Assembly (NCBI RefSeq): GCF_019059575.1
Contig: NW_024881539.1
Span: forward strand, 1,116,001 to 1,180,000
Source: Amphibalanus amphitrite
Taxonomy: Eukaryota; Arthropoda; Thecostraca; Balanomorpha; Balanidae
Direction: 5' to 3'
DNA length: 64,000 nucleotides
Shown here: piece by piece, positions 1 through 64,000 of the stretch
Layout of the letters: every line of letters starts with the position of its first letter
How positions within the stretch are numbered: position 1 is the first letter of the stretch
Notes under the pieces: generated by a model
The model's database searches: none
Told to the model about the DNA's origin: nothing
The model's input: only the letters and a program-made list of their open reading frames with translations
Made by a program: the position numbers and the translations under genes

Positions 1-404
1 TCACGCAGACAGTCAGCGCCATCTCTGGAGCGTCTGGCGACATAGTCGAGGGGCCGAGTTTTGCCATTTGGGGGGTGCCAGTGCGATTGAAAATGTGCCT
101 ATACGCTAGCCACGGCCGGGAGCTGTCGATTGGTGTTTGAATCGTGTCTGTAGGTAGTGTGTGTCGACCGTGAGAGGGATCTGACTGAAACGCTTCACGT
201 ATTATTTATTGTCGACGATCGATTGGCAAATTCGAGCACTCATGAAGGGCAAGTCGATGACAAGCGGGTTGGACGCGTGTCGCTCGGCCATTGGGTCAGC
301 CTGGAGGTAAGGGCAAAATCAGCATACGCTGAGTTGATCTATCCACTTATATTTCGCTGATGAAACGGACTAGAGCAAGTCGACGTCGCGCTCAGAAAGG
401 CTTG
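1..404. other. Left flank, no gene recognised
   Basis: No exon with conserved protein content was recognised on either strand; the short open frames here look like chance. It lies downstream of the RBM8A stop on the minus strand, beyond a tandem repeat. Confidence 0.4.
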
Positions 405-1050
405 TTGCTTTTTTTGTTGGGTTAGGCCCTTTCGATCCGAAGGGACCATTTCAGAGCCGGAAGGATGGTAGGAATGAGGGGGAGACATTGGTCTGGACAG
501 GCACCCTAGTGAGTCACCGGGGCTGAGCCCGTCCAGAAGACAGGCCACCCAGCCCGGCTAAGGGGTGCGCTCCCTCGGGAGCAGCGGTGCCACTCCAAGG
601 GAGCAGCCCGCATGAGATAAAGTTGCCTGTCCAGCCCGGAGGGGGTTGCGGCGTAGAGGAGAAGGATTTCAGTATCCTGAGGATAGAAGCACGGAACGGT
701 CGTCAGAAAGTTTGTTTGTTTGTTTGTTGGGTTAGGCCCTTTCGGTATGACGAGACCATTTCAGGGCCGGAAGGATGATAGGAATTAGGGGGAGACGTTG
801 GTCTGGGCAGACACCCTAGAGAGTCGCCGGGGTGAGCCCGTCCGAAAGGACAGGCCGACCAGCCCCCAAACACTCTCTGCACCCGGCTACAGGGTGCGCT
901 CCCTCGGGAGCAGCGGTGCCGCTCCAAGGGAGCAGCCCGCATGAGACAAAGGTGCCTGTCCAGCCCGGAGTGGGGGTTGCGGCGTGGAGGAGAAGGATTT
1001 CTGTATCCTGAGAATGAAAGCGATGGAACGGAGGTCAGAAAGGCAACCGC
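405..1050. repeat. Tandem duplication of a ~310-330 bp unit
   Basis: Two consecutive units start with a T-rich run followed by TTGGGTTAGGCCCTTTCG, at about 413 and 727. They share several long segments, including CTCCCTCGGGAGCAGCGGTG, and end near an ACGG..GTCAGAAAG motif. The second copy has small insertions. No coding potential is convincing. It may be a dispersed repeat that landed twice or a local duplication. Confidence 0.75.
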
Positions 1051-1314
1051 ACTCACAGTCACATTCTTTCCGTTCATGCCGAAATAAAGCTCGGTTGACA
1101 AGATGAACTCGTGTATTGTGTTACGTCTGTGCATCACGTATGAATGGAGAGCTATGAGCGAGGGTAGCAGGCGCACACTGCTTCAAGTCACGTGTACAAA
1201 ACCAAAAATTGTTAACACAGCTCCCGCAGCCGTCACGAGCATACGGGCTGGCGAAAGGGACCCCACTGTCCTCTGCCGACGGACCTTGGAGACTGAAGTA
1301 CCGGGGGTGGCCGC

Positions 1315-1348
1315 TCAGCGGCGCCTCCGGTCCCGATCCCGACGAACC
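1315..1348 (-). CDS. RBM8A: RBM8A exon 5 (terminal Arg-rich micro-exon)
   Basis: This 34-nt exon follows a GTCGCAG acceptor. It completes KK and adds [10 protein letters not shown] and a TGA. It restores the Arg-rich end typical of Y14, which supports it despite its size. Confidence 0.85.
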
Positions 1349-4300
1349 CTGCGACATCACACGCAAAAATCAATGTCAGAGCCTTCTGGAAAATCAGGCT
1401 ACGATAGGAAGTCAACGTTCAAAATCTAGAAACGCAATTTTGACCAGTGCTGAATGAGCGGGTGCTGAGAAGAAATGGAAACGAATAAAATGCAATCCTA
1501 CTTATTTCAATTCTGGAAAATATATGAAACACATGAGAACTGCGGTAGAGTTCTAAGTCATACTTAATTTTAGTTTCATCGAGTTCCCTAATGTGTGCAA
1601 CACTGATGCAGGCGAGTTTAGTTGGGGTTTAAATTGCCGTGCGCAGAGAAATTAACAGTTTTATTTGTTTCGACACTTACTTTTTCGGTCCTTTGACGAA
1701 CGCCCAGTCGACACTAATGGTCTGGCCGAGAATATCCGTGCCATTCAGGGCCTCAATGGCAGACTGGGCCTCCTTGAAAGTCTCGTATTCGACGAGCGTG
1801 TAACCCTGGCAATCAAACACGATGCGTAGTTAGCACAAATAAAACAGTGGCACCAAATAAGCAAAAATTGGCAAACAGTACGTAAGCCAGCATATCAGCG
1901 AAAACGTATCAGCGAGCAAAACCCTGTTGGATAACTGTCCACGATCGATCATACCTTTAAGAAACCAGTACGCCGGTCCATGTTGAGGTGAATGTTCTTG
2001 ATGGAGCCAAAGTCGGCGAACTTGTCATGGATGTCGTCCTCCTGAGCCTCCTCGTGGACACCGGTCACAAACAGGATCCAGCCCTCCACCGCTGCAAACA
2101 GCAGCACAGCGCTCACTGGACTGGCATCTTCTGGAGGGGATGAATGATCTAGGTACCACAAATTGTTTCATTCAAATTTTGTTCAAAGTTTGCCTGTCAT
2201 CAAATCGCACTAAATCGCACTACCATGATTCAGTCAGTCACGAACCATCATAAGGAACAACGACCAACATCACTTCTTCACACCACATCCTCAAGACATC
2301 AATACATGACACCCAAATTAGTGCATGCCTACGCCTTTCCTCAGCCGACTAGGTGGACTAGATAACAGTCTGACCACAACGGCCACTCACAGCGGCACGG
2401 CCCCGGCTCGCCGTCGTTGTCTCCTTCGACACCCTCGTAGTCGCGGTGGCGCGTGTCGTTCCGAGCCGCCCGCTCGCCGTCAAAGCCGCGCCCCTTCCGC
2501 TTCCGCGCCTTTTCCTTCAGCTTCACAATACCCTCTGTGAACAGGTTGGAGAGAGGGAATGACCCATACCCTCTGTTAAAAGGATGGCATAAGGACAGCA
2601 GTACATCAAATGACAGTAAACAGCAGTTAAGGTTAGCGAGTACAGGGCGACATTCTCTCCTGTTCATTGGCAGATCCAGAATGGTGGTTAGGGGTCCTGT
2701 GGGGAGCATACCCCTCAAAAGGACTCTGAACAATCAAAGAATTCATGACATGACTGTTCATATTACATTAGTCATAAGCTGCATCTGAATTAATGAACAC
2801 TGAAATAATAATTAGTTATCAAGCATAACATAATTCTTATTCAAGAAAATTATATGAAACGCCTTGTGTAATGTGTAGGTCAAATAATCCACTTACTCTA
2901 ATGCATGCAAACTCTTTATTATAGCCTGGCATCCCCAAGAAACAATTGGGAAGTGCAACTGCCATTGATGCAAGAGCCTTCATATTTACCTCCAATTTAT
3001 CTCAGAACATTTTTTTTCACAGCTTTCACAGATTTTATGGATTTTCTCCAAACTATGCAATTGAAGGGCAAACACATGTTTAAAGTTCAGGGGCCCGGGA
3101 ACGATTTTCAAGTTGGGGGGGCGAGCCTAAAATGCCTTACATGATGCATATGAATTTGAAACAGTGGCGTAGCTAGGGGTCTAGGGGGACACGTGCCCCC
3201 CCCCCCCATCGGGATAAAAGGGACCCTCGAGTCCGAGGGGCCCTGCGGCGCCATTTGACCGCTGAGGGTTAACGATGGCCATATTTCTACTCAGAAGGGC
3301 CCCATGGGGCTCGTTAGAGCACTTCATGGGCCCTAAATAGCTACACTAAGATCTCCATAAGGGCCCCACGCTGGCTTCTGAGGGCCTGTTGCGGCTTTTA
3401 AAGGTAGTGTGCCACCTTTGAAAGATTTCCCATTTTATTTTTCCTAGGATAAGAAGCTTCTGTTTTTACCTAATATCGTAAAAAAAATCAAAAATGGGCC
3501 TGGAATAGTGCCTTTTTCGCCTAAAAGTTTTTCGGTTTTTAGATATGTATAACAACTGTAGTGGGCTCACCTGCAAACAGGCGTCGGGCAACAATCGCGA
3601 ATGCGGCGCACTTGTGACAATAAGCAAAGGTCATTATAGTGTTACGACCATACGACGTACGGGAATGAGTTATCAGCTGTCTAATCGTAGACAACACATT
3701 GTCGAGCCTTAAACTGTAAGCCCGTATTGGTATTGTTTCTTGTATTTGGCTGTCAAACATTATTTATGGTTTGAAATATGATTTTATGTAAAATAATTGA
3801 TATGAAAAAGCCGTCTTATAAGTTATGACCCCATTTCACAACACGCAAGTGGCAGAAATGACAATGATCAGCTGACGCATTTTTCTTGGCCGAAGTCAGA
3901 GCGCGCGGCCCGACGCACCACGCGTATTTGGAAATTCCGACCTCGACGAGCATCAGAAGCCACCTAACAGGCGTGTTCGAAACCGCAGGAGATGATGATG
4001 AACGGGTTTATCGAAACTTGATTGGATGAGCATATCGGTAATAGCGATTTCAGTGTGTGCATTTATTGTTCATAGTGGTGTGAAATGTGGTTGGGGTACG
4101 ACCGACAACCCGTCGGGGCGAATTTCGCACTGGGGTACTCAAAATTTGAAGAATTTAAGACGTTTCCATGAGTTTTGAAGGTATGGATAAGTTCTAAAAA
4201 TCCGGTTCTCCTTATCTGGGCCATTAACTCCATACGGTCCAAGAAAGCTGGCACACTACCTTTAAGGGCACCTCGGTGGTCTCCAAAGGCCCGTTACTGG

Positions 4301-7300
4301 CCTCTGAGAGGTCTTACCGGCCTATGACGGGCCAGTTCTAGGGGCATTTCCCGCCTGTGCGCCGGCCCTCGTCGGCGCTTATGAGGGCCCACACCGGTGT
4401 CTCTGAGGGTTTCACACCCCCAACTCCGAGTGCCTACACCAGTGCCTATTAAAGCCCTATATTGGCGGCTCTGAGGACCCAACCAACACCGGCGCATCTA
4501 AATGCCACCCACTGGTGACTTTTGAGGGCCCCACACCGGTGACTCTGAGGGCCCCACCGGCGTCTGACAGTACCATGCCGGTCCTAAGGAACCCACAGGA
4601 CTTCTTCTGCTGGCCTAAGGACCCCTTGCCGGTCACTGAGACCCCCTGCCGGCTTGTAGAGAGTTTGCGTCAGCAGCTCTAAAGGCCCCACACCCGTCTG
4701 TAACGGCTCCACACCAGCGTCTATGAGGGCCCACAGCAGCGCCTGTAAGGACCCTCATCGGCGCCTCTGAGAGAACCACACTAGCACCTCTGAGCGCCCA
4801 CACCGGCACCTGCATGGCGGCCCCACACCGGTGCCTCTAAAGGCCCCTTACCGGCGGCTCTGAGGGCCCTACGCCGGTGATTCTGAGAGTGCTACCGATA
4901 ACCGAAGGCACCACACAAGCCCTTAGTGTCGCTGAGCTTTATAATCCCATACCGGCCCTCCGAGGGCGCCACGTCAGTGCATTCATTGCCCCACACGCCT
5001 CCATCACACCGGAGCGGGTAAATTGTGTTATACCTATAGCCACGATTTTACCACCGTTGTACGTTATGTATTTCTCAAAGTTGTCTCAAGCTGGTGCAGT
5101 ATAAAATCTGGCCTGCCAAACTTATGGCCAAGGTCAGGCCCAAATCAAAGCGGGATGACAATAGCAGATGTTGTCAAATCGATACTGTATCAGCAGAAAC
5201 CATTCAGATGGCAAGGAAAATGCCGTGTGTTGATGTGTAGATGTATAAAGGAAACAAGAAGGAAAGAAGTCCGGGAAAGGGAGGAAAGATCTTTTCTCGC
5301 TGCCTCAATGTTGAGGGGGCGCCGCCCCCTCGGCTCCCAAGTTGGGGGGGGCAAGCGCCCCCGCTGCCCCCCCCTGTTCCCGGGTCTATGTTAAAGTTCA
5401 ACTTCAACTCCATTCTACTTAGGTTTGCTAGATTATAATTTGCATTGGCACATCCAACAGAGTGGTAGCCAAAGGCATTAGCCAGTGAAAGCCTGAAAAG
5501 GCATCCAGTTTTTATATTCCAAAACTTCTTGTTATCAACTTCCTTAAACCAGACTATACAATTCAATGCTATCTTTAATTTTCCTTATCACATTCAGAAT
5601 ATTATTATCTAAGTGAGGAGAATTGTAAGTCTTCTTAAGTTACAGATGCTGTTCAAGGGCACATGAACCACTGTTAAAGGGAATAGTCACTTTTCCAAAA
5701 AAAGCAATGGATTTATGATTTTTTTCTGCTCAAAATGATCAGGAAAGAACATAGAACCTGCTTTTAAAAGAAATCATTTTCTATATTTTAATGTAGGAAT
5801 GGTATATTGCGCGTAATATTGCTTGATGCGGAAGCATTATTTATTACACATTGACCAATCATATTGCGTAGAACAAACCCATTGGCTGTAAGCAGCATGC
5901 TGATTGGATGATGATGACATGGCTGCATTCCTCAGCAAGGCATGCATTCCTCTGCAACTAGCAAGGCACTCTTCTGAACGAGAAATGGAATATCTTAGTC
6001 TAGCTAGGGTGATCGTTGGGCCATAAAAGCTTCTGATATGTGCTAGTCTCACCTCAAGCTACAAAACTGCTATTCTAGTTCGAAACCCCATGTTAAAAGA
6101 GAACTATTTCCTTTAAGCCCCCAAATCCAGTCACAGACCGGGCCGACGTTCACCATGTCCGGAATTTGATTGGAATGGCTTTAAAGCTCAGTTGGTGACA
6201 TACCAGGGAAATAAGCTAAAATTAGAGCGCTCTATTTATTGCTCCTGCCCCATGTTGAAGAGATACCCCTAAAAGCGTGATCTTTTATCGGCCCTTACGC
6301 AGCAAGGCAGTAATTCTCAGACCGGTGGATGGTATCAATAGAAAGAGAATGCGTCAAAGATTAACATGAATTAATTAAAATAACATTAAAATGTTAATTA
6401 AGCGTGGAAATTAGTCCCAAACATAAGCTAATTATTGCTCCTACCTCGGCGACGGCGCTCCCCGCAGTCGGCGGAGAAGCTAAAATAAAAGCCACCATCC
6501 TCCTCCGTAAGTCAATTTTAGAGCGGCCGAGTGGGCCGATGCGGGGCCACCAAACTGAGGTCAAACTGAGGTGAGACGTGGCTAGTAATTGCAAACCGCC
6601 ATAGAAATCAATATCTTAACCCTCGCCGGCCGAGGGGGGGGGCGGGTGCCGCCCCCCCCATAGGGTTTTTTCGCGATAGCTCCGAACACGCTGGCGATAG
6701 AGAGCTGAAACTTGGCATACCTGACCTTTGATCCAAGCCGGATCTTTTGACACCAACCGCATTTTTGGGTCAGGTCAGGTCACTGACCTATGACGTCATA
6801 AGTGAACCTCTGCACGGTCTTCAGATGTCGCAACTTCGCAACGCCCTCACTGCCAGAGGAGATGTCACAGGGAAATGAAACTTGCAGGATCTAGTATCCA
6901 TTATGAGTCCTACAACTTGTATATCTCGGATTTTTCCTAAAGGTCATATGAGGTCAGGTCATTTTCGTGACCTCACCATTATAAGTCAATGGGGAAAAAT
7001 TCAAACTGCTATTCTGGCGCCGGGAACGATCTCCAACTATCTCAAGCACACAGAATCGTGATTTGATGCACTCCTTGCAAGGTTAGATGCGTCACTTTTG
7101 CAATGTTGACCTTGCGTGACGTCATTTATGACGTCATCAAGGTCATATTAGTTTTTCGTCAATAACTCTTGATCAAATTGAACTAGCGAGTCGGGAAAGC
7201 CACCAATGGACGCAGGAAGACCTGCCGAATCGAATGATATGCGACATGACCTCTTTCGACCAACTTCGTGACCTGGGGGTGCTGACCTGACCTTGACCTG

Positions 7301-10300
7301 AGGTCAACACCCCAAATTGACCTGACCCGGACAAAAAGTATATCATTCGACGCGCCTGAGCGAGACGAACACGATGCTGCCAAAATCGGCGCTCTGCGGC
7401 CGTTTTTTGCGAAGTTATTCACCAAAAACTGAACCGTACCTTGGGGCACTTGACCTGACCTCAGAGGTCACCGGTTGACCTAGGACCTTAAAATCGGGTA
7501 CCAATCTCTGCGTCTCGTAACGGCGCACACGCTCGTTTTTTCCGCGACGCGCTAGCTCCACCAGGGGCGAAACGGCGAGGGGGGGTCGTACCCGCCCCCC
7601 CCCCTCGGCCGGCGCGTATGTAGAAAACCAATAGGTCCGGCGAGGGTTAAGACGTACAATATGGGATGATTACTCTGAAGCTGGAGTGAAAGCATGAGTA
7701 GATTGCAAGAAACGAAATGCATAGATGGGTTGAATTATGTACAATAGGCACAGCTCAGATGAAGCCATTTCTATGATGTTGACATGACATATGACATAAC
7801 CCTTCCTCTCCTCACCTATGACCTAAGTGCATTGGCAGTTACCGGCATAGTTTTTGAGCACGAGTGTAATTCGCCATCGGACCGCAATACATGTTGCTAG
7901 GCTGCTGCAATTACAACGAACATACGAATACTGCCTTCATTTGTAGACGTTTGTCTTTTAGGCGGTCTTTGACGTGCAAGGGGGCATACCTGTCGACAAC
8001 TTGAGTTTCTCCGAATTTCAAAAACTCCCAGAATTTCAATTCCTTATGCACTGTTGTAGGTACAGCTATGTTCACAAGTTTTCGTTTCCTCCTGTTCTAA
8101 AAAGGATGATATTTGTCGATTTCGTGCGTCGCTGATAGGAGGGTGCGTTTAATAATTAGGCCCAACGCTTTCTGCATCCGCGAGTACCTTCAAAAGGGAA
8201 CAACAGTTTCCATTTATTACACTATGGGACATGTGACAAAATGACCACTGGAACACGCATGAAACGGAGCTCATATTCCTAAAAATGTCTACAATCACTT
8301 CTTTTCTGACACTATTAGCAAATACCATCTCAAGTTAGGTGGTTGACAGACAGTCAATGGAGATCTGGGGAGACTGAGTGATGCCAATTCACCACTTAAC
8401 TGATAATGAGGGCCGAGGGAAGAGAAACATGCAACATGCACAACTGACAACTTGACAAGTGACAAAACACTACCACTATTGCGCAGTGCACAACAAATTA
8501 CAGCAGCCAGCCCAAAAAATGCTTTTGGTGGCTAATTGCAAAACAAGTCACTAATAAATGTCTTAGTTGCAGCTGAACACTGCACAATAATCACACTGTT
8601 CACACATTGAGTGAGATGCCACAGGTGGTTTGAATCACACTTTGGTTCAACTGCAAATCTGAAGTGTTGTCATGAGGTTCATGCCTCCATGATCACAGCA
8701 CTTTGGTTTTGGTTGGCATAACACTTGTAGTCTGCAGAGTTCCACATGAACTGCAGACACCTCATCTGGTGGTCTTCATGTTGCTCAACTTCTTCAGGAG
8801 GCAAATGTCGACCACCCAGCGGAAGCATGGTCCTGCAGAAAAGAAAGGTAATGCATAAGGTACAAACATTATCTGCTGAAACAGCTCCTTCTGTTGGCTG
8901 TTATTAAACTTTTAACATAGGTAACATAACAACATGTATTCCATGTATATTACATTTGTTGAAGTAAAATACTGCCGGCTATTTCAAAACCAGAAAATGA
9001 AATTATATTGTGGCATAATTCACCTGCTCAGCTATCAGTATCAAATAATAATTAATTTAATATTTGGCATATTCTATATAACACATTCATAGAATATTCT
9101 ACTTCACGTCACAAGGACTCACAATCTTTCTGTTGGGTGTTTGATTGACGCATTAACTAAGTTTGTCTTAGCTTTTATTATTGCAAAAAATTCATATTGC
9201 ATTATTGTATCAAAATACTGCCAGCAATAACAAAACAAGAACATGAAATGCCAATGAGCAAGCCGCCTTTCCTTAAAATGGATTACTTTGAAAGGAATTT
9301 TAGTTTCTTTTAAGGAAAAGGAGAAATGATTATCAGGTAATTATCAGAAAACCACTCAACCAGCAAGTGGCTGGGTGGTTTCACAGCAAACATCAAGCCA
9401 AAACATATACTTACATCTATCTAACAATTGAGCCATTTGACTACTACAAGGATATGTGAGCAAAATAAGAATCCAATTATCCAATGTTGACTTCCTTGCA
9501 AAGTTTATGCCTTATTTTATGAAAATGTGTCACTAGAATATGATACTTATCATCGAATATTATTTAATTTACGATTTATTTCGATCGGAATGCACATGGA
9601 CTCCTGCGCCATTTTCGTCGACGATGAATATGATCGTGTTTCATGAAGAGATAAGGGGTTTCAATGGTCTTTCAAAGCAATAATTTGATGCAAAAATTTG
9701 TGGGAAATAATATGAAGCTGGTTCAAATGGCCATCAACCATTTAAAACACCGAAAATACTCACAACTCCGTCCCGACGACCACGCAGCACCGCGCACGCC
9801 ACACCACTGGCACAATGCCAAAACTGCTGTCACAGCGGAAATGTTTTTTTTTTTCTCGATTGCAATTGTGGAATTATTTATTAAACAGAAGATGATCTTT
9901 CCGAAAAACCGACTGATTTCATACACAGATGCATGGAAAATAAAAAATCCCGGTAAGTTTATTTGTATTGTTTTGTCGATTTTGACATGCTCCTAGTTTG
10001 CAGCCATATTTCGATATGTTCTACAGGGAGTTCAGAATTATTTCAGGACCAATCTTTTCCTCATTCATTTTCCCGTCGATTATGAAATTTTTAGAGCGGA
10101 ACAATTGGTTTCCAGGCGGTCCGAGCGGTTTTCGTGAGAAGGGTGCAAAAATCGGCGTCATTTTTAGAGCCTCGACACCAGCTCAACACAGGACCCTATG
10201 GGAGACGGTGAAGTAGCGGGAGCAATAAATAGAGCGCTCTAATTTTAGCTTATTTCCCTGGTGTGTCACCGACTGAGCTAGTACTACTGGTATGGTGCAG

Positions 10301-10493
10301 CATTTAGCACTCATTTAAAAATAATCATAAAAGTATTATCCAAAAAGCTAAAAGAAGCCACCCTAGGCATAGAGAGATCTCTATGTATATGACCCCAGGC
10401 ACTGGGCGTGATTGTGATGCGTGGAAACTCACGGTCTCCCTCCTCGTCCACCTCGAACTCTTCGACATCTTCCATATCCAAGACGTCAGCCAT
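1315..10493 (-). CDS. RBM8A: RNA-binding protein 8A (Y14/Tsunagi), exon junction complex core
   Basis: Five exons join in frame: 10493-10433, 2534-2391, 2091-1955, 1805-1681 and 1348-1315. They total 501 nt and encode 166 aa. The protein starts [20 protein letters not shown] and has a [14 protein letters not shown] basic stretch. A single RRM spans about residues 71-150, with the RNP2-like ILFVTG at 74-79 and the RNP1-like KGYTLVEY at 114-121. The tail is short and Arg-rich. In the family, Y14 pairs with Magoh and is deposited upstream of exon junctions on spliced mRNA, acting in localisation and nonsense-mediated decay. The match is near full length (about 165-174 aa in other animals). Junction phases are 1, 1, 0, 2 and all sites are GT-AG. 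Intron 1 is about 7.9 kb and holds TTAA transposons and a possible small gene. The gene lies head-to-tail about 1 kb downstream of IFT74. Confidence 0.96.
1681..1805 (-). CDS. RBM8A: RBM8A exon 4 (second half of the RRM)
   Basis: It encodes [16 protein letters not shown] through [13 protein letters not shown]. An in-frame TAA sits just past the last codon, but it lies inside a perfect GTAAGT donor, so the reading continues into exon 5. The exon ends in phase 2. Confidence 0.93.
1955..2091 (-). CDS. RBM8A: RBM8A exon 3 (first half of the RRM)
   Basis: It encodes [19 protein letters not shown] and the helix and strand up to RRTGFLK, the most conserved part of Y14. The acceptor is TTTGCAG, the donor is GTATGA, and it ends in phase 0. 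Confidence 0.96.
2391..2534 (-). CDS. RBM8A: RBM8A exon 2 (basic linker before the RRM)
   Basis: It encodes the conserved [14 protein letters not shown] region and an acidic [10 protein letters not shown] stretch. The acceptor is a pyrimidine-rich TTCACAG and the donor is GTGAGT. It has 144 nt, enters in phase 1 and leaves in phase 1. Confidence 0.94.
2905..3397. repeat. Repeat debris: G/C-run segments and a minisatellite edge, in RBM8A intron 1
   Basis: CAGTGGCGTAGCTAGG at about 3164 resembles one terminus of a common arthropod DNA transposon; its partner end was not found. The run of C at 3195-3208 and related G/C-rich text at about 5300-5400 in inverted order suggest the remains of one family. 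From about 3230 the GGGCCC-rich minisatellite begins. Confidence 0.45.
3230..5020. repeat. GGGCCC / CACACCGG minisatellite, split by a MITE
   Basis: Degenerate units of roughly 25-40 bp of the type CTGAGGGCCCCACACCGG run through 3230-3397 and resume at 4266-5020. The interruption at 3398-4265 is a separate inverted-repeat element. Short open frames on both strands follow the repeat and are not genes. Confidence 0.7.
3398..4265. mobile_element. TTAA-flanked MITE inserted in the minisatellite
   Basis: It begins TTAA-AGGTAGTGTGCCA and ends with the inverted TGGCACACTACCT-TTAA. It is 868 bp including the TTAA copies. No transposase frame is visible. The flanking minisatellite continues on both sides, so the insertion is younger than the array. 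Confidence 0.75.
5674..6116. mobile_element. TTAA-flanked MITE
   Basis: It starts TTAAAGGGAATAGTCAC and ends AACTATTTCCTTTAA, an imperfect inverted pair. It is about 440 bp, without coding capacity, inside RBM8A intron 1. Confidence 0.6.
6187..6250 (+). repeat. Inverted repeat arm (partner at 10215-10277)
   Basis: AGCTAAAATTAGAGCGCTCT and its flanks recur as the reverse complement at 10215-10277, about 4 kb away. Both arms are inside RBM8A intron 1. They are probably two copies of one repeat in opposite orientation. Confidence 0.7.
6616..7650. mobile_element. TTAA piggyBac-like non-autonomous element A
   Basis: It begins TTAACCCTCGCCGGCC and ends GGCGAGGGTTAA. Near each end is a G-run followed by a C-run that can pair into a hairpin (about 6636-6660 and 7578-7605). 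The body repeats AGGTCA and TGACCT motifs and has several GACGTCA sites. No transposase is present. TTAA plus CCCT termini is the signature of the piggyBac superfamily; the assignment is inferred from the ends only. Confidence 0.82.
7651..8678. other. RBM8A intron 1, no feature recognised
   Basis: Unique-looking AT-rich sequence. If the small minus-strand exon at 8679-8832 is real, this would contain its 3' UTR. Confidence 0.4.
8679..8832 (-). CDS. Possible terminal exon or small ORF of an unrecognised gene (49 aa)
   Basis: A strong acceptor (CTTTCTTTTCTGCAG) is followed by one base and an in-frame ATG at 8828, then 49 codons to a TGA ending at 8679. The peptide includes [18 protein letters not shown] and [19 protein letters not shown], which read like a real protein, with balanced composition and two cysteines. 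I do not recognise the family. It lies inside RBM8A intron 1, same strand. A possible upstream start is the ATG at 9611 (MAQESM..), joined through a weak donor; that link is speculative. Confidence 0.35.
8840..10200. other. RBM8A intron 1, no clear feature
   Basis: AT-rich sequence. A GC-rich patch at about 9765-9825 and an ATG-containing segment at 9590-9615 (minus) could be the 5' end of the small gene above. Nothing else is supported. Confidence 0.35.
10215..10277 (-). repeat. Inverted repeat arm (partner at 6187-6250)
   Basis: Reverse complement of 6187-6250, sharing AGAGCGCTCTAATTTTAGCT and its flanks. Confidence 0.7.
10433..10493 (-). CDS. RBM8A: RBM8A exon 1 (start codon, acidic N-terminus)
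   Basis: The ATG at 10493 opens the conserved MADVLD start. The exon has 61 nt, ends in phase 1 and is followed by a GTGAGT donor. A CpG-rich stretch at about 10590-10655 upstream is a plausible promoter. Confidence 0.93.
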
Positions 10494-11508
10494 GATTGGC
10501 TTGAAAAGAGCGACTTTTTGGGAAAAGTTTCAACCAAACCACCCCAGCTTACAGCAATTTTTCAAACTTTTCCGATATATTTATTCACAGCGTCGCGACG
10601 CCTCATACACATAACACACGGCGCCAGGCACGGCGCACGCGCGTTGAATTTGTCCTATTCAAAGAAGTGACACGAATGACTGCTAGCAGCAAACGCAAGT
10701 AACTATAGCTACCTGAGCTCTACAGCTGACCACTATTCCACTGCCAAACGTGCACGCATTCTAAAAAACGGCAACCAGGTACTGAGAAGAAAGCACTTTG
10801 TTTTCCTGTATATGATTTGATGAATATTTTGGAATATGGTGACCTCAGGTGACCTTGAAACACAATCTAGACGCTTTCGCTTTGTGCAACTATCCTTTTC
10901 CATGTGATTTTTATAACAGTTCGCCAGCTTTGCATATGGTGACCTTACCCGGTGACTTTGAAAACCTCTAAAAGTCAAAGTGACCTTTCTTTCCACCCAT
11001 TGCAGCCGTTCTTTAGCTCAGCAGCTACCGGGTCGATGAAACATTTTTGAGATTAAACGATTCCACTTCCACCGAATGCGTTTTCATCAGCCGTTTGAAT
11101 AGCAATTAGACATGGTGAACTGAAGTACTCTGAGTCACCTCGAAATGTCAACTAAACGTTTCCACTTCAAAGCATCCTTATATCGTCCTGATCGAGGCTA
11201 AGATTGCGACTAGACCATCCGAAAGTGACCAGTCTGAAAGCCAATGAGCCGGATGTATTGTTCAGAGATCAACTTCGACATACAGCAACGGCATACCCGA
11301 CAGTCCACGTATCGGTCCATGCATCAGAATAGTCATGGAAGGAACATATAAACATGCTGCTTGGCACAATAACAAATTCGCGCATACAGTCACACTCATG
11401 CATAAAGAGGCACATATGGAAATCGCAACATGATTGATTCCCATATTTTCTCTGTACCGCACACATCGGTCACACATTGTGTAGCCCTGCAGTACCACCG
11501 ATCACATA
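10494..11508. other. Intergenic: RBM8A 5' flank and IFT74 3' flank
   Basis: A CpG-rich stretch at about 10590-10655 lies just upstream of the RBM8A start and may be its promoter. The remainder holds short runs of TGACCT/AGGTGACC and no recognisable exon. No AATAAA on the minus strand was found close to the IFT74 stop. Confidence 0.4.
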
Positions 11509-11712
11509 TCACGTCGGGATCTTGTTGTTCTTGATGAGGTCCACGAGCCGCTTGTTGATGTCGGCGCAGACGGCGATGGCCTGGTCGCGGATCGGCTCGT
11601 ACTCGCCGAGCGCCCGTCGGTCGGCCGCCGTCTCTTGCAGCGCGAAATTGTTCCCCTCGATAGTGGCCAGTTTGCGCTCCAGCTGCGCCAGCGTCGAGAA
11701 CGTTTCGTCGCT
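11509..11712 (-). CDS. IFT74: IFT74 exon 10 (C-terminus and stop)
   Basis: 67 codons plus TGA. It contains LAQLERKLATIEGNNF and GEYEPIRDQAIAVCADINKR, the family's C-terminal signature. Confidence 0.95.
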   Translation of the reverse strand, partial: SDETFSTLAQLERKLATIEGNNFALQETAADRRALGEYEPIRDQAIAVCADINKRLVDLIKNNKIPT

Positions 11713-14700
11713 CTGCAACACGCAGCGGGGCGTAAGTACGCGACCGGCGACGTTTTAGTACGATGAGTTTCATCTCGAGTCATACCATCAATAACAGATG
11801 CTGCGTTAGGAGAAATCTAAGGCTCTTTGACACTTGAGTATGAAACGTTGGGTTGAATATAAACGTTAAATTCAAACTTATCACTTACATTTAGCTTGGA
11901 CTGCATCTTCTTGTTCTGGTTTTCAGCCGTTTCGCACTCCGCCCGTGCTTCCTTAGTTTTCTCCGTCAACTGGACATGCTCTTGATGAAGTCCCGCCTGG
12001 CGAGCCTGCTCAAACAATATTGGGTATCAGCGGGTATCGTTTTATTTTTACGAGGCAGCGGATACGAGTACGTCTCGGAAAACATCTGATACTATGTGAT
12101 TTACTGAACAAAAAAAGTAAATTACCTGACACTCCCTCTTAAATCCGTCCAAATCAGCGAACTTTGCGGCATCGTCCTTCATTCGTTTGATGCTGTTTTT
12201 CAGCGAGTCCATTTCAGAGTAGACTTGCATTTCGACTTCGTTCAAATGCTGCCATTCTTCACTGTCAGCGAGCCCTTGGTCCCTGTGGACGTGGCCGACG
12301 CCGACATTCGCTCAAACCAATGCAAATATATGCAACTCGTGAATACCAAATACGGGACACTGAGGACGTTGGTGACAATCCACAATATGTCTTCAGTATT
12401 CATGCCACCGTGACGGTGCGAATGCGAAAATATAACAACAGCCAAGCTGCCGGGTCCAATAAAACAGCCGATACATAAAGTGCGAAGGACGTACTCATAG
12501 TCATGAGTTATATAGCATACAATGTAAGCATGAGCCCACATCACAGCTAGAGTAGCTCTATGAATGTTGCATCAGATAGCTACAACAGTCATGGGGAAAC
12601 ATCAATATTTAGTCGCAAAGCTAATATATGTCTGTCTGATTAAGTACTCACGCATTTTGGTCGGTATCGGACTTGAGACCGGTGCTGATGCTCTGAAGCA
12701 GTTTGACAATCTCCAGCTCCGTCTGAAGCACCCTCCGTTCCTCGTCCGACTTCGCCTCACTGATCTGATTCATCAGTTTCTCAGTGTCTACCGAGTCCTG
12801 TCAGATATAAGAGGAGTACGTCAGTATTTGATCCGTGGTCGGCTTCGGCCCCGTGATCGGACTCAATCTATGGAAAACGAATAAAAATTATTTGCGTGAA
12901 CAGCACCACATATATGTACTTCGGTCAGGTCCCTCTATATATGTAGGGGAAGAGAGGTCTGACACAACATGCTGATGGTTGGTTGTATGCCGGATATGTT
13001 CGAATCGATACTTAAAGTAAACAAGTCAGCAAAAAAAGACCGACACATTAAGTTCATGAGACGATCACGCATAATTCAGGAGCAAAGGTGCGTGCGGGGT
13101 ATCTTCTGGCCGACCTCCACGGTATCAGGCTTACCTGTCGGGCCTGGGTCGCTGCAGGAGGGGCGTCATCGTCTCCCTCATCTTCATCATCCAGGTCGTC
13201 CAGCTCGTCGTTGGCGTTGGAGATGTCCTCGCAAAGAGCAGCCACTTTCCTGTCCATCGTAGCAATGGCGTCGTTGTTCTCCTTGACCTACACACACATA
13301 CACGGAGGTGCCAGTGATATCAGATGAACCGTGAACTTTATAAACTATAAAGAGAACAAATTTGCTAAAAATGAAATTTAGAAGTAATTTTTTATTTGCA
13401 AGAGTTAAAAGCGTCCTGTTAGATTAAGCTTTGTTGAACCAAACAGTACGTACTGTATGTATAAGCGGCTGTGAGCTGTGTATGACTGTTCAGTTCAACG
13501 AATCGCCCAGTCGGGCAAGTTCGATTGAATGCGTCTCTGCGGGTTCTGAAATGGGTGACGCGGCGCCATGTGATCGATGGAAGATACGATTTCAGTCTTC
13601 ATGGACAAACCTCTCTCAGAAGTCTCTCTCGCTCTTCGTCCGGAGTCTCTTGGCGATCTACTTGCTCCTGCAGCTCAGCCTTTTTCGCCTCTAGCTCCTC
13701 CAGCTTGTTGTACAAGGAGTAAGCCTCGGCCTTCATCTGCGGTAAACACGTGTTCGTTGGTCGATGATCTCGAAAACTAAGTACTAAAAGATAACCCGAA
13801 GATAAATTTTTGGCAGATACGTTTGCACCACATCCATCGCTAGCAACATAAATTATAATTTGGTGATTGATTACTCGGCTACCGGAAAAAATGTTGAGAG
13901 ATATTTGCATGCGAATGAAATGCAGTAGAAGAAATCGGCTTAATTTATGACTTTACCGAAGAAGCGTTAATGATGTCCATGTTTTTTCTTATTTTCAGAT
14001 CCTCATCGTCCATGAGCTTCGCAATCTTTTGGATCTCGGCTTCGGCGTTCGCTGTCTTCTTCTTCAATACTGCGAACTTCTCCTTCATTTTCTGAGACAT
14101 TTCGTTGAACACCTTATCGATGACGGCTTGCTCCTGAGAATGTATTTATCGTTCAGTGGCAGCATGGGCGTCGATACACAACTCATAGTTCATTAGTAGG
14201 TAATAGAGCAAGGGGGCTTCGATGGTCAATAAAGTCAGTGCACGTGGGCTGAAAAATAAATATGTGCGAGTGCGATATGTTTATGTGCGAGTTAACACCT
14301 TACATAAGTAAGCCTACGTCACTACTTGATGTGACAAACAGTTCACTATTATTTTCACATCATAACCATTTAGGTACATAACCGCATCAGTGCTGAAATG
14401 AAAGACACACGAAGTCATCTTCAGATTCATATGAACCAGTAATCGCTATAAGAGAGGGACCACAGTAAAAGCACACCTTCTCTATATCTCTTTCAAGCTG
14501 CATCCCTTCATCTTCCTTCTGCTTTCTGGTTAGGTACAGACTGTCAACTTGCTTGCGATTCTTCTCGTTCTTCTCGTTCATTGCTGCCGTCTGTTCATCC
14601 ACCACCTGTTTTTCCGAGTCCATGTTCATGATTTCCACTAGCGTGTTGTAGTCCGCCAACTCAGCCTGAATGCCTGTTCCGTCAGCAACGAAAAACAGTC

Positions 14701-15707
14701 AGCGTTTCGAGAAGTAAGAGATCAAAGCTGAAAAGCCAATGTCTCAACTCAACATGGTGAGCAAGAAAAGAACATGACGTAACATGGAGATAACTATAGT
14801 GAGAAAGAAAGGGGGAGCGAAAGGGGCAGATAAAACAAGATGAAATAAATGGGTTACTGGTCGGCCTCGGCATCAATAATAGCACTACCAGTCAAACGAA
14901 AGGTAATTCTTTAAAATAACATAACAAAGATAACTTGCCGCTCAGTTCGTTGGCCTTTTCCTTGGCGCGTGTGTCGTAGATGACGAAGTTCTCCTGGTCC
15001 TGTCCCATTTTGTCACACTCTGCAGCCATACGTCTTATTTCGGTCGTCATCTCCGTGATCTTGGTACGCAGCACTCCCATGAAGTAGGATTTGTCCATAA
15101 CGGCCCGGTTACGACCTCCAGTGCCACCAGTCTTCAGACCAAGTCCTCCTCGTGTCATCGGTCTGCCTCCTTCTGCCTGATGACGGAAAACACATCGTTT
15201 AAAGCATCAACATGGGCAGAACATTGACACAAAATCGCCATAATCGGCACTGTCCCAGCACAAACAGCACAGTCGCTGGCCTTGCTTGGACTGTCATCGA
15301 CCACCGCTATCTGAGCAAACACGTGAGTGAATAGCATGAATTGCCGCGCCGACTGAATGGCAACGAGAGACATCAATACGAGGATAAACGTCGGTGATAG
15401 ATACGGTTACTTCGCAGTTCGCAGAGACTAGACAAGACGCAAATAATTCTTGTCTGCCACTTGGTACGATGGTTTGAACTTTTATGTATGTAAAACGGTA
15501 TGTGTGAATCTAGTTCTTCGCTCATGCACTTTTTAGTGAATGTCAGGTAACGGTTCAGGTTGTTGGTGACCGTCACGCATTACGCACCCCTCCTCCGAAG
15601 CCCCCTCCTGCCGCTCGCTGGGCGCCAGTAGCCAGCCGCTGACCGGCGGTGGCCAGCCGACCAGCAGCCGTGCCCTGGCGGGCCTGCGTACTCGGACGCT
15701 GCGCCAT
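11509..15707 (-). CDS. IFT74: Intraflagellar transport protein 74 (IFT-B core subunit)
   Basis: Ten exons join in frame: 15707-15588, 15176-14939, 14673-14477, 14133-13957, 13736-13611, 13287-13135, 12797-12652, 12282-12126, 12005-11889 and 11712-11509. They total 1635 nt and encode 544 aa (about 600 in vertebrates). The N-terminus (1-60) is Gly/Arg-rich and unstructured. RPMTRGGLGLKTGG and MDKSYFMGVLRTKI then mark the family, and the rest is coiled coil. The end (LERKLATIEGNNFALQE, then EYEPIRDQAI) aligns with the IFT74 C-terminus. In the family, IFT74 pairs with IFT81 in the IFT-B complex, which carries tubulin into cilia. All introns are GT-AG except intron 2, which appears to be GC-AG. 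A CAG just before the ATG suggests a 5' UTR intron. An RFX X-box lies upstream at 16268. Confidence 0.96.
11889..12005 (-). CDS. IFT74: IFT74 exon 9
   Basis: 39 codons, ARQAGLHQEHVQLTEKTKEA to MQSKLN, matching the LHQE-containing coil of the family. Phase 0 at both ends; donor GTAAGT. Confidence 0.9.
12126..12282 (-). CDS. IFT74: IFT74 exon 8
   Basis: The acceptor GTCCACAG restores phase 2. It encodes 52 further codons, including YSEMDSLKNSIKRMKDD, and ends in phase 0 at GTAATT. Confidence 0.88.
12652..12797 (-). CDS. IFT74: IFT74 exon 7
   Basis: It encodes DSVDTEKLMNQISEAKSDEE and a coil to TDQNA. It has 146 nt and ends in phase 2 at GTGAGT. Confidence 0.88.
13135..13287 (-). CDS. IFT74: IFT74 exon 6 (acidic linker)
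   Basis: 51 codons. It includes a strongly acidic run, LDDLDDEDEGDDD, that interrupts the coiled coil. Phase 0 at both ends; acceptor TGTGTAG, donor GTAAGC. Confidence 0.88.
13611..13736 (-). CDS. IFT74: IFT74 exon 5
   Basis: 42 codons with MKAEAYSLYNKLEELEAKK and TPDEERERLLRE, a well conserved segment of the family. Phase 0 at both ends. Confidence 0.93.
13957..14133 (-). CDS. IFT74: IFT74 exon 4
   Basis: 59 codons of Lys/Glu-rich coiled coil, including MSQKMKEKFAVLKKK. Phase 0 at both ends; acceptor TTCTCAG, donor GTAAAG. Confidence 0.9.
14477..14673 (-). CDS. IFT74: IFT74 exon 3
   Basis: The acceptor GGAACAG gives IQAELADYNTLVE, matching the family's QLADYN motif. It is coiled coil to ERDIEK and ends in phase 0 with GTGTGC. 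Confidence 0.9.
14939..15176 (-). CDS. IFT74: IFT74 exon 2 (conserved start of the coiled coil)
   Basis: It starts after CATCAG and encodes AEGGRPMTRGGLGLKTGG, MDKSYFMGVLRTKITEM and the first coil. The best end is a GC donor (G|GCAAGT), phase 1. A GT-type alternative 19 nt further (T|GTTATT) keeps phase but adds six residues absent from the family. Confidence 0.85.
15588..15707 (-). CDS. IFT74: IFT74 exon 1 (start; basic Gly/Arg/Ala-rich tail)
   Basis: The ATG follows ACCGACAG, so it may itself sit at an acceptor after an untranslated exon. It encodes 40 aa ending RAAGGGFGGG and stops in phase 0 at GTGCGT. Confidence 0.85.
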
Positions 15708-16960
15708 CTGTCGGTCAAAAACAGCAAAGGTGACGACTCGGGACCAAAGTGCAATACGGGATAACGGTCAACGAAGAGCAATCGTTGTCGATTAAAATCA
15801 AAGAGACTTTTCGGCGAAGAATAAAGACAACGAAGTTAGTACACCGGCTTATGGACGTGATTAATCCTTAAATTTAATGCTGAGAAAACTAAAGAATGAT
15901 AAGAACAGGAGCTGAGATGCAAGAGTCAACAGCCGATCACAACCACATAACTACCTATCCAATTAATGTGCACTGCCAGTGCACATGGTAGTTAATTATT
16001 TGGCTAAATCAATTTCTTAATTATATTAATTAATTTCGAGTAAAGTACTGAGTGAGTGTTGTAGGTGTGAACCTAGCTGCTTACCTCGGGTTAGCAGCTT
16101 CGCTTTTATGAAATACAAGCAACTGGCTTTTACATAAGACTTATGCAACATTCAGCGATTTAATGTGCTGTCTTCAATATATTTTTACGCTTACAATGCA
16201 CAAATTAACAGAACAGAACAGCCCAGAGCTTCAGAGCCCGCGCCCCGCCGCTGAATGAAGACGCGTGGTTGCTAGGCAACAGACTCAGCTCTTTCAAGGT
16301 TGTTGAATTAGCACCTCCGCACGATTAAATTGCAGCTAAAAACAGCGTGCGACGAGTAAACGTGTTAATTGATCGGTTATGGGGTTATGGTCCATTCCAA
16401 ACGTTAAAAGTGCGACTATGGCTAAAATATGAAAGTACTTGCTACCCACTTCCTACCTACCCACACAACTTGAAATGATTCATTTAACATTCGTCAACCA
16501 TGGCATTGACATACAAAATATACGCTCCGAAGAGAATGCAAGGCATTTTAAAGACATTTTTAGAATTTAGAGTGGGCGCTTTGCACCCCGAAAATCTTAC
16601 CCCAATATTCTGATAACGATCTACCAGTAACCCATTTAGCCATTACCAGTAACCCAGTAACCCATTAGCCCATCTTAGAATCGACAGTACACACAATCCG
16701 TCTCGCTGTGTCTCGTCTCGTCAGTCAAGCGTCGTGGCCGTGTCGCCTCGGGGGCTCAGAGTGACGCCTCGACCTCCGGCACTCCTGATGTAAACAAACA
16801 GAGCGTATCGCCCGGTCAGTCGTATGGCGGGGCCGCGGGTCACTGCTGTCCGCCCCTCTCCTCTCCCTGCCACGCCATGGGCGAGCACCAGCCTACCGAC
16901 TGCCGTCCCCGCGCCCTCCGTCCGCCCCTGACACTCGCTGCCGGCCTGGACTTTGTCAGC
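15708..16960. other. IFT74 5' flank
   Basis: Apart from the X-box patch, it has AT-rich sequence at 15780-16200 and a three-fold GTAACCCA-type repeat at about 16627-16665. No exon of another gene was recognised. Confidence 0.45.
16225..16280 (-). promoter_or_regulatory. Candidate IFT74 promoter: GC-rich patch plus RFX X-box
   Basis: GTTGCTAGGCAAC at 16268-16280 is a perfect palindromic X-box (two RFX half-sites around one base). It is about 560 bp upstream of the IFT74 ATG. A GC box-like GCGCCCCGCCGC lies beside it. RFX factors are the conserved activators of ciliary genes, so the context fits well. The transcription start itself is not visible. Confidence 0.7.
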
Positions 16961-16974
16961 CGACAGCCATCCCA

Positions 16975-17515
16975 CCAACCATATGCCCACCTTCCGTCTG
17001 GTCTGCCCTCCATCTACCGTCCGTCCACCTGCCGTCCACCGTTCGTCCACCACCGTCCGTCCACCGTCCACCTCCGCTCTCCACCGGCCTCTGTGCTCCG
17101 TCCACCCCGGTCTACGCTTAGTCTACCCTCCGTATAGTTTGTCCACCTTTTGCGCATTGTCCGTCCTCTGCCCACACCCTCGGGCATGTCTCAAACTTTG
17201 CCGGTCGCTATATTCCGTCTACTCCCAGTTTTACCCTCCGTCTCTGCTTGCTCACTGTCCGCTTTCCGCTGGCTCTCCCGTCTATCCCAAGTCGGCCCTT
17301 TGCCGCCTCTCCTCTGTCCACTCTCGGTCCACTGCCCCTCCACCCTCGGTCCACCCTCGGTCCACCGTCCGTCCACGCTCTGTCCAACCTCCGTTCATTC
17401 TCGGTCCACCTTCCGTCCACTGTTTTTCCACCGCTCGCCCTCTGTCCACCCTCTTTCCACACTCCATCCACCCTCCGTCCACCATCCACATCCCGGGCCA
17501 GCCGACGACGTGACA
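16975..17515. repeat. CCGTCCACC degenerate minisatellite
   Basis: About 540 bp of short units around CCTCCGTCCACC or CTCGGTCCACC, a strongly pyrimidine-rich plus strand. It stays open in several frames on both strands, giving Pro/Ser/Arg-rich or Gly/Trp/Thr-rich translations with no domain. It is repeat, not gene. Confidence 0.85.
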
Positions 17516-17975
17516 GCAGGCCCAATCGAGGAATTAGCGCGGCCTGCCGGAAAACTAATCTTCCGTACGCGATGAGCACAAAGGTGACGGGCCGTGACAC
17601 CACGACCACCGACGCCGCCTTGTCCGCCGCCGCCGGCCGGGGGGCGTCCAGGAGCGACGGCGGGGCGGCGGCGGGGTGGCAGCGGTCGCTCCTTCGGCGG
17701 ACGGAGCTAGGCGGTCAGTGCCGCTCGGTGGCGACTGGGAGCCGGAGGGCTCGCCTGGGGGTGGAGCGTGTCGGGCGAGGAGAGTGGAGACGTGTGGTTG
17801 TGGGGAGTGGTAGGCGAGACGGTGATAAGAGCTGGACGGTAGGAGTGGAGGTGACAACGGACTGAGAGGTCAGATTGGTAGAGGTGAGTGAGGAATGTTT
17901 CCGTGTCGCACCATGACATATAACTTGCGGCAGACCGGGTGCGATGGCCGTAGTCGCTAGATACACGTACGAGTA
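17516..17975. other. GC-rich unique sequence, no gene recognised
   Basis: Open frames here continue out of the minisatellite or are GC-driven. No splice-bounded, conserved coding segment was seen. Confidence 0.35.
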
Positions 17976-18916
17976 TTAACCCTAGAACGCCTAGGGGGGG
18001 TTGTATCAACCCCCCCCCTGAGGTTTTTTTCGAAGTGCACGCTAAACGGCTTGTCGTAGCGGGCTGAAATTTTCAATACCCTCTGGGGCAACCTTTGCGC
18101 ATCTTTTGCCGAAAAAAATTGATCGGGTCATGTCAGGTCACGGAGTTATGACGTCATAAGAGGTACAGCCTCCGGCCGACAGTTACCAAACGTGTGCGCC
18201 GAATCCCTAGGTTTTCTGCCGGTGATACCCACATTGTTTGATGGATCATGATGACACTTCCCATGCATGTTGGGGCAAGCATTGGCTATCGTGTGGTGAA
18301 AGAAAATTGACTGGGTCAGGTCAGGTCACGGAGCTATGACGTCACAAGAGGAACAGCGTCCGGTACTATTTTTGAAAAGCGCCCGAACCACTATTTTGCT
18401 AATTCTTGTCACCTCAATGGGAATATGCAGCAATATTAGCTTCTACAGGGAGCAAATGGACCTCCCAAATCCAAAAATACAATCAGATTTCAAAAATTTA
18501 AATTTTGATTTTTCGAATTTCTGCCGCCGACTGTGACCTTGCCGACTTCCGGCGCTCCCAACGCGCCATTTTTAGAGCTAGGGAAACGAAATACATACCA
18601 AACGATAGAGAATTGATCAAGGAACACGATAGTGAAGGTTTCAAGTCGATATCTTCCACCGTTTTGCCGCAATCGCCGCGGAAAGTTGAAAAAGTTTGAT
18701 TTTTTCGGAAAATTTGACCTTTGACCGGTCATAAGTAGGTCAAATGTTGACCTAGGACCAAAAAATATACCACCAATCGCGAGATCTCGTTGAGAGCAAT
18801 CCGTTGGTTTTTTCCGCTAAGCTCTACGACCTTCCGTTTCGAAACGCCAGGGGGGAACAACCCCCCCCCCCTGGTCGTTCGTGTTATGAGAAATGGCCTG
18901 GTCGTGCGAGGGTTAA
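17976..18916. mobile_element. TTAA piggyBac-like non-autonomous element B
   Basis: It begins TTAACCCTAGAACGCC and ends TGCGAGGGTTAA. G-run/C-run hairpins lie at about 17994-18020 and 18850-18872. The body has AGGTCA/TGACCT and GACGTCA motifs. It is a close, opposite-orientation copy of element E; both contain a matching short open frame (18336-18536 plus, 21067-21270 minus), which is transposon sequence and not a gene. Confidence 0.85.
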
Positions 18917-20359
18917 TATTTAAAACGTTTTGTAGAAGCGAAAGTTTTTGGTTGAGTTTTAGCACATATAATCGTTATCTAACTAGTAACTACGGATACT
19001 TACCAAGCGATGTATTATTCCGGGTCGTGCTCTCTGCCCATCTGCAGAGGACGGCTTGCTCTGATACCGGGACAGAACGCCCATTTTAACTTCCTTCGTC
19101 TCTTCCTTTTAGTGAATTTTCTGTAAATGAGTCATTCATTTTGTCAGCCGTGTTATGGAAACAAGTGTTCATCCGTGGGATAAGCATGCACAAAGTTGTG
19201 CGTTGTTGTCCAATATCCATTAATTTGCGAACCGGAACAATCACGAACTTTAAACGTTTATAAATGGGGCAAGTCCTGCAACACTATATGGATTAGCATA
19301 TAACGACTTATGGTCCAAACTCTCTGCAGTGTCCAGATATGACTGAGATGGTGCGAGCATGCGACTCGCTGCGGTGTTTAGTGCGATGAGCAGTGATGTC
19401 AGTCGGCCCACAAATAGTGGTCTGTTTATTAGACAGTCGGCAGTGTTTCTGCGGGAGTCGAGAGCTCACTGCGCTGGGGACCCACGGCTGTCGTGATACC
19501 GGCTCTCGGCTCATCCTTCTCGGAGGTCGTCCTCTATCGCGATATAAGACGGATACTTGAAAAAGTCAATCGTCAGACATCGCCGTAGGCCAGTGTTTCA
19601 GAGTATAGCTATGCCGTAGGGCGTAGGTATCTCATTAGGCATTGATGTTAATCTTTCCTATTTTCTTATGAGAATATTTAGGTATTTACACGCAATGATA
19701 ATCATTGCTAATGCCTAAAGTATACACGTAAAATTGAAAGCGTATGTTCCTGCTCATTTTTATATGTCTCGTCCCTTTAGAGAGTTCCGTTAGGATAAAG
19801 TACTAAACTTAGAGAAGTTCTGAGAACATTCATGTGAATGAACACGGATACCAAGATACATGAACCTGAGCCTGGCATTAAACCGACCTCGGTGGTGCAT
19901 TGGTTCTTTGGTGGACAGCTCGGGCGATTCGTTTGTGACTTGCGTGATGCTCGTTTCGAGTTCTTTTGTCTATCGCTGGCTCACCGTTTACTTTTAAGCT
20001 TAACGGGAATGAATGTATTATGTAAACGGTCAGTTGCACGCGTCTGCACTGAGCTGCGCCGGTCGTGACCTCGTTAATCAGTGACCTCGTTATGCATATC
20101 TCAGCGACTGAATCGAGCAGCTTTCAGCCTAAGCATATCGGTAATATTCCAGGCTGCCAGTGCCGGCCATTGGCCATTGCGACTTATGTGATAAGTGTAC
20201 GTGAGTCCTGTTTGATGGCTGCCCAGTAAACTTAATACCACTACGTGCGACTTGGCCGAAAACATTTGTTTTCACGACCTCGGTCCTTGTTTATTTTCCT
20301 CCTTGCTTACCGGCTAAGGCCCGGGTGGAAAATTCAGCAAGGACAGCAACCATGAAACC
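18917..20359. other. Intergenic, no feature recognised
   Basis: AT-rich to mixed sequence between elements B and C. The short open frames have no recognisable content. Confidence 0.4.
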
Positions 20360-22494
20360 TTAACCCGGCAGGCGGTGGGCCTACCAGCCACCTTCCGCGC
20401 GGTGGGGGGGGGGGGGCATTTTTTTGCCCCCCCCCCCTATCTCCGAAACTACTGGACGGATCCGGAAAATTCAAACGGCGTTCGATAGCCCTGTCAAATT
20501 TGTCGAAGGAAACCAAATTCCATTGACCTCGGGGTCACCGATGACGTCACAGGTCAGGTCAAAGATAAAATGTTTCACCGTTCACAGGGCTTCTAGGGAA
20601 AGCGCTATAACACCGAGTAAAACGCATTTTGTCGAAAATCAGCGATAAGGCGTCAGTTGTCTAGTACATATGTTGCTATTAACCCTCGCCCGTAAACGGC
20701 GATCTGCCACCTTCGCCCATGCAGGGGGGGGGGGGTTGGTGCGACCCCCCCCCTTGGCGTTTGAAAACGGAGCGTCGTAGAGCTTAGCGGAAAAGACCAA
20801 CGGATTGCTCTCGCCGAGATCTCGCGATTGGTGGTATATTTTTTGGTCCTAGGTCAACATTTGACCTACTTTTGACCGGTCAAAGGTCAAATTTTCGGAA
20901 AAATAGACTTTTTCAAATTTTCCGCGGCGATTGCGGCAAAACGGTGGGAGATATCGACTTGAAACCTTCACTATCGTGTTCCTTGATCAATTCTCTATCG
21001 TTTGGTATGTATTTCGTTTCCCTAGCTCTAAAAATGGCGCGTTGAGAGCGCCGGAAGTCGGCAAGGTCACAGTCGGCGGCAGAAATTCGAAAAATCAAAA
21101 TTTAAATTTTTGAAATCTGATTGTGTTTTTGGATTTGGGATGTCCATTTGCTCCCTATAGAAGCTAATATTGCTGCATATTCCCATTGAGGTGACAAGAA
21201 TTAGCAAAATAGTGGTTCGGACGCTTTTCAAAAATAGTACCGGACGCTGTTCCTCTTGTGACGTCATAGCTCCGTGACCTGACCTGACCCGGTCAAGTTT
21301 CTTATACCATATGATAGCCAATACTTGCCCCAACATGCATGGGAAGTTTCATCACGATCCATCAACCGATGTCCGTACCACCGGCAGGAAACCTCGGGCG
21401 TTGGCACTCAGTTTGTGAAAATCCGGCCGGAGGCTGTTCCCTTTGTGACGTCATAACTCCGTGACCTGACATGACCCGGTCAAATTTTTTTATCAAAAGA
21501 TGCGCAAGGTTTGCTCCATAAGGTACTCAAAATTTGGCGGCGCTGCGCGCCGCCGTTTTTGCACTATTTCCGAAAAAACTCAGGGGGGGGTTGCACCAAC
21601 CCCCCCCCTACATGGGCGAGGGTTAAAGGTCACTGGTCATACCAGGTCAGGTGACAGGTCAGGTCACCAAAGGTCACCAAGGGTCACCACATGAGCCCAA
21701 CTTTACTAAGGTTATGTGATGCATGTTTTATGACCAGTTTTTCATTTCCAACTCAATGGTGTTAGTTATAAGACCATCAGGTACGGTTGAGGTCACTTTC
21801 TGGTGGAGGTCAGGTCAAGGTCAGGTAAAAAAGGTCAAATTTCAAAGTTGATATTTTTGCATAAAATGGGTATCGATTCGATGCAGCTCGTAACGGGGAG
21901 TCTAATGTTGGTCTTTGTTTTGCGCTACGAGGTCTGGAATTGCTACAAATCGAGTTTGAAAATTTGACGTCATCAATTTTGAACAGATTTTTCGCTATAA
22001 CTTGGCCAAAAAAAGAGGTATCGATCTCAAAGTTGGTATGTAGATAGAAGGCGGTAGGGACTATCACATATATTCCGGTTTTTTCGAAATTCAAAAAAAA
22101 ATGATTTTTTGGCTATTATATTCAAAAATCTATTTTTTGATTTTTTGGGGGTCAAAATCCAAAAAAATCGAAAAACCGAAATAGCAGTTTTGTGGGCCTT
22201 TTAATTCCACACCTTTTATGTCGAAAACGTTTTTCTGTATCTCTAAAGCTGTAGGCCTGACAGCTCTTCCCGCGAAACCTTTTTTTGGGTCGAAAATGGC
22301 AAAAATGACGTCACTCTGACGTCATTAGCGGCCAACCTATAATAGCCTTTGGAAAAAAAATTGGTCACCATGTGCGCTAGCTGCTCCCGGGAGGGTACTG
22401 AAAGTTTGGTGACGATCGGCGCAGCGGTTCTCGAGATATATTGAAAAAACTAAGGGGGGGGGGGCAAAAAATGCCCCCCACCACCGAAGGTTTA
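20360..22494. mobile_element. TTAA element C, interrupted by element E
   Basis: It begins TTAACCCGGCAGGCGG with an outer G14/C10 hairpin, and ends ACCGAAGG-TTTA with a second hairpin at about 22455-22480. Its two parts (20360-20682 and 21623-22494) match element H at 44429-45644 in reverse orientation. The right TTAA is TTTA and is shared with the start of element D. Confidence 0.82.
20679..21626. mobile_element. TTAA element E, nested in C
   Basis: It begins TTAACCCTCGCCCGTA and ends GGGCGAGGGTTAA. It sits in element C, and the same site is uninterrupted in element H (near 45328), which gives an empty-site comparison with a TTAA duplication. It is homologous to element B, inverted. Confidence 0.88.
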
Positions 22495-23385
22495 CCCTCG
22501 CCGGCACAGGCCATTTTGAGTCCTTCGACGGCACAAGGGGGTTGGTACGACCCCCCCTCGCGTTTGGCCCCTGATGGAGCTATAGAGCTTCGCGAAAAAA
22601 AACTAGCGTGTTGCCCGTCACGAGACGAAGCCAATGATACCCAATTTTAAGGTCCTAGGTCATCGGTTGACCTTCCAGGTCAGGTCAATGACCCAAAATC
22701 GGGAATATTGGGACCTGTTAGAAACTCGTAAAGCATGGCTGCTAAGGGGTTTTCCGGGGTGCTGATCACGAATATCGTGTTAGTTTTGATCACAGATGAT
22801 GTCGTTAAGCGTTTAGACCAGGTCGGGTCAGGTCAGGTCAGGTCAACCGGTAGGGGTCGTGACGGGTATTCGTAATACGTGTCAACCGCCTCTGACAGCT
22901 TCGTAACATGTTACGAAGGCACCAAAACTACTTCGTAAATGTTCAAATGGTTGCTAAATTCGAATTCAGCTCCAAAAACTAGCCTAGAAACATGTAAAAC
23001 TCGAAAAAGTGAACCGAGGTCACCAAAGGTCAATGACCTGACCTGTCCTTCGGGTGACCTTGACACCCACCCTTTTGTATAGGAGCAACATCAAATCACA
23101 TGTTTGAATGTTTGAAACTACGAAAAGCTTGCAAACGCGCGGCTAATGCGAGCCGACATACGCCGAATCGCGATTTCGGCCAAACATGGTCACGGAAAAG
23201 AGGTCACAGGTCAAAGGTCATTGGGGTCAGGGTCATGAAATTTTGAGGGTAGGTGTAAAATGATCAATGCGAGGGTACTGAAAGTTTCGTCGCGATCGGC
23301 CGCTTTTCACGCGAGTTATTCGCGAAAAACCTTAGGGGGGTTGCATCACCCCCCCCCCCCCCCCTCCTGTGCCGGCGAGGGTTAA
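22491..23385. mobile_element. TTAA element D, abutting C
   Basis: It begins TTTACCCTCGCCGGCACAGG and ends TGTGCCGGCGAGGGTTAA. Terminal hairpins are present, the right one with a long C run. Near 22818-22845 AGGTCA is stacked four times in an overlapping array. It was apparently inserted exactly at the TTAA that ends C. Confidence 0.8.
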
Positions 23386-24101
23386 AGGGGTAGACGGATA
23401 ATAAACAACAAAAAAGGCACAAATGACGCTTCTCCTTCTGACATCGTAAAAGGTTACTTAAGCTGTTTTGATCATGTGTCAAGTCAAGCATAATGCCATC
23501 TTTTCGAGAGCACATACATGATGGCATCGGTACCTACCTCGGATGTATAAAGCACATCCGAGTGTATTGTACTAAGAGCTGAATTAAATTTTAGTGCAAC
23601 ATGCTTAGGCAACAGGGGCCGGGCCAGTGGCCAGGTCAAAGCTATCTTTGGTTACGGATTCGATAAGGTCATATGTGATGATTTAGTCCCGAGCTGTGGT
23701 CTGATCATTAGACTGAACTATTCATATGACTTTTATTTATCTGATCGATTCAATGAACGTCGAACGATTTATGTATGCTGATCGCTAAAAGTGTCAGCAC
23801 AGACCCTTCGCCTCTCGGTTATAGTTTAACAACTGCTCCTGCAGCTGTTGCCAATTTTAACCTCTCGTTTCCTCAGCTCCCTCGGAGCCCCGAGATGCAA
23901 CGAATCAAGACGTTATTGTCGACATTTCATGCATTCTGAGCTCCTGAGTGCGAGACATTCCGGACTGATTTGAATAATTTTCCGGCAGATTCCCCGAGAG
24001 TGGAGGGAGAGAGGAGACATCTGGGGTGGTGCGCGTCCGTCGGTCCACCGGCTCGAGCCCTCTCGGGTGACCGGGAGCGGTGCAGGTGGTGAAACAGCAC
24101 C
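23386..24101. other. 5' flank and 5' UTR of the glutamate receptor gene
   Basis: No TATA box or other firm promoter element was identified. A purine-rich stretch at 23990-24020 and GC-rich sequence up to the ATG fit a 5' UTR. Confidence 0.4.
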
Positions 24102-24189
24102 ATGGCGTGCTCGTCACTGGTGCCACTGGTGCTGCTTCTGCTGGTGCTAGAGCGTCAACTGTCGGACGCCACCAACACAATCACAATCG
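24102..24189 (+). CDS. iGluR exon 1 (signal peptide)
   Basis: The ATG follows CAGCACC. It encodes a Leu-rich hydrophobic core ([12 protein letters not shown]) and ends in phase 1 at GTAAGT. The start is supported by the signal peptide and the phase match. Confidence 0.85.
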
Positions 24190-27100
24190 GTAAGTGGGCG
24201 GTCAGCTGAAAATATCGCAATAATAAACTGCTAGATGTTCTTTGTTTTTGCCTATAGTCAAACTGTGAGTTTGCTCACATATTTTTGCTAGCTGTTCATT
24301 CCAGGATATTCCTTTCCTTGTAATTACTTAATTCATCGCGCTTTTCCATTGTTTCTTTCAAGCTTCCAATGACTCCGATCTTCTACATCTTCTATGTAGC
24401 GACAGTCGCCAGTCGCCGCCCCACTCCGGTCCCTCCTGCTATACCCTTCCCGTCCATCTGACGCCACCTCATCAAGTGCCATCCACGTCCAGTGCCGTCT
24501 CTGCCGACCACCATCGACGGGGCGTGACAATATCCTCCCCTCCGCCCCTCCCCGTCCGCTCCATGCCGCGTCGACGTCGTGGTTCGGCCGCAGGGACCGA
24601 GTGTCGAGGACGGCGGGCGGGACGGGTGCCTCAGGGGTCCGACTGCTGAATGATCCATGGATATAGCGGCGAGACAAGTAGGGCAGAGACGGCCTTGGCA
24701 CTGGCCCTAAGCTATTGACCATGACAGGGGGAGGATAGAATCGTCCACTGTCCCCAATCCGTCCCATATTGTGTATGGAAGAGGCGAGGTGAGGTCGGAG
24801 GTCGTGATCACCCAATATTTACACCTCAATGCCCCATTCTCCAAGAAAGGGGAAACGGGTCGGGAATTTCCCTTTGATCCTGTCTTATCTAATGTAGCAA
24901 AGGGAGAGCTGATCAAAGTGTTGACTACTCTTTAAGGGTACAGCTTTCTGTTTTCGTTCGGAGTTGCAACTGTAAAACGTAGGTATAGCACAGTTTCAAT
25001 CTGAAGCCACAAACGTGTCAACCCAGCTTCAGCTCAAGCTTCTAACTCTCCTCCTCGGTCCTTTTCCAGAACTATGTAAGCCCAGTGAAATCCTCTTTTA
25101 TTGGCGCGCTCAAATGAGACAGTAAAGGCGGATAAGTCGGCCACAACAGAGAAAGCAACTGTCCTCTTATTTGTTCTCCCTTATTGGACTCGTCTCTTCG
25201 CGACTACAGATGTGAAGCTTTTTCTCATCACACCGCACACCATATTATCCCAAATCCCCAGCCGTCGCCATTCCGATCGGGAACCGTCTTCTCTGGTCGT
25301 CGCAATTCAGCGCAGGTCGTGCCGGACCCAGAGGGCCGATAATTCGGCGTGAAGAAGTGGTCGTCCTCGCTTCGTTAGTGGCGAGCGACGCTGACGGCCG
25401 CCGCCGCCGACGACGACGGAAACGGCCCGCCGGCCGGACCCGTCGCCGTCGGCGGGAAATCTGGGGAGCGGGCCGGGGCTGAGGAGAGACGAGACGGCAG
25501 GAGGAGAGAAATCGGGGAAGGCAGATAATAAAATGGGACGGCGAATGAAGTCGAGAAAGAAAAAGAAGATAAATTGGGGAAGAAAGTTCGAAAAAATGGA
25601 CTTAAAGAATACCTACGTAGACACATTATGCTTCTTTAGACATGATTAAATATAAATAAATAAACACGCGATATAAAGACACGATAAATAAACAATAATG
25701 ATGAATGTATTTTCATTCACGCTTCCAGATAACTAAAGCGACCCCGTCATCCTGACTTGTTAAGTGGATACCAGAACAACGTTGAACAATCCGTGCAAAC
25801 AAAACGTTCGCTTGAACGAAACGCTTTTCAACTATTAAAGAAGTGCGCTGCAGACCGGCGATCTGCAGAGCGAACGTCAGCAGCATTTTGGTGTAGCTTC
25901 AGTGTCGAGTATCATCCCATTTTCGAGGGCTGGCTGCGGCTCGGCAGCTGCCCCAGGATTCCCAGGACTGTCATCGTGCCGGTCGGGCTCAACGGCCGTA
26001 GCTTGACGGTCGGGGCTCGGTCGGCTGACCGGTCGCGGCTCGGCAGGTCGGTCACCATTCGTTACAGCAGCTCGGTCACCATTCGTTACAGCCGTCAGCA
26101 CCAGAAGTCCGGGTCGCGCATCAACACTACACAAAACTTTTTGCCGGCGGCCGGGCGGCCGGGCCGACACCATCTGCGAGGATCCATCATCTCGGTGGCA
26201 GCGGTGGTGGCGGCGGGGATGGGGAGGGACGCCTGGGAGTGGGGGAGGGTGCGGGGGCGCCGCTGGCGACCCGGAAAACATATGCACTGGGGGGTGGTGA
26301 GCCTGGCATACTTAGCACCCGGGCGTAGCAATATGTGGGTCGGGAATCGTGTGCCGGCGATCGAACAGTGCGAGAAAAGGACACTCCGCAGACCAGCTGT
26401 GTGAAGGGATGAAACATGGCATGATGGCAGCACGAACCCATAACTGACCCAGAGATCCAATTATGTCATTCACTGTCCCTGCCTCCACTAACACCCTACC
26501 CCAGTTTTCTCCGTATTCCACACGCTTTTTGCTCCGACCGTTCGTCGAAATCAATATGGCGCCGGCGACTGATCTCTGGAGGCCGCTCGCTCGGTCCGGC
26601 AGCTCGGCCCGTCAGCTCTGCCGGAGCGGTCCCCAGGGAGCTGCGGCAGCTCGGCGCTCCCAGAGGCTCCGAGCTGCGCCAGCCGAGCGGCGAATGAGCC
26701 GCTATCGCCGCTTCCGCGCCGACGAGTTGTTTTCCATTGATATGGCGCCTGTTGGGACTGGGGCGATGGGCTGTCTGTTGCGCTGCGCAGTCGTTCCGTC
26801 TCCGTTTGTGGACTCTGACGACCAAGAATAGACTGCTGTGCTGGTATTAAATGCAGATTTGATGAAGATGCCGTTAATATTTGCTTTTAGATGAAAAAAT
26901 AACTGACATCGAAGTAAATAAAAAGAACGTTTATCATGCACACATAAAATAAATGTTGCAAGATATACCTAAAATATATAAGCTCAGGTCAGCTCAGCTC
27001 CTCCATGACATTAAATTTTATGGAGGGCTCTTCGTGAAATAAAAACAATTTTGGCCACAATGTCATCATTAGTGGAAAGTGAGAAAGTGAGCATAACGTT

Positions 27101-30100
27101 TAACATGATCGACGGACGGTTAATTTATAGTTCTTAAGTTTCACTGCGTACAACTCGTGTGAAATAATTGCATTATAGATAAGCTTCACTCTATCACCGA
27201 TTATGACATTTTAGATTCGTTTGCATGTTTGTCAGAACTAGCAGCCTTTTCAATCCGCTTCTGACGTTTTTTCCTTCATTCCTCGCAAGAGTCGATTCCG
27301 GCTCTCTTATAATACCCATCCCTTTTCTGCAAGTCCATTTTCCAGCCCCCCCCCCCCTCCCCCCTCGACGCCTGCATTCCTGCACGAGCAGTCTTCAGGG
27401 GACTGTCAAAGCGTCTAAACCAGCTCATTCCACTTTATTAGACTTAATCACCCAATTTCAGCACTTGGCTTCGCGTAATTTACGCAATTCACATCGGAGA
27501 CTGCATCTGACGTGCAGCGCGTTATCCAAGCTATCCGCCTCGTTACCCAATTAGGGACTGGGGCCCTTCTGAGAAACACAGGCGTCCATACGGAATACTT
27601 TGTTAGGATAATCGGGTTAGTAGTCTTATTGGTGTTCGATGAGCAATGATTCTCTCAAGTGCATCTGTAACGCAGGTGCGTGGCTGGTTTATTTTTATAC
27701 GGAACACATTGATCTAAGTTGACGGCGTGTATGTCGATATATGTCAGCTATTCAGTTGGCCTTGGTCTCCCGTCTCCACTTCTTTGCAGAATGCCGATGT
27801 GTGACCTTCCGTCACACAGTAATTACGCAATGGCCTGACCCGTTTCTATTACTGTCCGGACCTGGTGCAAAACATGGTCATTTGCATCTCCGACCGCGAT
27901 ACCAGTGATCTGCGCGTTTGTAGTCGCAGCCCAGATCCGTTATTCACATTACGATAAGTAGTGCACGTGTGCACTCTGGGCTGGTCTGTGACCGTCCACG
28001 CGCCCGTGCTGGTCCGATATGTTCACCGTACAGCAGCCCGAGCCGGCAGCAGCCTATGTCGTTCAGACTTTGTTTATTTCTCTCACACGAGAATCGCGGC
28101 TGGCTGAGGGATGGGGATGGGGATGGAATGGAGCACGAGCTGAACTCAAAACCAGCCGGAGTGAAGATGGCGTATATGCTGAAATTGTGTCCCTGATGCC
28201 AATCATTGTACACCAGTCACCAAAAGGTCACTTCTTTCGACGCGCACCTATATATACCCGCATAGCAAACGGTCTTGTTTATTTGTAGATAAGTGATTAT
28301 GAAATGAATATCCAAAATATTTTCGACAAAATAAAACAATCACATAACGCCAGCCTGATGAGCTTGGAAAGCTGGCTTTACGTTTCTAATTATTGATGTC
28401 TTAGTTACTTCTAGCCAACGTTTCAAAGACTCGTGCCGGTCGGTGCCTGACTCCGTCGTTAGGCTCCTGGAACCTATTTATCAACATGATTCTTGGCTTA
28501 GTGTCGGAGTCAGATAAGTTTATTTATAAACAGCGAGCCAGGGCACGGCATGTATACCAATCCGTATCTCCGTATGCATGGGGAGGGAAACTGACCAGGC
28601 AGTAAAAGCTTCGGGTTATTCACGATATGGCATCCAGGTAGGTACTGTGCTCACGCTTAACAGGTAACGTCTGTATTTGTTTCAGTTTTAATGGCAATGA
28701 CCACTGACTGCACTGAGCTGTGCCATTGATGACGTCACCTAACGTGTCTGTGCCGTCCCCAGGCGCGCTGTTTGACCAATACGAGTCGGACCCGGCGCGG
28801 GAGCTGGCCTTTCGGTACGGCGTGGAGCGGGCCAGCAGCAGCATCAAGGCTGAGGGCACCTCCATCGTGCCGCGGGTGGAGCGCGTGCCCGCCAGCAACG
28901 GCTTCCAAACGGCAAAACGAGGTAACACACCGTCCACACTAATAAACGGGGTAAAACGGTTTTCACGTGGCAAAACGGGGTAAAACAACGGCCACACGAC
29001 CAAACGAGATAGCGCAGCGACCATACGACCTAACGGAGTAAAACGTCGGCCTCTGGCCGAACCAGGTAACGATCCGTCCACACGGCCAAACGGGGTTACG
29101 CACTGACTGCACGGCCAATAGTCAAATACGCGCCCAAACGGGGTAGGTAAACCCTCTGCATCCCGATTGAACGAGGTAAGATGCCGCCACATGGCCAAAT
29201 ATACCTACTTACCCCATTTGTAATAAATCCCCTAGAATGAAACGCCCCGTCGCTGCAGTCATTGCAGCGGGCAGCAGCTTGCAACAGACTAGCCATTTTC
29301 AGCAGTTTGTATTCTGATGAAAACATTTGTTGTGTTAGCAGTCCTAATGAAATGGCTGGTGGCTTGGACAGAGGTCAAAGGAGTGCCATAAGTTACCGGA
29401 TAGAATTCGATTTAGTGTTGTTAGATATGCGCTCTAGAAGTTCGCAGACGAGAAGTGTCATCAAGGCATTTCAAGAGCTCTCGAGTTTGGTGAAGGTATA
29501 TGTCATGCAATAGTTTGGGTGGAGTCTGTCCTCTGTGACCAGCCTACCTTTTGTGACCCCGTCTGTCGTTTTTGACCCGTGCATGTCGCCTGTCATCTGT
29601 GACCCGTTGCCGTCTGCCATCCGTGATTCCATTGATCGTATGTCATCTCTTGGACTTATCTGTCGTGTGACCCCGTCTGACCTTTTGGAATCGTCTCTTA
29701 CGTTTATCATCTATGAATGTGATGCGTATATCGTCAGTCCTATTTGACCCGTCTCTGTCGTCTGCCCGCCAGTGTGCCACCTTCTGAAGGTGGGTGTGGG
29801 CGCCATCATCGGGCCGGCCGCCGAGCCGACCGCTGCGCACGTTCGCAGTCTGTGTGACACCAAGTCTGTGCCGCATATGACCACTTCGTGGCGGTACCGG
29901 CGGCGCAGTGAGCCTTTCTCGGTCAGCCTGTACCCGCACGCCGAGACGCTCAGCCAGGTGAGAGGAGGTCGCCGATAGGTTAATTCAGGACGACTTAAGT
30001 CAATATGAAGGTCACGATGAAGGTCACATCACAATGATTTGCTCCAGATCTGCGTGTAGGCATATACTTTTGCCGCTCGGTACTGGAATGTACTCGATTT

Positions 30101-33100
30101 TAGAATGTTAGCAATAGAACGTTGCTTGCTTTTTCAGAGTTTGGTCGTCGTCCAGCTTTCCCCAGCTAATATGCAATTTCGATTCGTTTCAGACCTACGT
30201 CGATATTCTGGAAACCCTGCGATGGACTAAATTTCACGTCCTCTATGAGGACAACAACTCTCTTGTCCGTCTACAAAGGGTTTTGAGAATGATGAATACA
30301 AATAATAAAATATCAATGACCGTTCGACAACTCCCGGCGAATATGGATTACAGGTGAGAATGAGATAATTAGTTGAAAACGGAAGAGCCTGCCCCCCCCC
30401 CCCCAGAACCATGCACTTATTAGCGGACACCTAACACCAGCCATGCGTGCGCAACGGATCCTTCTATTGACTAGGGTCATTGGTTTTACAAACGTCATAT
30501 TTCTTTGGCATTATTGCACCATGCAGTTTACACTAAAGACCTTACAATCATTTATTTGGCTCTCTCATTCGTCTCCATCCGTCAGACTTCTGTCAACAAT
30601 CCAATGAATGTCGTTTATTTTTCATTTTCCGTACAGGATGCTGCTGAAGGGAATTCAGAACTCCGGCGGCACCCATTTAGTGGTGGACTGCTCTGCAGAG
30701 AACATCTACCAGGTGCTGAAGCAGGCACAGCAGATTGGCATGGTCACCCGCTACTATCACTACTTTTTCACCAACCTGGTCAGTAATGATGGGGAGTGAG
30801 GCCTAAGGCGCACTTCAGGTCACACAATTATTCTTATTCTGTGTTCTGGCACTTTGATAGTTATAAAATGACGAAATGCATGTGCTCACTCACTGGCGGA
30901 TCCAGGGGAGGGGGGGGGGGGGCATTTAGGGCCATGGCTCCCCCCGCCCGTTTGCGCCCCCCCCCCCCGACCAGAGTTTTAACATAACGCCTTATATGGC
31001 GGTGCATGGAAATAAACGGGCCTTTTCGGCCATTTGCCCCCCCCCCCCCGCCCCTCCCCCCCCCAACACGTCCAGCTGGATCCGCCATTGTGCTCATTGA
31101 TGTGATTTTCTATGAAGATATAGAAGCGAAACATAAAAAAAGGGTAAAAGATTCCTCTTTGTTAACGGTTTTATATTCGGTGTAGCCGTTTTCACGACGG
31201 CCATCTGGTACCTACACATTTGGTGCACGTCTAATACAGATAAGGTGCAGATTTGGTCAAATCAGGTTCAGTGTGTCTCTTAGCAGCTATCAGCTAGGGT
31301 TGCACTTATTGCTTATATGCCTGCTTTGTCTGTCATATTATCAGAGAGCATTATCGATTAAAACACTGAAATAAATTCATAAAATGAAGATATTTGCTGT
31401 AAAAGAAATTAGGTGCAGAGTTGGTCAAATCAGGTGCATTCGCCGGATAGCCCGTCGTGAAAACGGCTTGTACCTATGTGCTCAAATAAATCCCGTCGTC
31501 TCCTTGGCAGGACCTGCACACGGTGGATCTGCACGACTTCCAGTTCGCGGGCACCAACATCACCGGTCTGCGGCTAGTGAACACGGATGATTATGACGTC
31601 ATCAGGCAGGTGCAGAGCTGGAAGGAGGCGGAGGCACTGCGAGGACGGCACGTGACCGTCTCCCCCAGAAGGCTCAGCGTGAGTGAGAGGGGAAGGGATG
31701 AAGTGCAGGGGTATACGGAGGGAGAGGTGATGAACAGTGAAAGCTACACTATAAAGAGTCTGTATGGAGGAAGTTTTTTCGGCGTAGATGATGCTTCAAC
31801 AATTATTGCTGCTTTTTATATAAAACTATCACTCTATAGTAGCAAAGAAATGGCGCGGCGATGGCATATTGGCAACTGCACCCCACTCACATGCATTCCA
31901 GAATCGGAAAATCGCAGGAGCGGGCGGCCGACGGACGACACCCATCAGCCATCTTACCATGCTAGCCAGGCTAGTGAATCGACATAATTTAAGACAGCTT
32001 TGATATTCCGGAAAATTGGATAGGATCAAAGCTGTAAAGTCGCAGAAGGACCGGCGACACCGGGGGACTTACTTGATTGAAGTTGCGTAGCTCGCCTCTT
32101 GTGTTGCTCCAAGCGGTGTCCACTCGCCTGTGGATACACACGCACTATCGTCCACAACCGATTGACCGATGTCGAAAGCCAAATACTGAACGACTGAATG
32201 GAACCGAATAAATGACTGAGTCGAATATGCCTAACTCCAAACGAATCGCTCGCCTGAACCGAATGCCTCACTGGTCTGCGTCGTCGTTGGTTATATAGAA
32301 GTCCCTGGACACACGGCTCACCTGGCTCGAACAGAATCACTCGCTCGAATCGAATGCCACGCACTCCGCGTCGTGGCTGCTTATGTATAGGGGACAGCGG
32401 CCCGCATCGATTTTCATCGACCGGCGTCCGGCTCACATGGACCAAAAGCGGCTTGATGAGGGGCCGTACAGGGGGGGGGGGGGCGTGCGGGGTGCGGGGG
32501 AGGTACCGTTCGGAGGGAGGGGTACGGAGGGAGGGTCTGTGCAGAGGGAGGGGCTATACGGAATGATGTGTTGTTCGGGGGGCTATTGAGGGTTGGATAT
32601 CCCAGCGTGAATCTGTAACGGTGAGCGGAATACAGTAACGGAGAGTGGCCCAGAGGTGTGTTCTGGGCAAATATGACTTTACAAGTGTTCAGTTGTGCCA
32701 CTGAGTCAAGCCTCAAACGACAGAATTATCACCAGTATAACGCCTTTTGGGGCGACTAACGGAGCGAGCGAGAGGGTGGGCCTTGCACGTGCGAAATTGC
32801 GAGGGGGTACTTCCAACTGACTTGTGCACGGCACCCTACTAACCGGTCTCTAGCGATGTGCCAAATTTGGGCACAATCGGCCCAGCCGTTCTCGAGATCT
32901 GGAAGCGGCACCCTGCACGTGCGCACGTGCAAAATGGGTCCCAACTGACTTGTGCACGGCACCCTACTAACCGGTCCCTAACTGTGTACCAAATTTGAGC
33001 GCAATCGGTCGAGCCGTTCTCGAGATCTGGAAACGACCCCTGCACGTGCGCACGTGCAGCAGCACCCCAACTCTGGCACATGTATATGCAGTGCCTAGTG

Positions 33101-36100
33101 GGTGCCTACCTACATGCCAACTTTCAGCGCAATCGGCCAAGTAGTTACCGAGATATTGCAACAATTACAAAACTGACACCTCTTCGTTTTGCACGTGGCA
33201 CGTGCATAAGGGGTCACCCACATGCATCGGGAATAGTCCAATACTTGGTAGAAGGAATGAAGCTACCCTACAAAAATTACCGCATGTAAATCGGTCAAGT
33301 GGTTGCTGAGATATAAGCCTCGCAAAAGCGTCCGCACGGCCGGCCGGCCGCTCATACTCAGAAATTTCCGTTATTCTACGTAAGACTCCGCTCGCTTCGC
33401 TCGCTCCGTAACGAAATATGTGTATACCTGACAAAACCATAAACATTAAACACCAATAATTATTTACTCACAAAAGGCATGCGCTCAACATCAATTGAAT
33501 TGAAGTAACTTTCCCAACACAACCATTGTCAAATCTTGACAATGCACTTTATTCCCGAGTGGAAGCCTGCTCCCCCACATCCCACGTCAGCTGTTTCGGG
33601 ACCAAACCCGCCGTTTTGGGACAAGTACGCGACGTCGGCGGGAGCCTGAACGCCGACAGCCTCTCCAATATCGTCGCTCGTCCATTGTCTGGCCGAGACG
33701 TCTGCCCGCCGCTGGCGACAGCAGCTCTCAGCCCGGCTTTATCGGCCGGTCGTCGTCGCCGTCCTCTCCCCACAAACCGGCGCCGCCGGCCGGCCCACTC
33801 ACAGCCATCGGCGGTCGATGCTACTGTATCCTCCACCGGCCCACCGGCAGAATTTCGGACGTTCCCGGCCTCCCGGGGTGTGTGGAGCACCCTGTCACTG
33901 ACCGGGAGTGCTGTCCGTCAAGGTGTCAGGCCGTAAAACACCGCCCGATGGCCGCCGGACACTCCATAAAATCGGCGTTATGATAAACGAATAACCCGAG
34001 TTTGGAGCATGAATGTCGCTGACACGAGTGGACTGGTGGCTGGCTTTGATTTATGGAGCAGCCACTGAAGCTAGGATTGGGCGATGGTATACGACTTGGA
34101 AAAGTTGAACGGCCCTTTTTGCTCCTTTGGAACCGCTTACAGTTATTTATTTTCGACGGTCGGATTCCGCCGAATCGTCCATCTAACTCAATCTAAGGCC
34201 TAAACGACCGTTTAAGGGCCTGGGGCTGGTCGCGACGGACTGACCTTGTCAGACTTTAGTAGAAAAGCCTGCAGAAAAGAGTGTTAGCCTTTTCTATGGA
34301 TTATTCTCGGTCACTGCCGTTTGGATTATTAAAAAAAACGTTTTACGCCGTTTTACACTAATGCCTTTAGTAGCTACCTCACATTACTTTGCTGTTGAAT
34401 GCAATACAAGTTTAATGTCAGTTCGTAAGGCTAAGGAATCTGTGCTATATAGCGGTAGCCCGCAGCAGGCTCTCCGAGAGTTGTTTTCCAGCCAATTAAC
34501 GAGATGTTTACCGCCAAAGATACTGCACTATGGCTGCTGACAATTCATCGTGTATCTGATGTGCGCTGTTACAGACGGAGGCAGCACTTCTGTACGACGC
34601 CGCACTGCTGTTCGCCAAGGCCGTCGATGACCTGCACGTGTCACGTGACATCCGGGTCATGTCACTCAACTGCGACATGGACGACCTTTGGCCACACGGA
34701 GAGAGCGTCCTCAACTACATGAGAAACGTGAGTGTATTTCTAATGACAGCCCAGAATATGATTAATTATGTAAGGTAGGTATATTCATTTTAGAGACATG
34801 TACCAAAATATTCAGAATAAACGATTGCCATGTTGCATCGATACTTGCTAATTCAATCGTTGAGGAGTAGTGTGATATGAAAATCCAAACGCACACCCTC
34901 GCACAGAAAACTTTCCAGCCATTGTTATAAAACATGGTCACTTATTTCGCCAAGCGTACACCATGGTTACAAACCATCCGTCCTTGAAATCTGTCTTTAT
35001 CTGATTTGCATAGCATGCAAATATCAAATATGTATCAATAATGCACCGAGCCATGTGCTACGTCTCAAAACAGGATATGGATGAGGTTTCTTCCTCCAAT
35101 ATTTCACATAATCCAAGGATTTCGGCGCTGCTCTCAAGATATGGACGCTGCTGGTGTGGTGACTGGTGTGATAAATGGGATTTAGAGTGTCTCATTACGG
35201 TAGCAGGATGAGATAAATGGGACAACTCAAACTCAAACGGAGCTATTTGAGTCGGAGCCATGACTGCAAGCTGAAAACTGCCTCAAAGAGACATCGCTTC
35301 TCCGACATCGCTAAACTATGAGTGGTACCTAAAAATTGCATGGTGCTGCATAGTGCAAACCTTTAACCCTATTCCTGGCGGGCTCCGCCGGGACAAGAAA
35401 CTGGCGGGGGGGGGGCCGATTCGGCCCCCCCCCCTGAGATCTCGAGAACGAAGCAAGATAGCGACAAGCGGTAAACGGCATCGGATACGCACGGCCAAGA
35501 TCTACAATTTTTACTAAGGTCATTTTCAGGTCAGGTCAAAGATGACGTCACAGGGGTCGAAAAAGTCAAAATGGCGGCGCTAGATATGGAGAGAGTTTTT
35601 CTCGAATAACTTTCGAATTAGTCAAGATAGGAACAAACTAAGGGCATCATCGTGATCCTCTCGTCAATCCGCATCGAATGATATATATGTAATGTTGACC
35701 TCGAAAGGTCAAGGTCAAAGGTTGACCTCAGGTCACGTGACCTCGAGGTCATCATGTATATCATTCGATGCGTCTTGACGAGCTGAACACAATGAGACCA
35801 TCCACGCGTCTGTATCTTGTTCCTGTACGGAGTTATTGGCCAAAAACCTTTGGTGACCTTTGATGACGTCACATGACCTCACAGCTGCCCAACAGCAAAA
35901 CAGACCTCAAGGTAGTGAAGGTTGATCGTATATGAAGTCATGTATGGTATATGGGGCCATTCCGACCCGTTTTAGTGGTAAAAACAGGGAGTTGATTTTT
36001 CCCCCATTGACTTATAATGGGGAGGTCGCGAAATTGACCTGACCTTAGGTCACCGATATCAAAATTCCGAGATAAACAAATTGCACATACTGGTACCCTA

Positions 36101-39100
36101 ACTAAACCCTGAAGAGAAGAAATTGATCAGTCAAAAACTCTAGCTCTGGCGTGATTGCAAACTTTTCTGAGGTAGGGTCACCAAACCGCCTCTGGTGACC
36201 TGACCTGAGGTCAGATCAACTCAAAATTTTCAGACATGTTGCGTAGAAGCCTTTTAGGAAAAGTCAGAAAATTTGAGCTTCCTAGCTTAACGCGTTTGGG
36301 AGAAATAACCAAAAAACCTCAGGGGGGGGCTCCTGAGGCCCCCCCCTCGCCAGGAATAGGGTTAAGTGGCAGACGGATAGTTCAATTATTCTTTATATTT
36401 TTATCCGACCTTGAGTTGTTGTCTCATCGTTTATTTTCGGTACCTAGCCGACTTCTGACTTTTTACGCACGAGACAGTATGTCGGAAGTTCGAACCGTGA
36501 CCTGGGACACTCTGCTCCTCAAGAACAGGTGCAGACAGTCTATCCACTGACCTTACATCCGACGTCCTCAGGTGAAGCTTTAGCAGCTAATCCCTGGCCT
36601 GACACACATGGCATCCCCAGGTGGAGGTTCTGGGCCTGACCGGTCTGGTGCGGTTCGACACCACTGGTGTGCGCTCCCACTTCTCGCTGGATGTGGTGAC
36701 GCTGCTAGACGAGGGCCTGGTGCCGCTCGGCCGTTGGACGCCCGAGGGGTTCAGTGCCTCCGGTGCCGACAACAGGACGCGCGTCGTACCCAGCATCAAG
36801 AACCAGAACCTCACCGTTACAACTCTGCTGGTGAGCTACCGTGATAATTGTAATATAAATGTTAGTTTTCTTTATTGATGATGTGATAAATGTTATTATT
36901 TGGTTTCACAATTTTATATGCGATATATTACAATAAGAAGGCTTTGTGTGGCCAGCTCATATTTTGTGATCGTTCTTGAGTTCATTCAAACGCATATCCC
37001 TCCCTAGAGACGGGCCAAATCTTAGAGTTGTGCGATCGTATCCCTATTTCCTCCTCAGAAAGAGCCGTACACAATGCTCAAGGAATCATCTGAGGAACTG
37101 GAGGGCAACGACCGATACGAGGGAATCTGCGTCGACCTTATCGAGGAGCTGGCGCAGGCTCTCCACTTCAACTACACCATCAAACCGGTGCCCGATAACG
37201 CTCCGGGCAAGTACGACCCCGAGACGGGACGGTGGAACGGCATGATTGGAGAGCTACTGGAGGGCAGGGCCGACCTGGCCATCTCCGACCTGACCATTAC
37301 CTTCGAGAGGGAGGCCGTCGTCGACTTCACCATGCAGTTCATGAACCTAGGTCAGTCGGGGAAAGGTGGCGGTGCTGTGGATGATGATGTGGGCGATGAT
37401 GATGGTGATGATGAAATGTGGCGAAGTGAAGACCATTGCGTAGTCGATTGAGACAGTCTATGAAATGTTAGCTCAAAATGTCGATCTCTTCAGTCAAATA
37501 TTGGCCTGCATTTTTCAATGTACATGTTTTGGACGCAAAGGTCATTCGAAAAAAGAATGTACGGCGGCCATTTACATTTCCCTTGCACATGTTTACAACT
37601 TCCTGGCGCTATATTGGCTTATCAGCAGTGATTTTGTTTGCATTTCAGGCATCAGTATTTTGTACAGGAAGCCGACCCGGGAGCCTCCGTCACTCTTCTC
37701 CTTCCTCTCCCCTCTGTCTCTGCGTGTTTGGCTGTACATGGCCGGTGCCACCATGGGCGTCTCACTGCTCATGTTCGTCCTGGCCAGGTATGAAACGCAA
37801 ACAGCTCGACTGTGATTGGAAATGTCGTGGACAAATGTTACACAGCAAATATTACATAGCCGCCAAGAGATGGCGCCAGTGGTAAGCGCCTGCAACTAGA
37901 CTGCGCCGCCATCCACCCGGAGCCGTGCGGCACAGTATACTTTCAGGCGCCTACTACTAGCGCCATCTCTTGACGGCTGTGTGAAACTGCGTAATTTTGA
38001 CTTCGAATCACATCTTATGCCAGCAAAACATAGCTTTCTCTTGCGCTGTCATTCAAATGCATTGTTTTCAACTAACTTTATCACAGATTATCTACACAAT
38101 ACCAATACAGCCTCAACGGCCCATTTGATGCCGCTATATGTAGGGGAGAGCGGGGTTAAATGTAACACGGGGCAATTGTAACAGTGTTAATAATTCATAA
38201 ACTTACCAATAGAATGAGCTGATGTTAAGACCAAAAATGCGTAATTCTATACTGCCTTTCCCAACAGAGTTTGAGGCGAAAGTGCCGGGTATGTCGATGA
38301 CTGTGCACAGTTATGTGTTTTTGAGAGCATTTTGTAACTTTTTATACCGTTATATTTGATTAGCTCACTCCCGCCATTGAAAAGATATCGACTTAAGACT
38401 TTGTGTAAGCGTTAGCAGGCTTGTTGCCCATAAATTGAAAGCATTAAATGCTGTACATGCAACATCTTTTTTGCGCCAGTTTCGGCTAAAATATGTCAAG
38501 GCGCGACGGGGACAATTGTAACATTTTTGCAGGGGTCAAATGTAACAGGCTATAGGTCAGTGCCCATTATGTCAAAGTCGTCAAATTTTCAAGGAAGACG
38601 AAACATTGCTAGAATTAAGAGAACTGGAAGTTTAATCGCAATATCGGCAGTTTTTTACGCGATTTATTTGCGAAAAAAACCGAGGGAGAGGAGGTCTATC
38701 CAACCCCTGCATAAGTGCGAGGTTTTAAGCCTTTATTCCTGAGAAGAAACGTACCTACCAAGTCTGGGAAGATGAACAAGTGTCCAATACTTTCGTTAAG
38801 TCAAATTTTTGGAAAAAATGTGTTGCTGTAGCCTGTAAGTTAACATGCTACAATTGTCCCCGGGTGGTGTTACTTTTGACCCCGTATCTGGGGTGAATTG
38901 TAACAGCTGAATTGACTTTTTCAGACAACAATTTTAACCCGAAAAAGAAGTTATTTCGGAAATGTTTTAGCTGCATTTTAAAGACAAAACATCGTAGTTT
39001 TTGATAATAAAAGAAAGAACTTAATAACTGCAAATGTGTTTGCACCAAGTGATAAAATGCAAAAAATGTTACAATTGACCCCGTTCTCCCCTAACCAGTA

Positions 39101-42100
39101 ACCACAGCACTTTTTCTTGTCAGGTTCACACCGTACGAGTGGGAGCCCCCGCACCCGTGCGCTCCCGACCAGGAGCAGCTGCAGAACAACTTCAACTTCC
39201 TCAACTGCATCTGGTTCTGCATCGGCTCCCTTATGCAGCAAGGATGCGACTTCTTGCCGAAGTAAGTGTAGTGTGTCGTTCGAACGTGATTGTTACTTTT
39301 TGGTGCGATGAAAATTTCGTGGAAAGTTTTATGCGCACTATGCCCATTGCCCCGACTCGCTACTGCTCTGCTCTATTAGCTCTGCTGCTTTTACTTACAT
39401 AGTCATGGTGATAATGGAAACACTTGCAGTTACCGGAAGACGATAATGATAATTCATTTAAATGAATTTGCTATCTAGTTAGATTTGGCATAACTAACTT
39501 AAATCGTTCTTTTCATCTCACAGGGCGGTATCTACTCGAATGGTCGCTGCGATGTGGTGGTTTTTCACTCTTATCATGGTAAGTCCATTCAATTGCCTAT
39601 CTCGATTTCTAGACACACTAAAGCATATGTAATGTATAGGAATTTTTCTCTCGCAATTTAATTACCAGTATAACGCCTTTTGGGGCGACTAACGGAGCGA
39701 GCGAGAGGGTGGGCCTTGCACGTGCGAAATTTCGAGGGGGTACCTCCAACTGACTTGTGCACGGCACTCTACTAACCGGTCTCTAGCGATGTGCCAAATT
39801 TGAGCACAATCGGCCTAGCCGTTGTCGAGATCTGAAAGCGGCACCCTGCTCGTGCGCACGTGCAAAATGGGTCCCAACTGACTTGTGCACGGCACCCTAC
39901 TAACTGGTCCCTAACCGTGTACCAAATTTGAGCGCCATCGGTCCAGCCGTTCTCGAGATCTGGAAACGACCCCTGCACGTGCGCACGTGCAGCAGCACCC
40001 CAACTCTGGCACATGGATATGCACTGCCTAGTGGGTGCCTACCTACATGCCAACTTTCAGCGCAATCGGCCAAGTAGTTACCGAGATATTGCAACAATTA
40101 CAAAACTGACACCTCTTCGTTTTGCACGTGGCACGTGCATAAGGGGTCACCCACATGCATCGGGAATAGTCCAATACTTGGTAGAAGGAATGAAGCTACC
40201 CTACAAAAATTACCGCGTGTAAATCGGTCAAGTGGTTGCTGAGATATAAGCCTCGCAAAAGCGTCCGCACGGCCGGCCGGCCGGCCGGCCGGCCGGCCGC
40301 TCATACTCAGAAATTTCCGTTAATCTAAGGAAAGACTACGCTCGCTTCGCTCGCTCCGTAACAAAAGCTATATTTGAGGGATTAGAAAACTCAAAACAAA
40401 TAAGAAACCCCAGCCGGAAACATGCGTAGGTGCCAGTTCCCGATTTTCACCGACCACGGTGCGCTGCCTACAGATATCTTCGTACACTGCCAACCTGGCA
40501 GCGTTCCTCACGGTGGAGCGACTGGTGTTCCCCATCACCTCTGTAGAGGACCTGGCCGCGCAGAGCTCCATCAAGTACGGACTCTACGAGAGCGGTTCCA
40601 CGGCCACCTTCTTCAGGTCAGCACGCAACGAAACCCGGCTGTGACAACGGTGCATCTATATTCAGATTATCCGTGTGAAAGACTGCCGTATTTTCTGCTC
40701 ACGAAGGGAAGTCGAACATTGGCAGGGAACATCTGCTGAACCATAGACCCGTGCCCATAAATGCAATTATTGCGAGGAACAGCTGCTGGCCCGTAAACCT
40801 TGTATGCCCGTATGCCTATGTACCTATGTACGGGTAGATCGACCTCTGTTTAATAGATATGCATCGATTTATGATATTACGTACTTTGCATACGGTCGGA
40901 GTTTCAGCTAAGACATCGCCACTCAGCATTGCGACTCACTGCTCTCCTAACCCACACCCTGAGTTAGTAGCGCCTGACCAGCCTGGCAAACGCACAATCC
41001 TCAACGCTTGACCAGCCTGGCAAACGCACCATCCTCAACGCTTGACCAACCTCTGTCGAATCACCACATCCAGGACCTCCCAGATCGCTCCGTACAACAA
41101 GATGTGGCAGGTGATGGAGTCGCAGTCGCCCACCGTGTTCCACGACACCGAGGAGGGCATCCAGCGCGTCAAGAACGACAAGGGCAACTTCGCCTACTTC
41201 ATGGAGTCGTCGTCGATCGAGTACCACGTGGAGCGCGACTGCGAGCTCTCCCAGGTCGGCGGACTGCTCGATAACAAGGGCTACGGCATCGCGCTGCCGC
41301 CAGGTAAGTGATGGAGCGAGAAGGGGATCAGTGGTACTGAACTGGCCTGTTGTGAGTGCTGGACTTAACCGGCCCGGACTTACATTTGATACTCTGGATC
41401 GGCCAGTACCGAATTCGTCATAAAAATGAAAGGATCACCGCTCCTGCTACCTTTTCTTTTCTAACCATTAACCCGCGCCCCGTTGGGCTCTGCCGAGCAA
41501 CGCGCCCGGTTGGGGGGGGGGGGGCCATTTTGGCCCCCCCCTAAGATCTCGAGAACCACGCAACATAGCGACAAGCGGTAAACGGCGTTGGATAGCCCCA
41601 ACGGGGAACTACCTTGTGACCCAATTTTATTGACCTAGGTCAAACCGATGACGTCACAGGTCAGGTCAAAGGTCCAATTTTCACCGTTTACAGGCACTTC
41701 AAGAAATGCGTTGTAAAATCGAGTAAAATGCATTTCATTGAAAATCATCGATGGGGAAATGTTCTTCAAACACATATTTTGCTATTTGAGGTCACTGATA
41801 CCAGGTCAGGTCACAGAGGTCAGGTCACGGGGGGGTCACAATATGAAAGTGTCGTGTGATACATGTTTTATGGTCCATTTTACATGACAAATGCGATTAT
41901 ATGGGTCAGGCAGCCTTTGGGGCCAGCTTAGATCACGTTTTGGTCAAGGTCAGGTCAAGGTCAGGTCAAGGTCAGGTCAAATTAGGTCAAATTTCAAAGT
42001 TAATATTTTTTGCATAAAATGGGTATCGAATCGATGCAGCTCGTCACGGGGAGTTCAATGGTGGTCTTTGTTTTGCCGTACGTGGTCTAGAATTGCTAAA

Positions 42101-45100
42101 AATTGAGTTCAAAAATTTGACGTCATCATTTTTGAACAGTTTTTTCGCTATAACTTGGCCAAAAAACGAGATATCGATCTGAAATTTGGTATGTATATAG
42201 AAGAGCGCTGGGACTATCACATATATTCCGGTTTTTTCGAAATTCAGAAAATTTTTGGATTTTTTCAAAGTTTTTCTAAAAAAATTAATTTTTTGAATTT
42301 TTTTTGGTCAAAAACCAAAAATTTTGAAAATCCGAGATAGCAGTTTTGTAGCGCCGCTTTTTGTCTACTAGACCATTTAAAGAACTTTGAAATTGCTTGA
42401 TAACTGTAGATTTGGTGAGCGTTTCAAGATTGCATGTTTTTTGCTCATTTTTGCTCGAACATGACCTCAGTTTGACCTCAATAACTCCTGACCTAAGGTG
42501 ACCTAAGACTTGAAATTTGGTGTGAAGGTGTCAAATTGATGCCCGGGAAGGTACTGAAAATTTGACGGCGCTGCGCGCCGCCGTTTTCTTGCTATTCAGG
42601 AAAAACCACAGGGGGGGGCCAAAATGGCCCCCCCCCAACGGGGCGAGGGTTAACACGCCTAACAACCACGGGTATTGAGCGATGAGCATGGTGTTTACAT
42701 GACACTCTATCGTTGTGGTAGCTGCTACTGCTTCGCTTCTCGTTACCTAACAGTCTTCGGGCATCTGTCTGATCCGTGTCTGACTTCTGAGGCCTGAGGG
42801 CTTATGGCTGGGACTTCCCTAAAAAGTTGATAAAGAAACCGGGCCAGTTCCACTAACATGTCTGTACTCAGCGCTGCTTACTAATCTGACCTTTACGATA
42901 ATCTGCTTGCCCTGTCCTTTGTCCTGACCGCCGTGACCTGACCTCGGTCAATTGCCGGTCAGGCTCGCCTCACAGGGACCGGATCAGCTCAATGATCCTG
43001 CTATTCCAAGAGAAGGGAGTGCTGCAGCGACTCATCACTCGCTGGTGGAAGGAGCGGCGGCTCAATGATAAATCCGAGTGCAAGGTAGCTGTTCTGCAGT
43101 TCTGCATTCGTGTCGGGTCTCAGCGGCAGCCTGATCGCCGCGCCGTCACGGACTGCTCACGTCCTTGACTTGACAATTGATGTTGTTCGGTAGTTAGATG
43201 TAGCACAGCACACCATTTGGTTCGTCACCTTTTCAACCGCCAATTACAGCCGCGAATCCTAGCGCGAATACGAAATCTTGATTTTTGTTTGTCCGCTACT
43301 CTTTTACATTTGCATGATCACATCATCATGCCACTACTTTGGTTGACTGCATTATGTATACGTACTTTGGATGCCCTGTAAAGGTTCTTGTCTTGGAATA
43401 TATTGCGCTGTTTTCATTTTTTTTTTTTGCACAGGTGCCCGTTTGACCTCCGCTATTATATCAATATGTTTTCAGACTTTCAAGAAGCAGTTGATTGATG
43501 TGTAGCTGATGCCCATGTGTGCAATGTGTGTGTAGTGTGCGTATGTGTCGCTCCTTTCAAACTAGTCACAGAGAGCAGTTTCTAGCACGGCTGCGGACTG
43601 CGGAGTCGATGCATTTTCGGGTGACTCCGACTCCGACTCCGGAAGTTTCTCTCAAATTTCATATAATAATAATAATGTGCATTGTGAAGATGATTTTATT
43701 TTACATGAAACGATACTTTATGCGCCCCTAGGCCTTGTATTGCAAACATGCTTTACAGCTAGCATGCATAATATAAAGCAGGTTCCGGCGAATCCGCCGT
43801 TTTCTGCTTCTTTCGCTGAAAACGCTAGTCCAATACAGTAACATGACCTTCTTTTGACAAAATCTGCGTAGTATCGTCAAGCAAACTGGTGCAAAGCAGG
43901 TCGTTGAAGCATGCAGCGTGTTCACTCCGACTCCGGAGTAGGAGTCGGTAAGATTTTGGCGACTCCGACTCCGGGCAGCATTGTCGACTCCGACCGACTC
44001 CAGCTCCGACTCAGACTCCGCAGCCCTGGCTTCTAGTTCCCAAATGTTTTATATGCTCTCCTTAGATTGCACGGTTATGTATTATTTGTGTTCAGTGTTC
44101 TTAGCTCAGTAAGAATGACTCGCCCTCGTAAGATCAGCATGTGCGCGTATGTAACCTGCCCCCGCACGGAGTCTACTCGGCTCAAACGAGCATCTGAACG
44201 TGTTGCATCCCTTTCTCTGTGTAGATTCGCCTTGGACCAACCAGCTCAACGAGCGGCTGGTCTACATGCAGGAGCAGGGCAAGCTGGCAGAACTCAAGAA
44301 CAAGTGGTGGAAAAACGACGGTGCTCAGTGCTCTGTACGTATTCGCATTTTACGGCTCGTAATTAACGGCTGACAACCCGTGGTTATGGCGTGCAACTCA
44401 CGGTGTTACATAATTCACAGTTCATGGCTTAACCTTCCAGGCGGTGGGGGGGGGGGCATTTTTTTGCCCCCCTTTAGTTTTTTCAATATATCTCGAGAAC
44501 CGCTGCGCCGATCGTCACCAAACTTTCAGCACCCTCCCGGGAGCAGCTAGCGCACATGGTGATCAAAAAAATTTCCAAAGGCTATGATAGATTGGCCGCT
44601 AATGACGTCAGAGTGACGTCATTTTTGCCATTTTCGACCCAAAAAAAAAAGGTTTCGCGGGAAGAGCTGTCAGGCCTACAGCTTTAGAGATACAGAAAAA
44701 ATGTTTTTGACATAAAAGGTGTGAAATCAAAAGGGCTACAAAACTGCTATTTCGGTTTTTTCGATTTTTTTTTTGGGTTTTGACCCCCAAAAATCCAAAA
44801 ATAGATTTTTTGAATATAATAGCCAAAAAATCCAAAAAGTTTTTTGAATTTCGAAAAAACGGAATATATGTGATAGTCCCTACCGCCTTCTATCTACATA
44901 CCAAATTTGAGATCGATACCTCTTTTTTTGGCCAAGTTATAGCGAAAAAACTGTTCAAAATTGATGACGTCAAATTTTCAAAATCAATTTTTAGCAATTC
45001 TAGACCTCGTAGCGCAAAACAAAGACCACCATTAGACTCCTCGTGACGAGCTGCATCGAATCGATACCCATTTTATGCAAAAATATCAACTTTGAAATTT

Positions 45101-47052
45101 GACCCTTTTGGACCTGACCTTGACCTGACCTTGACCTGACCTCCACCAGAAAGTGACCTAAACCGTACCTGATGGTCTTATAACCAACACCATTGAGTTG
45201 GAAATGAAAAACTGGCCATAAAACATGCATCGCATAACCTTAGTAAAGTTCGGCTCATGTGGTGACCATTGGTGACCTTTGGTGACCTGACCTGTGACCT
45301 GACCTGGTATGACCAGTGACCTCTAATAGCAACATATGTACTAGACAACTGACGCCTTATCGCTGATTTTCGACAAAATGCGTTTTACTCGGTGTTATAG
45401 CGCTTTCCCTAGAAGCCCCGTGAACGGTGAAACATTTTATCTTTGACCTGACCTGTGACGTCATCGGTGACCCCGAGGTCAATGAAATTTGGTTTCCTTC
45501 GACGAATTTGACAGGGCTATCGAACGCCGTTTGAATTTTCCGGATCCGTCCAGTAGTTTCGGAGATACGGGGGGGGGGCAAAAAAATGCCCCCCCCCCCC
45601 ACCGCGCGGAAGGTGGCTGGTAGGCCCACCGCTTGCCGGGTTAAGGCCTGGCTACACTATGCGTTTTCTGCGTGCGTTTTTTGCGAGTTTGCGTGATTTG
45701 CGTAATATCGTTCTAGAAAGAAACGACATTACGTTTTGGTTATGTTTTTCATGTAAACTTTTAATTAACATAAGTTTTATTTTATTTTCTGTAAATATCA
45801 AAGAAGTTATATTAGTAATAACTTTTTTTTTCTAAAACGATATTACGCAAAACACGCAAACTCGCAAAAAAGCACGCAGAAAACGCATAGTGTAGCCAGG
45901 CCTTTACAGTTCACGGTGGCGCCAGTTCATGACCTGGCGCATACAGCTGTGATTGATTGTGTCTCACAGTCACAACCCGGTTCAGTGCTATAAGCTCACG
46001 GCTCACAGCTTTGTTCACGACTTAATCTCATGGTATACAGCTCGATATGTACTATGTACTTCCCTGTACATAGTACATAGAGAGTGTAGACAGTGTCTGA
46101 TTACACTCAGGCCATCGGAATAAAAACGGACGGTTTACCGGTCTCTGAATGCGACAGATCACCGAAGCGAAGAGCGAGGTAATGTAAAATCCCACGCACT
46201 CTGAAAACCAGGCGTTCAATTTGCAGAAGGTATTTGTTTAGTAACTCGATGTGGCGTACCCATCGACTGTCTCCTTTCCAGTGTTCACGGCCCACCTTGA
46301 TACCGACACCCGAGGCCTAACCTGCCCTCCCTCCCCTCGCCACCGACAGGATGACCGTGGTAGGTCCAGCTCGGCGGCCAGCGAACTGGACTTGGAGAAT
46401 GTGGGCGGCGTGTTCGTCTGCCTGATGGGCGGCATGGTAGTGGCCACGCTGATCGCCGTCGTCGAATTCATCTTCCACCTGCGGGACCAGGCCTCAGACG
46501 ATAACGTGAGTTCGCTAGTGTCAGCCAAACTGTGCGAGGATCGATCATTCTCCAGAAGCGACCAGTTGCATGGGTCCTTGAGATCCACTTTGCAGTGAAG
46601 GTATAATAGTATAGGCGATCCTTCATTTTCCAACGTTACGCCTACGGTCTTGACGGTGATTCTCAGTGTTATTCCTTGCGTTTGTTTTCTATCTGATGGC
46701 TCTTGACAATAGTTTGCCAATTGCCACACGGAAGTCTTTATCTGCTCTGTGTTCATTGACCTGGGAACCTGTCCCATCAAGTGTCGAAACGTCCTATTAT
46801 CTTCCTGTGTCAGGATGTTTGACCTCTAGCTGCCCCCCCCCCCCCCCACTCTGGCAGACCTCGGTGCTCTCCGAGATGGGCCGTGAGCTGCGTTTCATCC
46901 TGCGGTGTCACGGCAGCACGAAGCCAGCGCGTGCACCGCCGCCGGCTGAGAGACGCGGGTCCGGCTCTCACGGCCTGGTGGCTTTCAACGAGGCGGCAGC
47001 GCGGAAACACAGCGCTGCCTACGGAGACTTCGGGACACCGGCTGTCTCCTGA
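24102..47052 (+). CDS. Grik (GRIK2-like): Kainate-type ionotropic glutamate receptor subunit
   Basis: Exons: 24102-24189, 28763-28921, 29773-29957, 30193-30353, 30637-30778, 31511-31678, 34575-34727, 36621-36830, 37059-37350, 37649-37787, 39124-39261, 39524-39578, 40474-40616, 41074-41303, then 42963-43084 (15a) or 44225-44334 (15b), 46350-46505 and 46858-47052. All junctions are GT-AG and in frame, giving 911 aa (15a) or 907 aa (15b), like vertebrate kainate subunits. The order is signal peptide (1-22), amino-terminal domain (30-405), S1 (423-540), M1 (545-565), pore (595-611, Q604 at the Q/R site), M3 (614-641 with SYTANLAAF), S2 (645-790), M4 (810-833) and a short tail. R506, T673 and E722 match the ligand-binding Arg, Thr and Glu. 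The predicted role is a glutamate-gated cation channel at the membrane. The paralogue number cannot be fixed. Confidence 0.96.
24190..28762. other. iGluR intron 1 (4.6 kb), no gene recognised
   Basis: Long open frames at 24333-24815 (minus), 25757-26404 (plus) and 25877-26287 (minus) show no recognisable domain and lie in GC-rich patches. A 20-bp unit CGGTCACCATTCGTTACAGC is duplicated at about 26049-26093, and a C run lies at 27348-27363. Confidence 0.45.
28763..28921 (+). CDS. iGluR exon 2 (start of the amino-terminal domain)
   Basis: It encodes [19 protein letters not shown] and on to NGFQTAKR. It enters and leaves in phase 1. Its last bases and donor are the seed of the minisatellite that follows. 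Confidence 0.9.
28911..29210. repeat. Minisatellite containing repeated splice-donor-like units
   Basis: About ten degenerate units of 25-35 bp around ACGGCCAAACGAGGTAAC extend from the 3' end of exon 2 into intron 2. Many units keep a GGTAAC, GGTAAA or GGTAAG core identical or close to the authentic donor at 28922. Confidence 0.75.
29520..29765. repeat. TGTGACCCGTC-type degenerate minisatellite
   Basis: Units of about 20 bp such as CTGTCATCTGTGACCCGT run up to the polypyrimidine tract of exon 3. Open frames on both strands reflect the repeat. Confidence 0.65.
29773..29957 (+). CDS. iGluR exon 3 (amino-terminal domain)
   Basis: It encodes [18 protein letters not shown] to PHAETLSQ. The IIGP motif is typical of the periplasmic-binding-like fold of kainate subunits. 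Enters phase 1, ends phase 0. Confidence 0.94.
30193..30353 (+). CDS. iGluR exon 4 (amino-terminal domain)
   Basis: [20 protein letters not shown] to RQLPANMDY. Acceptor TCGTTTCAG, donor GTGAGA, ends phase 2. Confidence 0.93.
30637..30778 (+). CDS. iGluR exon 5 (amino-terminal domain)
   Basis: [19 protein letters not shown] to YYHYFFTNL, very close to the family's YYHYIFTTL segment. Donor GTCAGT, ends phase 0. Confidence 0.95.
30888..31094. mobile_element. Short inverted-repeat MITE with G/C tracts (intron 5)
   Basis: Ends CACTGGCGGATCCAG and CTGGATCCGCCATTGTG form an imperfect inverted pair around G-run and C-run segments. It is about 200 bp and non-coding. Confidence 0.7.
31511..31678 (+). 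CDS. iGluR exon 6 (amino-terminal domain)
   Basis: [20 protein letters not shown] to SPRRLS, matching the VNMTGF segment of kainate subunits. Phase 0 at both ends; donor GTGAGT. Confidence 0.94.
32225..32400. repeat. Local duplication of about 100 bp (intron 6)
   Basis: Two diverged units beginning GAATCGCTCGCCTGAA and GAATCACTCGCTCGAA, each ending near a TTATATA/TTATGTATAG motif. Non-coding. Confidence 0.5.
32731..33413. mobile_element. CACGTGC-rich repeat, copy 1 (intron 6)
   Basis: About 680 bp. The ends TAACGGAGCGAGCGA and TCGCTCGCTCCGTAAC are inverted. Internal ~125-bp units share CCGTTCTCGAGATCTGGAA and a GCACGTGCGCACGTGC palindrome. Copy 2 at 39664 is nearly identical and copy 3 at 57481 is diverged. 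No transposase is seen. Confidence 0.82.
33414..34574. other. iGluR intron 6, right part
   Basis: GC-rich stretch at 33560-33930 with open frames on both strands and no recognisable protein content, then AT-rich sequence up to exon 7. Confidence 0.4.
34575..34727 (+). CDS. iGluR exon 7 (amino-terminal domain)
   Basis: [20 protein letters not shown] to SVLNYMRN, equivalent to the AALMYDAV helix of the family. Phase 0 at both ends. Confidence 0.94.
35363..36365. mobile_element. TTAA piggyBac-like non-autonomous element F (intron 7)
   Basis: It begins TTAACCCTATTCCTGGCG and ends CCAGGAATAGGGTTAA. Hairpins lie at about 35402-35432 and 36321-36347. The body has AGGTCA/TGACCT, TGACGTCA and CGAGATCTCAG-type motifs. 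No transposase. Confidence 0.85.
36621..36830 (+). CDS. iGluR exon 8 (end of the amino-terminal domain)
   Basis: [20 protein letters not shown] to NLTVTTLL, matching the GLTGRITF and VTTIL segments of the family. Phase 0 at both ends. Confidence 0.95.
37059..37350 (+). CDS. iGluR exon 9 (ligand-binding half S1)
   Basis: [10 protein letters not shown] through [15 protein letters not shown] and [16 protein letters not shown] to the [16 protein letters not shown] motif. R506 is the alpha-carboxyl-binding Arg. Asp499 and Thr501 replace the Pro and Ala of vertebrate kainate subunits. Ends phase 1. Confidence 0.97.
37649..37787 (+). CDS. iGluR exon 10 (end of S1 and M1)
   Basis: GISILYRKP, then the hydrophobic M1 helix [20 protein letters not shown]. 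Acceptor CATTTCAG, donor GTATGA, ends phase 2. Confidence 0.97.
37850..37983. mobile_element. Palindromic MITE (intron 10)
   Basis: Arms AGCCGCCAAGAGATGGCGCC and AGCGCCATCTCTTGACGGCT are inverted. It shares GCGGCACAGTATA with the element at 60810-60920, so both may belong to one family. Confidence 0.65.
38141..39094. mobile_element. TIR element with GGGGCAATTGTAACA-type ends (intron 10)
   Basis: It begins TAGGGGAGAGCGGGGT and ends with the inverted ACCCCGTTCTCCCCTAA. The motif CAATTGTAACA recurs several times in the body in both orientations. It is about 950 bp with no transposase. Confidence 0.78.
39124..39261 (+). CDS. iGluR exon 11 (M1-M2 linker and pore loop)
   Basis: [20 protein letters not shown], then the pore [18 protein letters not shown]. 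The Q/R position is encoded CAG (Q604). Ends phase 2 at GTAAGT. Confidence 0.97.
39524..39578 (+). CDS. iGluR exon 12 (55 nt, first part of M3)
   Basis: [18 protein letters not shown] after an AG-G split codon. The STR and WWFFTLI residues match the family exactly. Acceptor TCTCACAG, donor GTAAGT. Confidence 0.96.
39664..40362. mobile_element. CACGTGC-rich repeat, copy 2 (intron 12)
   Basis: Nearly identical to 32731-33413 over its whole length, same orientation. The main difference is an expanded GGCC run at about 40269-40300 (shorter in copy 1). Confidence 0.85.
40474..40616 (+). CDS. iGluR exon 13 (M3 SYTANLAAF gate and start of S2)
   Basis: [20 protein letters not shown] to [13 protein letters not shown]. 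Thr673 lies at the ligand-contacting Ser/Ala-Thr position. Ends phase 2. Confidence 0.97.
40975..41050. repeat. 34-bp tandem duplication before exon 14
   Basis: ACCAGCCTGGCAAACGCAC with ATCCTCAACGCTTG occurs twice in a row, just upstream of the exon 14 polypyrimidine tract. Confidence 0.7.
41074..41303 (+). CDS. iGluR exon 14 (S2)
   Basis: [14 protein letters not shown] through [19 protein letters not shown] to [10 protein letters not shown]722 is the ligand amino-group contact and C734 one half of the S2 disulfide. Ends phase 1, which both version of exon 15 accept. Confidence 0.97.
41468..42653. mobile_element. TTAA piggyBac-like non-autonomous element G (intron 14)
   Basis: It begins TTAACCCGCGCCCCGTTGGG and ends CAACGGGGCGAGGGTTAA, with G/C hairpins at both ends. 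TGACGTCA at 41649-41656 is followed by overlapping AGGTCA sites. A denser array at about 41937-41990 has an 11-bp period. Nearly identical to element J. Confidence 0.88.
42963..43084 (+). CDS. iGluR exon 15a (alternative end of S2)
   Basis: Acceptor GCCGGTCAG, donor GTAGCT. 122 nt, entering phase 1 and leaving phase 0. It encodes (G)[20 protein letters not shown], then TRWWKERR and [13 protein letters not shown] and the QEKG helix resemble classical kainate subunits. Cys794 can pair with C734. Confidence 0.92.
43583..44031. mobile_element. GACTCCGACTCCG palindromic element between the alternative exons
   Basis: It starts GGCTGCGGACTGCGGAGTCG and ends GACTCCGCAGCCCTGG, with runs of GACTCC near both ends and an AT-rich middle. 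About 450 bp, non-coding. It lies between exons 15a and 15b. Confidence 0.75.
44225..44334 (+). CDS. iGluR exon 15b (alternative end of S2)
   Basis: Acceptor CTCTGTGTAG, donor GTACGT. 110 nt, also phase 1 in and phase 0 out. It encodes (D)[20 protein letters not shown], then [14 protein letters not shown]. Cys790 occupies the same disulfide position as in 15a. It keeps SP, QExG, WWK and Cys but little else in common with 15a. Confidence 0.93.
44429..45644. mobile_element. TTAA element H (intron 15b)
   Basis: It begins TTAACCTTCCAGGCGG and ends CCGCTTGCCGGGTTAA, with G/C hairpins at both ends. It is the reverse-orientation, uninterrupted copy of element C. TGACCT repeats lie at about 45105-45145. 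Confidence 0.86.
45641..45906. mobile_element. Palindromic MITE abutting element H
   Basis: Arms AGGCCTGGCTACACTATGCG and its inverse CGCATAGTGTAGCCAGGCCT extend through CGTAATATCGTTCTAGAAA-type inner repeats. About 265 bp. Its left edge coincides with the TTAA of element H. Confidence 0.82.
46350..46505 (+). CDS. iGluR exon 16 (M4 helix)
   Basis: A Ser/Asp-rich start, ELDLENVGG, then the hydrophobic M4 helix [20 protein letters not shown]. Phase 0 at both ends, so it accepts either 15a or 15b. Confidence 0.96.
46858..47052 (+). CDS. iGluR exon 17 (cytoplasmic tail and stop)
   Basis: [20 protein letters not shown] resembles the membrane-proximal tail of kainate subunits. A Pro/Ser-rich end then reads to TGA at 47050-47052. 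The acceptor follows a 16-nt C run. Confidence 0.92.
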   Translation, partial: TSVLSEMGRELRFILRCHGSTKPARAPPPAERRGSGSHGLVAFNEAAARKHSAAYGDFGTPAVS

Positions 47053-47641
47053 CCGGCGGTCAATGGTGTCAGGGGTCACTGACAGATCAGTAGGCTGGTG
47101 GACCACTGACGGGCCTTCAATGGAATCAGAGGCCGCCGACAGATCAGATGTTACTGAACGCTCAGCAGCATCACTGACAGGAAAGATATCGAGAGCGGAT
47201 GTGGAGACTGACGTTCAGTGACGGTGGCCAGCGGACGCCAGTGACTCGACCTGGAAGAAACACTGCTCTTTGGCCATACGGCCGCCTGAACCTTGCCGCT
47301 TGCGTATGTGTGGTAGGAGCACTCAATGGACGGACACAATGCCCTGGCAATGGGTTTACTCTGTTACATCTGAGCTCGGCCGCCGACGGGCTCAGTTGGA
47401 GCCCTGCTTGCGCCAGATGGAGCTGGCCAGTGGAGTGCTGGATGATTGGGTGCATGACCGAATGTCAACTTCGGGATAAAGACTGGTGTTATTGTAGGTC
47501 ACAATGGAAGAGTTTCTCCGAAGATATCTCGATTTACGAAATGCGTTGCTCGTACATCTTTTTGGATGTTATTCTTGTAGTTGTAGTGCGTGTAAGAATA
47601 CCTGTTTCCTGTAGTGCTTTGCATGCAGATGTAATAATAAA
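47053..47641 (+). other. Probable iGluR 3' UTR with poly(A) signal
   Basis: AATAAA at 47636-47641 is the first canonical signal after the stop. A diverged 60-bp duplication around GACAGATCAG lies at about 47050-47145. A 192-codon open frame across the UTR has no recognisable content. Confidence 0.5.
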
Positions 47642-47743
47642 CCTGGCGTTGCGCTTGGCGATTTCTCTCCTTGTTTTACAACAATATACGCGTATTGATA
47701 TTGGGAAAGGCCCTGTGGGTACGCACCAGTTCATCCAAATCTA

Positions 47744-48362
47744 TTTATTGTCAACAGACGTTTATTTTCTTCTATGAATGAATCTATCGGTTAACTAGTT
47801 TACCGTCACTTCCCTCGGGCTAAAACAAACCACTTTTTGGTGCGTTTACATTGGCTGTGATGATCATTACACTCATGCCGCACGCGTTATTTCCTAAATC
47901 TGAAACCGTGAAGTCGTGAAGTAAAACCGTGAAATCTAAAACCGTTATGAATGATTTTCTGTAGGTCAACATTTCAAACAAAGCGAAGCTTACACAAAGC
48001 CAGGTTGTTATAAGTGAGATCACATGAAAAATCGTGGCCGGTTCCCAAATTATAGGGATTAACCAAAAAATAATGAGTGGTTTTTCTTCGATAAAACCGC
48101 ACACTCACAATACAGGAAGAGAGACGGAAGACGACAGAAAAGACGAGGAAGACCGCACGCTCGACTACACTATCCCACGTTAAACGCACTCATTCACAGT
48201 AACCCACGCACACTCATCGGTACACATCACATTGAACACTCTGTCCCACTTGAAGTGAGTTTCACACACTTGACTCCGTTCAAATCCTCACCTCACTTCT
48301 GCTCAGGCAAGACAGCTGCAGTGGGCAATGGGCAACGCGGATATTGAGCTGGGAAGACGAGC
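47744..48362 (-). other. Probable HMMR 3' UTR with poly(A) signals
   Basis: Minus-strand AATAAA occurs at 47766-47761 and 47749-47744, the first signals after the HMMR stop. This places its end close to that of the receptor gene on the opposite strand. Confidence 0.45.
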
Positions 48363-48485
48363 TTAGGTAAACTTGAGCGAGCCGCGAGCCGACTTGAGCG
48401 ACGAGCTGGCCGCGACTGGGGAGCCCATGGCGCGGTTGGTAGAGTTCTCCTTCAGGGGGGTGACCGCGAGAAGCGAGAGGCCCTC
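48363..48485 (-). CDS. HMMR: HMMR exon 7 (stop)
   Basis: Acceptor TTTGTTCCAG. 40 codons from EGLSLLAVTPLKENSTNR to KSARGSLKFT and TAA. The TPLKE motif supports this acceptor over the upstream CGCAG. Confidence 0.88.
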   Translation of the reverse strand, partial: EGLSLLAVTPLKENSTNRAMGSPVAASSSLKSARGSLKFT

Positions 48486-51400
48486 CTGGAACAAAGCAGT
48501 CGCTTAGATTAGCTCCGGTGCCCATCTGCGACAGCAGCAGGTGGTGAATGTGAGACGTCCCATGGCCCCTGGTGCACTGTGACGCAAGGACTGATGTCTC
48601 GGAAGTCGTGTTGCAGATTCATATACATTATACATCCCGTTAAGTCCTTGACACCTGCAGGTCGTGCAAGAGTAACTCAATTAGACAGAAAGCAACCCAC
48701 GGTTGGACAATTGGCATATAACGAGCGGCAGTGTAGACTCGGCGAGCCGTTACCCATTTGAACGTCCCACCCACCTTCATATGCTGCGGGTCCGCCACTG
48801 TGCGCGACAGCACATCGTAACTGGCGGCTCGCGTCTTGGACTTTGAGCTGACGGTGGCGTTGAGCAGGGTGGAGTTCTGGTCGCCGTGCAGCCGGTCCTC
48901 CAGCTGTTTGACCAGCACGCGCTGCCGCTGCACCTTCTTCTCGGCCGTGGCCAGACTCTGACGGCGCAGGACAGGGTTGTGTGTTACTCCGTGAGTGAGG
49001 GAGAGGAAGAGGGAGAGCGCTGGTCTGTCTGTTCGGGGAGCTCGTCTAAAAAATAACCGAACAAATGCTCAGAAAACTGCAGTCAAAGAGCGACAGTCCC
49101 TTGGAAACCCCAAGATTAGTTTACAAAAATATAGAAATGATATATTTTTATATTAAGCTTTAAATATAAAAATACAGCAATCACCTCCATGTGACCTAAT
49201 AAAGTCCAGCAGAGGTCTGTCGAGTCAACCATGTGACTTTCCGACACGCTACACTGCCTCAATTTACTGGTCCGACGTCCAGCTGCCTACTGAATGGAAC
49301 AGCTGACCCACCTTCTTGAGCTGCAGGTTCTCCTCCTTGAGCTGCATGATGTGATGGATCTTCTGCTTCTTATTCTGGTGTCCGAGCAGCTGGGAGTATT
49401 GGCCAGCCAGGCGCTCCAGCTCTGCGCGGGTGCCCTCCGACTGCTCCAGCAGGCAGCGGCGCTCGGCGCGGTACAGCTCCAGCTGAGTCTGCGGGACGAC
49501 AGACACGGTCAACATCGCATACGCAGCAGACACGGTCAACAGATAATCCACGGCAGACGGCGCCGCTCGGCGCGGTACAGCTCCAGCTGAGTCTGCGGGA
49601 CGACGGACCAACGGTCAACATATTATCCACAGACCAAAGTACAGCATACAGATACGGCCAGCAGTGCATCGCCTCCGACGATTCATCCATAGCAAACACA
49701 GCTTATTCAAATGCACATTATGACTGAGAAGCTGTCCCGTTGCCCAATCGTGCGGAATTTTGGCAGTGTTTCCATAATAAAGCTCGGCTTGTATAAACAA
49801 TAAAACGACAATATTCACAAAATCACGGCGGAATGTGGACCAATACCCGTTAGCTCAGTCGGAGTCACCCATTGGTCTCGCTGACAGTGGGGCGGACACC
49901 ATTATGGCAAGGGGTCACCATTACGTCCTCGGCAGCATCATTGACGACTGTCTGCTGTGCCAGCCGCCTAATGGGCGCCATCGAGACGACCATTATCGCA
50001 ACGAGAACGGCGGCACCGGCGATGGATACCGACGGCGGGGAGGGGGGGGGGGGTGGATCGGCCGAGATTGAGGATAGAGATGAATGATGGGAAATGGGCG
50101 TTGAAAGAGAAAGGGTACCGGCAAGAGCGTCACATCTTATGCCTACGTAACGAGGAATGAGAGAAAGAGTTGAGTTAGGTTAGGTTATAAGAATGAAATG
50201 TGATAGACGATTGACTGCACTGTCTGTCGTTACTTCTTGACCATGCAGGCTAAGACCTGCCGGTGGCCAACGGCAGGCATAACTATTCCACTTAGTAGCA
50301 AATACACTTGCAAAAAGAAGCAAAAAATGCCAACAACCGCAGAGTCAGGAATTGGGATGTCGAAAAGGAGGGTGACACCCCAAAGATAGTACTCAAGTCA
50401 ACTGCTACAAAAAGGCGAGGGCAAAAATGTATACAGTGGCCTCTTGCACCAAACTACCTAACTAGGTAAAATCGAAAAATCGGTTTTAGAACAAGCTAAT
50501 CTAACGGTGGTAAATTTGTTTGCAATAGCCCAATACATAACCCTACAGGTGCTTGGTAAATTGACACGCAAATTGTCACATTTGAGTCTTGGATTGGGTG
50601 TACGATGCAAAATAATCCAAGCATTGGTGCAAGAGGATTTTGGTGCAAGAGGCCTCAGATTGATGGTCCACCTCCACGGTCGTATGTCGTCAGTCATACA
50701 CATCGCACCGGCGCAATGTATTAACTGATGAACCAACTTACCTGGAACGGCTCCACCAGCGCGAACAGCTTCTCGTACTTGTCCTTCCACTCGCTCTGGT
50801 CCTGCTGCTCCTGTAGTCGGTTCTCGGCCTCGGCTCGCGCCTCAGCCTGCGCGCGCACCTCTCCCTCAGCCTTACGCAGCGCCTCCTGCAGGCGGGGGAC
50901 CTCCTGGGCCGCCTCGCGCAGCGCTGCGTCCTGTCGGTACGCCTGCTGCAACTTCTGGCGCATGTCGGCAAAGTTGTCGTACAGCTGGGAGAGGTCACTC
51001 TCGTGGCTCGCCTCCATCTGCGCGAGCCTCGACTCCAGCTCGGTGCGGGCGGTATCGGCGGCGCGCCGCGCCTCCTCCACTTTGTCTCTCTCCTCCCGCA
51101 CGGCCGCCAGCTCGGCGTCAGCCGTCTTCCTGCCCGCCTCAGCCGTCTCAGCACGCGCGCGCCACTCGTCCCGCTCCGCCAGGACGGAGGCGGCGTGGCG
51201 CTGCTCCTCCGACACCAGCAGACGCGCCACGCGGGCCTCCTCCTGCTGAGTGGCAGCCCGCTTCAGCGCCTCGGTCGCGCGCGACTTCTGCTCGGCAGCC
51301 GCAGCCTCGGCAGTGGCCAGCTGGTCTTGTAGGCCGCGGGTTACCTCGGCGTTCGCGACGATCGCCTTCTCTCGCTCAGCTTCCAGGTACTCGATCGAAG

Positions 51401-54400
51401 AGCTGGTCAGCTTGATTTCGTTGCGCAGAATGGTGCACTCCTCTGCGGTTTCCCGTCTCGCTGCTTCAGCCTTCTCCAGCCTAGCAGCAATCTCCTCCCG
51501 CGCCGCCAGCGCTTCTGCAGCCTCTTCCTTCCTGGCAGCCACCTCGGCGTCCAGCTGCTCCTTCAGCTCCGCCGCGTTCGAGTCCTTCTCATCAATGATT
51601 TCCTCATACAGCGACTTCATCTCCTCCATGTTCTCCCGCACGCTCTGCACCAGCGCCTCGGCCTGCTTGTGCGACTGAACCGCCTCGGCGTTCAGCTTCT
51701 TCAGCCGGTCGACCTCCTGCTGACGCTGCGTCAGCTCAGTCTCCCGCTTGACCAGCTCGTCAGCGGTGCGCCGCAGTTCGGCCGCCCTAGTCTCCAGCTG
51801 CTCTCGGGACTCGTCACAGACCCGGGCCAGGTCCGTGTTCTGGTCGCGGAGGTCGGTCACCTGATGGCGCGCCTCAACCAGCTGGTCCTCGCGGTCGTTC
51901 AGGGCGGTCTGCAGCGCAGCGCTCTCCCCGCGGAGCTGAGTCAGCTCCAGGAGCGCCGCAGCACCGGCTTCTTCGAGCTCCTCACAGCGCTGCTGCAGAC
52001 GGCCTGTCTCGGCAGTGGCGGAAGCTAGAGCGTCCTCTCGGTCGGCCAGGGCGGCACGCTGTTGTTCTAGCTCACCTCGTAGCTCCGTCAGCGCCGCCTC
52101 CTGCTCATCGCGAGCGGAGCAGAGCTCCCGCAGACCCACCTCTTTCTCCGCCAACGCGGCGGTGGCCACGGCCAGTTCCTCAGCCCGCACCGCTGCCTCG
52201 CTACGGAGGCCATCCACCGTCTCGGTCAGGGCCCGGTCAGACTCTCGCAGTTGCTCCAGTTCGGCTCTGTTTCGACTGCCGTCAGTCTCCAGGTTCTGAA
52301 CTCGGGCCTCGAGCACGGCAATCACGTCCTCCTTCTCGCATATCTCAGTCTTGAGGCCACTGAGCTGGTCATTTTTGTTCCTCAGCTGTTCCTCATGTTC
52401 TGCCACAGTGCCACTCAGTGCCTCTACCTCGGCCGTCCGGCGAGCCACGCTCTCGGAGCTCTCATGCAGCTCAGCGCGAGTCTCCTCCAGCTGAGCCTCT
52501 GCAGTGTGTCGTCGCGTCTCAGCCGTTTCCAGCTCCTCCTGAAGCCGCGCCGCGCGCTCATCTGCGATGCGTACAGTGCGCGCCAGCTCTGCTCGGGCCG
52601 CATCCAGCTCGCAGCGAGCATCGTCCAGTTCGGCCTGGCGCTCGGCCACTGATAGTGTCAGTGCAACCTTTTCACGCTCGAGCAGGGCAAGCATCTCTTT
52701 CCTGCCACCGTCCAGCAGCGCCAGTTCTTCGGCGCGCATCCGCTCTGCCTGCACCTCCGATCGCACGTGCTCCAGCTCTCGGGACGCATCCTGGATGGCG
52801 GCGGCCATTTCGTCGGTACGGCGCGCCATCTTCTCCAGGCGAGCCTCCTTGTCTCGGCGGGCCGCGTCCAGCCTCCGGATGGCGCGCTCCTTCTGTGCCA
52901 CCGTCTCACTGAGCTCGGCGGCGTCTTCAGCCGTCAGCCGCCGCTGGAGGCCGGCGTACCACAGCTCCGAGCGGAGCGTCTCAGCGCGCTCAGTCTCGCC
53001 GCTCAGCTGGTCGGCCACCCGTCCCAGCTGGCCGCGCGTCTCAGCCAGTTCTCGCTGCACGGCGGCGCGCTCGTCGACGAGCGCGGCGGCCGCCAGAGCC
53101 GACCGCTCCGCCTCGGCACCGAGCTTCGCCAGCCGCGTCTCCAAGTCAGTGCGCTGGGCCCGCAGCTCCTCGGCGACCGCCTGGCTGCGCTGCTGCTCGG
53201 CGTCCCGTTCAGCCAGCTGGCGGTGCAGCTCGGCGCGCGCCGCCGCCAGCTCGTCACGCTCCTGTCCGAGCGCGGCCAGACTGCCGTCCAGTGCTGCTAG
53301 CTGCAGTTCGGCCTCGGAGCGCTCCGCCTGCGCCGCCTCCAGCTGGGCGCGAGCCTCTGCCAGCTGCGCCTCCGTCTGCTCAGCCCGCTGTCGGCCCTCG
53401 CCCTCACGCTCCTCAGCCTCACGGCTGCGCTGACGTTCGGCGTCCAACTTGTCTCGCAGAGCGGCCGCCTCCCGCTCTCTGCTCGTGATTTGGTGCGAGG
53501 TGCGCTGCAGATCGGCGTCTAGGGCGTCACAGCGGCGGCGCAGCAGCAGAGCCTCACGCTGACTGTGCTCACGCTGAGCGCGTCCCTCATTGAGCCGCTC
53601 GACTGTGTCGGTCAGCTGGTTGAGCAGGTCATCGCGCGTCTCCTCGAGGGCGTGGCGTTGCCGCTGACTGTCCGCCAGGTCACTCTCCAGCACAGAGAGT
53701 CGGTCGGACAGACGGCAGGCGTCCTCGTGGGCGTCCACCTCACTCTCCCGCGCCACCTGCAGCAGCAGCTCCAGCTCCTTCATACGCAGGGTCTGGCTCT
53801 CGGCGGTGCGTTTCAGCACCATCACCTGCTGTTCGAGCTGCAGCCGGCGGCGGGCCTCCTCTTCAGCCGTCTTCTGGCAGCGCTCCAGCCGGCCGGCCCA
53901 GCCGTCCAGCCGCTCCAGGTCATCACCAGCCAGCAGCTGCCCGCGTGCCGCCCGCTCCTGCTCGTCCAGAGCTGTCAGACGGGACTCCACCTCCCGGCAG
54001 CGGCACGATTCGCGCTCCTGACGCTCCACCTCAGCCACTAGGTCTGACACACAGTCCGCCGCCGCCTTCTCTGTGTCCAAGGCCGTCTCCGCCGCGGTCT
54101 GCGCGTCCGCCGCCGGCCGTTCGCCGCTCTCAGCACCCGTGCCGACGGGGGACGGCGCGGCGCCGCCGCCGATCGCAGACAGGATGACGCCGTCCGATCC
54201 CACCGGGTACGTCACCATCGACGCTGTCAGCTGACTGATAGTGTCCAGCAGGGCGGCGTTCCGAGTGCGCAGCTCCGCCACCTGACGGCACGGCAAACGA
54301 AAAACTGTCGTGGAATGAGCCGAACATGATAGAGCAAGCAAAAAGGATAGCGGACTTGTGCAAAACAGACGTGGAAATGACAAGGACGGAGGTCGAGCAC

Positions 54401-56072
54401 TCACTTGGCTATTCACAGCAGCACACACATGAATATGCACTGCATGTAGTTCTGTGCACTACAAATACTACAAAAATATGTCCGACACTACAAATAATCT
54501 TAAGTTAAACTTGCTTTAATTTGATTGCAAATGTTTCAAAAGGTTTCAATTAACATTTGACTCAGCCTTCAAGCAACGATGATTGCCGAAGTCGATAAGT
54601 CGATGAGACACACTCAACAATACAATGCCTATTCCATCACGTTCTCTAAAAACATCGCCACCAAACGAGTACAATGCCCAATAAACTCCTTGTCAGGATG
54701 AGCCTATGAGTGTCAACGCTATTTTCTAACCTCAGCCTCCAGCTGTTGGACCGGCGAGCTGCTGCCGCCGTCGGAGCGCTGTGACGAGTTGAAGCTCGGC
54801 TGGGACAGCTGGCTGGTCTGAACGTTCGACTGGACCGACTGGTGGCGCCGCACAGAGCCCTGTCCAGGAGACAAATCGTACCGGGTCAAGCGCTGAGCCT
54901 TGAATGTGACAAATGACAAGACTCGCGTACTAGGTAAGATCAATTAGTTCTGTCCGCAAAAAAGAATAAAAACAGCGAACGGCACCAAACACCAAACGCT
55001 GTGATACGAACGTCGAACGAGATCAAGCATTAGTATGTTCGTGACAATACACCAAGCGTAGTCAAACACAGAACCCCCGTCCCTTGCCATGCACAGAATG
55101 GCATCAAACGCAGAATTTTTTTCCGTGGCAAAACGCAAAACGGCGTAAAAATAAGCCCTATCCGTGAACCGTGGCACAATACATGATTATGTTAACAAAG
55201 AGGCAGGCCGCGTGTTAGCGATACAATACCGAACGGTGTTCAATATAGCCCTGCCCAGGACAAAACAGCAAACATCGTCAACAGCCCTGACCCCGGCACA
55301 AACAATGGTACATGGTAACCCTCTTAGAGCAGATCCCCACGATGAAATAGCTGATGTAGTACCAACCGTGCGTCTTAGCGCCGATGAGCCGCCCGCCCGT
55401 TTGCTGGGCGTCGGCGGCAGTCGCGGGTCCTGGTACTGGTTGGGCGCCGGCGGCACGAACTTGGGCTCCACGAAACGGTTCGACTTTGGCATGGAGAAGG
55501 CGCCGGCCGCCGAGCTCTGGCCGCGCGGCTCGTACTGGGTGGGCGCCGGACCGCAACCTGCCGGAACGGCGGACATTCCGGTCAGACTACAAATACACTG
55601 CCATTGTTTCAGTGACATTCACAATAATGAGTGAACAAAGTCCTGAACATGGTGGGAGTCAGTCCACTCACCACTTTAGTAGGTTCTATGGAGAATATAC
55701 AAATGGGAATTAACCTCAGATCAGGTCAAATCATATCACACTGCCAGCTGAATATGACCATCGAGGCCCATGCTCCAAACTCTGAAGAAGCATCTCCTGC
55801 GGAGATAAACAAGTCTCTGCAGATCCCAAGGCCCAAGGAGCAGCATCAGTCATCACACACCAAAGCATGCTTAAGACTGTGAGAACAGCAGTGAGAAGGG
55901 TGGCGACTGGCGTCTGGCGATGATGTCAATGATCATGAAGTCAAGAGATGAACTCTGACTTGAAAAGGCATGAATCTGGACCTGTAAATGAGTAGGGTTG
56001 AACTTGAAGTACCTTATTTTATTACTCACCGACTTCATCATTAAACCTCTTCACTGGTGCTTTTGAGAACAT
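48363..56072 (-). CDS. HMMR: Hyaluronan-mediated motility receptor (RHAMM) homologue
   Basis: Seven exons join in frame: 56072-56030, 55557-55367, 54859-54731, 54281-50742, 49488-49312, 48957-48775 and 48485-48363. They total 4386 nt and encode 1461 aa. The N-terminus MFSKAPVKRFNDEVG then CGPAPTQYEP matches the start of vertebrate HMMR. About 1180 residues of Glu/Arg/Ala-rich coiled coil follow. LLGHQNKKQKIHHIMQLKEEN at 1335-1354, shown here in parts as LLGHQNKKQKI and IMQLKEEN, is the C-terminal signature. TPLKENSTN near the end matches the vertebrate TPLKE..N tail. In vertebrates HMMR is a spindle and centrosome protein that binds microtubules; hyaluronan binding should not be assumed here. 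It is about twice the vertebrate length. Another long coiled-coil family is unlikely because both termini match. The exon 3 acceptor is the least certain junction. Confidence 0.93.
48775..48957 (-). CDS. HMMR: HMMR exon 6
   Basis: 61 codons, SLATAEKKVQRQRVLVKQLE to VADPQHMK, phase 0 at both ends. Continues the C-terminal helix, then a Ser/Thr-rich stretch. Confidence 0.9.
49312..49488 (-). CDS. HMMR: HMMR exon 5 (C-terminal signature)
   Basis: 59 codons, TQLELYRAERRCLLEQ to LQLKK, containing LLGHQNKKQKI, the most conserved HMMR motif. Acceptor GTCCCGCAG, donor GTGGGT. Confidence 0.96.
49557..49605 (-). repeat. Partial duplicate of the HMMR exon 5 start and its acceptor
   Basis: About 45 bp around GCGGTACAGCTCCAGCTGAG (49467-49486) recurs at 49572-49591, including the GTCCCGCAG acceptor and the first codons of exon 5. 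The copy lies 104 bp upstream of the true acceptor in intron 4. Confidence 0.8.
49606..50741. other. HMMR intron 4, no gene recognised
   Basis: G-rich run at 50038-50052 and a GTTAGGTTAGG patch at about 50176. Open frames are short and featureless. Confidence 0.4.
50742..54281 (-). CDS. HMMR: HMMR exon 4 (3540-nt coiled-coil exon)
   Basis: 1180 codons in one exon, phase 0 at both ends, from VAELRTRNAALLD to KYEKLFALVEPFQ. Nearly all predicted coiled coil, rich in Glu, Arg, Ala, Gln and Leu. KLFALVEPFQ aligns with the segment before the vertebrate C-terminal domain. Open frames on the opposite strand here are composition shadows. Confidence 0.95.
54731..54859 (-). CDS. HMMR: HMMR exon 3
   Basis: The chosen acceptor is CCTGGACAG. 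Two other in-phase AGs upstream (TTCAAG, GCTCAG) would add up to 14 residues. It encodes a Ser/Gln-rich linker ending VQQLEAE. Donor GTTAGA, phase 0. Confidence 0.75.
55367..55557 (-). CDS. HMMR: HMMR exon 2
   Basis: Acceptor CGGCAG completes Gly15 and gives CGPAPTQYEPRG, then GAFSMPKSNRFVEPK. The Pro-Gly-x-Tyr-like and SFxK..RF motifs match the vertebrate N-terminus. The likely donor is ACG|GTTGGT, phase 0. Confidence 0.88.
56030..56072 (-). CDS. HMMR: HMMR exon 1 (start)
   Basis: 43 nt encoding MFSKAPVKRFNDEV plus one base, then a G|GTGAGT donor. The KAPxKRFND string is diagnostic of HMMR. It was located by its protein match; the frame is too short for a long-ORF search. Confidence 0.92.
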
Positions 56073-57480
56073 TGCAGCTGTTTATCCACAGAACTTGTTC
56101 TTAGGTCCTCTGGATTCTGAAACAAATACCATGTCAGTATCAGTCATCTTCATATGTATCAGTATGCATACATTAATGAACTATTGCAAACAGAACTATG
56201 TATGAGCTTCATTCACAGCAGTTCTCAGTTGTTTTCTGATATATTTAAAAGAACCCTGGGTATTAGTATATATTAGGTCCGAGTGGACAATTGTGACGCT
56301 GTTGATACAAATATGTAACAGCAAAAATTTTAAGGTTTTAGGTTAGGTTAGGTTGTAGGTTTGTAGGTTTTAGGTTAGTAGGTTGGTAGGTTTGTAGGTT
56401 TTAGGTTGGTAGGTTGTAGGTTGGTAGCTTGTAGGTAGATAGGTAAGGTTAGGTCAGGTTTGATTATGTTTTTCTTTTATTTCCAGGACATATAAGTATC
56501 ATTTTTGGATTCAGGATGTCAAATAATGTAAGAATATGAAAACTTTATCTTTTAACAGTCACTCGGACTAAATATATACTTTTACCGAACCCTGATCCTT
56601 TCAGAACTGAAGTGAAAGAAAGGAGGAGTAAAATATTGATATTAATAAGTCAGCAATAAAGCAATTTCCATTTTTCTATTAAACATTTTGATTTCACACT
56701 TTGTATGTCCTCACCCCACCTTGTATATGTGACAGAAAATACAAACTGTAAACGCACACCGCTGATCATCAAACTGAGACGGGTGAGCAGACACAATACA
56801 AATCACAGTGTATATAAACAGATACAAATCATACAAATCGAAACTGCAGCGCGACCAACGCGACCGCGACGCTGACGCAGCGACGACGACTTGTAAACGC
56901 TTTCAAAAATCGCTCTGCAGCCGTTATATCTGGAACTTTTTATAACATAGGGTGCATTGATATTTGAAGATAATGATGTCTGATTTGTAATTTTTTATTG
57001 TAAAAAGGTTTTGAAATTTCTTGAAGAACAAGAATACATATAAAAAGAAAGTAATCTCAAGTGCAACAGCAAATAGCCAAAAAATAAAGTTCGTCTGATT
57101 AGAGCAGCCAGTTTATTTTAAAATAGGAACCGGCCGGCTGTATTTTTTCCCTTAAAGGAAAATGTTTTATGGGTATTTATAAAAAGCTAGCGAAAACTAG
57201 GAGGTCAGTGAGTTATTAAATAAAATCTTTTTGGAACCTTTTGTTCCTTTTTGTATTTTGACCACTTGTTTGTTGTTTGTTCACATCGCCAATTGTTCAT
57301 ATCCATGGATGAAATTCACATCATCACATCATCATGTCTACTGTACTGTAAACGTGAAATTACCAGCATCTGCGATGCTGGGCTCCGCATCGCGGGACCG
57401 CAGGTTGTTTGAGCAAGCACCTCTGTAAACGCAGCAAAAACGCCCGCCGCCAAACGAGAGAACGAGCATTGCACTGCACA
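56073..57480. other. HMMR 5' flank
   Basis: A CpG-rich patch at about 56845-56890, with CGCGACCAACGCGACCGCGA, may be the HMMR promoter or an untranslated first exon. The rest is AT-rich, apart from the TAGGTT-rich tract. Confidence 0.4.
56335..56462. repeat. TTAGGT / TAGGTTGG low-complexity array
   Basis: About 125 bp of irregular TTAGG, TAGGTTT and TAGGTTGG units. TTAGG is the usual arthropod telomere repeat, but these units are too irregular to call telomeric. Confidence 0.7.
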
Positions 57481-58350
57481 CCGGAGTGGGTGTGCTTAGT
57501 GCTACGAACTGACGTGCACTGCACTCTACTAACCGGTCTCTAGCAGCGGTGTGCCAAATTTGAGTGCAATCGACGCGGCCGTTTTCGAGATCTGGAAGCG
57601 ACACCCTGCACGTGCGCACGTGCAACCTGGGTCCCCATTGACTTGTGCACGGCACTCTACATATTCGCCGGTCTCTAGCGGTGTACCGAATTTAATCTGA
57701 ATCGGCCCAGCCGTTTCCAAGATCCATGGAAGCGACCCCTACACGTGCGCACGTGCAGCTGCACCCCAACCGTGGCATATGAAAATACATACTAACTGAC
57801 TTGTGCACGGCATATCCTACTAACCAGTCTCTAGCGGTACCTATGCCAAATTTGAGCACAGTCGGCCCAGCCGTTCTTGAGATCTGGAAGCGTCGCCCTG
57901 CACGTACGCACGTGCATAACGGGTCCCATCTGACTTGTGCACGGCACCCTACTAACCAGCCTCAAGCGGTGTGGCAAGTTTGATCGCAATCGGCCCAGCC
58001 GTTCTCGAGATCTGGAAGCGTCACCCTGCCCGTGCGCACGTGCAGCGGCACCCCAACCGTGACACATGGAAATGCATTGCCGAGTGCGTGCCAACATCCA
58101 TGCCAAGGATCAGCGCAATCGGCAAACTAACTACAGAGTTATTAGACTTGTTACTGAACTGACTTCTCTTCGTTTTGCACGTGGCACGTGCATTAGGGGT
58201 CACCCATACGCATCGAGAATAGCACACTACGTGTAAGAAAGGAAGAAGCTATCCCACACAAAAGACCGCGAGTGAATCGGTCAAGCAGTTGTGGAGATAG
58301 AAGCTTTGCAAGGCGCCCCACGGCGGCCGACTGCTAATATTTAGCAATAA
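57481..58350. mobile_element. CACGTGC-rich repeat, copy 3 (diverged)
   Basis: Four internal units of about 130 bp share CTAACCGGTCTCTAGC-like text, a CCAAATTTGAG..AATCGGCCCAGCCGTT segment (given in parts) and GCACGTGCGCACGTGC. The inverted ends of copies 1 and 2 are not clear here. Confidence 0.75.
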
Positions 58351-58831
58351 TCAGTGTCGCATCCGCACACGGGAGGTATCCCCGTCACCTGTTCGTATAC
58401 TCTAATGTGGTTGGGTTCAAGTCACAGTCGAGCCCTGATTTTTTACAGCTTTTCTTAAAAACGGCACATCGTGCAGTGACGTTCTATGCATCAGTGGAAA
58501 GAGCATCAAAAGTTGTATATTATATGAACTTTTCACCGATATATCTTACTAAAGATAAAAGTTATAGAGGAATAAAGACGCTCCCATTGACTTTCCATGT
58601 TAAAAATTTTCATTTTCAAACGAACTTTATTAGAAAAAAAAAACCGATTTCTGCCAGCTTAACGAAGCATACCAGCATGTACTACGCTCTTTCCTCTACA
58701 AGATGTAAGAGTTTGGGCAAATTCAATCTCTAAAATTTTGTACAATGTCTCTGCAAAGTCTCGGCATCGCCGTCCATTTTAACATGGGACACAGCAAAAT
58801 TTCAACTTTGACCTTGTGCATAGAAGTGTTG

Positions 58832-59162
58832 CGAGATTCTGGCGGGTATACGGCGCACACGGGCGTGTACCGGAACGTGTTTGCCATAAAATGCTGGGAA
58901 GAAAACCACCTCTTCCTTGGCTCGTTTTCCCGCCATTCGCGATCGCGCAAAAAGTGTCCGAAACCCCGTTGACTTAACATGAGGAAAATAGAATCGCACG
59001 TGCCACGTGCCACGAGATTCTGGCGGGTATACGGTGCGCACGGGCGTGTACCTGACCTGAACGTGTTTGCCATAAAATGCTGGGAAGCAAACCACCTCTT
59101 CCTTGGCTCGTTTTCCCGCCATTCGCGATCGCGCAAAAAGTGTCCGAAACCCCGTTGACTTA
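58832..59162 (+). repeat. Direct duplication of about 145-150 bp
   Basis: Units at 58832-58976 and 59013-59162 are almost identical, from CGAGATTCTGGCGGGTATAC to CCCCGTTGACTTA. The second has a small insertion near ACCTGACCTG. The open frames on both strands repeat with it. Confidence 0.85.
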
Positions 59163-60470
59163 TCAATTTTGATTTTTTGATTGCATAACATTTTGATTGC
59201 GAACATTTTGATGCATAATATGTGGGATTTCAATTTGGTGTCTATCAGCAATAAGACTCTGAATATCCGGCTCAAGAAACCTCCTGCTCCGCGTCAGTTT
59301 CCGAGTTCTGGGATACCCCATCTTCGGGGGCTGATTACAGTTATTTTTGGTCACCGTGATTAGTTTTTTTGCCTAATTATAATAATTTGATCAATTTCAA
59401 AGCGATCTATATAAAAAATAATCCGAAACTCCGGAATCGCCCGTGGCCTCTTGTGAGGGCGTTTCCGACCCTAGTGTGCGGTGCCGGGTGGCAGTGTCGG
59501 AACTCGACAGCAGATGGCAGCACCGTGTCCCGTCTGCAGCGCTGTACGGAGCACAATGCACATCTAGACCTCCATATCCAGAGTTGTTTTGAGCCGCCCT
59601 GTCCCATGGGGCCAGGTCCTCGGGTTCTTTACCGCCGTGTCAGACGGATTATTGTTTGAGTCGCCACCTGAAGGCCTGTCATTTGATTTAGGCACAGATT
59701 GCTACGTTTGTTGACACTGCTTTGATAGACAGTGTCGGACTGCCGTTGGTCCGGTCGGCTGTGGTTCGTTTGGGCCAGATTTGTCCGGTTCGATGTCGTC
59801 CATTATTGTGATATCACCGAGCTGATGGCGATGGAATTACATGATTGGTGGCTTAGTAATTTTATTCAAGAATCTGTGTTCAGGCCTCCTGTTAGTACAT
59901 GAGAGCCTCAGGAGGGAGGTATGAAATTCGCAATTTTAACTGAAATGGCATTCGCAAGTGTTTAATTTATTGCCACAACCAACCATTATAAACGATGTAG
60001 GATGTTATTATTGTAATCGTCATGCATTCTACATATATGCATCGTCCTCCATTGTATTGTATATCTATTTAGCATTGACCTTCAGGCTTCAGTAAGTTTG
60101 TACCTACCTACTTTGTTGTCATGGGTAAGCGCGGTCAAATCGACCACCTGGGCCGGATGTACTGCCGGCTGAAACTGCAAGCTGCATGCCAGGGGAGGGG
60201 GGAGCCTGCACACTGACCGACTCGTGTTGTCACGCTACCATGGTAGCTCTGATGACGTCATCAAATTATTGAGCCCCGCCACCAGGTTAATGGGTTAGTT
60301 CCAAGGCCATGCTAGTTCGGCCTCATGACAAAGCGACACAGGGGCGGCACTGCTCAGTGTTAGCGCTGTGACCTCGTACAGAGAGTGGAGGACCAGGCGG
60401 ACGAAAGGTGTGCTGAGGAAAGTAAGGTAAGCGATTCAAGTTAAACCCGCGCCCTGGACTGGGGTCCTAG
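59163..60470. other. Intergenic, no gene recognised
   Basis: Mixed sequence with only short featureless open frames. No RNA gene or splice-bounded exon was identified. Confidence 0.4.
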
Positions 60471-60477
60471 ATTTACC

Positions 60478-60622
60478 CCGCGTTCGATGTCTCTCGGACG
60501 GCGAAGATTCTACGCCGTCCGGCCAATCACGTTTCATAACCGCAGCCGAGCCCCCGCTGACATTGGACGGGATTGGCTAGACGGCAAAGAATCTTTGCCG
60601 TCCGGGAGACATCAAACGCCGC
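60478..60622. mobile_element. Short palindromic MITE
   Basis: Arms CGATGTCTCTCGGACGGCGA and its partner GCCGTCCGGGAGACATC are inverted, about 145 bp overall. CCCGCGCC-type ends of the TTAA family lie on either side (60447 and 60626). Confidence 0.7.
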
Positions 60623-60809
60623 CTTAACCCGCGCCCGGCTGGGGGTTTTGAATTGCTGCCGATACCAACCTCGCGCATGAAGTTGATGAGCCCTGGTATA
60701 AATTGCCTCTCTTTCTGAGATCTTCGTCTTATCATCACTTATGTCGCTATGCGGTGCCTTTATTTTCATAACTACAGCACTTGGGAAAAACTGTTAACCC
60801 CGCTCCGTC

Positions 60810-60920
60810 AACAGATGGCTCTGCCAGTCACTGCCTGGCGTGGTATGCTGTACCGCCGGACACCAAGTACAGCGGCACAGTATACCACTGCAGGAATGAA
60901 TGGCAGAGCCATCTCTTGGT
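60810..60920. mobile_element. Palindromic MITE related to 37850-37983
   Basis: Arms AGATGGCTCTGCCA and TGGCAGAGCCATCT are perfect inverses. The inner GCGGCACAGTATA is shared with the intron 10 element. Confidence 0.65.
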
Positions 60921-61192
60921 AGGCCCGTGAAATATTTCAGCGCAATGCTTCGCGCACGCTTTGGCGCACTGCCCGATTATGGACGTTGTCGAATATAACC
61001 CATTACCCCACATGCCGTGAATATGGCGCCATCGGAACATGTTAAATGCCTTGCGTGCAAATTTCCGCCACGTTTGCGGCGGCTATGCTTTACTCAATAG
61101 ACGGTTAATGACTAATAGAGGCGTTATTCCTCATGTAAAATCTTGTGCCTATTTAATGGATTTAAAGGCTCTGATGGCTTGACATCATTTCA

Positions 61193-62408
61193 TTAACCCG
61201 CGCCCGGCTGGGGGTCCTGGATTTCCACGCCCTGCTGGGGGGGGGGGGGGGGTGTGTTTGAACACCCCCCCCCTTCTAACTCGGCTCCTGGGCCACGTAG
61301 CGATACGCGGAAGGCGGCGTTCGAAAGAGCGTCAAAAATAAAGAGGAAATCACTTCAGTCACTTTTTTGGTCAGGTCAAAGGTCAGGTCACCAGAGGTCA
61401 TTGAAGGCAAAATTTCGCCGATTTCCAGGTCGAATGTCGACAATTTCCAAGAAGCCAACGCATAACTCGGGAACCAATAGAGATACAGCGCCGCAGAAAA
61501 GCGCATTCGATAGCCCTATTAACGCCCTTTCTGAGTAATTTTTTTTTTCAGATTTGACCTAACGTCAACGGTTATGCCTGCAGGGGGCAAAAACTGCAAA
61601 AATAGCCGATTTTTTCGGAAACAGTTTTTCTGCAACAACTTTTGACCCAAGCCTTGTACGAGCTTACTTTTACCGGCATCGTGTTCCTCTCGTCAAGACG
61701 CATCGAATGAACTATAACTTGACCTTGAAAGGTCAACTTGAAAATTTGACCTCAGGCAAGGTCATGACCTGACCGGAAAGGGTCATGTTGTACATCAGTC
61801 GATCCGTATCGTCGAGCTAAACACATCTAAAGCATTTTCATCGCTCTAGCATGCCTCTATCAAAAGTTATTTGCGAAAAACTGTTAGATACCATTCGTGA
61901 CCTAAGATGACCTCAGGGCATAAACAGGGGTCACGGACACCATTTTCATTTTCATGTTCAGTGTGTCTAAACTACTTGTAATTCGGTTTTTGGGAGTGTT
62001 TATAATGTCTTTCGTCCAAAAGAGGCGCATTTCAATTTTCTTCCATTGACTTAAATAATGGGGAGGTCGCAAAATTGACCTGACCTTAGGTCATCGATAT
62101 CAAAATTCTGAGATATACATTTTGTACATGCTATTGCTCTTAGCAATCGCTGAAAGTTTCAAAGCGATCGGTCACTCGGTGTAGCTATGACAGACATTGA
62201 AACTTTTTATGAGGTGAGGTCACTTCAAGCGACCTGGTGACCTGACCTTGAATGACCTTGGTCTGAAATTTTCACAACATGTGTAGAATTGATGTATGAT
62301 AAGGTGTACCAAAAACGGTGGCGCTCCGCGCCGCCGTTTTTGAGATATTCGTGAAAAACCACAAGGGGGGTGTTCAAACACCCCCCACCCCAGCAGGGCG
62401 CGGGTTAA
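61193..62408. mobile_element. TTAA piggyBac-like non-autonomous element I
   Basis: It begins TTAACCCGCGCCCGGCTGG and ends GCAGGGCGCGGGTTAA. Hairpins lie at about 61237-61273 and 62364-62392. AGGTCA/TGACCT motifs run through the body. No transposase. Confidence 0.84.
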
Positions 62409-62436
62409 GGTTTCAACGCCCTGCTGGTGCGGTGTT

Positions 62437-63612
62437 TTAACCCGCGCCCCGTTGGGCTCTGCCGAGCAACGCGCCCGGTTGGGGGGGGGGCATTTTGCCC
62501 CCCCCCTAAGATCTCGAGAACCACGCAACCTAGCGACAAGCGGCAAACGGCGTTGGATAGCCCTAACAAGGAACTACCTTGTGACCCAATTTTATTGACC
62601 TAGGTCAAACCGATGACGTCACAGGTCAGGTCAAAGGTCCAATTTTCACCGTTTACAGGCATTTCAAGAAATGCGTTGTAAAATCGAGTAAAATGCAGTT
62701 CATTGAAAATCATCGATGGGGAAATGTTCTTCAAACACATATTTTGCTATTTGAGGTCACTGATACCAGGTCAGGTCACAGATGTCAGGTCACGGGGGGT
62801 CACAATATGAAAGTGTAGTGTGATACATGTTTTATGGTCCATTTTACATGACAAATGCGATTATGTGGGTCAAGCAGCCTTTGGGGGCAGCTTAGGTCAC
62901 GTTTTGGTCAAGGTCAGGTCAAGGTCAGGTCAAGGTCAGGTCAAATTAGGTCAATTTTCAAAATTAATATTTTTGCATAAAATGGGTATCGAATCGATGC
63001 AGCTCGTCACGGGGAGTTCAATGGTGGTCTTTTTTGTGCCGTACGTGGTCTAGAATTGATAAAAATTGAGTTCAAAAATTTGACGTCATCATTTTTGAAC
63101 AGTTTTTTTTTTCGCTATAACTTGGCCAAAAAACGAGATATCGATCTGAAATTTGGTATGTATATAGAAGAGCGCAGGGACTATCACATATATTCCGGTT
63201 TGTTTTTACGAAATTCGGAAAAATTTTGGATTTGTTTTAGTTTTTCTAAAAAAAATCATTTTTTTATTTTTTAACCCAAAATTTTGAAAATCCGAGACAG
63301 TTTTGTAGCACCGCTTTTTGTCTACTAGACCATATAAAGAACTTTAAAATTGCTTGATAACTGTAGATTTGGTTAGCGTTTCAAGATTGCATGTTTTTTG
63401 CTCATTTTTGCTCGAACATGACCTCAGTTTGACCTCAATAACTCCTGATCTAAGGTGACCTAAGACTTGAAATTTAGTGTGAAGGTGTCAAATTGATGCC
63501 CGGGAAGGTACTGAAAATTTGGCGGCGCTGCGCGCCGCCGTTTTTTTCCTATTCAGGAAAAACCACAGGGGGGGGGGGCCAAAATGCCCCCCCCCAACGG
63601 GGCGAGGGTTAA
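62437..63612. mobile_element. TTAA piggyBac-like non-autonomous element J
   Basis: Same family as element G, nearly identical along its length and in the same orientation. TGACGTCA lies at 62614-62621 and the dense AGGTCA array at about 62905-62955. Copies differ mainly in G/C-run length and small indels. Confidence 0.88.
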
Positions 63613-63678
63613 CTTCAAACTCGCGCCCCGCTCACTCGCTGGGGGGCCTGGATTTGCTCGCAATGCTGGTACGGTGTT

Positions 63679-63747
63679 ATAACCCTCGCCGGCCGAGGAG
63701 GGGGGGGGGGGCTGCCACCCTCCCCCATCGTTTTTTTCGCAATAGCT
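63679..63747. mobile_element. Left end of an A-type TTAA element, truncated
   Basis: TATAACCCTCGCCGGCCGAG, a G/C hairpin and TTTTTTTCGCAATAGCTCC match the start of element A. Similarity stops at about 63747, where a TTTGTTTA repeat begins. Confidence 0.7.
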
Positions 63748-63835
63748 CCTATTTGTTTATTTGTTTATTTCTCCAAAAACAACCACAGGCCAATGCCCAG
63801 TTACGGCTGCAGTCAAAGTTCCACACAAACACCAC

Positions 63836-63882
63836 ACACGCAAACGCACACACACACACAGACACACACGGACATCCGTGTG
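63836..63882. repeat. CA-rich microsatellite
   Basis: ACACACGCAAACGCACACAC and similar impure CA units. Confidence 0.85.
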
Positions 63883-64000
63883 TGTTTCAAGTCTAGATAA
63901 AATATATAAATAATTACATGAGGATATGATATGATAGTAAAAGTACAAAAACGCATAAATATGGGCATGATAAAAAGTGATAGAAACCCATGTTAAAGGA

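What the first reader, a model, noticed from the sequence alone, without database searches (positions are those of the whole stretch)
42963..44334. Flip/flop-like mutually exclusive exons in a kainate-type glutamate receptor
Seen: two exons, 122 and 110 nt, follow exon 14 and precede the M4 exon. Both have good splice sites, enter in phase 1 and leave in phase 0. Both encode SP..., a QExG helix, WWK and a terminal Cys that can pair with C734. Using both in one mRNA shifts the frame, and skipping both also breaks it, so exactly one must be used. Known: AMPA receptors swap flip/flop exons at this same position and so change desensitisation; vertebrate kainate genes are not known for it. Inferred: an independent or ancient switch of gating in this lineage. 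The two exons share few residues beyond the core, so the duplication is old.
Basis: partly seen in the sequence, partly recalled or inferred. Interest (0 to 1): 0.92.

Follow-up and report, generated by a model that had tools for sequence, protein, structure and literature searches.

The report
Flip/flop-like exon pair, barnacle kainate receptor
A barnacle glutamate-receptor gene carries two interchangeable exons for the part of the receptor expected to set how quickly it shuts off; crabs and shrimps have a similar pair, and it resembles, but apparently arose separately from, the flip/flop switch of vertebrate AMPA receptors.

Summary
Confirmed. The window is Amphibalanus amphitrite (barnacle), a KaiR1D-type kainate receptor gene. 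Exon A (42963-43084) and exon B (44225-44334) are GT-AG exons that each join exon 14 to the M4 exon in frame; both or neither shifts the frame. A profile built without barnacle sequences finds only these two copies in 64 kb; both have coding-type third-position GC. They replace the end of the ligand-binding domain: A has R-D, B has T-N at GluK2 R775/D776, an ion-site pair of the dimer interface. Crustacean relatives swap the same site: two Portunus isoform models, otherwise nearly identical, differ there (R-T, T-N), and a shrimp model holds both copies in the same order. It is not AMPA flip/flop: gene class, exon lengths, upstream intron position and phase differ, so a similar switch probably evolved independently. 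The insect relatives fetched show no T-type here but swap the pore-loop exon. Untested: RNA use of exon A; gating. Against: the full-length barnacle record has B only, no other barnacle A-type protein was found, A evolves fast, and exon trees do not clearly tie barnacle A/B to the decapod types.

The parts
24102..47052 (+). KaiR1D-type kainate receptor gene, first to last coding exon found
   Evidence: P0001 (907 aa, A. amphitrite) maps in order along this span by tblastn
37059..37350 (+). Exon with S1 of the ligand-binding domain; holds the equivalents of GluK2 E524, D528 and K531 (E, D, M)
39124..39261 (+). Pore-loop (M2) exon, Q at the Q/R site; only copy found
   Evidence: 101 pore-loop queries all hit here (E 5e-29 to 6e-11); nothing better than E 0.5 elsewhere on the + strand in 36600-47100
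41074..41303 (+). Exon 14 (S2), ends in phase 1; shared upstream exon, holds the Cys of RDCELSQ
42963..43084 (+). Alternative exon A, 122 nt; R-D at GluK2 R775/D776
44225..44334 (+). Alternative exon B, 110 nt; T-N at GluK2 R775/D776; used in record P0001
46350..46505 (+). M4 exon, shared downstream exon, entered in phase 0
46858..47052 (+). Last coding exon with stop
41501..42660 (.). Repeat copy in the intron before A, inverted relative to the copy after B
44426..45625 (.). Repeat copy in the intron after B; the two arms enclose both A and B
   Evidence: 295 nt at 86%; 889 nt at 76.5%

Best explanation
Exons A and B are a mutually exclusive pair in a crustacean KaiR1D-type kainate receptor gene. 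Exactly one is spliced between exon 14 and the M4 exon; mRNAs with both or neither are frameshifted (shown) and would be removed by nonsense-mediated decay (inferred). The choice replaces the last part of the ligand-binding domain, from the residue before SP through the WWK helix to the Cys, and so rewrites the subunit-dimer interface, including the ion-site pair equivalent to GluK2 R775/D776: R-D in A, T-N in B (shown by alignment). By analogy with GluK2 mutants and AMPA flip/flop the isoforms should differ in desensitisation and in sensitivity to external ions (inferred). Decapods have a switch of the same kind at the same site; it arose separately from AMPA flip/flop (inferred from intron position and phase).
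For: GluK2 R775A loses the interface chloride and desensitises less, D776K blocks desensitisation, and the D776 equivalent differs between AMPA flip and flop (PMC3866869, abstract and passages).
Against: No RNA data. P0001, named without an isoform number, has B only. The exon-A region search (14 hits of 17 candidates) showed no A-type protein from another barnacle. A is a long branch (2.82) and barnacle A/B do not sort cleanly with decapod R/T. Portunus P0131 lacks the pore-loop exon, so that model may be incomplete. K531 of the anion site is M in both isoforms, so GluK2 mutant data may not carry over.
Confidence: 0.68

Rival explanations
1. Exon A is a relic or a nearly unused exon: an old duplicate that is spliced rarely or never, and the gene in effect makes only the B receptor.
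For: P0001 carries B only and has no isoform number; no other barnacle A-type protein in the exon-A search; A is a long branch; A's acceptor has 11 of 20 pyrimidines against 15 of 20 for B.
Against: A is open, in phase, with both splice sites, keeps 11 of 13 conserved positions as B does and GC3 of 0.76; it is intact with the same peptide in a second A. amphitrite model, P0002. Exon e13 of the same gene also has an acceptor with 11 of 20 pyrimidines.
Confidence: 0.15
2. Exon A is a poison exon: it is mostly included together with B, shifts the frame and lowers receptor amount through decay.
For: A+B shifts the frame. Junctions joining both exons occur in human AMPA transcripts at up to 12% (PMC8257547 passage).
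Against: A alone gives a full receptor, and its peptide keeps the family positions, which a poison exon does not need.
Confidence: 0.06
3. The pair is a real mutually exclusive switch but its main effect is on assembly or trafficking, not on gating.
For: AMPA flip/flop is reported to affect assembly and trafficking as well as desensitisation (PMC8257547 passage). The stretch from WWK to M4 is four residues shorter in B than in A.
Against: The swap falls on interface positions tied to desensitisation in GluK2 (PMC3866869).
Confidence: 0.09

Closest known systems
AMPA receptor flip/flop exons (GRIA1-4)
   Same: Two neighbouring exons at the end of the ligand-binding domain before M4; one used at a time; both together shift the frame; the D776-equivalent residue differs between versions (PMC8257547, PMC3866869 passages).
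   Different: Other receptor class; 122 and 110 nt instead of 115; upstream intron about 13 nt earlier and in phase 1 instead of 2; the R775-equivalent is inside the exon instead of being an editing site before it; A and B agree at 10 of 30 residues, flip and flop at 26 of 30 in my comparison (AMPA peptides recalled).
KaiR1D orthologues of decapods (Portunus, Halocaridina, Homarus, Penaeus, Cherax, Procambarus)
   Same: Same receptor type; an R-type and a T-type version at this exon; R-type first in Halocaridina, as in the barnacle.
   Different: R-type has R-T, not R-D; several models also show alternative pore-loop exons, of which one copy was found here. Shared or repeated origin of the exon pair is unresolved.
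Insect KaiR1D (Drosophila CG3822 and orthologues)
   Same: Best solved match to the S2 half with exon A: 5dtb, CG3822, 162.5 bits.
   Different: No T-type at this site among the insect proteins scored; the alternative part in the isoform pairs compared is mostly the pore loop.
Vertebrate kainate receptors (GRIK1-5)
   Same: Kainate class; exon A keeps the R-D pair of GluK2.
   Different: The variants in the passages seen of PMC8257547 and PMC12580572 lie in the N-terminal part, C-terminus or UTRs or truncate the protein; no exon pair at this site is mentioned there.

Membership tests
Kainate-class receptor, KaiR1D type | iGluR domain set (ATD, S1/S2 binding domain, channel) | tested here: met
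   Pfam PF01094, PF10613, PF00497, PF00060 listed for P0001
Kainate-class receptor, KaiR1D type | Closer to kainate than to AMPA receptors | tested here: met
   Full: GluK2 549 bits, GluA1 at most 492. S2 half: CG3822 162.5, GluK2 131, GluA1 at most 125. No receptor-family tree was built
AMPA flip/flop exons | Lies in an AMPA-class (GRIA) gene | tested here: not met
   Kainate-class by the scores above
AMPA flip/flop exons | Two 115-nt exons | tested here: not met
   122 and 110 nt; 115 nt from PMC8257547
AMPA flip/flop exons | Upstream intron within the R/G codon (editing base 2 nt before donor) | tested here: not met
   Intron in the codon equivalent to 771, phase 1, against the 775-equivalent, phase 2 (that the edited A is the codon's first base is recalled)
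AMPA flip/flop exons | Both exons together shift the frame | tested here: met
Mutually exclusive exons | Homologous neighbouring exons, each in frame alone | tested here: met
Mutually exclusive exons | Transcripts with one or the other | not testable with these tools
   No RNA data; indirect support only from Portunus isoform models
Flip/flop-type gating switch (works like) | Isoforms differ in desensitisation | not testable with these tools
   Inferred from residues at R775/D776

The most novel reading that the evidence does not exclude
Crustacean kainate receptors independently evolved a flip/flop-type splice switch on the same interface helix as AMPA receptors, and put under splicing control both the R775-equivalent (edited in AMPA) and the D776-equivalent (spliced in AMPA). 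The insect branch of the same gene instead varies its pore-loop exon, and decapods have both modules.
Probability: 0.55. Interest if true: 0.82.

Novelty: new variant of a known kind. Interest (0 to 1): 0.72.

Why it matters
Flip/flop is a classic example of splicing that tunes glutamate-receptor desensitisation, and the sources read here describe it for AMPA receptors only. A second switch of this type, in another receptor class and with other exon borders, would show that this interface is a repeated target of alternative splicing. It would also supply natural isoforms with which to test how the dimer-interface ion site controls gating. Crustaceans, with well-studied glutamatergic muscle and stomatogastric synapses (recalled), are good animals in which to test it.

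Tried and rejected
Rejected: a chance open frame. Lack of stops alone is weak evidence (0.13 for 40 codons, 0.16 for 36), but profile score, phase, splice sites and GC3 together are not chance. Rejected: a third copy of the exon; nothing else in the 64 kb scores above 0 bits. Rejected: a second pore-loop exon in this gene. A first tblastn had a cut output; repeated with 101 distinct pore-loop queries, all hit 39124-39261, and the best other + strand match in 36600-47100 has E 0.5 (the best elsewhere in the window, 9796-9864 and 19214-19318, have E 0.001 and 0.004 over 23 and 35 residues, outside the gene, not followed up).

Not resolved: whether barnacle A and B are one-to-one orthologues of the decapod R and T exons. 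Decapod profiles give A 42.8 (T) and 39.3 (R), B 37.1 (T) and 30.8 (R), Pollicipes B 34.3 (T) and 40.0 (R), so they do not sort A with R. The exon tree has 38 columns and 21 of 35 inner branches open; A+B alone is 10.85 log units worse (p-AU 0.059), A+B+Pollicipes B 1.77 worse (p 0.43), so a duplication within the barnacle lineage before the Amphibalanus-Pollicipes split remains possible.

Not adopted: the inverted repeats around the pair as its regulator, because copies of the repeat lie elsewhere in the window. TGCATG occurs twice near the pair and 23 times in the window; nothing is claimed. No structure was predicted. The ten paper searches brought up no paper on alternative exons at this site in a kainate-class gene, judged from listings and from passages of ten papers; one search listed 20 of 38, and most subscription journals are not held, so this does not prove absence.

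Full report
What it is. The window is from the barnacle Amphibalanus amphitrite: the joined partial protein with exon B matches record P0001 at 100% over the whole query, and P0001 (907 aa) maps in order to 24102-47052 on the + strand. It is a kainate-class receptor: the best full-length solved match is GluK2 (549 bits; best GluA1 492), and for the S2 half with exon A it is Drosophila CG3822 (162.5 bits), which I recall as KaiR1D. Four of the relatives listed (P0058, P0082, P0086, P0105) are named kainate-type subunit 1D.

The observation. Exon A (42963-43084) and exon B (44225-44334) lie between exon 14 (ends 41303) and the M4 exon (starts 46350), with GT-AG borders. Joined in silico, A alone and B alone read to the stop; both together and neither are frameshifted. 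A profile of 70 distinct exon peptides from other animals finds only A and B above zero in six frames of the 64 kb (38.8 and 32.4 bits; best of 20 mononucleotide shuffles 2.3). Third-position GC is 0.76 and 0.78, within the range of the other exons (0.58-0.95), against 0.44-0.46 GC in the three introns around them. Each exon keeps 11 of 13 positions that are at least 90% conserved, while A and B agree at 10 of their first 30 residues. Both look like maintained coding sequence that diverged long ago.

What the swap changes. Aligned to GluK2, B has T-N at R775-D776 and A has R-D. E524 and D528 of the cation site are kept; K531 of the anion site is M in both isoforms. In PMC3866869 (abstract and passages), chloride sits between K531 and R775, R775A lacks it and has attenuated desensitisation, D776K blocks desensitisation, and the D776 equivalent is N in AMPA flop and T or G in flip. 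The barnacle exon choice thus touches residues that experiments on GluK2 tie to desensitisation. That the barnacle isoforms differ in gating is inference, and the missing K531 makes the direction uncertain.

Relatives. A region search with the Homarus exon gave 55 proteins of 101 candidates. The other five pairs compared are from different species, loci or models and also differ elsewhere. Halocaridina P0006 carries the two types in tandem, R-type then T-type, as in the barnacle. Of 180 proteins fetched, 168 could be scored at position 775 and 20 have T; 18 of the 20 are named, all 18 crustaceans (barnacles, decapods, an amphipod, ostracods); 2 are unnamed. The 180 are top hits of three searches, not a census: one search listed 120 of 7615. 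The unnamed P0153 and P0154 are frames of 929 and 948 aa on contigs of 3627 and 3273 bases, as expected of transcripts, so a T-type is probably used in mRNA in some species (inference).

Insects. No named insect protein among those scored has T at position 775; most read SPYRT or SPFRT. Their isoforms vary elsewhere: of six same-species pairs compared, five (Schistocerca, Cloeon twice, Macrosteles, Papilio) differ in the pore-loop exon, three of these only there; the sixth (Spodoptera litura) differs in a three-residue tail insert. Two pore-loop copies in tandem are present in 30 of the 180 proteins, decapods included; a tandem in one model is a likely gene-model fusion of alternative exons. 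The barnacle gene shows one pore-loop exon.

Origin. In an exon tree of 38 rows and 38 columns B joins Pollicipes B (97/97), A is a long branch (2.82), and 21 of 35 inner branches are open; A+B alone is nearly rejected (p-AU 0.059), A+B+Pollicipes B is not (p 0.43). So A is probably not a recent copy of B. Decapod-type profiles do not sort A and B cleanly. One crustacean origin or several remains open.

Comparison with AMPA flip/flop. From PMC8257547 (passages): flip and flop are 115 nt, 38 residues, differ at 8-10 residues, both together shift the frame, and the R/G editing base is 2 nt before the donor. This puts the AMPA intron in the R775-equivalent codon, phase 2 (that the edited A is the codon's first base is recalled). 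Here the intron is in the codon equivalent to 771, phase 1, 13 nt upstream, and the exons are 122 and 110 nt. PMC3391646 (passages) gives flop as exon 14 and flip as exon 15. The module is like flip/flop in logic and place but does not meet its defining features.

Evidence against. No RNA data were at hand. P0001, named without an isoform number, has B only; P0002 (A. amphitrite) contains A and B with other residues between them, so it is a gene model and not evidence of an isoform. The exon-A search (14 hits of 17 candidates) found no A-type protein from another barnacle, although clustering at 90% identity could hide one in P0001 or P0003. A's acceptor has 11 of 20 pyrimidines against 15 of 20 for B.

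Verdict. The exon pair is real by the sequence tests used here, most likely a mutually exclusive pair, and part of a crustacean pattern that the paper searches did not show to be described. Use of exon A and the effect on gating remain to be shown.

Noticed in passing
P0015/P0041, P0030/P0051, P0029/P0043, P0088/P0113 (fetched proteins); window 39124-39261: Arthropod KaiR1D relatives seem to have a second alternative module: two versions of the pore-loop exon (ending CDFLPK or SDIAPK), differing in 5 of 6 isoform pairs compared and in tandem in 30 of 180 models. The barnacle gene has one copy.
   Followed up: partly
window 41501-42660 and 44426-45625: Inverted copies of one repeat enclose exons A and B (295 nt at 86%; 889 nt at 76.5%) and could pair in the pre-mRNA. 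More copies lie at about 20379-22482 and 62470-63613.
   Followed up: partly
P0002 (A. amphitrite, 594 aa): A public gene model contains exon A, extra residues and exon B in one protein: probably an annotation fusion of alternative exons.
   Followed up: partly
P0053 (A. amphitrite) and P0028 (Pollicipes): A second barnacle kainate-type gene has an unusual SPVSASEL stretch in place of SPYRT/SPWTN at the same site.
   Followed up: no
window 50721-54458, - strand: Open frame of 1245 aa, rich in charged residues and coiled-coil-like by eye.
   Followed up: no
window 32756-33289 and 39772-40222: Two nearly identical blocks with the same open-frame translations lie in introns of the gene.
   Followed up: no
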